From an uncultured Lachnospiraceae bacterium (lineage in GTDB: Bacteria; Bacillota; Clostridia; Lachnospirales; Lachnospiraceae): a stretch of DNA of 42,126 nt. Of this stretch, positions 1-42,126 are shown one piece after another. The stretch is taken from positions 1-42,126 of the forward strand of contig CANQDS010000011.1 in the NCBI GenBank assembly GCA_947593655.1. The letters are read 5' to 3'. Below the pieces are notes generated by a model. That model was not told where the DNA came from and did not search any database. It saw only the letters and a list, made by a program, of their open reading frames with translations. Position numbers and translations under genes: made by a program. Each line of letters starts with the position of its first letter. Position 1 is the first letter of the stretch.

Positions 1-589
1 AACAGGGCGTCAAAAACGTGTTATCGACGATCAAGAGCGCTCCGGCCGCATGGGCTATCTCGGCGCAGGCGGCGATGTCCGCCACATGCATCTCATACGC
101 CGTAAAGATCCGCTGCGCGTTCGACAACAGATAGATCCGTTTGCCTGCCGCCCGCAGGCTCCCCAGCATCTCCTCCGTGCCCGGATACACTTTCACATAA
201 TCCGTTGCCATCACCCGGAAAAACTGCCCGGCGTGAACCGCCAGTTCCGCAGTCGGCTCTGTTCCCTTCGCCCGGAACAGTTCGGCAAAGACTTCCGTGA
301 TCTCGATTTCCGGAGACGCCTCATGCGCGTACTTCGGATCGCCTTCCAGCGTGCTTTTCAGTTCCGACTCCTTAGTTTTCACCAGCGCTTCATAAGCGCT
401 TTTCAGTTCCTGCGGCGCATAATGCGCATCGTAATAACCGTAAAAAAGGGCAAGTTTTTCCCATATTTCTCCGGCATTCTCCTCCGTATGGATGTCCACC
501 AGCGTTCCATACAGATCAAATACGTAAACTTCATAATCCATCGGCAGTTTTGCCAGCGTCCCGCCCGTCTTTTGTCCGTCCTTCTCCAT
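1..589 (-). CDS. HAD-family hydrolase fused in frame to a PLP-enzyme fragment (partial, runs off the window)
   Basis: The frame opens at an ATG at 589 with GGGAGG upstream and runs 196 codons to the window edge without a stop. The N-terminal part is a YjjG-like HAD phosphatase: the DLYGTLVD nucleophile motif lies near residues 25-32, an alpha-helical cap follows, and motif II (IYLLSNAQRIF) lies near residue 155. After TAYEM the protein changes. The last ~29 residues (VADIAACAEIAHAAGALLIV, then DNTFLTPC) match the core of cystathionine gamma-synthase/lyase-type PLP enzymes, and HAD motifs III and IV are missing. I checked the frame codon by codon across the join near position 87 and it is continuous. 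This is either a real recombinant gene or an assembly chimera at a contig end; the sequence alone cannot decide. Both domain identities are firm. Confidence 0.75.
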   Translation of the reverse strand, partial: MEKDGQKTGGTLAKLPMDYEVYVFDLYGTLVDIHTEENAGEIWEKLALFYGYYDAHYAPQELKSAYEALVKTKESELKSTLEGDPKYAHEASPEIEITEVFAELFRAKGTEPTAELAVHAGQFFRVMATDYVKVYPGTEEMLGSLRAAGKRIYLLSNAQRIFTAYEMHVADIAACAEIAHAAGALLIVDNTFLTPC

Positions 590-610
590 GCTTATCCTCC
601 CGTACTTTGA

Positions 611-1372
611 TCAGGGGACATTCCCCTTTTGATTACTATTATAATCGAACTGCTTCCGCAAATGAAGCAAAATCTTTTTTTCCAGACGGGAAACCGCAAC
701 CTGATTCATCTGCAGGGCGGCCGCTACCTCCGTCTGCGTCTTTCCCTCCAGATAGCGCATCGTCACCAGCGTCCGGTCCCTGAGATCCAGTTTCTCCAGA
801 AGCTGGCGGACCGTCAGTTCATTGATGATCCTTGTTTCCGAATACTGCTCGTCCACCAGCTGATCGGCAAGCGTTGCGTCGGACGAGGCGATCGGGCGGT
901 AGATCGACTCCACCTCCGCCGTGCCCTCCAGTGCGGTTATAAGTTCTTCCTTCGTCAGCCCCGTGGCCTCTTCCAGTTCCAAAAGCGTCGGTTCGTGGTT
1001 TTTCGTCTTTTTCAGGCGCTCTTTTACCGAGGCGATCTTCCCGGCGTTCTCCTTGATCTGGCGGCTTACATGGATCATGCCGTCGTCCCGCAGAAAACGC
1101 TTGATCTCCCCAATGATCAGCGGTACTGCATATGTGGAAAATGCATAATCTTTGGAAACGTCAAAACGTTCGACCGCCTTTAACAGGCCGATCGAACCGA
1201 TCTGGAACAGTTCCTCCATATCATAGCCGCGCCCGCTGAAGCGTTTTAGCACCATATAGACCAGACCGACATTTTCCGATATGATCTGGTTGCGGATCCC
1301 GCGGTCGCCCGCCTGCGCTTTCCGGAACGTATCTTTCCATGCTTCCTCTTTTGCCGGCGCAGCGCTACCCAT
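611..1372 (-). CDS. sigF: RNA polymerase sporulation sigma factor SigF
   Basis: This is the forespore-specific sigma factor that switches on the first compartment-specific genes after asymmetric division. The 253-aa length fits SigF. Region 2 is clear (NVGLVYMVLKRFSGRGYDM, then EELFQIGSIGLLKAVERFD and the STYA / IKRFLRDDG stretch used for -10 recognition). Region 4 ends in a helix-turn-helix around KTQTEVAAALQMNQVAVSRL. The start at 1372 overlaps the end of spoIIAB by 8 bp, with AAAGGAGA directly in front, so it is the third gene of the operon and translationally coupled. SigG is the main alternative, but the position after SpoIIAA and SpoIIAB decides for SigF. Confidence 0.95.
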   Translation of the reverse strand: MGSAAPAKEEAWKDTFRKAQAGDRGIRNQIISENVGLVYMVLKRFSGRGYDMEELFQIGSIGLLKAVERFDVSKDYAFSTYAVPLIIGEIKRFLRDDGMIHVSRQIKENAGKIASVKERLKKTKNHEPTLLELEEATGLTKEELITALEGTAEVESIYRPIASSDATLADQLVDEQYSETRIINELTVRQLLEKLDLRDRTLVTMRYLEGKTQTEVAAALQMNQVAVSRLEKKILLHLRKQFDYNSNQKGNVP

Positions 1373-1805
1373 TCTCCTTTCCGATGTATTTTTTCATCGT
1401 AACCTTCGTGCCAAAGCCCGGACGGGAGTCCACCGCCACCTGATCCATAAACGCCTCCATGAAGGCAAACCCCATGCCCGTGCGCTCCTGCTCCGGTTTT
1501 GTCGTATAAAACGGCTGCATGGCGCTCTTTACGTCCTCCATTCCGATTCCCCGGTCTTCAACGACCACGGTCAATTCGTTTCCGCACCGGTCGCAGGTCA
1601 GCTCCACCTGACGCTCTTCTTCGGAATATGCATGGACGATCGCATTGGTGACGGCTTCCGAAACGGCAGTCTTCACATCCGCCAGTTCTTCCAGCGTCGG
1701 GTTCATTTCCGTCATGAATGCGCTCACGACAAGCCGCGCAAACCCTTCGTTGACCGAACGCGCATCAAAATACAAATGCATATGGTTTCTCGTCTGATCA
1801 GTCAT
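1365..1805 (-). CDS. spoIIAB: Anti-sigma F factor SpoIIAB (serine kinase)
   Basis: A 146-aa GHKL-type ATPase that binds and inactivates SigF and phosphorylates SpoIIAA with ATP. Visible motifs are the N box (SEAVTNAIVHAY), the G1 box (VEDRGIGM) and the glycine-rich G2 region (RTGMGFAFMEAFMD). Its length matches the family. The start at 1805 follows AAGGAGGAGG and overlaps spoIIAA by 8 bp; its end overlaps sigF by 8 bp. The gene order is the classical spoIIA operon, so partner-switching control of SigF is expected to work as in Bacillus. Confidence 0.95.
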   Translation of the reverse strand: MTDQTRNHMHLYFDARSVNEGFARLVVSAFMTEMNPTLEELADVKTAVSEAVTNAIVHAYSEEERQVELTCDRCGNELTVVVEDRGIGMEDVKSAMQPFYTTKPEQERTGMGFAFMEAFMDQVAVDSRPGFGTKVTMKKYIGKENG

Positions 1806-2121
1806 TTCCGTCCTCCTCCTTTATGGTTATCATCCGGTGCAGCCCGGAGGCACGGCATATTTTTTGGATCCGCTCCCCGAGATGGACCGCTTCCACCGTT
1901 CCCCCGTAAAATTTCATGGTCTTCGCCCTTCCGATCACGACGCCGATCCCTGAACTGTCCATAAATTCCGTTTCCGAAAAATCCAGCACCAGCCTGCGGA
2001 TCTGATGCGCTTCGATCAGCCTGTCCATCTGATCCCGCAGGATCACCGCTTTGTGGTGGTCGACCTCCTTCGGCATCCGGTACGTCATTTCGGCGCCTTC
2101 GATCTGATATTCCCGTTCCAT
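1798..2121 (-). CDS. spoIIAA: Anti-anti-sigma F factor SpoIIAA (STAS domain)
   Basis: A 107-aa STAS-domain protein. In its unphosphorylated form it displaces SigF from SpoIIAB. The conserved phosphorylation site sits in FMDSSGIGVVIGR, and by alignment with Bacillus SpoIIAA the target is Ser56. It is the first gene of the spoIIA operon; the start is supported by GGGGAGG 6 nt upstream. No other gene lies between it and the hairpin downstream of the TPR gene, so the operon promoter should lie in 2122-2285. Confidence 0.95.
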   Translation of the reverse strand: MEREYQIEGAEMTYRMPKEVDHHKAVILRDQMDRLIEAHQIRRLVLDFSETEFMDSSGIGVVIGRAKTMKFYGGTVEAVHLGERIQKICRASGLHRMITIKEEDGND

Positions 2122-2203
2122 CGTTTCCTCCCCTTACTGAAATTAAGACAAAGAATCCGACCTGCCGGATTCTTCGCGCCCAGACAGAATTGAAAAGCAA
2201 TTA

Positions 2204-2232
2204 TTTTCTTCTAAAGAATTTCCTAATTTCCT
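2204..2232 (-). promoter_or_regulatory. Tentative SigH-type promoter of the spoIIA operon
   Basis: On the minus strand AGGAAATT occurs twice in tandem (2225-2232 and 2217-2224), resembling the SigH -35 element. A GAAGAAA stretch ending near 2205 stands in for the -10 GAAT with one mismatch and a 13-nt gap. spoIIA is SigH-driven in Bacillus, which is why I looked for it. The match is imperfect and no good SigA promoter competes with it. Confidence 0.3.
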
Positions 2233-2282
2233 GTCAAACAAGAAGACGCCAGGGAATTCCTTCCGTTGACGTCTTTCGTGCA

Positions 2283-2311
2283 AAAGATCCGCGCACCGCT
2301 TCGGGCGCGGG
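2283..2311 (-). terminator. Hairpin downstream of the TPR-protein gene
   Basis: Arms CCGCGC and GCGCGG enclose a second CCG/CGG stem with a 3-nt loop (2289-2310). On the minus strand this is followed by ATCTTTTG. It lies 22 bp past the stop of the 2333-3691 gene. The U-run is short, so termination may be partial. Confidence 0.4.
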
Positions 2312-2332
2312 AGCCGTTTTCCCGGCATTCGA

Positions 2333-3691
2333 TTAATTGACATAATTCGCGGCGGTCCGTGCCCGTTGCGTGTTCGGATAATTATCCAGAATATACTGGT
2401 AATACGGCTTCGCCGCTTCCGCATTGCCGCTTCTCTGGTAGGCCTGCGCCAGATAATACGCCGCATTGCCGTCCTGATAATCCATATTCTTATCCGTGAC
2501 CGCTTTCAGGCGCTCGACCGCGCCGTCATAATCTCCGCTGGCATACATGGAATAACCTTCCTGATACTGTTCGCTCATATACTGCTCGTTGACCTGATCG
2601 CTCAGCGTCTGATAAGCCGGTTTGACGCTGTCGCTTAAATAAGAAGCGTCCACCGATCCTAAAGCGGTTCCCGCAGTCGTGATATCCCCCGCATCAAAAG
2701 CAATGTATGCGTTGAGCAGCTGCTCATACGTCGATACCTGCGCCTGGATTTTCGCGGAACTGTCCGCCGCGGAAGCCACCTGCCCTTCGAGATCCGTAAT
2801 CTGCCCCTGCAGCGATTCGATCGTCTGCGCGTTGCTCGTAATCTCGTCATTTGCCGACAACAGCTGCTTCTTCGCCTCATTCTGCGCCGCCTTCTGGACA
2901 TTCGGAACGATGAGCCAGCTTGTCACGGCCGCTCCCACAAGAAGACCGATCACCAGATAAAGCAGCGTAGAACCGAGAGAAGTTTCCTTAAAGCGCTTCG
3001 GCATGATGATCGTCTCATTTCCGCTCTGGTAAGAGATCAGATCGTCCTGTTTCGGTTTCCGCGAGCTGCCGCTCTCCCGAAGCCTTGCATTGACCTCTTT
3101 CAGATAACGGAGCGTCATGGTATTGTCCGTGTCGATCTTCCCCGCGTTGCGGAGCGACTTCTTCGCCAGATCCAGCTTATCTTCCTGAAGATACAAAAGG
3201 GCGAGGAGCTGGTGTCCCTTGACCAGCTTCGGATTCAGGGAAAGAACCTTTTTCAGCTGGATGATCGCTAAGTCCCGGCTGTCCTGCCTGCAGTAGAGCA
3301 GCGCCTGATTGTATTTCTTGATCGTCTGATTGACCGTATCGAGCTTGCTTCGGTCCTGCTGGATCGTTTCCAGATAAAAGCTGGCGCGGTTGTCGATCGG
3401 CTGGTAGCTCTTGCTGATCACCCATTCGCTCAGCGCGTCCACCACTTCGCCCATCTCGAAATAAACCAGCCCCAGAAGATTCCTCGCATCGATATGGTAT
3501 TTATTGAGTTTTAAACAACCCTTTAAGCTGATGACCGCACCGGAGAGGTTGCGAACCCCGGCTTTCTCCAGACCGTCATTGTAATAAGCATTCGCCGTTC
3601 TGGCCGCTTTCAAAAACAGCTTCAGATCGGTGCCGCAGGATGGGCAGACGGCTGCCATTCCCGCTTCTTCCCCGCATCGGTAACAAATCAT
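2333..3691 (-). CDS. Zinc-ribbon/TPR membrane protein of unknown function
   Basis: A 452-aa protein. An N-terminal zinc ribbon has CxxC pairs at Cys3/Cys6 and Cys16/Cys19. Cytoplasmic TPR-like helices follow (about 28-205), then one transmembrane helix (about 241-263), an extracytoplasmic coiled coil (about 268-325) and a second TPR-like region to the C-terminus (the part with DYDGAVERLKAV and AAYYLAQAYQRSGN). This is the plan of a membrane scaffold that bridges inside and outside; no catalytic motif is visible. It starts 7 bp after the stop of a 56-aa gene and is probably cotranscribed with it. I do not know a specific function. Confidence 0.85.
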   Translation of the reverse strand: MICYRCGEEAGMAAVCPSCGTDLKLFLKAARTANAYYNDGLEKAGVRNLSGAVISLKGCLKLNKYHIDARNLLGLVYFEMGEVVDALSEWVISKSYQPIDNRASFYLETIQQDRSKLDTVNQTIKKYNQALLYCRQDSRDLAIIQLKKVLSLNPKLVKGHQLLALLYLQEDKLDLAKKSLRNAGKIDTDNTMTLRYLKEVNARLRESGSSRKPKQDDLISYQSGNETIIMPKRFKETSLGSTLLYLVIGLLVGAAVTSWLIVPNVQKAAQNEAKKQLLSANDEITSNAQTIESLQGQITDLEGQVASAADSSAKIQAQVSTYEQLLNAYIAFDAGDITTAGTALGSVDASYLSDSVKPAYQTLSDQVNEQYMSEQYQEGYSMYASGDYDGAVERLKAVTDKNMDYQDGNAAYYLAQAYQRSGNAEAAKPYYQYILDNYPNTQRARTAANYVN

Positions 3692-3698
3692 ATCTGCC

Positions 3699-3869
3699 TC
3701 ACTCCTGACCTGCGTATGGGCGGCTGCTGTTATTCTGGCGGAATTCCCGCATCATCTCCGATATGATATCCGTAACATCCGTCAGATCATGATTGTAGAT
3801 CGCCGATTCCGCCTCTTCCACTTCCAGGCTCGGCTGAAAATTCTTCAGCTCTTCTTCAAAATTGATCAT
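3699..3869 (-). CDS. Small acidic protein, 56 aa
   Basis: Starts MINFEEELKNFQPSLEVEEA and ends RPYAGQE. It is acidic and probably helical, without a membrane segment or cysteines. A strong GGGAGG lies 5 nt before the ATG, a consensus promoter lies just upstream, and the gene ends 7 bp before the zinc-ribbon/TPR gene. These make it a real gene and the first of a two-gene unit. It may be a soluble partner or regulator of the TPR membrane protein (inference). Confidence 0.75.
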   Translation of the reverse strand: MINFEEELKNFQPSLEVEEAESAIYNHDLTDVTDIISEMMREFRQNNSSRPYAGQE

Positions 3870-3883
3870 GAGAACCTCCCGAA

Positions 3884-3930
3884 AATAAAAAAGCCACTAT
3901 ATTTTTCTCTATCATTATAATATAGTGGCT
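3884..3930 (-). terminator. Intrinsic terminator of the fapA-like gene
   Basis: Perfect 11-bp arms (3892-3902 and 3920-3930, AGCCACTATAT and its complement) with a 17-nt loop. On the minus strand they are followed by TTTTTTATTTT. It lies 58 bp past the stop of the 3988-5385 gene. The hairpin also contains the promoter of the next operon. Confidence 0.8.
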
Positions 3931-3941
3931 CTGATATGCAA
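3914..3941 (-). promoter_or_regulatory. SigA promoter of the 56-aa/TPR operon
   Basis: TTGCAT (3936-3941), a 16-bp spacer and a perfect TATAAT (3914-3919) on the minus strand. Transcription would start near 3907, inside the loop of the upstream gene's terminator. The transcript would then carry only the second arm and the T-run before the GGGAGG of the 56-aa gene. Confidence 0.75.
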
Positions 3942-3987
3942 GTGTATTTGTGTGATAAATTACTAAAAAATATCGCACGAAATTCTT

Positions 3988-5385
3988 TTATCCGACAAAT
4001 TCATCACGGATGGAGAACATCAGCACCTTATCGGCGTTCACTTCAAATTGCACGCACTGCTGCTGTTCCTTGATCTGCACGATGATGTCGTCGATCGCGA
4101 CCGTGCTGCCCGGATAAATGTCGCGGATGATCCGGATCTTAGCGCCTTTCGCCCGCTCCATGATATCGTTCATCTTGCGCAGTTTATCGTTGGCTGTCGC
4201 AAGCTGCGCCTGCTTCATGATCTTCGCACGCATCAGGGCGATCCTGCGCTCGTCATTCTTGACATCAACCTTCTTCGCTTTCGCCATCTCATCGAACTGC
4301 TTCAATCCGAAATTGATCTTCTCAATGATCTCATTGTCCTCGTCGATCTGCCCCTGAATGTCATAAAGCTTCTTCAAAAGACCGCGGTGAACGCCCGCTT
4401 CCACACGGGTTTTGATCTCCTTGTCGTTGCCGCAGCGATCCGTCTCTACGCCTTTCGCACCGTAAACCGTCCCGCCGATAATGCCCGCCGCCCGGCCGCT
4501 GATAAAGATGCGGTCGTAGCTGGTGATATTGCAGTCGAGTACGGAATTGGCGTCAATGATCCCTTCCGCTTCGATGTTCGCATACTCGATGAACTTCGCA
4601 TAAATATTCATCTTGGACTTGATGTTCGTCCGGTACGCGCCTAAAACGCCGCCGCGGAGGATAATATCCTTGCCCGCTTCCATCGTACAGGCTTCCACCG
4701 TGCCGTCCACGGTAATGGAGCCCGTCGCGATGACCGACATTCCGGCGGTAACATTCCCGTGAATCAGAACATCTCCGCGGAAATTGATATTACCGGTCTT
4801 CATATCGACATTCCCGTAAATCTCATAAACTTCGGAAATCATGATCCGGTTATCCTTCCGGTCGATCTTCCCGGTCATATTCGCGGTATAAACCAGATTA
4901 TCCTCGGAACGGTCGAATCCCTTCCCGGTCAGCGGAGGCTGGGAACGCCCGCGCTTCGCATTGATCGGCTTACCGGTTACCGTAACGCCGTTCTCACCGA
5001 TGACCGGCTCGTGGTAAAGGGCAATGACCTGTCCCTCTTCCACGATCTCCACCGCATGGATCGTCCAATAATCTACTGAGCCGTCCTCTTTCACCTCCGG
5101 ACGCGAACTCAGATTCTGGTCGAACTGGAATTCATAGTAGCCGTCCCGGCCGTCTACTGCCGCTTTCCCTCTCGCGATCAAATATTCCCTTCCATAGAGG
5201 CGCTCGGAAATCATCTTATTGATAAGATCATAATCAATTCCTTCGCTGATCCGCTTTGCCGCCAGCGCGTCCATGATCTCTTCCTTTGTATATTGATCTT
5301 CGAATTTGATAATAGGAAGCATCAGGTAAGCTTCCAGTTCGTCATATGAGGTTCTGATAACAACATCGTGCTTTTTTATTTCCAT
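3988..5385 (-). CDS. fapA: FapA-type DUF342 family protein
   Basis: A 465-aa DUF342 polymer-like protein. An N-terminal domain (about 1-170) leads into a glycine-rich right-handed beta-helix (about 175-310, e.g. GNINFRGDVLIHGNVTAGM, then stacked short strands) and a C-terminal coiled coil (about 330-420). DUF342 proteins are annotated as flagellar assembly protein A or polymer-forming proteins; no flagellar gene is nearby, so the flagellar role is uncertain. I place the start at the ATG at 5385 because AGGAG lies 7 nt upstream of it. A TTG 18 nt further upstream would overlap that ribosome binding site. Confidence 0.85.
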   Translation of the reverse strand: MEIKKHDVVIRTSYDELEAYLMLPIIKFEDQYTKEEIMDALAAKRISEGIDYDLINKMISERLYGREYLIARGKAAVDGRDGYYEFQFDQNLSSRPEVKEDGSVDYWTIHAVEIVEEGQVIALYHEPVIGENGVTVTGKPINAKRGRSQPPLTGKGFDRSEDNLVYTANMTGKIDRKDNRIMISEVYEIYGNVDMKTGNINFRGDVLIHGNVTAGMSVIATGSITVDGTVEACTMEAGKDIILRGGVLGAYRTNIKSKMNIYAKFIEYANIEAEGIIDANSVLDCNITSYDRIFISGRAAGIIGGTVYGAKGVETDRCGNDKEIKTRVEAGVHRGLLKKLYDIQGQIDEDNEIIEKINFGLKQFDEMAKAKKVDVKNDERRIALMRAKIMKQAQLATANDKLRKMNDIMERAKGAKIRIIRDIYPGSTVAIDDIIVQIKEQQQCVQFEVNADKVLMFSIRDEFVG

Positions 5386-5423
5386 AGACAAACTCCTGTT
5401 CAAACATGATTATTCGCATCTAT

Positions 5424-5452
5424 ATCATAGCACAACATGAATCAAATTTCAA
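5424..5452 (-). promoter_or_regulatory. Promoter of the fapA-like gene
   Basis: TTGAAA (5447-5452), a 17-bp spacer and TATGAT (5424-5429) on the minus strand, about 40 bp upstream of the chosen start codon. Confidence 0.65.
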
Positions 5453-5586
5453 TTTTTTCTAAGCAATTTGTGTAAAATTTGTGCAAATGAATATAACTGT
5501 CCAGCCATGCGGCAAAATTGACACATTCTTACGGACTTTGCAGCCAGCGCCAGGTTCTGCGCCAAACGATACCAGTCTGTCGGCAT
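5449..5586 (-). CDS. Possible small ORF after valS, 45 aa
   Basis: An ORF of 45 codons begins MPTDWYRLAQNLALAAKSVR and contains one CQFC motif. AGAAGG lies 7 nt before the ATG, and the ORF starts 12 bp after the valS stop. Its stop codon overlaps the -35 element of the next promoter. I recognise no family. It could be a real small gene or chance coding in the valS 3' region. Confidence 0.3.
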   Translation of the reverse strand: MPTDWYRLAQNLALAAKSVRMCQFCRMAGQLYSFAQILHKLLRKN

Positions 5587-5598
5587 GGGAACGCCTTC

Positions 5599-8253
5599 TT
5601 ATGAACAAAGATAGCGGGACAGATTCTTCTCCACCTGCGCCATCATCTGCTCGTACTTCTCCAGCTTCGCCCGCTCCTCGGCAACCTTTTGCGGCTTCGC
5701 ATTCTGCAGGAATTTCTCATTGGACAGCATTCCCTTCGAGCGCGCCAGTTCTTTCGTCAGGCGGTCTTTCTCCTTCTGCAGACGCTCCCGCTCTTTTTCA
5801 AAGTCCACCAGATCCTCCAGCGGGAGGTAAGCGGCCGCGCCCGGAAGCACGACGGATACCGCATCCTCCGGAATGCCCGTTTTATCTTCGCAAACCGCAA
5901 TCCCGTTCGTAAACGCCAGATTGACGTAAACCTCCCGGTTCTGATCGAACACGGCGCGGATGTCCGCATCCTTGGATACCACAAACAGTTTCGCTTTGCG
6001 GGACGGCGGAACTTCCATCTCGGTCCGCACGTTGCGCACGCCTTTCACAAGCTCCTTGCAGCGCTCGATCGCCGCTTCCTCCTCCGGGAAATCCCATTCT
6101 TTACGGTATTCCGGCCAGCGGGAAAGCATGATCGTCTCTTCCTCCGACTGCAGGGTGCAGAAGATCTCCTCCGTGATAAACGGCATATACGGGTGGAGCA
6201 GTTTCAAAGCCTCCTCTAAAACCGTTCTTAACGTCCAGAGCGCCGCATTCGCGGACGACGGATCCTCTTCCTTTTTATAAGTACGCACCTTGGCCATTTC
6301 AATGTACCAGTCACAGAACTCATCCCAGATAAAATCATAGACTTTCTGCACGGCGATCCCGAGTTCGAATTTATCCATATTAAAAGTCACGTCTTTCGCA
6401 AGCGTATTGACTTTCGACAGGATCCATTTATCCGCCGGATGCAGTTCTTCCAGAGACGGCTGTACCGGTTCTGTGCCCTCCAGATTCATCAGAATGAACC
6501 GGGAAGCGTTCCATACTTTATTGGCAAAATTGCGGGAAGCCTCGACGCGCTCCCAGTAAAAACGCATATCATTTCCCGGCGCATTTCCGGTGATCAGCGT
6601 CAGGCGGAGCGCATCCGCCCCGTATTTATCGATCACTTCCAGAGGATCGATGCCGTTTCCGAGCGATTTGCTCATCTTGCGCCCCTGCGAATCACGCACC
6701 AGTCCGTGGAACAAGACCGTGGAGAACGGCGCTTTCCCCATCTGCTCATAACCGGAAAAGATCATGCGGATAACCCAGAAGAAAATAATATCGTATCCCG
6801 TCACCAGCACGTCGTTCGGATAAAAATATTCCAGTTCCGGCGTCTGATCCGGCCATCCCAGCGTGGAAAACGGCCAGAGTGCGGAAGAAAACCAGGTGTC
6901 CAGCGTATCCGGATCCTGCGTCAGATGGCTGCAGCCGCATTTCGGGCAGACCTGCGGCTTCTCGATGGACACCGTCATCTCCCCGCAGGAATCACAGTAC
7001 CACGCCGGGATCCGGTGCCCCCACCAGAGCTGGCGGCTGATGCACCAGTCCCGGATATTATCCGTCCAGTTGAAATACGTCTTATCCATGCGCTTCGGCA
7101 GAAGTTCGATCTCGCCGTTTTTCACGCCTTCCACCGCCGGTTTGATCATCTCATCCATCTTGACAAACCACTGCTGCTTCACCATCGGCTCCACCGTGGT
7201 ATGGCAGCGGTCGTGGGTTCCGACATTGTGGGAATGAGGTTCCACTTTCACTAAAAGCCCCTGCTCTTCCAGATCATGCACCAGCGCTTTCCGGCACTCA
7301 TAGCGGTCCATGCCCTCGTATTTTCCTGCATGGCTGTTCATCGTCGCGTCGTCATTGATGACGATGATCTCCTCCAGATGATGGCGTTTCCCGACTTCAA
7401 AGTCGTTCGGATCATGCGCCGGAGTGATCTTCACGCAGCCGGTTCCAAACTCCCGGTCTACATAAGAATCCGCAATGACCGGAATCTCACGGTCGGTCAT
7501 CGGCAACTTTAATGTTTTCCCGATGATGTCCCGGTAGCGCTCATCCTCCGGATTGACAGCAACCGCCGTATCCCCGAACATCGTCTCCGGACGCGTCGTT
7601 GCGATCTCTACAAACCGGCCTTCTTCGCCCACGACCGGATAATTGATGTGCCAGAAAAAGCCGTCCTGCTCTTCATGTTCCACTTCCGCATCCGAGATCG
7701 AAGTCTTGCAGACCGGGCACCAGTTGATGATACGCGAGCCCTTGTAGATCCAGCCCTTCTGATAGAGCTTGATAAAGACCTCCTGCACCGCGCGGGAACA
7801 GCCTTCGTCCATCGTAAAGCGCTCCCTCTCCCAGTCTGCGGACGAGCCCATCTTCTTCAGCTGCTTAATGATGCGCCCGCCGTATTCTTTCTTCCACTCC
7901 CAGCATTTCTCCAGAAATCCTTCACGCCCCAGCTGCTCTTTCTCAATGCCCTGTTCTTTCAAGGATTCGATCACCTTGACTTCGGTCGCGATCGAAGCAT
8001 GATCCGTACCCGGCTGCCACAAGGCATTGTACCCCTGCATCCGCTTGTAGCGGATCAGGATATCCTGCATCGTATTGTCCAATGCGTGCCCCATGTGGAG
8101 CTGCCCCGTAATATTCGGCGGCGGCATCACGATCGTAAACGGTTTCCGGCTGCGATCCGCCTCGGCATGAAAATAACCGTTCTCTTCCCATTTCTGATAC
8201 AAACGATCCTCAATATCTTTCGGATCATAAGTCTTGCTCAGTTCTCTTTTCAT
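5599..8253 (-). CDS. valS: Valyl-tRNA synthetase
   Basis: Charges tRNA-Val with valine. The 884-aa length is normal for the family. The HIGH signature appears as HMGH (residues 53-56) after PPPNITGQL, and KMSKS is at 527-531. The CP1 editing domain lies between about 190 and 350, and a zinc-binding CxxC...CxxC pair is at about 420-441. The C-terminal ValRS coiled-coil arm (about 815-880) is present. GGGAGG precedes the start. No T-box leader is visible: only 63 bp separate it from the tetR stop and they hold no specifier-loop or T-box core sequence. It may therefore be read through from the upstream efflux operon or use a weak promoter I could not define. Confidence 0.97.
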   Translation of the reverse strand: MKRELSKTYDPKDIEDRLYQKWEENGYFHAEADRSRKPFTIVMPPPNITGQLHMGHALDNTMQDILIRYKRMQGYNALWQPGTDHASIATEVKVIESLKEQGIEKEQLGREGFLEKCWEWKKEYGGRIIKQLKKMGSSADWERERFTMDEGCSRAVQEVFIKLYQKGWIYKGSRIINWCPVCKTSISDAEVEHEEQDGFFWHINYPVVGEEGRFVEIATTRPETMFGDTAVAVNPEDERYRDIIGKTLKLPMTDREIPVIADSYVDREFGTGCVKITPAHDPNDFEVGKRHHLEEIIVINDDATMNSHAGKYEGMDRYECRKALVHDLEEQGLLVKVEPHSHNVGTHDRCHTTVEPMVKQQWFVKMDEMIKPAVEGVKNGEIELLPKRMDKTYFNWTDNIRDWCISRQLWWGHRIPAWYCDSCGEMTVSIEKPQVCPKCGCSHLTQDPDTLDTWFSSALWPFSTLGWPDQTPELEYFYPNDVLVTGYDIIFFWVIRMIFSGYEQMGKAPFSTVLFHGLVRDSQGRKMSKSLGNGIDPLEVIDKYGADALRLTLITGNAPGNDMRFYWERVEASRNFANKVWNASRFILMNLEGTEPVQPSLEELHPADKWILSKVNTLAKDVTFNMDKFELGIAVQKVYDFIWDEFCDWYIEMAKVRTYKKEEDPSSANAALWTLRTVLEEALKLLHPYMPFITEEIFCTLQSEEETIMLSRWPEYRKEWDFPEEEAAIERCKELVKGVRNVRTEMEVPPSRKAKLFVVSKDADIRAVFDQNREVYVNLAFTNGIAVCEDKTGIPEDAVSVVLPGAAAYLPLEDLVDFEKERERLQKEKDRLTKELARSKGMLSNEKFLQNAKPQKVAEERAKLEKYEQMMAQVEKNLSRYLCS

Positions 8254-8316
8254 AAATTCCTCCCTATTATAAACATAAGTCTATATCTAACCTCAGACTA
8301 TCGGATGCCAGTGCGG

Positions 8317-8961
8317 TCAATTATTCAGGGATTTGATAAACCCCTGATAGGCGAAGCAGGCGATCTCCCGATCCTCCATGCCCTCGGTATACGGTCCTTC
8401 CGGCCCCATAACCGTAAACGCATAGCCGACGACCATCATCAGAAACGCCAGTCTGCGCTTTCCCGGATCGGTTTCCGTGTAATAGCCTTCCTGATATCCC
8501 TCTTCTAAAAGGCGCATGATCATCCGCGAAGTATACGCATAGATCCTGCCGTAGAGATCCTGCGGGAGCTGCTCTTTTAATTCCCGACAGCTTTTCACAT
8601 TGCCGAACAGCAGCTGGATCAGCCTCGAATACATGATATTATACTCCCGGTTCTCCCGGATCCACTCCAAAATGCCGTAGATCTTCTCCTCGAAATTCCT
8701 GCAGGCATCCTGTTTCTCGGAAAGCCGCGTGAATTTTCTGGAATATTCATACACAACAGCGTTCGCGATCAGTTCCTCCTTGGAGGAAAAATACTCATAG
8801 GCCGTGCCTTTCCCGATTCCCGCCTTGGAGGTAATATCCGACACCTTGACTCCGCTTAGATCCTGCCGTTCCCGCAGCAGCTCGGACACCGCCCGGTACA
8901 TCTGCAGCACCTTGGGGGAAGGAGCTGTGATATAATCAATATCCACATGGAAATCCTCCAT
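8317..8961 (-). CDS. TetR-family transcriptional regulator of the adjacent RND exporter
   Basis: A 214-aa repressor with the TetR helix-turn-helix near residues 37-62 (ITSKAGIGKGTAYEYFSSKE) and a helical ligand-binding domain. Its ATG overlaps the TAA of the RND gene by one base, and its ribosome binding site (GAGGAGG) lies inside the RND gene, so the two are translationally coupled. A 16-bp palindrome sits at the promoter of the pair, the expected place for autoregulation. The ligand cannot be told. Confidence 0.88.
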   Translation of the reverse strand: MEDFHVDIDYITAPSPKVLQMYRAVSELLRERQDLSGVKVSDITSKAGIGKGTAYEYFSSKEELIANAVVYEYSRKFTRLSEKQDACRNFEEKIYGILEWIRENREYNIMYSRLIQLLFGNVKSCRELKEQLPQDLYGRIYAYTSRMIMRLLEEGYQEGYYTETDPGKRRLAFLMMVVGYAFTVMGPEGPYTEGMEDREIACFAYQGFIKSLNN

Positions 8962-11900
8962 TACAATTCCTCCTCGACCATGCTCTTTTCACGGTTAAAC
9001 GCATCATAAATACACGGGATCACGATCAGCGTCAGAAGCGTTCCGTATACCAGTCCGCCGATGATCGTAATCGCCATCGGTTTCATCATATCCGAACCTT
9101 CCCCGATCCCGACCGCGGAAGTCGACATCGCCAGGATCGTCGTCATCGCCGTCATCAGAATCGGGCGCAGACGCGTGATCCCCGCGTCAATGATCGCATC
9201 CTTCTTGCTCATGCCTTCCCGGCGTGCCTGGTTGATGTAGTCGATCAGTACGATTCCGTTATTGACGATCAGGCCGGCCAGCATGATAAAGCCGAGCATG
9301 GAAATGATGCTGACCTCATAGCCGCTGAAAAACAGGGCAAGAAATCCTCCGGTAAACGCCAGCGGGATCGAAAACATGATGATAAACGGCGATACCAGCG
9401 ACTGGAACTGCGCCACCATGATCAAATAGATGAAGACGACGGAAAGCACCAGCATCAGCATCATCTGATGCATGGATTCGTTGATCGTCTCATCCTCTCC
9501 CTCCATAGAGATCGAATATCCTTCCGGAATATCCAGTTCCTTCAACCGGTCCTTAACCTCGTTGCTGACCAGCGTAACATTGTGGTCTTCGTCAATCCCG
9601 CAGGAAACGGTCAGATACCGGTTCTGCGCATCGCGGCTGATGGTGGAAAGCGTCATCGTATCCTCCATCGTACAGATCTCGTCTAGCGGGACTTCCTTTT
9701 CATTTCCTTCCTTATCCGTCCACGAAAACGTCAGCTTGCGGATATCGTCCAGCTGCGCCGCCGACTGCTCCTCCGTCTGCACATAAACCTCGTAATCCTT
9801 GACATCGGTCGTAACCGTCGTCGCCGAAGCCGCGTCTGCCATCTTATCATACACCAATTGGAAGACCTGCGCCACTGTATATCCGTATTCCGCCGCTTTT
9901 TCTTTGTCAACCGTAATCGAAAGCTGCGGAGTCTGGTTATCCAGTCCATCGTCGATGTCCTGCGTTCCTTCCACATCTTCTAACAGTTCCGCCGTCTGCG
10001 CCGCAAGTTCCTGCAGCTTCTGAATATCGTGCCCTTTGATCTGCAGAGAAAGCCCTTCCCCGAAAAACGCCGTAAAGTCCATCGCGGACGCGCTTGTCGT
10101 CACCAGACAGTCCATGTCCGCCGTGCGCGAAAGGATCTCTTTTTCCACATTCTGCACGGAAACATCCGCATCTTCATCCAGAATAATGTACATCGTAACG
10201 CTGTCGCCGCCGTCTCCCAGAAGGCTCATCGTGGAATTTCCGCCCGCCATCGCTCCGATCGTCTGGATTCCTTCGATATCGGAAATCTTCTCAATGACTT
10301 CATCGGAACAGCCGGTCAGTTCGTCAAATGTTAAGCTTTCCTCATCTTTCGCCGAAATGCTGACCGAAAGCTGGTTCGTTTCCATGTCCATATCCATGAA
10401 CGTCATTCCGCGCGACAGTGATGCCGCCGCACTTAATACCAGCATCCCGACCGCTGCCACGAATACGATCGGCTTAAAGCGCAGGCACACGGCAAGGCAT
10501 TTCCCGTAAAACTCTTTGACCGCATCAAACCACGGATACCGGACTTCACGCGATTTCTTCAGCATCGCGGACGAAAGCGCCGGTACAAACGTCAGCGCAA
10601 CAGCCAGGCTGGCCAGCAGCGTAAAGGCGATCGTAAGCGCCAGATCCATAAACAGCTGCCGTGTGATCCCTTCGGTAAAGATGATCGGCGCATAAACGCT
10701 GACCGTGGTCAGTGTAGAGGCTACGATCGCGCCCGCCACCTGTGACGCGCCCTCCACCGACGCCTTGCGGATGGAGTATCCTTCACTCCGCAGACGATAG
10801 ATATTTTCAATGACAACGATCGAGTTATCCACAAGCATACCGATTCCAAGCACCAGACCGGACATGGAAATGATGTTTAACGTAATTCCGGTAAAGTACA
10901 TCAGCACGATCGCCGCGATCACGGAAAGCGGGATCGAGCAGGCGATAATGATCGTCGGCCTGATATTCTTTAAAAACAAAAACAGTACGATGATCGCCAG
11001 CACCGCTCCGACGATCATATTCTGGATCACGCTGTCCACGATCATATCGATGTAGACGCCCTGATCCATCAAAACGGAAAAATGAAGCCCTTCCGTCTCT
11101 TTCTCCAGCGTTTCAAACCGATCCAGCAGACGGTCGGTAACATCTCCCGTCGAGTATCCGGTCTGCTTCTCCATAGAAAGCATAATGCCCGGATTTCCAT
11201 TGATAATGGCGTAAGAATCGTCCGAATTGTCCGTCACTTCAATATCCGCCACATCGGAAAGACGGATAATGCCTACATCTTCCATTCCCAGATCCATCAG
11301 TACCAGATCATCAAGTTCTTCCACTTTCTCCACGCCTTTTCCGACCCGCACCAGATACTGTGTGCTGCCGTCATATGCGTATCCCGCCGGCATGTCAAAA
11401 TTCTGGGCGGTCAGGATCCCTCCTAATGTCTGGACCGTCAGGATCTCATTCAGATCGGCGGATTCATAAGCCGTATTTTTGGCCTCATCCAGCGAAGTCT
11501 GCGCACTTTCCAAAGAAGAAGCCGCCGTCGCAAGCTGTGCGGAACTGCTTCCCATCTGGATCGCCGCCAGCACGGCATTTGCATTCAGGGTGTCCAGTGC
11601 CCCGGCAAGCGTCACTTTCCCCGCTTCGATCTGCTCTAAGGCCGTCTCGATCGTATCGATCCCCGTATTGATCTGAGTCAGAAACGTTCCGACCGCGGCA
11701 GATGCAGAGGAAAGATCGTCCATGCCGTTGACCGTAATCCCCATCGCCGACAGTCCCGCAAAATTCTGCGCGACCGCCGCATCCGCCTCGGCGCGCTGCG
11801 CCTGCAGGGTATCCAGCTGCGTCTGCAGCTGCGCCTGAAGCGCCTCGATCTGATCCTCCGGCAGATTCATTCCGCCTATGGCATCAAGGAGCGCCTGCAG

Positions 11901-12794
11901 CTGCGTAAGGCTGTAGTCTAACACCTGCAGCCGGGAATAGTCTTCCGACTCCCGAAAGGCGCTGATCCCGTTCTGCACCAGTTCCAGCTGCTCTTTCTGT
12001 GTTTCCAATTCGGAAAGCTGTGTTTTCAAATCGGATTCCGTTTTGTAGAGCTGTTCTTTCTGATCTAAAACCTGCTGGTACGCTTCATTCATCTGCTGCG
12101 CGCCGGAATCCAGAGCGCTCTGGCCGCTCTCCACCTGATTTTTCCCGGAATCCAGTTCGTTCTGCGGCTCCACAAACTGCGCATCGATCTCATCATGGAT
12201 CTTCTGGTTCAGCGCATCGATCTTCTCCTGATCCAGCGTTACCTCGATCCGCTCCTCGATCTGGCCGGTGACATTCACCGACGCCACGCCTTCCAGACTC
12301 TCCAGGGACGGCGTCAGCTCCGCGTCCACATAATCGGAAAGCGCAGACGCATCCATTCCGTCTACATCGACGGCCGCCGTGAGCACCGGCATCATGTCCG
12401 GATTGATCTGCATGATCATCGGCGTGCCGACCGAATCATCCCATGTGCCTTCCAGCTGGTCCAGCTTCTGCTGGATCTCGATCACGACCGAGTCCATATT
12501 CGCATTCTGCGCGTATTCCAGCACAACCATCGAATAACTGTTGCTGGACGAGGACGTGATATTCTTAATATTCGAAGTCGTCGCCATCGCCGCTTCGATC
12601 GGAGCGGTCACATCCGTCTCCACTTTTTCCGGGCTCGCCCCCATATCCATCGTTATTACCATCGCGTACTGCAGGCTCATATCCGGCAGCAGATCCGTCG
12701 TCATCCGCGTCAGGGAGACGACCCCGAGCACGATCACGAGCAGCACGCCCACCAGTACGGTATAAGGTTTTTTCACACTGTATTTGGAAATCAT
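8961..12794 (-). CDS. RND-superfamily exporter (AcrB/SwrC type) with a coiled-coil insertion
   Basis: A 1277-aa proton-driven exporter. One membrane helix is at the N-terminus (about 12-30). Two groups of further helices follow (about 570-760 and 1110-1270), with the two large extracytoplasmic loops between. The DNSIVVIENIYR stretch is RND-typical. The protein is about 230 residues longer than AcrB because residues ~195-450 are a Gln/Glu-rich helical coiled-coil stretch in the first porter loop. Neither a membrane-fusion protein nor an outer-membrane channel is encoded nearby, as expected for a Gram-positive. The insertion might replace the adaptor (inference). Substrates are unknown; antimicrobial or lipid-like compounds are usual for the family. 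Confidence 0.92.
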   Translation of the reverse strand: MISKYSVKKPYTVLVGVLLVIVLGVVSLTRMTTDLLPDMSLQYAMVITMDMGASPEKVETDVTAPIEAAMATTSNIKNITSSSSNSYSMVVLEYAQNANMDSVVIEIQQKLDQLEGTWDDSVGTPMIMQINPDMMPVLTAAVDVDGMDASALSDYVDAELTPSLESLEGVASVNVTGQIEERIEVTLDQEKIDALNQKIHDEIDAQFVEPQNELDSGKNQVESGQSALDSGAQQMNEAYQQVLDQKEQLYKTESDLKTQLSELETQKEQLELVQNGISAFRESEDYSRLQVLDYSLTQLQALLDAIGGMNLPEDQIEALQAQLQTQLDTLQAQRAEADAAVAQNFAGLSAMGITVNGMDDLSSASAAVGTFLTQINTGIDTIETALEQIEAGKVTLAGALDTLNANAVLAAIQMGSSSAQLATAASSLESAQTSLDEAKNTAYESADLNEILTVQTLGGILTAQNFDMPAGYAYDGSTQYLVRVGKGVEKVEELDDLVLMDLGMEDVGIIRLSDVADIEVTDNSDDSYAIINGNPGIMLSMEKQTGYSTGDVTDRLLDRFETLEKETEGLHFSVLMDQGVYIDMIVDSVIQNMIVGAVLAIIVLFLFLKNIRPTIIIACSIPLSVIAAIVLMYFTGITLNIISMSGLVLGIGMLVDNSIVVIENIYRLRSEGYSIRKASVEGASQVAGAIVASTLTTVSVYAPIIFTEGITRQLFMDLALTIAFTLLASLAVALTFVPALSSAMLKKSREVRYPWFDAVKEFYGKCLAVCLRFKPIVFVAAVGMLVLSAAASLSRGMTFMDMDMETNQLSVSISAKDEESLTFDELTGCSDEVIEKISDIEGIQTIGAMAGGNSTMSLLGDGGDSVTMYIILDEDADVSVQNVEKEILSRTADMDCLVTTSASAMDFTAFFGEGLSLQIKGHDIQKLQELAAQTAELLEDVEGTQDIDDGLDNQTPQLSITVDKEKAAEYGYTVAQVFQLVYDKMADAASATTVTTDVKDYEVYVQTEEQSAAQLDDIRKLTFSWTDKEGNEKEVPLDEICTMEDTMTLSTISRDAQNRYLTVSCGIDEDHNVTLVSNEVKDRLKELDIPEGYSISMEGEDETINESMHQMMLMLVLSVVFIYLIMVAQFQSLVSPFIIMFSIPLAFTGGFLALFFSGYEVSIISMLGFIMLAGLIVNNGIVLIDYINQARREGMSKKDAIIDAGITRLRPILMTAMTTILAMSTSAVGIGEGSDMMKPMAITIIGGLVYGTLLTLIVIPCIYDAFNREKSMVEEEL

Positions 12795-12817
12795 TGTTCT
12801 CCTCCGTTTCCGTTCCC

Positions 12818-12833
12818 GACCGACTGGTCGGTC
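12818..12833. promoter_or_regulatory. TetR operator palindrome
   Basis: Perfect 7-bp arms GACCGAC and GTCGGTC separated by TG. It lies 11 bp downstream of the -10 element, over the likely transcription start of the RND-tetR operon. This is the size, symmetry and placement of a TetR-family operator. Confidence 0.8.
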
Positions 12834-12844
12834 AGTCGATTATT

Positions 12845-12872
12845 ATTATACTATCTCAATTTCATTATGCAA
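12845..12872 (-). promoter_or_regulatory. Promoter of the RND-tetR operon
   Basis: TTGCAT (12867-12872), a 16-bp spacer and TATAAT (12845-12850) on the minus strand, immediately upstream of the operator. Confidence 0.75.
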
Positions 12873-12935
12873 GAGGAAACGGAGGTTTTCATATTTTTTT
12901 CATAAATAGAACAATAGAAATAGAATAACAGACTA

Positions 12936-14318
12936 TCAGAACTGGAAATATACAAACGGAGCCTCTCCCGTAAATGCAAGCGCTAAAACCAAGCCGCAAG
13001 CGGTAAAAAACGCAGTCAGCCCCCAGAAACTGTTCAAGTTTACAACCGGATAATATCCGCTGACGCTGTTTTTCTTCCGGGAATGAAGCACAGCCGCCAC
13101 CGTTGCGATCATGACAAAAGCGATAGAAATATATGACCACATAAAATTCTGCACAATCCCGTTCTGCAGCGTAACAATCCCCCGGATCACATTCCACGCA
13201 TCAGTAAAGGTATCTGCACGGAAAAAGATCCATGTAAAAGTAATAAAGCAGTAAGTAACTACAATTCCTGCCGCTTTTCCGGGCAGGGAAGAAATTTCTC
13301 TTTTCCGCAGCTTATCCAGACAGAGGGCAAAACCGTTCAATGCGCCCCAGAAAACAAAGGTCCAACTTGCGCCGTGCCAGAGGCCGCCCAGAAGCATGGT
13401 AATAAAAAGATTGACATACTGCCGTTTCTTTCCCTTCCGATTCCCGCCAAGCGGAATATATAAATACTCCTTCAGCCATGTGGAAAGGCTGATGTGCCAT
13501 CTGCGCCAAAATTCCGTAATACTTGCAGAAATATAAGGCAGATTAAAATTCGGCAGAAAATCATACCCAAAGCATTTTGCACATCCGATTGCAAGATCCG
13601 AATATCCGGAAAAATCAAAATAAATCTGCAATGAATAAGAAACAGCCGCCAGAATCAGAGTCTTCCAATCATATGCAGAAGGCGCATAAAAAACATCATC
13701 CACAAAGACAGACATATGATCTGCAAGAACAATCTTTTTTAACAAACCGAACACCATAAGCTGCACACCGTACTCAATACCCTTTAAGGAAACTCTTCTC
13801 TCCTCATCCAGCTGCGGCAGAAAATCCTTCGCCTTCACAATCGGTCCGGCAACCAGCTGCGGAAAAAAGCTGATATACAATGCAAGTTTTATAAAATCCT
13901 TTTCCGCGCTTATTTTTTCCCTTTTCACATCGATCACATAACTTAAAGCCTGAAAAGTATAAAAAGAAATGCCTACCGGAAGGATAATGTTCAAAATTCC
14001 GGTTTTACGTCCGAACAAAGCAGAAAAAGACGCAAGGAAGAAATTAAAATATTTAAATACTGCAAGTACGATGAGCGGAACTGCCACACCGGCAAAAAAG
14101 GCAATCCGGTTTTCTGCGTATTGCGCAGTAAAATAAGCCGCAGTTGTCACAAACAGCAGCAAAAAGCAAAAGCGCCAGTCCCAGTACCCGTAAAAAAAAT
14201 AACTTGCCGTTAATAAAAAAATATGTTTTCCCTTTCTGCCGCATTTTCTCTCCAAAACTGCCGTCCCAAACAGAACTGTAATAAAAAATATAAAAAATTC
14301 AATGGATGCAAAAGACAT
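12936..14318 (-). CDS. MBOAT-family membrane O-acyltransferase (AlgI/DltB/PatA-like)
   Basis: A 460-aa polytopic protein that transfers acyl groups, usually acetyl, to a surface polymer. It has about 10-12 membrane helices. Conserved MBOAT elements are FDFSGYSDLAIG (about 234-245), the FWRRWHISLSTWLKEYLYIP block (about 270-289) and the catalytic histidine in GGLWHGASW (His315). It lies 22 bp after the SGNH gene with AGGAG before its start, so the two form one operon in the usual pairing of MBOAT importer and SGNH transferase. It is richer in A and T than its housekeeping neighbours. No polymer-synthesis genes are adjacent, so the acceptor polymer is unknown. Confidence 0.92.
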   Translation of the reverse strand: MSFASIEFFIFFITVLFGTAVLERKCGRKGKHIFLLTASYFFYGYWDWRFCFLLLFVTTAAYFTAQYAENRIAFFAGVAVPLIVLAVFKYFNFFLASFSALFGRKTGILNIILPVGISFYTFQALSYVIDVKREKISAEKDFIKLALYISFFPQLVAGPIVKAKDFLPQLDEERRVSLKGIEYGVQLMVFGLLKKIVLADHMSVFVDDVFYAPSAYDWKTLILAAVSYSLQIYFDFSGYSDLAIGCAKCFGYDFLPNFNLPYISASITEFWRRWHISLSTWLKEYLYIPLGGNRKGKKRQYVNLFITMLLGGLWHGASWTFVFWGALNGFALCLDKLRKREISSLPGKAAGIVVTYCFITFTWIFFRADTFTDAWNVIRGIVTLQNGIVQNFMWSYISIAFVMIATVAAVLHSRKKNSVSGYYPVVNLNSFWGLTAFFTACGLVLALAFTGEAPFVYFQF

Positions 14319-14340
14319 AGATTTTCTCCTAACGACCCGA

Positions 14341-15339
14341 TTATTTTTCCATCATCTGATAAAGTTCATCCGCAATCATTTCATGCCCATATCGGTTCAG
14401 ATGCCCGCTGCCGACTGATGAATTGCAAAAACCATGCGGAAGGATATGGCGGGATTCGTATTCACGCTGAAAACGTTCCGTCATATCTAAAAACGCAATT
14501 CCGTTTTTATCACACAAAACAGAAAACGTTTCCCTGGCATCTGCATCATCCGGCAGTTTTAATGTGCCGTCAGCATGGATTCCGCCCGCCGGATGATAGA
14601 CAATAATTATTTTCACCTGATTCTCCGCCGCAATTCCACTGAGCATGGAAAGTACATTGTCAAGCTGCCCTCTGCTGTCTTCAACTTCAGCCGAAAAACT
14701 TCCGACAGCCTCCTGCTCATCTTCAGAAGCTTGTCCCAAAAAACCTTTCAGCTGAGAATACAGCAGCCTTATGAATTGATTCTTCGATAAAAAAGCAAGA
14801 ACCCCTTTGGAATGATCCGCAATTTCCGGAACCTCACCATTCAAAACAGAATCCAGTTCTTCCGGGCTAAAATCTAATCGTGCCGTTTCAACTACAACAT
14901 ATTCTTCCGGATGGTAGTATTCAACGGCTGCCTTGAAATTGCTGCAGCAGGTTAAAAAATTATGTCCCGATATTCCAATATTATAAACAATTCGATCCTG
15001 CAGCAGCCCGTTCAGTCTTGCTGCCGTATTTTCATTCTGGGCAACCTGATAGGCTTCCATATGCGAAGATCCCATGACAAGAGTATGTATTTCCATTCCC
15101 TCTTCATAATCAAAAGGATTAATAAATCCCTCGTTATTTGTTCTCCCTGCCGCAATTCCTTCCGTACAACGGGAATAAAATGCATCCGGATTCCATTTAT
15201 AATCGGTGGTTCCACTGTTGTTAGGATAATGAACCGGAACGTTATAGTAAAACAGACAAAAGACGGTCATGATCAAAAAAGCTGCACAGCCTGCTGAAAA
15301 TGCCTTTGCAAACCATATACAGACAGACTTGAAATTCAT
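14341..15339 (-). CDS. SGNH-hydrolase-like acyltransferase partner of MBOAT (AlgX/DltD-like)
   Basis: A 332-aa protein with an N-terminal membrane anchor (about 10-33) and an extracytoplasmic domain. The nucleophile motif is VMGSSHMEAY (Ser91/Ser92, His93), like the GxSH of DltD/AlgX proteins. The C-terminal His block is GSGHLNRYGH (His313). The acidic residue usually three positions before this histidine is not present (Gly310), so the catalytic triad may be incomplete or use another acid. Together with the MBOAT protein it probably O-acylates an exported polysaccharide or wall polymer. The start follows AAGGGGG. Its promoter appears to lie on the invertible segment immediately upstream. Confidence 0.8.
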   Translation of the reverse strand: MNFKSVCIWFAKAFSAGCAAFLIMTVFCLFYYNVPVHYPNNSGTTDYKWNPDAFYSRCTEGIAAGRTNNEGFINPFDYEEGMEIHTLVMGSSHMEAYQVAQNENTAARLNGLLQDRIVYNIGISGHNFLTCCSNFKAAVEYYHPEEYVVVETARLDFSPEELDSVLNGEVPEIADHSKGVLAFLSKNQFIRLLYSQLKGFLGQASEDEQEAVGSFSAEVEDSRGQLDNVLSMLSGIAAENQVKIIIVYHPAGGIHADGTLKLPDDADARETFSVLCDKNGIAFLDMTERFQREYESRHILPHGFCNSSVGSGHLNRYGHEMIADELYQMMEK

Positions 15340-15356
15340 CTTTTATTTCCCCCTTA

Positions 15357-15388
15357 GCAGTTTGTAAAAGTGTACTTTTTCAAACTGC
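15357..15388. repeat. Left recombination site (IRL) of the invertible segment
   Basis: Two 15-bp half-sites, GCAGTTTGTAAAAGT and ACTTTTTCAAACTGC, with one mismatch in the dyad, surround a 2-bp GT core at 15372-15373. Half-sites around a 2-bp crossover are the plan of serine-recombinase sites. The core GTGTACTTTTTCAAA is shared exactly, in inverted orientation, with IRR. Confidence 0.8.
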
Positions 15389-15429
15389 TGCTTTCGATAA
15401 AAGGGTGATCAGGAAAATATGAAAACGCC

Positions 15430-15458
15430 TTGACTTTAATCTGCTTTTCTGATATATT
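15430..15458 (+). promoter_or_regulatory. Invertible promoter, currently facing away from the SGNH-MBOAT operon
   Basis: TTGACT (15430-15435), a 17-bp spacer and TATATT (15453-15458) on the plus strand. It is the only good promoter between the two inverted sites. In this orientation it fires into the 3' end of the recombinase gene (antisense). After inversion it would sit with its -10 near 15402-15407 on the minus strand and give a 5' leader of about 55 nt ahead of the SGNH gene. Confidence 0.75.
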
Positions 15459-15473
15459 GCATATGCTGATAAT

Positions 15474-15501
15474 AATTTGAAAAAGTACACATTTTCAAAT
15501 T
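15474..15501. repeat. Right recombination site (IRR) of the invertible segment
   Basis: Half-sites AATTTGAAAAAGT and ACATTTTCAAATT (one dyad mismatch) around an AC core at 15487-15488, which is the GT core of IRL read on the other strand. The site overlaps the last two codons of the recombinase gene, but the crossover point lies 7 bp beyond its stop, so inversion would leave the coding sequence intact. Confidence 0.8.
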
Positions 15502-16112
15502 GTTACCGAATCTTTTTCGTCAGCTTTTTCAAACTCACGCACTTTATGGTAAAACGTCCCGATTGGCAGATTGCATGCCTCTGCCGCCTCCCGGAGTGTT
15601 AATTTTTTGTTTCTCCAAGCCTTACGCACAATATGAAAATTCTTTGGCAGCGGAACCGGAGGCCGCCCAAATCTTACCCCTTTGCTTCTTGCCGCGGCAA
15701 TGCCTTCCGCCTGCCTCTGCCGAATGTTTTCACGTTCATTTTCTGCAGCAAAACTTAAAACCTGCAATACTATATCACTCAAAAACGTCCCCATAAGATC
15801 TTTTCCGCACCGGGTATCGAGCAGCGGCATATCAATCACACAAATATCGGCTCCTTTCTCCTTGGTGATTATACGCCACTGTTCCTGTATTTCTCCATAA
15901 TTCCGTCCAAGGCGGTCAATGCTTTTAATGTAAAGCAGATCATCCCGCCTTAGTCTGTGCAGCAGCTTCTGATAATCCGGACGGTTAAAATCCTTCCCCG
16001 ACTGTTTATCAATATAAATATTCTCCTCTGGAATCTCAGCTGCCTTCATCGCAATCATCTGCCTGTCTTCATTCTGTTCTCTGGTGCTGACCCGAATATA
16101 CCCATAAATCAT
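15495..16112 (-). CDS. Serine recombinase (resolvase/invertase family)
   Basis: A 205-aa recombinase with the small-subunit plan. The catalytic domain starts MIYGYIRVSTREQNEDRQ (nucleophile Ser9), arginines of the active site lie in SIDRLGRNY, and a long E-helix spans about 105-140. The C-terminal DNA-binding helix-turn-helix is at about 165-192 (TLREAAEACNLPIGTFYHK). Its 3' end touches one of two inverted dyad sites with a 2-bp core, so it is the obvious candidate to invert the promoter segment. AAGGA lies 8 nt before the start. A TATAAT lies upstream at 16210-16215 without a clear -35. No transposase is present, which argues against a Tn3-type transposon. Confidence 0.92.
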   Translation of the reverse strand: MIYGYIRVSTREQNEDRQMIAMKAAEIPEENIYIDKQSGKDFNRPDYQKLLHRLRRDDLLYIKSIDRLGRNYGEIQEQWRIITKEKGADICVIDMPLLDTRCGKDLMGTFLSDIVLQVLSFAAENERENIRQRQAEGIAAARSKGVRFGRPPVPLPKNFHIVRKAWRNKKLTLREAAEACNLPIGTFYHKVREFEKADEKDSVTI

Positions 16113-16245
16113 CTGATGTTCCTTTTCCCTCCGCTTTTATTTTTGTCTGACTGCATATGTGAAGCATTTTCGCGCTTAGAATAAGATCTGCCTTTCCTCC
16201 GATACACATATTATAACGATGTTCTGGTGATTTTTCTTTTTCAGA

Positions 16246-16274
16246 TTGACTTTTTTTTAATACCCGCGCATAAT
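16246..16274 (+). promoter_or_regulatory. Promoter of the AAA-ATPase-like gene
   Basis: TTGACT (16246-16251), a 17-bp spacer and CATAAT (16269-16274), 30 bp upstream of the start codon. Confidence 0.65.
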
Positions 16275-16304
16275 AAAACCATAAAATTGCGGAAGGAGGC
16301 GCCT

Positions 16305-17570
16305 ATGATGACCAAAATAATGCCGGCTGAAGAAACCCTGCTGCCGCTGCCTGTCGGCGTATCGGATTACCGTCTGGCCACCGCAGAATATTATTATGTT
16401 GATAAAACCATGATGATCCGGGATTTTCTCGATGAACGGCCGATGGTATCGCTTTTTACGCGCCCCCGCCGTTTTGGGAAAACATTAAATATGGATATGC
16501 TCCGCACCTTTTTCGAGAAAACAGACGAGGACACTTCCATTTATTTCCAAGATAAAAAAATCTGGAACTGCGGAGAAAAATATCGGAAGTATCAAGGGCA
16601 GTACCCCGTGATCTTTGTTACCTTCAAGGATATAAAAAAGGACACCTGGCAGGAAACCTATGACAGTATCGCACAGATGATCATTCTGGAATTTAAAAGA
16701 CACGCGGAACTAAATGACAGTCCCAGAGTCAGCGACCGCGATTATTACCGGAAAGTCATTCATGGAGACGCAAGCAGAAACGACATGGAAAATTCCTTTA
16801 TGATGCTCACCAAAATGCTCCATGACCATCACGGCACGGCTCCGGTTCTGATCATCGACGAATATGATACGCCTATCCAGCAGGGATATCTGCGCGGTTT
16901 TTACGATGATGTGATCCTTTTTATGCGCAACCTGTTTTCGGGCGGAATGAAAGACAACCGGCATCTCTCGTTCGGTTTTCTGACCGGTGTGCTCCGTGTT
17001 TCAAAAGAAAGTATTTTCAGCGGATTGAATAATCTGAAGATCAATTCCGTTTTAGATCAAAAATACAGTTCTTATTTTGGTTTTACCCCCGAAGAGGTAC
17101 AGGAAATGGCTCACTATTACGGGGTTTCCGATAAATATGAAGAAATTTGCGAATGGTATGACGGATACCGTTTTGGCCAGTCGGATATTTTCAATCCGTG
17201 GTCTGTGATCAATTATTTCAGCAGCGGATGTGAACCAAGGGCTTTCTGGCTGTCTACCGGCAGCAATGACATCATCGGGGAACTGATCGGCCTTGCCGAT
17301 CAGGATATCTATGACCGGCTGGCTTCTCTGGTAAAAGGCGAAACATTTACTGCTTATATTGACACAAATGTCATTTACCCGCAGATTCAGAACAATCCCT
17401 CTACCGTCTATGGTTTCCTTCTGGTTGCGGGATATCTGAAAGCAGTCAGAACCTCCCTCTCTTTTACCGGTGATTTTCTGTGCGAAGTTGCATTACCGAA
17501 TAAAGAAATTTCTTTTGTCTACAAAAAAGAAATACTTCAAAAACTAAACCGTTACAAAAGCCATACCTGA
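16305..17570 (+). CDS. AAA-ATPase-like protein (PF09820 type) lacking the usual C-terminal PD-(D/E)XK nuclease domain
   Basis: A 421-aa member of the 'AAA-ATPase-like plus DUF1703 nuclease' family, which is common in gut Firmicutes and Bacteroidetes and of unknown function. It starts with the conserved LPVGVSDY and YYVDKT elements. Walker A is RPRRFGKT (Lys59) and Walker B is LIIDEYDTPI (Asp185/Glu186). Full-length members continue for over 100 residues into a PD-(D/E)XK nuclease domain after the VALPNKEI motif. Here the protein ends 28 residues after the start of that motif, so the nuclease is missing. I chose the ATG at 16305 (or the next one at 16308) because AAGGAGG lies just upstream; the longer GTG frame has no ribosome binding site. 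It may be inactive or a shortened variant. Confidence 0.8.
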   Translation: MMTKIMPAEETLLPLPVGVSDYRLATAEYYYVDKTMMIRDFLDERPMVSLFTRPRRFGKTLNMDMLRTFFEKTDEDTSIYFQDKKIWNCGEKYRKYQGQYPVIFVTFKDIKKDTWQETYDSIAQMIILEFKRHAELNDSPRVSDRDYYRKVIHGDASRNDMENSFMMLTKMLHDHHGTAPVLIIDEYDTPIQQGYLRGFYDDVILFMRNLFSGGMKDNRHLSFGFLTGVLRVSKESIFSGLNNLKINSVLDQKYSSYFGFTPEEVQEMAHYYGVSDKYEEICEWYDGYRFGQSDIFNPWSVINYFSSGCEPRAFWLSTGSNDIIGELIGLADQDIYDRLASLVKGETFTAYIDTNVIYPQIQNNPSTVYGFLLVAGYLKAVRTSLSFTGDFLCEVALPNKEISFVYKKEILQKLNRYKSHT

Positions 17571-17590
17571 CTGCTCAGATATGGCTCTTG
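17559..17590 (+). terminator. Hairpin overlapping the stop of the AAA-ATPase-like gene
   Basis: Arms AGCCATA (17559-17565) and TATGGCT (17580-17586) with a 14-nt loop containing the stop codon, followed by CTTGTTCCTTG. The U-run is interrupted, so it is a moderate terminator. Confidence 0.4.
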
Positions 17591-17606
17591 TTCCTTGTAT
17601 CTTCCC

Positions 17607-17741
17607 TTATACATCTCCGTCATCTGCTTCGATCGGAGGCTGCCCGTTCGCCGAGGCTACCACGGCAACCACAATAATGATTAAAAGAATGATGAGCAGC
17701 ACAAGTGCTCCGAAGAAAAAAAGAAAACCCGTATCCGACAT
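17607..17741 (-). CDS. Small single-pass membrane protein, 44 aa
   Basis: Starts MSDTGFLFFFGALVLLIILL. It has one strongly hydrophobic helix (about residues 6-30) and a short acidic tail ending EADDGDV. AGGAGA lies 7 nt before the ATG and a TATAAT promoter is upstream. It is transcribed divergently from the XRE regulator gene and converges on the AAA-ATPase-like gene. I recognise no family. It could be a membrane-active peptide, a regulator or a small toxin (inference only). Confidence 0.7.
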   Translation of the reverse strand: MSDTGFLFFFGALVLLIILLIIIVVAVVASANGQPPIEADDGDV

Positions 17742-17778
17742 GCTTCCATCTCCTATCCATTTACTTATCACTAACTGC

Positions 17779-17806
17779 ATTATAGCATATTATCTGCAAT
17801 TTACAA
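17779..17806 (-). promoter_or_regulatory. Promoter of the 44-aa membrane protein
   Basis: TTGTAA (17801-17806), a 16-bp spacer and TATAAT (17779-17784) on the minus strand. Confidence 0.6.
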
Positions 17807-17857
17807 GAAGAAATGTCCTCATCCGCAGTCTGCTATTAAGCGGATTCTTGAAATAGA

Positions 17858-17910
17858 TTGAAATTTTCTTTCAAAAATCACTTAACATTATAGGAAGAAA
17901 GTAATATAAT
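17858..17910 (+). promoter_or_regulatory. XRE gene promoter with an upstream inverted repeat
   Basis: TTAACA (17882-17887), a 17-bp spacer and TATAAT (17905-17910). Seven bp upstream of the -35 is the dyad TTGAAA-N5-TTTCAA (17858-17874), a candidate operator for the XRE protein or another repressor. Another dyad, ATCCGC/GCGGAT (17821-17846), lies between this promoter and the divergent one. Confidence 0.55.
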
Positions 17911-17975
17911 GTGAATAGCAGCTTGAATACACGGAAAGGAAACAACGATCCGTAACAGTTACAGAAAGGATTCAT

Positions 17976-18347
17976 ATGAGAAACCAGAAAATTGGAGAAA
18001 CACTTAAAAAATATCGAAAGCTCAAAGGTTATCAGGTTCATGACGTCGCAGTGATCCTTCGCGATAAATACCAGCTTGATGTTGCCGACAAGACAATATA
18101 CGGCTGGGAAAGCAATCAGGCTCACCCTACAAGCGATATGTTTTTGATCATCTGCGAAATTTACGAGATTTCCAACATCACCGGCATGTTCCTCTCCGAA
18201 GACGACGCCGTCTCGGACTTCGCCATCTCGCCGGAAGAGCGCTCTTTGATCGAAGCCTACCGGGAACATCCGCAGTTAAAAGAAGCGGTTCAGCGTATCC
18301 TGAAAATAACGAAAAGCTCATCTTCCACGCAGAAACAGAACGGCTGA
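17976..18347 (+). CDS. XRE-family transcriptional regulator
   Basis: A 123-aa protein. An N-terminal Cro/CI helix-turn-helix (about 5-70; IGETLKKYRKLKGYQVHDVA, then KTIYGWESNQAHPTSDM) recognises DNA. A short helical C-terminus (about 80-115) probably dimerises. GAAAGGA lies 5 nt before the ATG. The gene is divergent from a 44-aa membrane peptide gene, and the shared upstream region carries two dyads, so control of both is plausible. Its true targets are not visible. Confidence 0.85.
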   Translation: MRNQKIGETLKKYRKLKGYQVHDVAVILRDKYQLDVADKTIYGWESNQAHPTSDMFLIICEIYEISNITGMFLSEDDAVSDFAISPEERSLIEAYREHPQLKEAVQRILKITKSSSSTQKQNG

Positions 18348-18355
18348 CGCCGCAT

Positions 18356-18447
18356 CGGACGGAGAAAAGGAGGGAATCATGCCCCCCGCATTCCCCGTCC
18401 GGCATGTTTTGCGCATGATGCGGTTTTCCCTGCGGCATTCGGTTTGA
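18356..18447 (+). other. Gap after the XRE gene: hairpin and a possible 22-codon ORF
   Basis: Arms CGGACGG (18356-18362) and CCGTCCG (18395-18401) enclose AGGAGGG and an ATG at 18379. That ATG opens a 22-codon ORF (MPPAFPVRHVLRMMRFSLRH, then Ser-Val-stop) ending at 18447. The strong ribosome binding site is unusual for non-coding DNA, but the peptide has no recognisable feature. The rest of 18348-18533 shows nothing else. Confidence 0.25.
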
Positions 18448-18522
18448 TAAGCGTTGAAAAAACGGTGCGGCAGGTATTTTTTGCATCCTCTTAACTTTCA
18501 CTTGGTAATGTGTAAAAGTTCC

Positions 18523-18547
18523 GGAAATTTTCCGCGCCTTCGGGCGC
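18523..18547 (-). terminator. Hairpin after dapL
   Basis: GCGCC/GGCGC stem with a 4-nt loop (18534-18547), 6 bp past the dapL stop. On the minus strand it is followed by GGAAAATTTCC rather than a clean U-run, so it is a weak terminator candidate. Confidence 0.35.
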
Positions 18548-18553
18548 ACGGCG

Positions 18554-19768
18554 CTACAGCGCCTTGATCCGCTCTAACGCTCTTACGGTATTCTCATAAT
18601 TTCCAAACGCAGTCAGGCGGAAGTACCCTTCCCCGCTCGGTCCGAACCCGGATCCCGGCGTTCCAACGACATTCGCATTCTCCAGCAGATGATCGAAGAA
18701 ATCCCACGAACTCATGCCTTCCGGCGTCTTCAGCCAGATATACGGCGCGTTTACGCCTCCAAATACGGTATACCCCGCATCTTTTAATCCGTCCTTAATG
18801 ACTTTTGCGTTGCGCATATAATAAGCGATCTGCTCTTTCAGCTGCGCCCGCCCGGCTTCGGAATACACGGCTTCGCCCGCTCTCTGCACGATGTAAGGAG
18901 CGCCGTTGAATTTTGTCCCGTGCCTTCTCGCCCACAGCGCGTTTAACGATACCTCCCCGCATTTTAAGGCCTTCGGAACGACCGTAAAGCCCAGACGCAG
19001 CCCGGTAAAGCCCGCATTCTTGGAAAAACTGCGGATCTCGATCGCGCAGGTTTCTGCGCCGCTGCATTCATAGATCGAATGGGCGACATTGTTTTCACTG
19101 ATATAAGCCTCGTATGCGGCGTCGTAAATGATCACCGCGCCGATCCGGTTTGCGTAATCCACCCATTCCTGAAGCTTCTCTTTCGGGAGCGTGGTTCCGG
19201 TCGGATTGTTCGGCAGGCAAAGATAGATCAGATCCGGCGTTTCCTTCGGGAACTCCGGCACGAAATCATTCTCTGCCGTACACGGCATATAGATGACGCG
19301 GCTCCACATCTCTTTGTCCGCATCATAGGTTCCCGTCCGGCCCGCCATGGCATTGGAATCCACATACACCGGATAAACCGGATCGCATACGGCGATGCGG
19401 CAGCCGTCCGAAAAGATCTCCTGGATATTTCCGGAATCGCTCTTCGCCCCGTCGGACACAAAGATCTCGTCAGGTGCGATCCCACAGCCGCGCTTCTGAT
19501 AATCCTGCTCCGCGATCGCATTTCTCAAAAATTCATACCCCAGATCCGGCGCATAACCGCGGAACGTATCCGCATTTCCCATCTCGTCCACCGCCCGGTG
19601 CAGCGCCTCAATGATCGCCGGAGCGAGCGGCTGCGTTACGTCGCCGATCCCCAGCCGGATGATATCCTTATCCGGATTCGCCGCCTGAAACGCATTGACC
19701 TTTTTCCCGATTGTGCTGAACAGATAACTGCCCGGCAGTTTTAAATAATTATCGTTAATCTGAAACAT
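18554..19768 (-). CDS. dapL: LL-diaminopimelate aminotransferase
   Basis: Converts tetrahydrodipicolinate to LL-diaminopimelate in one step with glutamate and PLP, the short DapL route to lysine and the wall peptide. It is 404 aa, typical of the family. The N-terminus ([17 protein letters not shown]) is characteristic of DapL. The NNPTG motif is at 187-191 and the PLP lysine is Lys250 in [10 protein letters not shown]. It is monocistronic as far as can be seen. A perfect 16-bp dyad lies in its upstream region. Confidence 0.95.
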
Positions 19769-19835
19769 TTTTCTGCCCTCTCTTTTTTTGCATTTTTCTG
19801 AAAATCTGTAATTAAAACTTTAACACTTCCGCCGG

Positions 19836-19851
19836 TTCCTGTAAACAGGAA
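19836..19851. repeat. 16-bp perfect dyad between the ANTAR gene and dapL
   Basis: TTCCTGT-AA-ACAGGAA. It lies 8 bp past the ANTAR gene stop and about 70 bp upstream of dapL. No U-run follows on the minus strand, so it is more likely an operator than a terminator. Confidence 0.45.
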
Positions 19852-19858
19852 TCCTCCG

Positions 19859-20407
19859 CTACGTTCCCATCAGGCTGATGATCATCTGGGAGATTTCCAC
19901 CAGCCCCGTTCCGTTTTCCATGCTGCGTTTCTGGATATAGCGGTGCGCCTCCTCCTCGGAAAACTGGTTCCGTTCCATCAGAAGCGCCTTTGCCTGATCG
20001 ATCAGGCGCTGTTCCTCCTCGCTCCGGACTTTCGGGCGCTGCCGCAGCCTTTTTCTCCGCCGCGTGATCTGATAATCCATCATTTCGACCGTACTCAGCA
20101 GCTCATGGATTTTCAGCGGCATGGAAAGGCAGACCAGATGTTCTTCTTCCTTTTCCAGAACATTTGCCGCAGAAGCGATCAGAAGCATCTCGAAGCCTTT
20201 CGGAAGGTACTCATAGATCTCATGGTACGCCAGATCGACAAAGCGGTATCCGCAGACGAGGATCCCCTGCTCCAGGTCATTGGCCGCCTGCAGCGCTTTA
20301 GCCCCGGTCGTGCAGACCGCCGCAACCTCATAACCGCTCTGCGCCAGGATTTTACGGATATTTCCCGCAGTCTCCGCCTTTGGAAATGCAATGACCAACT
20401 TATTCAC
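19859..20407 (-). CDS. ANTAR-domain antiterminator regulator (NitR-like) with a degenerate receiver
   Basis: A 182-aa two-domain protein. The N-terminal receiver-like domain (about 1-110) lacks the acidic pocket, since LVIAFPK replaces the usual VDD, and the phosphoacceptor region reads ILVCGYRFVD, so it is probably not phosphorylated. The C-terminal ANTAR domain (about 125-182; QAKALLMERNQFSEEEAHRY) binds RNA hairpins to prevent termination. It starts 24 bp after glnA. The glnA-ANTAR pairing is known from clostridia (nitR of C. saccharobutylicum) and points to nitrogen control. Confidence 0.88.
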   Translation of the reverse strand: MNKLVIAFPKAETAGNIRKILAQSGYEVAAVCTTGAKALQAANDLEQGILVCGYRFVDLAYHEIYEYLPKGFEMLLIASAANVLEKEEEHLVCLSMPLKIHELLSTVEMMDYQITRRRKRLRQRPKVRSEEEQRLIDQAKALLMERNQFSEEEAHRYIQKRSMENGTGLVEISQMIISLMGT

Positions 20408-20431
20408 AAATAACCACCTGTCCGCCCGCTT

Positions 20432-21763
20432 TTATATTTTGTACAAATACTCGTTAATTTCCCAGTCGGTTACCTGTGAACGGTATTCATCCCACTCCGC
20501 CCGCTTCGCGGAAATATATTTGGATGTGATATGCTCTCCCAGCACCTCGCAGATGAACCGATCCTTCTTCATCTCCTTCAACGCTTCATTGGCATCTGCC
20601 GGAAGGCTCTCAATCCCGTATTCCGCCTTGATCTCCGGCGGAAGGGAAAAGATATTCTGATGCACGGCCTCCGGCGGCATGATCCGGTTCTCGATGCCGT
20701 CCATTCCCGCTGCCAGACAGACCGCAAACGCCAGATACGGATTGGCGGACGGATCCGGGCTCCGCAGTTCGATCCGGGTTTCTTCCCCGCGCGCCGCCGG
20801 GATCCGGATCAGCGGGCTGCGGTTCGTTGCGGACCACGCGATGCAGGTCGGCGCTTCATATCCCGGAACAAGGCGCTTGTAGGAATTGATCAGCGGATTC
20901 GTGATGATCGTCATTCCTTTCATATGCTTCATAATGCCGCCCATAAAATAATAGGCTTCCCGGCTCAGCCCCAGTTCCCCGTCCGGATCGTCAAACAGGT
21001 TCTTTCCGTCTCTGGAAAGCGACATGTTGATATGCATTCCGGAACCGCTGACGCCCGCTTTCGGCTTCGGCATAAAGCTGGCAAACAGCCCGTGCCGCTT
21101 CGCGATCGTCTTAACAGCCAGTTTAAACGTCATAATGCCGTCCGCCGCAGCCATCGCTTCTTCGTATTTCAGGTCGATCTCATGCTGCGCAGGCGCCACT
21201 TCATGATGGGAAGAAGCAACTTCATAGCCCATATCCTCCAGAGTCAGGACAATATCGCGCCTTGCGTTTTCGCCCAGATCCACCGGTCCCAGATCAAAAT
21301 ATCCCGCTTTTTCATGGGTAATCGTCGTCGGCTGCCCGTTCTCATCCTGATGGAACAGGAAAAATTCGCACTCCGCCCCTACGTTAAAAGAAAATCCCAG
21401 TTCTTCCGCTTTCCGGAGCTGCTTCTTTAATATATAGCGGGAATCTCCCGCAAACGGCGTTCCGTCCGCGCCGTAAACGTCGCAGATGATGCGCGCGACT
21501 TTTCCCTGCTGCGGCCGCCACGGAAAGATCGTAAACGTATCCGGATCCGGATACAGAAACATATCCGATTCCTCGATCCGCGCAAACCCCTCGATGGAGG
21601 AACCGTCAAACATGCACTGATTGTTCAGCGCACGCTCCAGCTGCCCCGCCGTGATCGCAACATTTTTCATCGTTCCGAAAATATCGGTAAACTGCAGACG
21701 GATAAATTCCACGTCCGATTCTTCCACGATCCGGATGATATCCTGTTTTGTGTACTTCTTCAT
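20432..21763 (-). CDS. glnA: Glutamine synthetase, type I
   Basis: Makes glutamine from glutamate, ammonia and ATP. 443 aa, the size of the GSI-alpha enzymes of Firmicutes, which are feedback-regulated rather than adenylylated. Visible family elements are MFDGSSIEGFARIEESDM, NVGAECEFFL, the HHEVAPAQHEID block, the GSGMHINMS stretch and NRSPLIRIPAARG. The start at 21763 follows GGAGAGAAAGGA; a longer frame starting at 21808 would overlap hisA and has no ribosome binding site. It lies 41 bp after hisA and ahead of the ANTAR gene, probably in one operon. Confidence 0.95.
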   Translation of the reverse strand: MKKYTKQDIIRIVEESDVEFIRLQFTDIFGTMKNVAITAGQLERALNNQCMFDGSSIEGFARIEESDMFLYPDPDTFTIFPWRPQQGKVARIICDVYGADGTPFAGDSRYILKKQLRKAEELGFSFNVGAECEFFLFHQDENGQPTTITHEKAGYFDLGPVDLGENARRDIVLTLEDMGYEVASSHHEVAPAQHEIDLKYEEAMAAADGIMTFKLAVKTIAKRHGLFASFMPKPKAGVSGSGMHINMSLSRDGKNLFDDPDGELGLSREAYYFMGGIMKHMKGMTIITNPLINSYKRLVPGYEAPTCIAWSATNRSPLIRIPAARGEETRIELRSPDPSANPYLAFAVCLAAGMDGIENRIMPPEAVHQNIFSLPPEIKAEYGIESLPADANEALKEMKKDRFICEVLGEHITSKYISAKRAEWDEYRSQVTDWEINEYLYKI

Positions 21764-21804
21764 AATTCCTTTCTCTCCTATTTTTATAAAATTCAGTACC
21801 GGCG

Positions 21805-22605
21805 TCACGGCCGCTCTTCTTTCTGCGGCAGACCGCAGATTGCCAGCACCCGTTCAAAGGACATCGGCCCTCCGAAAAGATCCAGAGCGCTTCCGACCGT
21901 CACATTCAGCCGGTTCTTTCCAAGCGCACGGAGCCGGTACAGATCTTCATAATCATGGACGCCTCCGGCATAAGTCACCGGAAGCTTCCCCCATTCACCG
22001 AGAATCCCGGCCAGCGGTTCTTCAATTCCTCCGGCCTTCCCTTCCACATCCACCGCATGAACCAGAAACTCGCTGCAGTATCCGGACAGTTCTTCCAGAA
22101 GCGGCAGCGTTACCTCTTCCTTCGTAAATTTCTGCCAGCGGTCCGTCACGATAAAATACCCGCTTCCTTCCCTGCGGCGGCAGGAGAGATCCAGCACCAG
22201 CCGGTCTTTCCCGACGGCTTCACAGAGGCGTTTTAAGTTCCCGTAATGGATCTTCCCATCCGAAAATACATAGGAAGTGACGATGACTTTATCCGCGCCC
22301 GCCTGCAGAAACTCCCCGGCGTTCTCCGCCGTGATCCCGCCGCCGGCCTGCAGCCCGCCCGGATAAGCACGAAGGGCGCAAAGCGCCTGCTCTTTCGTCT
22401 GTTCGTAATATTCGCTGCCCGCATGATTCAGCATTATGATATGCCCGCCCCGGATCCCGCGGCTGCGGTAAAGCGCGGCATAGTACGCACTGTCCCTTTC
22501 GGAAACGAAATTCTCCCGCGCGCTGTCCCCCCGGTCGCTTAAGCTGCTCCCGACGATCTGTTTGACTTTTCCATTGTGAATATCGATGCATGGCCTGAAT
22601 TCCAT
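21805..22605 (-). CDS. hisA: HisA, eukaryotic-type 5-ProFAR isomerase
   Basis: Isomerises ProFAR to PRFAR in histidine synthesis. The 266-aa (beta/alpha)8 barrel starts RPCIDIHNGKVKQIVGSSL with Asp8 as catalytic acid/base, carries LQAGGGIT, and has the second acid in HAVDVEGKAGG. Length and motifs resemble the eukaryotic HIS6/HisA subfamily rather than the usual ~240-aa bacterial HisA. It is separated from other his genes and sits before glnA. AGGAGG precedes the start. Confidence 0.85.
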   Translation of the reverse strand: MEFRPCIDIHNGKVKQIVGSSLSDRGDSARENFVSERDSAYYAALYRSRGIRGGHIIMLNHAGSEYYEQTKEQALCALRAYPGGLQAGGGITAENAGEFLQAGADKVIVTSYVFSDGKIHYGNLKRLCEAVGKDRLVLDLSCRRREGSGYFIVTDRWQKFTKEEVTLPLLEELSGYCSEFLVHAVDVEGKAGGIEEPLAGILGEWGKLPVTYAGGVHDYEDLYRLRALGKNRLNVTVGSALDLFGGPMSFERVLAICGLPQKEERP

Positions 22606-22618
22606 ACGGTCCTCCTTT

Positions 22619-22661
22619 AAAAAACGGGCAGAGAAACCCCTTCTTTCCGGCTCCTTTGCCC
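22619..22661 (-). terminator. Candidate attenuator in the hisA leader
   Basis: On the minus strand GGGCA (22657-22661) pairs with TGCCC (22626-22630), with inner GAG/CTC and GAAA/TTTC pairings, followed at once by six T (22619-22624) and then the hisA ribosome binding site. Because it lies between promoter and gene, it would be an attenuator rather than a gene-end terminator. The main stem is only 5 bp. Confidence 0.4.
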
Positions 22662-22667
22662 TTAACC

Positions 22668-22696
22668 ATCATAGCACACTCTCTTTCATTTGTGAA
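22668..22696 (-). promoter_or_regulatory. Promoter of hisA(-glnA-ANTAR)
   Basis: TTCACA (22691-22696), a 17-bp spacer and TATGAT (22668-22673) on the minus strand. Transcription would start at the foot of the leader hairpin. Confidence 0.6.
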
Positions 22697-22731
22697 TCAC
22701 TCTTTTCCAAAGTTTTTTTCCAAACTTTCGG

Positions 22732-22760
22732 TTGACACGGCTAAATTATTTTGCTATCAT
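22732..22760 (+). promoter_or_regulatory. Promoter of guaB
   Basis: Consensus TTGACA (22732-22737), a 17-bp spacer and TATCAT (22755-22760), 42 bp before the start codon. It diverges from the hisA promoter. Confidence 0.8.
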
Positions 22761-22798
22761 AGCGCAAATAGATAAAAATTTACGAAAGCGAGGATTAG

Positions 22799-24259
<1,461 letters not shown>

Positions 24260-24274
24260 ACGAGGTGAATTTAT

Positions 24275-25546
24275 TTGGACCCCAGAAATATCACTGAAAT
24301 CATCATACTGTTTCTCCTCCTGCTGCTCTCCGCCTTCTTTTCCTCGGCGGAGACGGCGCTGACCACGGTCAGCCGGATCCGGATGCGCACCCTTGCGGAA
24401 GCGGGAAACGCCAAAGCCGCAAGAGTCCTCCACGTCACGGACGACTCCGGCAAGATGCTTTCCGCAATCCTGATCGGAAATAACATCGTCAACCTGTCCG
24501 CTTCCTCGCTGGCGACTTCCCTTGCCATCGAGTATTTCGGCAGCGTGGGTGCAGGGATCGCAACCGGGATCCTCACCTTTTTGATCCTGATCTTCGGCGA
24601 AGTCACTCCAAAAACGATGGCAACAATCCATGCGGACCGGCTTTCGCTTGCTTTCGCCCTGATCATTGAAGTGCTGATGAAATTATTAACGCCGCTGATC
24701 TTTATTATCAACAAGCTCTCGCTGGGCGTACTGTTTCTGCTCCGTGTCAATCCGAACGCCAGAGACACGCTTCTGACGGAAGAAGAGCTCCGGACGATCG
24801 TCGATGTCAGTCAGGAAACCGGCGTCATCGAGGACGAAGCGCACGATATGATCCACAACCTGTTTGACTTCGGCTCATCCGAAGCCAAAGGCGTCATGGT
24901 TCCGCGCATCGATATGACCTTTGTCCAGAAAGACGCCACCTACGAGGAAATCCTTACCGTTTTCCGCGAAGATAAGTTTACGCGCCTTCCTGTCTACGAA
25001 GACAGCACGGACAACGTGGTCGGCATTATTAATATGAAGGATCTCCTGCTCTGCGAAGACCGGGAAACCTTTTCGATCTCCGATATCATCCGCGAACCGT
25101 ACTTTACGTATGAACATAAAAACACGGCGGATCTGTTTATCGAAATGCGGAAAAATTCCATCTCGCTTGCGATCGTTCTGGACGAATACGGCGTGACCGC
25201 CGGACTCATTACCTTGGAAGATCTGCTGGAAGAGATCGTAGGAGAGATCCGCGACGAGTACGACACCGACGAAGTAGACGCCATCACGCGTCTTGGCGAA
25301 CAGGAGTTTCTGGTGCTCGGCTCTGCCAATCTGGATGATGTCAGCGATGAACTGAATGTCCGCTTCACTTCCGAAAACTACGATACGATGGGCGGTTACT
25401 GTCTGGATCTGTTAGACCACGTTCCGGAAGTAAACGAAGTCGTCACGACAGAAGACAACATTTTCATCCGGATCGAAGAAGTTGATAAGAACCGCATCGA
25501 AAAAATATACATCCGGCTTCCGGAACAGGACGGACCGGCGGGTTAG
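24275..25546 (+). CDS. CNNM/CorC (hemolysin C-like) membrane protein
   Basis: A 423-aa protein of the family often called hemolysin or CorC, now linked to magnesium/cobalt transport. A DUF21 domain with 3-4 helices (about 5-150), a CBS pair (about 205-325; VMVPRIDMTFV starts it) and a C-terminal CorC_HlyC domain (about 340-420) follow in order. The start is TTG at 24275, supported by GAGGTG 7 nt upstream. It follows guaB by 15 bp and ends in front of a tandem repeat where it meets the pilus operon head-on. Confidence 0.88.
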   Translation: MDPRNITEIIILFLLLLLSAFFSSAETALTTVSRIRMRTLAEAGNAKAARVLHVTDDSGKMLSAILIGNNIVNLSASSLATSLAIEYFGSVGAGIATGILTFLILIFGEVTPKTMATIHADRLSLAFALIIEVLMKLLTPLIFIINKLSLGVLFLLRVNPNARDTLLTEEELRTIVDVSQETGVIEDEAHDMIHNLFDFGSSEAKGVMVPRIDMTFVQKDATYEEILTVFREDKFTRLPVYEDSTDNVVGIINMKDLLLCEDRETFSISDIIREPYFTYEHKNTADLFIEMRKNSISLAIVLDEYGVTAGLITLEDLLEEIVGEIRDEYDTDEVDAITRLGEQEFLVLGSANLDDVSDELNVRFTSENYDTMGGYCLDLLDHVPEVNEVVTTEDNIFIRIEEVDKNRIEKIYIRLPEQDGPAG

Positions 25547-25584
25547 GGATTCTTTCCCTCCCGCACGATCCGTTTTCTGTCGTT

Positions 25585-25686
25585 ACAGATCCTTCCCTTC
25601 CCGCGCTTTCCTGTCATTACAGATCCTTCCCTTCCCGCGCTTTCCTGTCATTGCAGATCCTTCCTGTCCTGCGTTTCCTGTCGCTA
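25585..25686. repeat. 34-bp tandem repeat, about three copies
   Basis: Copies begin at 25585, 25619 and 25653 (ACAGATCCTTCCCTTCCCGC then GCTTTCCTGTCATT); the first two are identical and the third is degenerate. The period is not a multiple of three, so it is not coding. It fills the gap between two convergent genes. No hairpin with a U-run is visible there. Confidence 0.8.
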
Positions 25687-25695
25687 TGGATTCTG

Positions 25696-27672
25696 TCACG
25701 TCATCCGGTTTAACGCCGACCTGAGCAGACTCCGGTAATCCGCTTTTTTTACCCAGCAGGAAGTCTGTTTCAATCCGCCTTCCGATTCCGGTATCAGCTG
25801 CCGCCGCTCATCTTCAAAATATTCCATGCTGATAAACCGGCTTTTCCCCAGAAACTGCGTACCGGTCTTTGTCTTCGTATCGGTCAGATGGATCGTGATC
25901 ATCCGTTCCGTCACATTTCCCGAACTGTCCGTCACCACCGCGTTTTCCGTCACGCTCCCGCTTTGGGTCAGATACAGGAAATCAGACGCCGCATAATCCG
26001 TAAGCAGAAAAGAGTTGCTCCCGTTGTTTCCGTAAGGAATCCTCCCGTCCTCCGGGTCGGTCGCCGCCATATGAGATGCCAGTTCCCGTTCCGTCAGCCT
26101 TCCGCGCTGTGCATCCGCCAGCGTATAATACAAATCCTTTGCCTGCACCGCGGGCGCTAAATCCCAGACCGCATACAGCGTAATCCTGGCATGGTTTGTA
26201 TTGGACACGCCCGCCAGCCGGACAAGATTTTTGACCGAAAACTCCGACTCCGGAGGATATTCCGGCGTCACGGCATCTGCCGCCATGCTCCAGCCCAGAA
26301 AGGTGCAGCGCTCCGACTCCCTCTTATAGCGGTTCCGGGGGATCCGCAGCGTTTCTTCGTAACCGGCCTCCAGATCCGCCATGCTTCCCCCGTCCGCGCC
26401 GTTTCCGTCAAACACGAATGTGTACCTGTTTTCCTCCCATACGCCGTACAAAGAAACGGCCGGGGCATATTTGCTGATCCAGTCGGAAGAAACGGAATTT
26501 GTGATCGTATACTCCGCCTTTTCCGCTCCGGCGGAATGCGCCCATCCGGTCAGCTGATACCCCTCTCTGCTCCACTTCGGATCCGCAAACGCCTGCCCCG
26601 TATTCCCATAGGAAAATACCTGGCTGCGCGTCACGCTGTCCGAACCGGCCTGATTCCGGTAAAACGTCACCGTCACCGCAAGCTGCTTTGCATATGCAGT
26701 CCATGCACAGCTGCCCCGGACGCAGTACTGAAATTCCTTCTCATAAAAAAGCATCGGCCCGTTCCAGTAGGAAAATTCGTATCCGGTTTCCAAAACGGCC
26801 TTGATCGTCGCCGTGGCTCCATAGCAATAAGTACCGCCGCCCGATACCGATTTGATCCCGACCCCTTTACTAAGGGTAATGGTGTAGAACAATCCGGATA
26901 CGGACTTATTATAAAATCCCTGCAGGGCAATTTTCGAATCGCTGCTCCAGTTCGCCGCACCCGCGATTCCCTGATACGTCGTATAAACCGTTCCCCAGGT
27001 CTTTCCGTTGTCGTCGATCCCGCCCTGGGGTGCACCGTTTTTCACAACTACCATGCAGGCATCAAAAACAATCCGGCAGTTTCCGCTGTTCATGGCCGAT
27101 AACGCCGATTCCTTCATCCGCCCTTTGATGTTAGAGAGCGCGATCCGGTAAAGGTCGTACTGATAACTGCCGACGTCCGTAATATTGATGCACGCCATAT
27201 TGCTTCCGCCCATCTGGTAATAAATGGTCTGCAGAAGGCTGCCGCTGTTATTTTTGATCGAAACCTTCCAGCCGACGGTTCGAAAACGGATCCCGGCGGT
27301 CGACATTCTGGCTCCCGTGGAATAATACAGGTATCCGTCGTTCTGCGTCGTCGCCGAGAAAACCACCTGATTTCCGTAAGTAGTATTATAAGTATACGCA
27401 TTATCAAACGCCCCGGCATAGACCTCCTCCTTCGGAGGCACGGCGCCGGCAGCAGCCGCCAGCACGCACAGAAACGCCAGCACATAAGGGAGCACTCTTT
27501 CCGGTTGCGTTTTCTTTCTTCCCATTTCCTCTGCCTTCCGTTTCTTTTTCGCCGTGTTCTTTACCTTCCGTTTCTTTTCCTCCGTATTCTTTCCTTTCAT
27601 TTCCTCTGCCTTCTGTTTCTTTTTCGCTGTGTTCTTTGCCTTCTTAAAAATTCCGATCTTCCTCCTTTGCAC
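25696..27672 (-). CDS. InlB-repeat adhesin-like secreted protein, last gene of the Tad-like operon
   Basis: A 658-aa exported protein. A lysine-rich N-terminal repeat region (about 10-55) precedes a hydrophobic export segment (about 61-80; VLPYVLAFLCVLAAAAGAV). A beta-rich domain (about 90-300) follows, then Listeria-Bacteroides-type repeats recognisable by FSYW, YQLTGW and CTFLGW blocks (about 300-510), then an Ig-like domain (about 515-620; VTDSSGNVTERMITI). No LPXTG anchor is present. The start is unresolved: GTG at 27672 lies 4 bp after the previous stop but has no ribosome binding site upstream, while AGGAGG lies just inside the frame. Position and domains suggest a pilus-associated adhesin (inference). 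Confidence 0.8.
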   Translation of the reverse strand: MQRRKIGIFKKAKNTAKKKQKAEEMKGKNTEEKKRKVKNTAKKKRKAEEMGRKKTQPERVLPYVLAFLCVLAAAAGAVPPKEEVYAGAFDNAYTYNTTYGNQVVFSATTQNDGYLYYSTGARMSTAGIRFRTVGWKVSIKNNSGSLLQTIYYQMGGSNMACINITDVGSYQYDLYRIALSNIKGRMKESALSAMNSGNCRIVFDACMVVVKNGAPQGGIDDNGKTWGTVYTTYQGIAGAANWSSDSKIALQGFYNKSVSGLFYTITLSKGVGIKSVSGGGTYCYGATATIKAVLETGYEFSYWNGPMLFYEKEFQYCVRGSCAWTAYAKQLAVTVTFYRNQAGSDSVTRSQVFSYGNTGQAFADPKWSREGYQLTGWAHSAGAEKAEYTITNSVSSDWISKYAPAVSLYGVWEENRYTFVFDGNGADGGSMADLEAGYEETLRIPRNRYKRESERCTFLGWSMAADAVTPEYPPESEFSVKNLVRLAGVSNTNHARITLYAVWDLAPAVQAKDLYYTLADAQRGRLTERELASHMAATDPEDGRIPYGNNGSNSFLLTDYAASDFLYLTQSGSVTENAVVTDSSGNVTERMITIHLTDTKTKTGTQFLGKSRFISMEYFEDERRQLIPESEGGLKQTSCWVKKADYRSLLRSALNRMT

Positions 27673-27676
27673 TTGC

Positions 27677-28288
27677 TTAATAACCCCAGACCGCGGTCCA
27701 TCTTTCCTCCGCCAGAACGGTCATGCCGTTTCTCCAGGACGTATGGGCATTTCCTGAAGCGGCTCTCCAGCCTAAAAATCTTCGACCGCTTTTCTGCGGG
27801 GTCTTGGGAACCGGATAAACCTCTCCCGGCTGCAGAGAATAAACCTTATAAACCGAACCGTCCACGTCGAAACGGATATCTACGGTCTCCTCTTCTTCGA
27901 TACTGCGGTCGATGATCGCCGTTTTCGCAAATACCAGCGTCTTTTGGCGTCCTCCCGGCAGAGAAAACCGCTCCGTTACCCGCACCGACAGAAGCCCCTT
28001 TTCCATATCACAGGCCAGAACCTCCGTCTGCACCTGTGTATCGGAAGAAATGCGCATCGCAATCTCTTCCCGGAGCATCTGCGCCGCCTCTTCTTTCGAT
28101 AAGAAAGAAGTCTGCTCCGTGCGGAGCACCTCCGGAACATAATGCTCCTCCAAAAAACCTTCCGTGATCTGGGCCAGACAGTTTTCCAGTTCATTTTTCC
28201 TCGTCTGGATCCCGTACAGGCTTAAAGACAGAATGACCATATAGACCGCCAGAAAGCCGCCGGTGATCCCTAAAATTACGTTCTTCAT
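27677..28288 (-). CDS. Membrane-anchored protein of the Tad-like operon with one InlB-like repeat
   Basis: 203 aa. An N-terminal membrane helix (about 5-27), a helical region, a beta-rich domain with VLACDMEKGLLSVRVTERF, and a short C-terminal Listeria-Bacteroides-like repeat (GRRFLGWRAASGNAHTSW). The last feature links it to the 658-aa protein that follows after 4 bp. It may be a minor pilin or assembly partner; no enzymatic motif is seen. Confidence 0.75.
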   Translation of the reverse strand: MKNVILGITGGFLAVYMVILSLSLYGIQTRKNELENCLAQITEGFLEEHYVPEVLRTEQTSFLSKEEAAQMLREEIAMRISSDTQVQTEVLACDMEKGLLSVRVTERFSLPGGRQKTLVFAKTAIIDRSIEEEETVDIRFDVDGSVYKVYSLQPGEVYPVPKTPQKSGRRFLGWRAASGNAHTSWRNGMTVLAEERWTAVWGY

Positions 28289-28297
28289 CTTCTTCTC

Positions 28298-28777
28298 CTA
28301 ACGCGCCTGTACCGGAAACGTGATCAGCGCCTGCACCGTCCTCTGCTTCGAATCCAGCGCCTCCAGAACGATCTGGTAAACGCCTGCCTGCTCCAGATAC
28401 AGATACTCCTTTCCTCCGTGCTGTCTGGTCGGATAGCGGTTTCCCTGCAGATCGAGCACCGCGTCCACCTCGACCGGCAGATTACGGTATTCGCTTCCCG
28501 ACGCCTGAAAACACCGGCTGACTTCAATCTCTCTTCCGGCAACGATCTCCTGCCCCGTAAATACCAGTTCGGGGCCGTCCGAACAATAGCGGTCAAAAAC
28601 GGCATTCTCCTCCGGATCCGAAAGCGTCTGCGCGCTTTCCGATTGCATCCACTCTCCCAGCAGGCCGGGAAGTCCCGTGTGCCCGCGGTAATGGAAGCGC
28701 ATCATTCCGAAGAGGATCCCGCATCCTACTATGACCGCGATCAACATGCTTCCATACTGCGCTATGATCTCTTTCAT
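28298..28777 (-). CDS. Pilin-like protein with N-terminal QYG motif, 159 aa
   Basis: Starts MKEIIAQYGSMLIAVIVGCG: the (E/Q)-Y-G at residues 7-9 is followed directly by one membrane helix (about 10-24), as in three shorter products of this operon. The remaining ~130 residues form a beta-rich extracytoplasmic domain with two cysteines (Cys65, Cys88). Its ATG follows the stop of the 48-aa gene directly (TAAATG), so translation is coupled. It could be a large or minor pilin. Confidence 0.75.
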   Translation of the reverse strand: MKEIIAQYGSMLIAVIVGCGILFGMMRFHYRGHTGLPGLLGEWMQSESAQTLSDPEENAVFDRYCSDGPELVFTGQEIVAGREIEVSRCFQASGSEYRNLPVEVDAVLDLQGNRYPTRQHGGKEYLYLEQAGVYQIVLEALDSKQRTVQALITFPVQAR

Positions 28778-28924
28778 TTAACAGCCTCCGTTTCCCCAAT
28801 AGGCGATCATCTGCGCCAGCAGCCCGTCCGGAGAAATCAGACTGCTGCGGAAAATCAGAAAAAGAGCAAAAGAAGCCGCTGCCGCCAGCGCCATGCTCCC
28901 GTATTCGCCAAAAATTTCCTTCAT
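28778..28924 (-). CDS. Leaderless Flp-pilin-like peptide, 48 aa
   Basis: Starts MKEIFGEYGSMALAAAASFA. EYG at 7-9 precedes a membrane helix (about 10-25), and a short polar tail ends YWGNGGC. CGGAGG lies 5-6 nt before the ATG. The EYG-plus-helix layout is that of processed Flp pilins, but there is no leader to cut. Confidence 0.8.
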   Translation of the reverse strand: MKEIFGEYGSMALAAAASFALFLIFRSSLISPDGLLAQMIAYWGNGGC

Positions 28925-28936
28925 ACAAAACCTCCG

Positions 28937-29035
28937 TTATAAAATAGATAACAGCGTATCCAGCATCCGGATGACCCCGACGCCCAAAAGCATCATGATC
29001 AGTCCGATCCCGTATTCCTCAATGATATACTTCAT
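28937..29035 (-). CDS. Leaderless Flp-pilin-like peptide, 32 aa
   Basis: Starts MKYIIEEYGIGLIMMLLGVG and ends DTLLSIL. EYG at 7-9 is followed by a hydrophobic helix that fills most of the protein. AGGAGG lies 4 nt before the ATG. The stop overlaps the region carrying the ribosome binding site of the 48-aa gene. Confidence 0.75.
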   Translation of the reverse strand: MKYIIEEYGIGLIMMLLGVGVIRMLDTLLSIL

Positions 29036-29043
29036 AAATCCTC

Positions 29044-29421
29044 CTATCTGGCATACGCCCAAATCGTGTGTTCGCTCCTGATCCCGAAGAAAGCGACCTG
29101 AAACGGAAACGTCAGTTCCAGTTTCGCCGATTCCACATCCTGCGTCTGAGACGGAATCATGCTGCTGCTCGTGCAGACCCGTTCCGCACGGTTTTCGCGG
29201 TACAGCGTCACCGAAAGCCGGCAGCCCGCCTCATCAGCTTTTGCAAAACAATCTTTTAACACTTCCGGGTAAAAATTACTGTTCTCCACCTCGTCTACCA
29301 TCCGCGCATGCATATCCTGCGCATCAACGACCTGCATATAGGCGGAAAGAATCCCTGCCGATACCGCCGTCAGAAACAGAATGAAAAACATTCCCAGAAA
29401 CGCCTTCATGATCTGGCTCAT
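29044..29421 (-). CDS. TadE-like pseudopilin, 125 aa
   Basis: An N-terminal membrane helix (about 7-28) is followed by an extracytoplasmic alpha/beta domain with cysteines in DCFAKADEAGCR and near RVC. Size, anchor and position between the T2SF protein and the small pilin-like genes resemble TadE/TadF proteins or related families of clostridial Tad loci. GAGGAG precedes the ATG. The exact family cannot be fixed without a profile search. Confidence 0.7.
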   Translation of the reverse strand: MSQIMKAFLGMFFILFLTAVSAGILSAYMQVVDAQDMHARMVDEVENSNFYPEVLKDCFAKADEAGCRLSVTLYRENRAERVCTSSSMIPSQTQDVESAKLELTFPFQVAFFGIRSEHTIWAYAR

Positions 29422-29442
29422 AATCTCCTCCTGTTCTCTGCG

Positions 29443-30825
29443 CTACATAACCGACGATGATAAGAACGTCAGCATAAACACCGCCATATCGATTACCATT
29501 TTCAAAGACGCCGTCAGTACCGGCGCCAGAAACAGCAGATACATCCCGCTGGTTTTGTTCTTCAGGCGCTCCTTCTCCGCCGCTTCCAACATCTGCTGGT
29601 TCCTTGCGATCAGTTCCGTGACCTGCTGGTCCGCGCTGCTGCTGTTCCCGATGGAAAGCGAATAGAGCATACTCATCGCGGACGATACCTCCGGCAGGGC
29701 AAACTCCTGAAGGAAACGGTGGTACGGTTCCGAAGATTCCGGCTCGATCTCCAGCCGCGCATTCAGCATCTGCAGTTCCTCCCGCAGTACGCCCGGAACA
29801 TGGCGCTCCGATTTCTGCAGCGCCACCTGTACATTTTCGCTCTGCAAAAGCAGCACAAGATCCATCAGCCAGTTCGGGAACGCACAGCGTATGATCTTTT
29901 TCAAATTCCTCGTGCCGAGCGAGCGGCCGATCACATGCTGATACGCGCATACAAACGCCGCGCACAGCCCGATCAGGCCCATCCACTCCTGACGCATCGC
30001 AAACAAAATCCCGCTGATCGCCAGAAACGGCAGCGCCAGCAGAAAGGAAAACCGTTTCTGCTTCTTCTCATCATAATTCTTAAATTCCCGCATCTTTTTC
30101 TCTGCGCCCTCTTCCTCGAACAGATCCATGCGCAGCCAGTCCGCCGTTAAATACGTCTGCGCCCGCAGCAGGATCAGATCGTCCAAAAAGATCACGATCA
30201 CCGTCAGGCACTGGATCAGCCAGTTCTGGCTGATGTCCACATTCATCACCGGAAGGTACATGACCATTCCGCAGATCATAAGCGACGCCGAAATGGAAAG
30301 CACGATATCACGGAAACTGTGTTTCCGCTCCTCCATCGCCCGCCGCATCCGCTTCTCCCAATGGTTCTTCTCATCGATAAACAGCCGGATCGGCCCTTTC
30401 GTCTCGCCCCCGTAAGATTCCACATGCAGCAGAAACGTGTGGATATCCGTGATCCGTTTGCACGGATACTCCGCTTCCACGATGGCCAGGGAATCCTTTG
30501 CCACTTCCGTTTCGTCAAACGTCATGCGCATATGGGAAAGCGCCTTCTGCGCCACATTTTTCATCGATCCTTCCGGCAGCGAAGCCTCCACATCGCTTAA
30601 CGCCGCCTCGATCTTACGCTCTTTGGCAAACGCATAGAGCAGCGCATCCATGTAAATGCCCGCATCCAGGAAACGCTGTTCCTCGAGCTTCTGCTTCTGA
30701 TACTTTCTCCTGTGCTTCGGCACCATGAACAGAAAATAGACCAGAAGCACCCCTGTCATGTACCAGTTGAGCTTTAAGGCAAGATGAAAAAGCAGGAGGA
30801 TAATGCATAAAACTCCGTAGATCAT
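29443..30825 (-). CDS. T2SF inner-membrane platform protein, TadB-TadC-like fusion
   Basis: 460 aa. It has an N-terminal helix pair (about 1-32), a first helical T2SF-like cytoplasmic half (about 55-165), membrane helices (about 170-225), a second membrane pair (about 255-295), a second T2SF-like half (about 305-420) and a final helix (about 425-455). The two halves would correspond to TadB and TadC, normally separate ~300-aa proteins. It forms the membrane base driven by the ATPase. I start it at the ATG at 30825, which overlaps the ATPase stop (ATGA) and has AAAGGAGG upstream. Confidence 0.85.
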   Translation of the reverse strand: MIYGVLCIILLLFHLALKLNWYMTGVLLVYFLFMVPKHRRKYQKQKLEEQRFLDAGIYMDALLYAFAKERKIEAALSDVEASLPEGSMKNVAQKALSHMRMTFDETEVAKDSLAIVEAEYPCKRITDIHTFLLHVESYGGETKGPIRLFIDEKNHWEKRMRRAMEERKHSFRDIVLSISASLMICGMVMYLPVMNVDISQNWLIQCLTVIVIFLDDLILLRAQTYLTADWLRMDLFEEEGAEKKMREFKNYDEKKQKRFSFLLALPFLAISGILFAMRQEWMGLIGLCAAFVCAYQHVIGRSLGTRNLKKIIRCAFPNWLMDLVLLLQSENVQVALQKSERHVPGVLREELQMLNARLEIEPESSEPYHRFLQEFALPEVSSAMSMLYSLSIGNSSSADQQVTELIARNQQMLEAAEKERLKNKTSGMYLLFLAPVLTASLKMVIDMAVFMLTFLSSSVM

Positions 30826-31898
30826 AGAACCTCCTTTGTTGTCCGCGCCAGTTCTTCTTCTAACAATCCGCAGGAGAAAGGATCCTCGATCCCCGCCCGC
30901 TGAAACCGCTGCACCAGCTGCTGCGGCAGTTCCTTTAGCACATAACTGCCGTCGGAAACCGCCATCAGGATCTGGTTTTTGCCGTTTTCCCGCAGATAAA
31001 AGCACATCTGGTCAATATAGCGGCAGATGCTGCCGTCCTCCCGCCGCCGCTTGCGGATCAGAAGCCCGACGTCTAAGGCGTGGTAGATGTCGTTTTCCAT
31101 GCGGTCGGCGTCCATGCGGTTCTCGAGCATACTTAAAATGCGGTCCGGCACGTTCCGGACGTCGTCGGTATGCAGCGTCGTCATGCCGCGCACGCCGGTC
31201 GACCAGCTTTCCAACAGATATTTAACTTCCTTGGAACGCGCCTCGGAGAGCATGATCCACTTGGGATTCAAGCGCAGGCTGGACTTAATGGCTTTCGCAT
31301 AGTCAAACGTGTCCTCACTGACCTTCATCTCCACGCAGTCCTTGCCCGGATTCGTCTTGGAATAGCGCAGTTCCAGCGTATCCTCGATCGTGATCACGCG
31401 CTCATTCGCCGGAATGAACTGGGAAAAAAATTTGGCGCATTCCGTTTTCCCGATGCCCGGCATCCCGCAGAAGACCAGATTCATCTTCGTCAGCACGCAG
31501 TTGATCAGCACAGCCATGACTTCCTTCGTGCAGAAATCCTCCCGCAGCGCCCGCTCCGCCGTCAGACGGATGACCGGCGGCGTCTTACGGATGCTGATGG
31601 TGCGCCCCGACTTCGCCACCGATTCATGCAGGATCGTCACGCGCAGTTCGCTGGTCTCCGCCTCTAATTCGGGGTTCCGCTTGTTAAACTGCTGGCTTAC
31701 CACATTGGCGATCCGCTGGGTAAACTGCTCCACAAACGCGGGCGTCATGTACTCCGCCACAAATCCGGGGCTGACACGGAACCGCTCATTGTAGATATTG
31801 GTCAGCCAGATCTCCGTCCCGTTGTAGTCAATGTCGGTAATATCATGGTTGGAAACAAATTTCCAGAGCGGTCCGAAATATTCTTTACCTAATTCCAT
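30822..31898 (-). CDS. tadA: CpaF/TadA-type secretion ATPase, divergent
   Basis: 358 aa. This hexameric ATPase powers pilus assembly at the cytoplasmic face. Walker A is GMPGIGKT (145-152), and the Asp box TIEDTLELRY is at 170-179. The Walker B region reads WIMLSEARSKE where CpaF proteins usually have a GEVRG form, and the His box is TLHTDD (242-246). It is somewhat short at the N-terminus compared with many CpaF proteins. AGGGGG precedes the start; the gene follows the 59-aa pilin-like gene by 15 bp and overlaps the T2SF gene by 4 bp. Confidence 0.88.
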   Translation of the reverse strand: MELGKEYFGPLWKFVSNHDITDIDYNGTEIWLTNIYNERFRVSPGFVAEYMTPAFVEQFTQRIANVVSQQFNKRNPELEAETSELRVTILHESVAKSGRTISIRKTPPVIRLTAERALREDFCTKEVMAVLINCVLTKMNLVFCGMPGIGKTECAKFFSQFIPANERVITIEDTLELRYSKTNPGKDCVEMKVSEDTFDYAKAIKSSLRLNPKWIMLSEARSKEVKYLLESWSTGVRGMTTLHTDDVRNVPDRILSMLENRMDADRMENDIYHALDVGLLIRKRRREDGSICRYIDQMCFYLRENGKNQILMAVSDGSYVLKELPQQLVQRFQRAGIEDPFSCGLLEEELARTTKEVL

Positions 31899-31913
31899 CG
31901 CAGCCCCCTGTTT

Positions 31914-32093
31914 TTAAGAAATATCCGCCAAAGCGTTCGCCTTGTCCGTAAACTGCTTGATCAGGGCGCTGAATGCCTTGCCGATCGCACTCTGGTCATT
32001 CTCCCCGATCACAAATATCACAACCGCGATCACCGCAAAGATCGCCACTACCGTAATGATGATTCCTCCATACTCCTGAAAAATTTCTTTCAT
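31914..32093 (-). CDS. Leaderless Flp-pilin-like protein, 59 aa, first gene of the operon
   Basis: Starts MKEIFQEYGGIIITVVAIFA: EYG at 7-9, a membrane helix (about 10-29) and an amphipathic tail (SAIGKAFSALIKQFTDKANA), exactly the layout of a mature Flp major pilin. AAAGGAGA lies 7 nt before the ATG; a longer frame to 32303 is only the leader. Being first and longest of the short ones, it is my choice for the major pilin. Confidence 0.85.
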   Translation of the reverse strand: MKEIFQEYGGIIITVVAIFAVIAVVIFVIGENDQSAIGKAFSALIKQFTDKANALADIS

Positions 32094-32245
32094 ATTCTTT
32101 CTCCTTTCCCTGCCTGTCGGGCAGTCTGCGGGAAAAGAAGCCTCTATCTGACTGATTCCTGGAATCCCCGGCGAAATGCCGGAATAGAAACTGAATGATC
32201 TGCGCAGCGTTTCCTTGTCTGCAGATTCAGCCTGTGAAAAAAGAT
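32094..32245 (-). promoter_or_regulatory. Structured 5' leader of the Tad-like operon
   Basis: About 150 nt of transcript with three predicted stems. CUGAAU/AUUCAG extends over CUGC/GCAG. A CCGGC/GCCGG hairpin follows. Last, CUUUUCCC (complement of 32130-32137) pairs with GGGAAAGG (complement of 32103-32110), which covers the start of the AAAGGAGA ribosome binding site. A competing CUGCC/GGCAG hairpin sits inside this last loop. It does not match the c-di-GMP riboswitch cores I know. Confidence 0.5.
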
Positions 32246-32252
32246 AGTTCTT

Positions 32253-32280
32253 ATCATACACGATTTTTTGGATTTGTAAA
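32253..32280 (-). promoter_or_regulatory. Promoter of the Tad-like operon
   Basis: TTTACA (32275-32280), a 16-bp spacer and TATGAT (32253-32258) on the minus strand. It diverges from the weaker promoter of the LacI-type sensor gene. Confidence 0.6.
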
Positions 32281-32357
32281 GAGGTTTCTTTGATTTTTTG
32301 CATTTTTTCGTTTTTTCTGATTTTTATTTTCCTATTTTCTTTTTCCGCAGAATGTTT

Positions 32358-32363
32358 TATAAT
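32358..32363 (+). promoter_or_regulatory. -10 element of the LacI-type sensor gene
   Basis: A perfect TATAAT 43 bp before the start codon, without a good -35. A long T-rich tract (about 32285-32345) lies upstream and could act as an UP element. Confidence 0.45.
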
Positions 32364-32406
32364 AGAGAAAGATCAGAAATATCATATAAGGGAACGGGTG
32401 GATAGA

Positions 32407-33291
32407 ATGGCTGAAAAAATAGAAGAACGAATGGAAGATAACAACCAGACAAAGACAATCGGGGTAGTCCTGCCGGCTATGAGTGCAAGTTCCTACGACA
32501 GAGTGTTTGATCTGCTCGCGGAACAATTTCATGCGCTGGGCTATCGGCTTATCATCACAATGACGAATTGGAAGCTCGACCTCGAGCAGAAGGCTTACCA
32601 GTACTTCGCCTCCAATGCCGACTGCATCTTAAGCATTTCTACGGCAGAATTTTACAGCGAGATCGAAGAGTACGTGCCGATGCACATTCCGGTGATCTTT
32701 CTTTTCCATAAACCGGAAGGATGTCCGCGCACCTGTATTCTGGAAAGCGACTATTCCGCGACTTATCAGGGGATCGTCTCGTTTACGAACCGCGGGCTCA
32801 GACGGATCGCCTGCGTCAGCAATAAGCGCAGTCTTTTCTCCAGTAAAGAGGCTCTGCGCGCATATTACAACGCTTTAGAAGCTATGGAGATCGAAGTTGA
32901 CGACAAGATCATCTTCGAGATCAAAAATACTTCCTCGTTTGAGCCGCACCAGATCGTGCGCATCGCGGCGGAGGAAGGCTGCGACGCGATCCTTGCTACT
33001 TCTCCGGCCTTAACCGGCGGGCTTACAGCCTGTCTGCTGTTCCACAATACCAGCCCGGTCAATACGCCGATCGCGCTGTTAGGCTACGGCATTATGGACA
33101 ATGTGCTGGCCAGCAACGTCCATATCGATCTGATCACACACCCGACGACGCAGGTCGTTGAATTAACGGTCCAGCAGGCGATGTATCTGATGCATCACCC
33201 GGATTATAAAAATGAAAGAGTGTTCCGCTTAAAGGGAACACTCCAGACGCATACGTACAACGATATTCCTAATGTACAGAATTATTATTAA
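32407..33291 (+). CDS. LacI/PBP1-type ligand-binding domain protein without DNA-binding domain
   Basis: 294 aa with the fold pattern of the periplasmic-binding/LacI effector domain: KTIGVVLPAMSASSYDRVFD opens it, followed by AEQFHALGYRLIITMTNW, CILESDYSATYQGIVSFTNR, GLRRIACVSNKR and a C-terminal LITHPTTQVVELTVQQAMYL. LacI proteins have a ~60-residue helix-turn-helix in front. Here the start at 32407 (GGGTGGA upstream) leaves ~18 charged residues and the DNA before it is AT-rich leader, so the HTH is absent. There is no signal peptide, so it is cytoplasmic. It may be a sensor that acts by protein contact or a decayed regulator. It is divergent from the Tad-like operon. Confidence 0.8.
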   Translation: MAEKIEERMEDNNQTKTIGVVLPAMSASSYDRVFDLLAEQFHALGYRLIITMTNWKLDLEQKAYQYFASNADCILSISTAEFYSEIEEYVPMHIPVIFLFHKPEGCPRTCILESDYSATYQGIVSFTNRGLRRIACVSNKRSLFSSKEALRAYYNALEAMEIEVDDKIIFEIKNTSSFEPHQIVRIAAEEGCDAILATSPALTGGLTACLLFHNTSPVNTPIALLGYGIMDNVLASNVHIDLITHPTTQVVELTVQQAMYLMHHPDYKNERVFRLKGTLQTHTYNDIPNVQNYY

Positions 33292-33310
33292 CGGCAGACC
33301 GATCAGTTTT

Positions 33311-33796
33311 TCATGATTGTTTCCTTTCAACCGGGCGGGCAGAATCTTCTGCCCGCTCTTTTAGAAACTGCTCGAGGATCTCCGCGGCGCACCCGATCAG
33401 CTCTTTGCACGGGCGCTTCCGGTAATAATCCGCGGAACGCTCTTCGGGAACCGGTTCGTCCTTCCTGTTGGAAAGTCCCAGCAGCTCCCGGCATACGATC
33501 GCGCCGTTCTGCTCTTCGAACCGGCGGGCAAGCTCCTGGACATCCCGGTAAAGCTGCGTTTTGGCCTCCCGGTCTTTCGGATCGCTGTATCCGCGCACCA
33601 GTCCTAACACCATGAACATTCCGGAGACGGAACCGCACACTTCCCGCAGCCTTCCCATCCCGCCGCCGAAAGCAGAGGCAAACCGCACAGCCGTTTCGGG
33701 ATCCATCTCATAGCAGTCCGAAAACGCCAGTACCACCGACTGCGAACAATTATATCCCTCCAGAAAAAGGGACATTGCTTTTTCCTTTTTTGTCAT
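33311..33796 (-). CDS. C_GCAxxG_C_C family protein
   Basis: 161 aa with the spaced cysteines of this family: YNCSQSVV, the FGGGMGRLREVCGSVSG block, a central CRELLG and the C-terminal PCKELIGCAAEILE. The family is common in anaerobes and is thought to be redox- or metal-related, but its function is not established. GGGAGG lies 5 nt before the ATG. Its 3' end overlaps the plus-strand terminator of the convergent sensor gene. Two direct repeats lie upstream. Confidence 0.88.
   Translation of the reverse strand: MTKKEKAMSLFLEGYNCSQSVVLAFSDCYEMDPETAVRFASAFGGGMGRLREVCGSVSGMFMVLGLVRGYSDPKDREAKTQLYRDVQELARRFEEQNGAIVCRELLGLSNRKDEPVPEERSADYYRKRPCKELIGCAAEILEQFLKERAEDSARPVERKQS
33335..33363 (+). terminator. 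Terminator of the LacI-type sensor gene
   Basis: Perfect 10-bp arms GCGGGCAGAA and TTCTGCCCGC with a 2-nt loop, then TCTTTTA. It lies inside the 3' coding end of the convergent C_GCAxxG_C_C gene. Confidence 0.7.
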
Positions 33797-33809
33797 GACG
33801 TCCTCCCTG

Positions 33810-33870
33810 AATGCACTTCACCTGTTTATTGTACATTTGATGCCTTGATCTGAAATGCACTTCACCTGTT
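33810..33870. repeat. 17-bp direct repeats upstream of the C_GCAxxG_C_C gene
   Basis: AATGCACTTCACCTGTT occurs at 33810-33826 and 33854-33870, 44 bp apart, with weaker similarity continuing outside (ACATTT...). They flank a TACAAT -10-like element on the minus strand, so they may be operators or a small tandem duplication. Confidence 0.7.
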
Positions 33871-33905
33871 ATCACACATTTAATCTGGAATAAATTTAAT
33901 CTTGA

Positions 33906-35198
33906 TTAATTTTTATTCTCAGTCAGCAGCTTCTCAGCACTTACCAGACGGGTTACAGTGACAAATACCTTCGCCGCTTCTTTCAGTTCCTCTAAGGAAG
34001 GATACGTCGGAGCGATCCGGATCACGGAATCTTTCGGATCCTTCTTATACGGGAACGTCGCCCCGGCTTCCGTCATCGTTACGCCGGCTTCCTTGCATTT
34101 TGCGACAATCGCTTTGGCACAGCCTTCCAACGCTTCAAAGCTGATAAAGTATCCGCCAAGCGGATTCACCCAGTTTCCGATCCCGCGCGGTTTGATTTCA
34201 TTTGTTAAAAGTTCATTTAACATTTCAAACTTTGGTCGGATGATATCGGCGTGCTTTTTCATATGCTCGCGCAGTCCTTCGATGTTCTGGAAGTAGCGGA
34301 CATGGCGGAGCTGGTTTAATTTGTCAAAGCCGATCGTCTGATACGTCAGCTGCGCCTTAATATCTTCCAGGTTCTTCGGGGAAGACGCCAGAGCCGCCAT
34401 TCCCGATCCTGAAAACGTTACTTTACTGGTCGAACAGAACTCGATAACCATATCCGGATTTCCGGCTTTTTCGCACTCGGCAAAAATCTCCGGGATTTCC
34501 GGCTGGTTCTCTTCGTACAGATGGTGGATGGCGTAAGCATTATCCCAGAAAATCCGAAAGTCCGGCGCCGCCGGTTTCAGATTGGCAAAGCGTCTTACGG
34601 TTTCCGCCGAATAAACGATGCCCTGCGGATTCGAATATTTCGGTACGCACCAGATTCCCTTGACTGCGGCATCCTGATTCACATAGCGCTCGACTGCGTC
34701 CATATCCGGGCCGTCCGGCCGCATCTCGATCGGGATCATCTCAATCCCGAAATGCTCCGTGATCGCAAAATGCCGATCGTAACCCGGCACCGGGCAGAGG
34801 AATTTCACCTGTCCCTGCCTGCTCCACGGCGTATTCCCGCAGATTCCGTCAAACATCGCCCGCGCAATCTGATCGTACATGATGTTTAAGCTGGAATTTC
34901 CGTAGATCATCACATATTCCGGCTTGCAGCCGATCATCTCCGAAACCAGCTGCTTGGCTTCCGGGATTCCGTCCAGGATCCCGTAATTCCGCAGATCCGT
35001 ACCGTTTTCACTTTTTAAGACGCTTTTGGAGTTTAACGTATCCAGCATCGGCATGGACAGATCCAGCTGCTCGGCGGACGGCTTTCCTCTGGACATATCC
35101 AGCGACAGTCCGGCTGCTTTGATCTTCTCAAACTCCGCTTCCAGCGCCTCCTTTTCCTGTAACAGTTCTTCCTTCGTCATCTCCTGATAACTCTTCAT
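33906..35198 (-). CDS. PLP-dependent aminotransferase (Asp_aminotransf PF12897 type)
   Basis: 430 aa, fold-type I. The N-terminal LSLDMSRGKPS block, YGNSSLNIMYD, the KYSNPQG motif (187-193), FWDNAYAIHH and the PLP lysine Lys259 in CSTSKVTFSGSG place it in the clostridial class annotated as aspartate or alanine aminotransferase; the substrate is not certain. I start it at the ATG at 35198 because AAAGGAGGAG lies upstream. The long in-frame extension above this is the rarA gene in another frame. The start lies 71 bp inside rarA. Confidence 0.88.
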   Translation of the reverse strand: MKSYQEMTKEELLQEKEALEAEFEKIKAAGLSLDMSRGKPSAEQLDLSMPMLDTLNSKSVLKSENGTDLRNYGILDGIPEAKQLVSEMIGCKPEYVMIYGNSSLNIMYDQIARAMFDGICGNTPWSRQGQVKFLCPVPGYDRHFAITEHFGIEMIPIEMRPDGPDMDAVERYVNQDAAVKGIWCVPKYSNPQGIVYSAETVRRFANLKPAAPDFRIFWDNAYAIHHLYEENQPEIPEIFAECEKAGNPDMVIEFCSTSKVTFSGSGMAALASSPKNLEDIKAQLTYQTIGFDKLNQLRHVRYFQNIEGLREHMKKHADIIRPKFEMLNELLTNEIKPRGIGNWVNPLGGYFISFEALEGCAKAIVAKCKEAGVTMTEAGATFPYKKDPKDSVIRIAPTYPSLEELKEAAKVFVTVTRLVSAEKLLTENKN

Positions 35199-36549
35199 CT
35201 CTGACTCCTCCTTTGAGATTGTTGTTTTCACATTCGGAATGGATCCTTGCAAAATAAGCGCGGATCTCCTTTTCATATCCATTTTCCGTCGGTTCATAGA
35301 ACACGCTGTCCTCCAGACCGTCCGGAAGATACTGCTGCCTGACATAATGATTCGGGTAATCGTGGGCGTATTTGTAGCCCAGTCCGTGCCCCAGGCGCGC
35401 GGCGGACCGGTAATGCGCATCCTGCAGGTGCGCCGGAACCGGCGGCGTCTTCGTATGGGCGACGACATCCATCGCCCGGCTGATCGCATTGCAGCTGGCG
35501 TTGCTCTTCGGCGCGCTTGCCATATAAGTAACCGCCTGCGACAGGATCAGCTGCGCTTCGGGCATTCCAACCCGCTCGACGGCCTGCGCGGCGGAGGATG
35601 CAACCACCATCGCCATCGGATCAGCGTTTCCGATGTCTTCCGACGCCAGGATCATGATCCTTCTGGCGATAAACTTAATATCCTCCCCGGCGTACAGCAT
35701 CCGCGCCAGATAATAAACCGCCGCATCGGGATCCGAACCTCTCATGCTTTTAATAAATGCGGAAATCGTATCGTAGTGATTGTCGCCGGATTTATCATAG
35801 GAAACCACGCGCTTCTGGATGCACTCAGCGGCAACTTTGAGCGTGATGTGGATGATCCCGTCCGCGCTCCGCTCCGTCGTCAGTACGCCGAGTTCGATCG
35901 CGGTCAGCGCCGCCCGCGCATCTCCGTTGCTGACGTCCGCCAGAAATTCCAGCGCGTCCTCATCGATCGCGGCGTGATAGGCGCCGAGTCCTTTTTCATT
36001 ATCCGTCAGTGCCCGCATCAGAAGCGTCTTGATGTCCTCCGCGGAAAGCTTCTTTAATTCGAAAATGATGGAGCGCGACAGCAGAGCGCCGTTGACCTCA
36101 AAGTACGGATTTTCCGTCGTCGCCCCGATCAGAACGACCGTCCCGTCCTCGACAAACGGAAGCAGATAGTCCTGCTGCCCTTTGTTAAAGCGGTGGATCT
36201 CGTCGATGAAAAGGATCGTCTTTTTCCCATACATGCCCTGATTATCTTTTGCTTTGGCGACGACTTCCTCCATATCCTTCTTCCCGGCGGCCGTCGCGTT
36301 GATCTGCATGAAATCCGCGCTCGTCGTATGGGCAATCACTTTGGCCAGCGTCGTTTTGCCGGTTCCCGGCGGCCCGTAAAAAATAATGGAGCTCAGCTTA
36401 TCCGCCTTGATCGCGCGGTACAGGAGCTTATCTTTTCCCACGATGTGCTGCTGCCCGACCACCTCTTCTAATGTCGTCGGCCGCAGGCGCGCAGCGAGCG
36501 GCGCTTCCGATTCCATATTTTTCTCGCGCATGTATTCAAATAGATCCAT
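35128..36549 (-). CDS. rarA: Replication-associated recombination protein A (RarA/MgsA)
   Basis: A 473-aa AAA+ ATPase that acts at stalled replication forks. Walker A is GPPGTGKT (59-66), Walker B is ILFIDEIH (112-119), sensor ATTENPYFEVN follows, and the C-terminal tetramerisation part contains KSMRGSDPDAAVYYLARML and the YKYAHDYPNHYV motif. The start at 36549 (MDLFEYMREKN) fits the family; an ATG 33 nt upstream has no ribosome binding site. The C-terminal ~25 residues (after ECENNNLKGG) are low-complexity and are encoded by DNA that is also the start of the aminotransferase gene. Confidence 0.93.
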   Translation of the reverse strand: MDLFEYMREKNMESEAPLAARLRPTTLEEVVGQQHIVGKDKLLYRAIKADKLSSIIFYGPPGTGKTTLAKVIAHTTSADFMQINATAAGKKDMEEVVAKAKDNQGMYGKKTILFIDEIHRFNKGQQDYLLPFVEDGTVVLIGATTENPYFEVNGALLSRSIIFELKKLSAEDIKTLLMRALTDNEKGLGAYHAAIDEDALEFLADVSNGDARAALTAIELGVLTTERSADGIIHITLKVAAECIQKRVVSYDKSGDNHYDTISAFIKSMRGSDPDAAVYYLARMLYAGEDIKFIARRIMILASEDIGNADPMAMVVASSAAQAVERVGMPEAQLILSQAVTYMASAPKSNASCNAISRAMDVVAHTKTPPVPAHLQDAHYRSAARLGHGLGYKYAHDYPNHYVRQQYLPDGLEDSVFYEPTENGYEKEIRAYFARIHSECENNNLKGGVRDEELSGDDEGRTVTGKGGAGSGV

Positions 36550-36644
36550 CCCTCTGCCCTTTACTAATATGAATAAATTCATTCGAAATCCTGCAAATTT
36601 TCTCTCAATTCCTGTTTATTTGAAAAAATATCACGTATTTTATG

Positions 36645-36705
36645 AAAGAAAAAGTACCGGACAATTCATTTTCCCTATAATAGGATACAAGAATCTCCGG
36701 TACTT
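36645..36705 (-). terminator. Terminator of clpB
   Basis: Perfect 10-bp arms AAGTACCGGA (36652-36661) and its complement (36696-36705) around a further inner dyad CCTAT-A-ATAGG. On the minus strand TTTTTCTTTC follows. It lies 40 bp past the clpB stop. Confidence 0.75.
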
Positions 36706-36745
36706 TACAAGATGAAAGTTTATTTTCTGCAATCTGCCTTAAAAA

Positions 36746-39361
36746 TTACGAATTTCTTCCCGTTCCCTGTGAGATATTTCCAACATTTTCCGCGGTCAGC
36801 GCGCCGTCCGCGGCATCGATCCGGATCGTATCGCCAGAAGCCGCTCCGTCGGCGAGGATCAGCTTCGCCAGAAGCGTTTCCACGTGTTTCTGCAGATAAC
36901 GCTTCAGCGGCCTCGCCCCGTACACCGGATCATAGCCGTGCTCCGTAATATGCTCCAGCGCCGCTCCGGTCAGTTCCGCCTTAAGCTCTTTATCCGCCAG
37001 CCTCCGGTTCAGATCTTCCATTAAGAGCGTGACGATCCCGCCGATATCGCTTCGGCTTAACGGCTTGAATAAAATGATCTCATCCAGACGGTTCAAAAAC
37101 TCCGGCCGGAAATGCCCTCTGACCTCTTCCATCACTTCTTCTTCGCATTCCGGACGGATGTTCCCTTCCGCGTCAATGCCTTCGAGAAGCTGCATGGAGC
37201 CCAGATTGCTGGTCATGATGATGATCGTATTTTTAAAATCCACAGTCCGCCCCTGCGAGTCCGTGATCCTGCCGTCGTCTAATACCTGTAAAAGCACGTT
37301 GAAAACATCCGGATGCGCTTTTTCCACTTCGTCAAACAGAACCACCGAATACGGCTTCCTGCGGACGGCTTCCGTCAGCTGGCCGCCCTCGTCATAGCCG
37401 ACGTATCCCGGAGGCGCTCCGATCAGGCGGGATACGGAATATTTTTCCATATATTCGCTCATATCCAGCCGCACCATATTCGCCTCGTCGTCAAACAGGC
37501 TGGCCGCAAGCGCTTTCGCCAGTTCCGTTTTGCCGACGCCGGTCGGTCCGAGGAACAAAAACGAGCCGATCGGTTTCGTCGGATCTTTGATCCCGGCTTT
37601 CGAGCGGATGATCGCTTCCGTCACCCTCGTAACGCCGTCGTCCTGGCCGATCACGCGCTTATGCAGTTCGTCGTCCAGATGCAGCGTCTTGTTGCGCTCG
37701 CTCTCCGTCAGTTTGGCGACCGGGATCCCCGTCCAGCGGGAAATGATGCGCGCGATCTCTTCTTCACTGACATTTTCATGCACCAGCGCAAGCCCGCGCT
37801 TCTTCAGTTCGTTTTCCTCCGCGTCAAGCTGCTTCTCCATCTGCGGGAGGACGCCGTACTGCAGCTCCGCCGCTTTCTCCAGATCGTAATTCTGCTGCGC
37901 CTGACGGATCTCGTTTCTCGTTTTCTCGATGCTTTCGCGCAGCCTGCTGACATGCTCGACCGCGTCCTTTTCATTGCTCCACTGCGCCTTCTTCGCGTTC
38001 AGCTCATCACGCAGCTCCGCAAGCTCCTTCTGCAGGTTTTCCAGACGTTCCCGGCTCATCCGGTCCGTTTCTTTCTTTAAGGCCGTCTCCTCGATCTCCA
38101 GCTGCATGACGCGGCGGTTCAGTTCGTCTAACTCCGTCGGCATGGAATCCAGCTCCGTCTTGATCAGCGCGCACGCTTCGTCCACCAGATCGATCGCCTT
38201 ATCCGGCAGAAAACGGTCGGAAATATAGCGGTGGGACAGAACAGCCGCGGAAACCAGTGCGGAATCCGTGATCTTTACGCCGTGGAACACTTCGTAGCGC
38301 TCTTTTAACCCGCGCAGAATGGAAATCGTGTCCTCCACGGTCGGCTCATCCACCATTACCGGCTGGAAACGCCGCTCCAGCGCCGCGTCCTTTTCAATAT
38401 ATTCACGGTATTCATCCAGCGTGGTGGCGCCTACGCAGTGCAGCTCGCCCCTCGCCAGCATCGGCTTTAACAGCTGCCCGGCATCCATCGCGCCGTCCGT
38501 TTTGCCCGCGCCGACGATCGTGTGCAGCTCATCGATGAAAAGAATGATGTTCCCGTCTGAATTTTTCACTTCGTCGAGAACGGCTTTCAACCGCTCCTCA
38601 AATTCCCCGCGGTATTTCGCCCCGGCGACCAGAGCGCCCATATCCAGCGCGAAAAGACGCTTATCCTTGAGCCCCTCCGGCACGTCGCCTTTCACAATGC
38701 GGTGCGCAAGCCCTTCTACGACCGCGGTTTTCCCGACGCCCGGCTCCCCGATCAGCACCGGATTGTTCTTCGTCTTGCGGGAAAGGATGCGGACGACATT
38801 CCGGATCTCGTCGTCCCGCCCGATCACCGGATCCAGCTTCTGCTCCCGCGCCCGCTCGACCATATCGTAACCGTATTTATTCAACGTGTCATAAGTCGCT
38901 TCCGGATTGTCGGAAGTCACGCGCTGATTGCCGCGCACCGTGGAGAGCGCCCGCAGGAAGCGGTCCCGCGTCAGCCCGTATTCCCGGATCAGCTCCTTCA
39001 TGGCAGGATTCGGGTATTTCAGCAGCGCCAAAAACAGATGCTCGACCGATACATACTCATCGCCCATCTGCTTTGCCTCGTCTTCCGCGTGGATCAGCAC
39101 CTGATTTAAATCCTTTCCTATATAAATCTGTCCGCCGGATACCTTCACCCGCGCCGCCAGCTTCTTCTTCGCGTTGTCAAGGAAGTGCTCTGTCTGTATT
39201 TCCATTTTCTCAATCATTTTCGCAATCAGACCGTCTTCCTGCTCCAAAAGGGCAACTAAGAGGTGCTCCTGCTCCACTTCCTGATTCCCGTATTCGTAGG
39301 CAAGCTTCTCACAAGTGTCAATCGCTTCGATGGATTTCTGTGTAAATTTCTGAATATTCAT
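36746..39361 (-). CDS. clpB: ATP-dependent chaperone ClpB
   Basis: An 871-aa disaggregase that works with DnaK to rescue aggregated proteins. An N domain (1-145), a first AAA+ module with GEPGVGKT (205-212), the long M-domain coiled coil (about 395-525) that distinguishes ClpB from ClpC, and a second AAA+ module with [12 protein letters not shown] follow in order. GGGAGGGA precedes the ATG at 39361; the in-frame ATG 18 nt upstream lies in front of this ribosome binding site. It is controlled by a CIRCE element. Confidence 0.97.
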
Positions 39362-39385
39362 ACAAATCCCTCCCTTCACACTTGT

Positions 39386-39414
39386 GTTATACCACGTTTT
39401 ATTAGCACTGTCAA
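39386..39414 (-). promoter_or_regulatory. SigA promoter of clpB
   Basis: Consensus TTGACA (39409-39414), a 17-bp spacer and TATAAC (39386-39391) on the minus strand. The -35 lies inside the CIRCE element. Confidence 0.8.
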
Positions 39415-39428
39415 TGGGTGAGTGCTAA
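39402..39428. promoter_or_regulatory. CIRCE operator (HrcA binding site)
   Basis: TTAGCACTG-N9-GAGTGCTAA, one mismatch from the CIRCE consensus. It covers the -35 of the clpB promoter, so HrcA would block polymerase binding and heat would release it. Confidence 0.9.
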
Positions 39429-39459
39429 AATTTTCAGAATATTTTTAAAATACGTTTTT

Positions 39460-40338
39460 CTACTTCACATACACGTTTCCCCGGTAATAAGCCGCGATCC
39501 ATCCGGACGGAATGAGGATCCAAATGTCATTTCCGACGCGCCGGAGCTCCCGGCACGTTACCTTTGTTCCTTTGTTTAAGGCGCCGTCACGGTCGGAATC
39601 GTTTTTCTTTGCATCCGCCGTCAGCTGGGCATACGATTTTGCCGGGTAGTTCGTACCGGCTCCGCTCCGCACTTTTAATTCCGTCTGCGTTGTATAGGTA
39701 TTTCCCGCCTTATAAGCAGGATACGGCGGATTTTTCGGCGCTTCCGCTTTGATCATGGCCGGAAAATTTTTATAGCAGATGTTTAAATCCGTCTTCTCGT
39801 TAATCCCGTTCACTTTTCCGTTTGCGCTGTACTGCCACATGTCATAGGTTCCGCTGATACCGGTTGGTTTTTCGCCCGAATGTTTCGCCACCCACTTGGT
39901 AAAACGGTCAAGTCCGTTCTTTAAATAAGTCCGCCACCAGTACTGGCTGGCATAGATTCCGCACCAGTATCCTTCCGCTTCCACGATATTTCCGAACACA
40001 ATTGCGCGTTCTACCGCCCCGTTCTCGGTTCCGGCTTCTTCGAGGTCGAGATAAACCGGGTAGGAAATCCTGTTTTGATACGGTTTTAACAGGCGGATGA
40101 CATGCGCTGCTTCGCTTCCGGCTTCTTTTAAGCTCCCTGCATAAGAATACAGATATACGCCGAACGGAATCCTGTTTGCGATACATCCCTCTGCATTCCG
40201 CTGAAACTGCGGATCATCCTGACTGGAAATATCGGAACCGTATCCGCACCGGATGATCGCTCCGTCAACATTTCCCCGGACTTTCGACCAGTCAATTTTT
40301 CCTTGATCCTTTGATACATCGATCAGTTTTAATTCCAT
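39460..40338 (-). CDS. GH25-family lysozyme with C-terminal SH3-like domain
   Basis: A 292-aa N-acetylmuramidase. The GH25 barrel (about 1-190) starts with LIDVSKDQGKIDW (Asp7 near the active site) and carries the catalytic acidic cluster in YPVYLDLEE, then GIYASQYWW and MWQYSANGKVNGI. A bacterial SH3 domain (about 215-290) binds wall peptide. No signal peptide is present, as in phage endolysins, but no holin or other phage gene is close. The start at 40338 follows GGAGGAAGAAGC; a longer frame lacks a ribosome binding site. Confidence 0.9.
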   Translation of the reverse strand: MELKLIDVSKDQGKIDWSKVRGNVDGAIIRCGYGSDISSQDDPQFQRNAEGCIANRIPFGVYLYSYAGSLKEAGSEAAHVIRLLKPYQNRISYPVYLDLEEAGTENGAVERAIVFGNIVEAEGYWCGIYASQYWWRTYLKNGLDRFTKWVAKHSGEKPTGISGTYDMWQYSANGKVNGINEKTDLNICYKNFPAMIKAEAPKNPPYPAYKAGNTYTTQTELKVRSGAGTNYPAKSYAQLTADAKKNDSDRDGALNKGTKVTCRELRRVGNDIWILIPSGWIAAYYRGNVYVK

Positions 40339-40370
40339 GCTTCTTCCTCCAAAAATGAATTCTGTCATTT

Positions 40371-40580
40371 ATGATATGCATGAAATATTTTATTTTTCCA
40401 GCCGCGCCTGAAGCAGGGATTTATTATTTTATCATCTGTATTGAAATTGCTTCTCCTGAATCAGATATCACCAGAGAGGGCGCAATGCGGGCATTTACGG
40501 CTTTACGGGCGCAGGCTGAAGATAACGGTGTCGCTGACATGAATCTGGATGATAGAAACAATGAAATCCGTCTCGCTTGA
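40371..40580 (+). pseudogene. Decayed antitoxin-like fragment
   Basis: The end of this 69-codon ORF (AMRAFTALRAQAEDNGVADM then NLDDRNNEIRLA) resembles the C-terminus of small type II antitoxins of the RelB/PHD kind, which commonly end in a TLDEINAEI motif. The first ~30 codons do not look like an antitoxin N-terminus, no toxin gene follows, and there is no ribosome binding site, so I read it as a remnant. The rest of the 330-bp gap 40339-40668 holds only the MCP terminator. Confidence 0.35.
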
Positions 40581-40609
40581 ATGGAGGCCGGAGAATGATC
40601 ATCCATACA

Positions 40610-40659
40610 AAAAGAACTGCCTCTTTATGATTCTCAATCGATAAAGCAACAGTTCTTTT
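40610..40659 (-). terminator. Terminator of the MCP gene
   Basis: Arms AAAAGAACTG (40610-40619) and CAGTTCTTTT (40650-40659) with an inner CTTTAT/ATAAAG stem. It is symmetric and may work both ways, 10 bp past the MCP stop. Confidence 0.75.
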
Positions 40660-40668
40660 CGCCTCTTA

Positions 40669-41958
40669 TTAGATCTGACCCTCTTCAAACTCTTTGATAT
40701 ATCCCACCAGTTCTTCCGATACGTCCACAACTTTACGTGTCATCTCGTTGCAGCCGTCCACCATCTGCTGCAGATTCGACACATGATCCGAAGTCAGATT
40801 CGCCTGACGGGCATTCTCCTCCGCAAACGAAGACATCGAATCGGCGCTGCTCTCCAGCAGAACCTTATGCGCATCCAGATCGGTAACTTCCGAATTGATC
40901 CCCTGAATCGCTTCGTTGACCTTGATGATCTCTGCGTTTAAGGATTTGAAAATACTGCTCGTTTCCTCCACCTTCCGGTTCTGTTCCGTAAAGGCGCCGG
41001 AAACGCGCTCCGTGATCTCCACGCTGTTATCGGAATTGGCGATCAGCTCATTGACGATATTGTTGATCTGCTCCGTCGATTCCTTCGACTGATCCGCAAG
41101 GAGGCGGATCTCTTCCGCAACGACGGCAAAGCCCCGGCCGTGCTCTCCGGCTCTGGCCGCTTCAATACTGGCATTTAAGGCAAGCAGGTTGGTCTGATTG
41201 GAAATACCGGCGATAATATCGGTTGCGGTCCGGATCTGCTGCGCGGACTTATTCGTGCGGTCGGTCTGCTTCTGAACTTCTTCAAGCGCAACGCCGCTCT
41301 CCTTGCTGATCCCGATCAGCTCATCCATAATACGCTCGGCATCTTTCTGGCAGCTTCCGACGATCTCCGAACTTTTGGCAAGATCCCTGACATTATCGTT
41401 AATATGCTCGATCGCCATGCTGATATCGTCGATCTTCGCCTTCATATCGTGTACATTGTCCACCTGAGAAACCGTATTGTCCGTGATGGTATTGACGTTG
41501 CCGGAAGTCTCCTGCATGGAATCCTCCATCTCCCGGAACGTCGTCTCAAATTCGCCGGAAACGCTCTCCAGCTTGTTGATCGAACTGTGGATTCCCGTTA
41601 CCACGTCGGCGATCCCCGCCACTTTGGAATTGGCAAAGCGTACCATTTCACCGATCCCGTCGCTTCGCTCGGACAGCTTCTGGATCCTCTGATGCATCTT
41701 ATCATCTTCCGGTACCTTCACCGACGCATTGGTAAAAGCGGAAAACAGCGGATTTAAGAAAGACCAGAGCAGCCCGATCGTAAGGCACACGACCGCAACC
41801 ACCAGAACGGCAGATAAAATAACCGCCACAAGAACGTTAATAACATGATTGGACAACAAGACAAGGATCAGCAGCTGAATGACCAGAAGCGGCGCAAACA
41901 ACGCCAGAATGATCGTGATGATCCTGCTTTTGACCTTACTATTCTTCATACTTTCCAT
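40669..41958 (-). CDS. Methyl-accepting chemotaxis-type protein without an extracellular sensor domain
   Basis: 429 aa. Two adjacent membrane helices (about 12-35 and 38-65) are joined by a very short loop, so there is no extracytoplasmic ligand domain. The rest is the cytoplasmic coiled coil with the conserved signalling tip ([20 protein letters not shown], then [20 protein letters not shown]). Such receptors sense internal or membrane signals. No che or flagellar gene is nearby. A GGGGG ribosome binding site lies just before the ATG at 41958. Confidence 0.9.
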
Positions 41959-42004
41959 AAAACCCCCGCTTTCTTGATTTTCAAAATAAAATTACCGTGT
42001 GTTT

Positions 42005-42032
42005 ATTATATAATATTCTCAGCAAATGTCAA
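42005..42032 (-). promoter_or_regulatory. Promoter of the MCP gene
   Basis: Consensus TTGACA (42027-42032), a 16-bp spacer and TATAAT (42005-42010) on the minus strand. Confidence 0.8.
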
Positions 42033-42126
42033 GTATTGCGCATAAGCCGGCAGCGCTGAAGAATAAAATAGGCGTTGCCGCCTTTCGATCTCAGCATTTC
42101 TTCCATGGTGGAGTTATTCGCATCTG
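42029..42126 (-). CDS. Possible C-terminal end of an upstream gene (partial)
   Basis: From the window edge a frame of 31 codons runs to a TGA at 42029. It reads DANNSTMEEMLRSKGG followed by NAYFILQRCRLMRNT. Codon choice looks like the neighbours. The stop overlaps the -35 of the MCP promoter, the usual place for an upstream gene to end. Too short for a family call and it could be chance. Confidence 0.35.
   Translation of the reverse strand, partial: DANNSTMEEMLRSKGGNAYFILQRCRLMRNT

Follow-up and report, generated by a model that had tools for sequence, protein, structure and literature searches.

A probable promoter-inversion cassette with a Sin-like serine recombinase precedes an SGNH-MBOAT operon in a Lachnospiraceae bacterium

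Recombinases of the Sin and Tn552 Bin3 type resolve directly repeated sites that come with accessory sites. Small serine recombinases of the Hin/Gin type invert a promoter segment lying between inverted sites, as outlined for Hin in a section of PMC11868660. In Bacteroides, the serine recombinase Mpi controls inversions at polysaccharide loci, and a section of PMC5903667 counts at least thirteen scattered regions on which it acts. The part of that paper dealing with C. difficile describes Cdi5, a short invertible element before an MBOAT/SGNH operon that is partly RecV-dependent. According to sections of PMC11892184, Clostridia-like strains of a defined gut community have a median of 3 invertons per genome, compared to 8.5 for Bacteroidota, and it is a tyrosine-type recombinase that accompanies the clostridial inverton group showing the strongest link to an enzyme. 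The sections of that paper on this group name the enzyme classes only as tyrosine-type or site-specific integrase, and its supplements may list others.

The locus analysed here lies in a 42,126-nt stretch of DNA (the window) from an uncultured Lachnospiraceae bacterium, whose draft genome comprises 3.09 Mb in 186 contigs and is 87% complete. It very probably holds a dedicated promoter-inversion cassette in front of an SGNH-MBOAT operon. The recombinase gene, two dyad sites, the SGNH-like gene and the MBOAT gene follow one another in the minus-strand direction, with the following features:

15495..16112, minus strand: small serine recombinase, Sin/Bin3-like, 205 aa, intact, with Ser9, Arg7, Arg67 and Arg70 present
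15470..15505, no strand: right recombination site (predicted), recombinase-proximal, a dyad with centre AC (minus-strand GT) at 15487-15488
15469..15498, minus strand: weaker promoter-like match TTGAAA-18-TATTAT (10/12 match), overlapping the right site and directed towards the operon
15430..15458, plus strand: sigma-70-type promoter TTGACT-17-TATATT with TG before the -10, assigned by consensus match, facing the recombinase (antisense)
15374..15486, no strand: invertible segment (predicted), 113 bp between cores and 115 bp centre to centre
15356..15389, no strand: left recombination site (predicted), operon-proximal, a dyad with centre GT at 15372-15373, matched by the family site matrix
15349..15355, minus strand: Shine-Dalgarno-like AAGGGGG, 9 nt before the SGNH-like ATG
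14341..15339, minus strand: SGNH/GDSL-like protein with a hydrophobic N-terminus, 332 aa, from weak profile matches
12936..14318, minus strand: MBOAT O-acyltransferase, DltB-like, 460 aa, from Pfam and structure-chain matches

The original prediction of a pair of inverted dyad sites, their 15-bp cores identical, around a segment of about 113 bp is borne out. The core, GTGTACTTTTTCAAA, lies at 15370-15384 on the plus strand and at 15476-15490 on the minus strand, so that the two GT centres are mutually inverted, which is the geometry that gives inversion. The arms at 15355-15384 and 15476-15505 are 87% complementary across 30 nt, and each site is a dyad in itself (94% for the left and 88% for the right). 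When the entire window was scanned for dyads (14-nt arms, 2-nt centre, up to 2 mismatches), only these two sites came up. Similarly, only two places in the draft genome match the 24-nt shared core at up to 3 mismatches, and the reversed pattern used as a control gave 0 matches. The recombinase gene does touch the right site as predicted, its stop codon (15495-15497) lying inside it, and the SGNH-like ATG begins 16 nt beyond the left site instead of the predicted 18 bp. The inverted repeats surround a promoter, as in an inverton, the promoter being assigned by consensus only.

The recombinase matches the Pfam family Resolvase (PF00239) with 94.9 bits against a cut-off of 23.3. Its closest solved chains are those of Sin/Bin3 (PDB 2r0q and 5c31; E 1e-29). 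Ser9, Arg7, Arg67 and Arg70, which we take to be the catalytic residues, are kept in at least 190 of the 192-194 aligned loci, the window's included. For the two other recombinases of the same genome (C31 and C108; loci L021 and L027), no site pair scored above threshold. An AAA-ATPase-like protein (16227-17570) adjoins the recombinase; at E 1e-8, none of the other recombinase loci searched has a match to it.

The identity of the MBOAT protein proved firm, with 129.6 bits for PF03062 (cut-off 27) and matches to DltB structures at E about 2e-26. That of its SGNH partner is weak but consistent: GDSL_2 matches both the window protein (P0002; E 0.016) and its homologue L191 (E 5e-6) below the curated cut-off, and blocks of GxSH.E and GxGHxN are invariant in four aligned SGNH-like sequences. 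Matches to TesA-type profiles were weak (E about 1), and the single-sequence fold reached a pLDDT of 35. SGNH-like homologues occur in six other genomes, and in all five of those examined (G330 left out) an MBOAT gene follows the SGNH-like gene; no Sin-like recombinase was found near these pairs in the sequence stretches of the five genomes. By eye, genes resembling glycan-synthesis genes lie close by in three of the four homologue loci read (L191, L226 and L228, not L227). An MBOAT protein with a separate SGNH partner is described for O-acetylation of alginate and peptidoglycan in the sections of PMC9558356 on AlgI/AlgX and PatA/PatB. Given these known pairs and the glycan-gene neighbours, acylation of a surface glycan is the likely role of the window's pair; the original prediction that a surface polymer is O-acylated fits these neighbourhoods. 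Switching of the pair might also alter lysozyme or phage sensitivity.

Two further gene groups of the window were read by eye. An RND-type transporter gene with a TetR-type regulator (8317-12840) has its own promoter-like sequence, with the palindrome CGACTGGTCGGTCAGTCG nearby at 12821-12838. The pump gene was set aside as an operon member for this promoter-like sequence and the operator-like palindrome, and these genes probably form a separate autoregulated operon. Minus-strand genes at 25696-32303 in the list of open reading frames resemble a Tad/type II-like secretion or pilus cluster, with a CpaF-like ATPase (30822-31898) and, at its end, a large secreted-looking repeat protein (25696-27672).

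The strongest promoter of the segment, TTGACT-17-TATATT, faces away from the operon, and its -10 ends 28 nt from the centre of the right site. It had been called the only good promoter, which is slightly too strong a wording, as TTGAAA-18-TATTAT is directed towards the operon and scores 10.7 on a simple scale, compared to 12.1. Upon computed inversion, the best operon-directed score rises from 10.7 to 12.1, and it is this orientation that places the promoter before the gene. Measured to the SGNH ATG, its -10 is then 62 nt away and its predicted start about 55 nt. The segment was originally described as caught OFF, which the computed rise makes likely, although basal expression could arise by transcription running on out of the co-directional recombinase gene or from the weaker promoter.

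These two sources also lie behind the reading in which the switch is real and the operon nevertheless stays on, inversion tuning only its level or timing. The co-directional recombinase gene stands upstream, with no terminator-like site found on the operon strand between it and the operon, and the promoter-like match lies over the right site. Against this, that match is the weaker of the two, it is not visible by eye in the alignment with the 79%-identical relative L194, and bound recombinase would cover it. We therefore hold pure tuning to be rather unlikely, though well short of negligible, and favour a promoter-inversion cassette that switches the operon.

The same layout recurs among relatives of the recombinase. 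One set came from a scan of named genomes, which confirmed 585 relatives and of which the best 80 (66-75% identical) were kept; another came from searching 392 genomes of the order (28 loci examined, 24 counted). Pairs were counted with a site matrix omitting the tested locus, and named-genome loci needed at least 260 nt downstream. A site pair was detected in 48 of 72 named-genome loci (from the best 80 of 585) and in 17 of 24 order-level loci, one of which, L195, repeats L043, to which it is identical around the cassette. Among the first, mostly less similar relatives (21 counted of 23) the pair was found in 3. No pair was thus detected in 24, 7 and 18 loci of these sets, respectively, nor within 360 nt of the recombinase in any of 72 viral-contig relatives. 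Control chunks of 420 nt from elsewhere in the same loci yielded 0/1052, 0/86, 0/78 and 0/725 (0/1,941 in all). With the full matrix, an inverted pair shows up in 65 of the 96 named-genome (best 80 of 585) and order-level loci; in no locus do same-orientation sites form the only pair, a single site or sites lacking a partner were seen in 12, and 19 have no site. In many named-genome relatives, a dyad with the core GTGTAC lies shortly past the recombinase stop and its inverted partner 94-196 bp further on, one accepted pair (L016), at 80 bp, falling outside this range.

In a motif-free scan for pairs, 47 of 170 loci scored higher than any of 510 shuffles, and several pairs detected by the matrix escaped it. 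On a quick tree of 183 rows (70 with a pair, 113 without), the pair label changes 32 times; as detected, the site pair is therefore not a clean clade trait, and the tree was not used as support. The viral-contig locus L118 has an inverted pair that starts 301 nt past the recombinase stop, and a strong promoter lies 30 nt from its exit site. Seven distant relatives (L012, L022, L024, L028, L124, L127 and L134; 49-61% identity) show a similar plan with other central dinucleotides (AT, AA/TT), and some of their site pairs are palindromic and thus without polarity. L072 (a Clostridiales MAG) and L074 (Granulicatella seriolae) are identical at 2588 of 2597 aligned positions over the recombinase and the start of the segment, their cassettes having the same orientation as far as L072 reaches; such identity suggests a mobile element carrying the cassette.

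In the cassettes, the promoter keeps an almost constant distance to one of the two sites. Pairs within 600 nt gave 70 cassettes, or 62 after removal of the near-duplicates L200, L195, L109, L036, L207, L081, L079 and L060, with the window and L118 included; as L060 is gene-facing, its removal lowers the gene-facing count. A promoter scoring at least 10 on the simple scale is present in 51 of the 62. Its -10 ends 37-40 nt from the centre of the exit site in 33 of these 51 cassettes, and 27-31 nt from it in eight, the window (28 nt) among them. For the 49 promoters less than 70 nt from the exit site, the distance to that site has a spread of 7.7 nt, compared to 20.8 nt for the other site, and 32 aligned segments show little conservation outside the hexamers and the extended -10. 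Inversion in silico raised the gene-directed promoter score in 49 of the 62 cassettes, lowered it in 10 and left 3 tied (Wilcoxon P 6e-7). Moreover, a co-directional ORF of more than 100 aa starts within 150 nt past the far site in 36 of 52 loci (median 40 nt). A stricter test for a promoter at the canonical distance called 29 of 52 loci OFF and 2 ON, and 21 failed; the window's promoter did not pass, because at 28 nt it lies 10 nt nearer the site than the common 38 nt. The spacing of the sites gave a helical phasing of R 0.70 at about 10.4 bp, which was reached in 54 of 5000 trials with clusters jittered and in 289 of 5000 with clusters as single points. Being modest once clusters are the units, it is not claimed as established.

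Most clear promoters (44 of 51) face the recombinase and only seven face the gene (binomial P 1e-7), the latter at the usual distances in L054, L074, L085 and L201 and at unusual ones in L046, L065 and L010. Assemblies show one orientation, presumably that of the majority, which leaves two options: these populations are usually gene-off, or that state is actively maintained. A promoter facing the recombinase would make antisense RNA to its gene and might thereby stabilise the state. This bias is what speaks for the reading that the usual orientation serves mainly as antisense control of the recombinase, the state being held and ON only a short excursion. However, each assembly records a single, presumably majority orientation, and selection against costly downstream genes could produce an equal bias. 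As an account of what the usual orientation is mainly for, antisense control therefore seems to us improbable but still worth weighing, and we retain promoter inversion for control of the downstream gene as the principal function.

Direct evidence of inversion for the cassette family, at the level of sequence, comes from a comparison of two loci. L043 (an Acetatifactor MAG) and L060 (Merdimonas faecis) have one cassette in common, together with the HKD-Snf2 helicase gene that follows it. Their flanks align in the same direction, with 485 of 605 positions identical on the recombinase side and 885 of 1000 on the gene side, whereas the interior is 80/94 identical when inverted and 49/79 otherwise. 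The outer half-sites are retained and the inner halves are swapped at the central GT. Serine recombinases exchange strands at a 2-bp core, so the central GT is the point expected for such an enzyme. This is one species pair, and no second clear inverted pair was found among the compared segments.

The same comparison weighs against the possibility that the dyads are static operators or RNA hairpins, acting in autoregulation or attenuation with no inversion at all. On the operon leader strand, each site indeed folds into a hairpin (the 181-nt region has z -3.6, and 2 of 200 shuffles fold equally well), and the window's own genome assembly shows a single orientation. Yet homologous cassettes stand inverted with exchange at the central GT, the residues at the presumed catalytic positions are conserved, and the 65/96 inverted pairs (best 80 of 585 plus order-level) face 0/96 that are solely same-way. 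Static dyads are thus very unlikely, and the inversion cassette remains the preferred reading.

The genes behind the cassette differ widely among relatives. LRR, SLH and Ig-like proteins, surface-located by look, follow it in L065, L076, L077 and L098, and glycan enzymes in L075 and L087, with only a sub-threshold O-antigen ligase match in L031. A cytosine methylase with a restriction enzyme lies downstream in L095, Eco57I-type methylases in L053, and the HKD-Snf2 helicase with a type IIG-like protein in L043. Restriction-modification or helicase genes were noted after the cassette in these three loci as well as in L097, L101, L103, L108 and L109, on the basis of PADLOC scans for L043, L053, L095 and L108, by Pfam matches below cut-offs for L097, and by likeness for L101, L103 and L109. 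TnpB-like (IS605 OrfB) genes follow in L033, L046 and L088, the last domain-scanned and the others called by likeness. The order-level search gave L229 as the locus with the recombinase nearest to the window's (79%), and its site spacing (115 bp) and promoter distance (28 nt) equal the window's values. Downstream of its cassette (2036-6994) stand a TIR-TPR gene, with its ATG as called about 170 nt past the site, and then a reverse transcriptase gene, possibly a phase-variable defence pair. That such unrelated genes stand behind the cassette indicates that it is modular.

It is scarcely credible that the pair was left behind by a Sin/Bin3-type resolvase system of a plasmid or transposon, made for resolution and not for gene control: the closest solved chains are Sin/Bin3 and 410 plasmid records hold relatives (all below 60% identity, and 50-53% among the 30 listed), but the sites are inverted and not direct, promoter and co-directional ORF start recur at set distances, and the downstream genes are diverse.

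We propose that the recombinase pairs the two dyad sites after binding them and then cleaves and religates the DNA at the central GT, which inverts the 113-bp segment. In the assembled orientation, transcription from the promoter would cross the right site and run antisense into the recombinase gene, leaving the SGNH-MBOAT operon without a strong promoter and OFF, perhaps with basal read-through. In the inverted orientation, the promoter would have its -10 62 nt ahead of the SGNH start codon and would drive SGNH-MBOAT, the products of which probably transfer acyl groups to a surface glycan. Flipping by the adjacent serine recombinase, as first predicted, is well supported within the family by the layout and by the L043/L060 pair; for the window's organism we infer inversion, the OFF state, regulated expression, an acylated polymer and a phenotype. 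A wider and distinctly tentative generalization would be an extensive, portable Clostridia family of minimal cassettes comprising a Sin-like serine recombinase, two dyads about 94-196 bp apart and a promoter at a set position, with no accessory element evident, placed by different lineages before unrelated surface or anti-phage genes; transcription antisense to its own recombinase might make the switch asymmetric, its OFF state being stable and its ON state brief. The set geometry of such a compact serine-recombinase cassette offers a read-free sequence signature by which clostridial surface and defence genes that may be phase-variable could be found.

Neither invertible promoters nor serine invertases are new as kinds of element; the newer part is the serine-recombinase cassette family. 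No description of a Sin-like family of this kind was found in the literature searched, which included few subscription papers, so that the result is no proof of absence. Compared to Sin and Tn552 Bin3, which work on direct repeats, the window has two inverted dyads flanking a promoter; directly repeated res sites are lacking, and there is no further site copy in the draft genome. Like the Hin/Gin-type invertases, the enzyme is a small serine recombinase next to a promoter segment between inverted sites. However, it is nearer to Sin/Bin3 (E 1e-29) than to chains named DNA-invertase (E 2e-16) and thus falls outside the DNA-invertase branch, and the cassettes are short (94-196 bp, with L016 at 80 bp) with the recombinase outside. 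Mpi resembles it as a serine recombinase acting at polysaccharide loci, but the window's recombinase scores 51.4 against the Mpi family NCBIfam PRK13413 (cut-off 272) and has two sites in the draft genome, whereas the account in PMC5903667 gives Mpi thirteen or more scattered targets. Clostridial inverton group 139 likewise has a neighbouring recombinase, of the tyrosine type according to the sections on it in PMC11892184. Cdi5 is a published counterpart, so MBOAT/SGNH switching in clostridia is better described than had been supposed. As portrayed in the Cdi5 part of PMC5903667, the invertible element stands before a clostridial operon for a putative membrane-bound O-acetyltransferase and an SGNH hydrolase-like protein, as in the window. 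The gene order differs, being MBOAT, SGNH and a third gene for Cdi5 and SGNH then MBOAT in the window. In addition, Cdi5 inversion depends partly on the tyrosine recombinase RecV, whereas the window has an adjoining Sin-like serine recombinase in place of a tyrosine recombinase, the cassette being a small flipper of one enzyme and two sites. Altogether, this comparison suggests that unrelated recombinases have brought MBOAT/SGNH operons under inversion control on more than one occasion.
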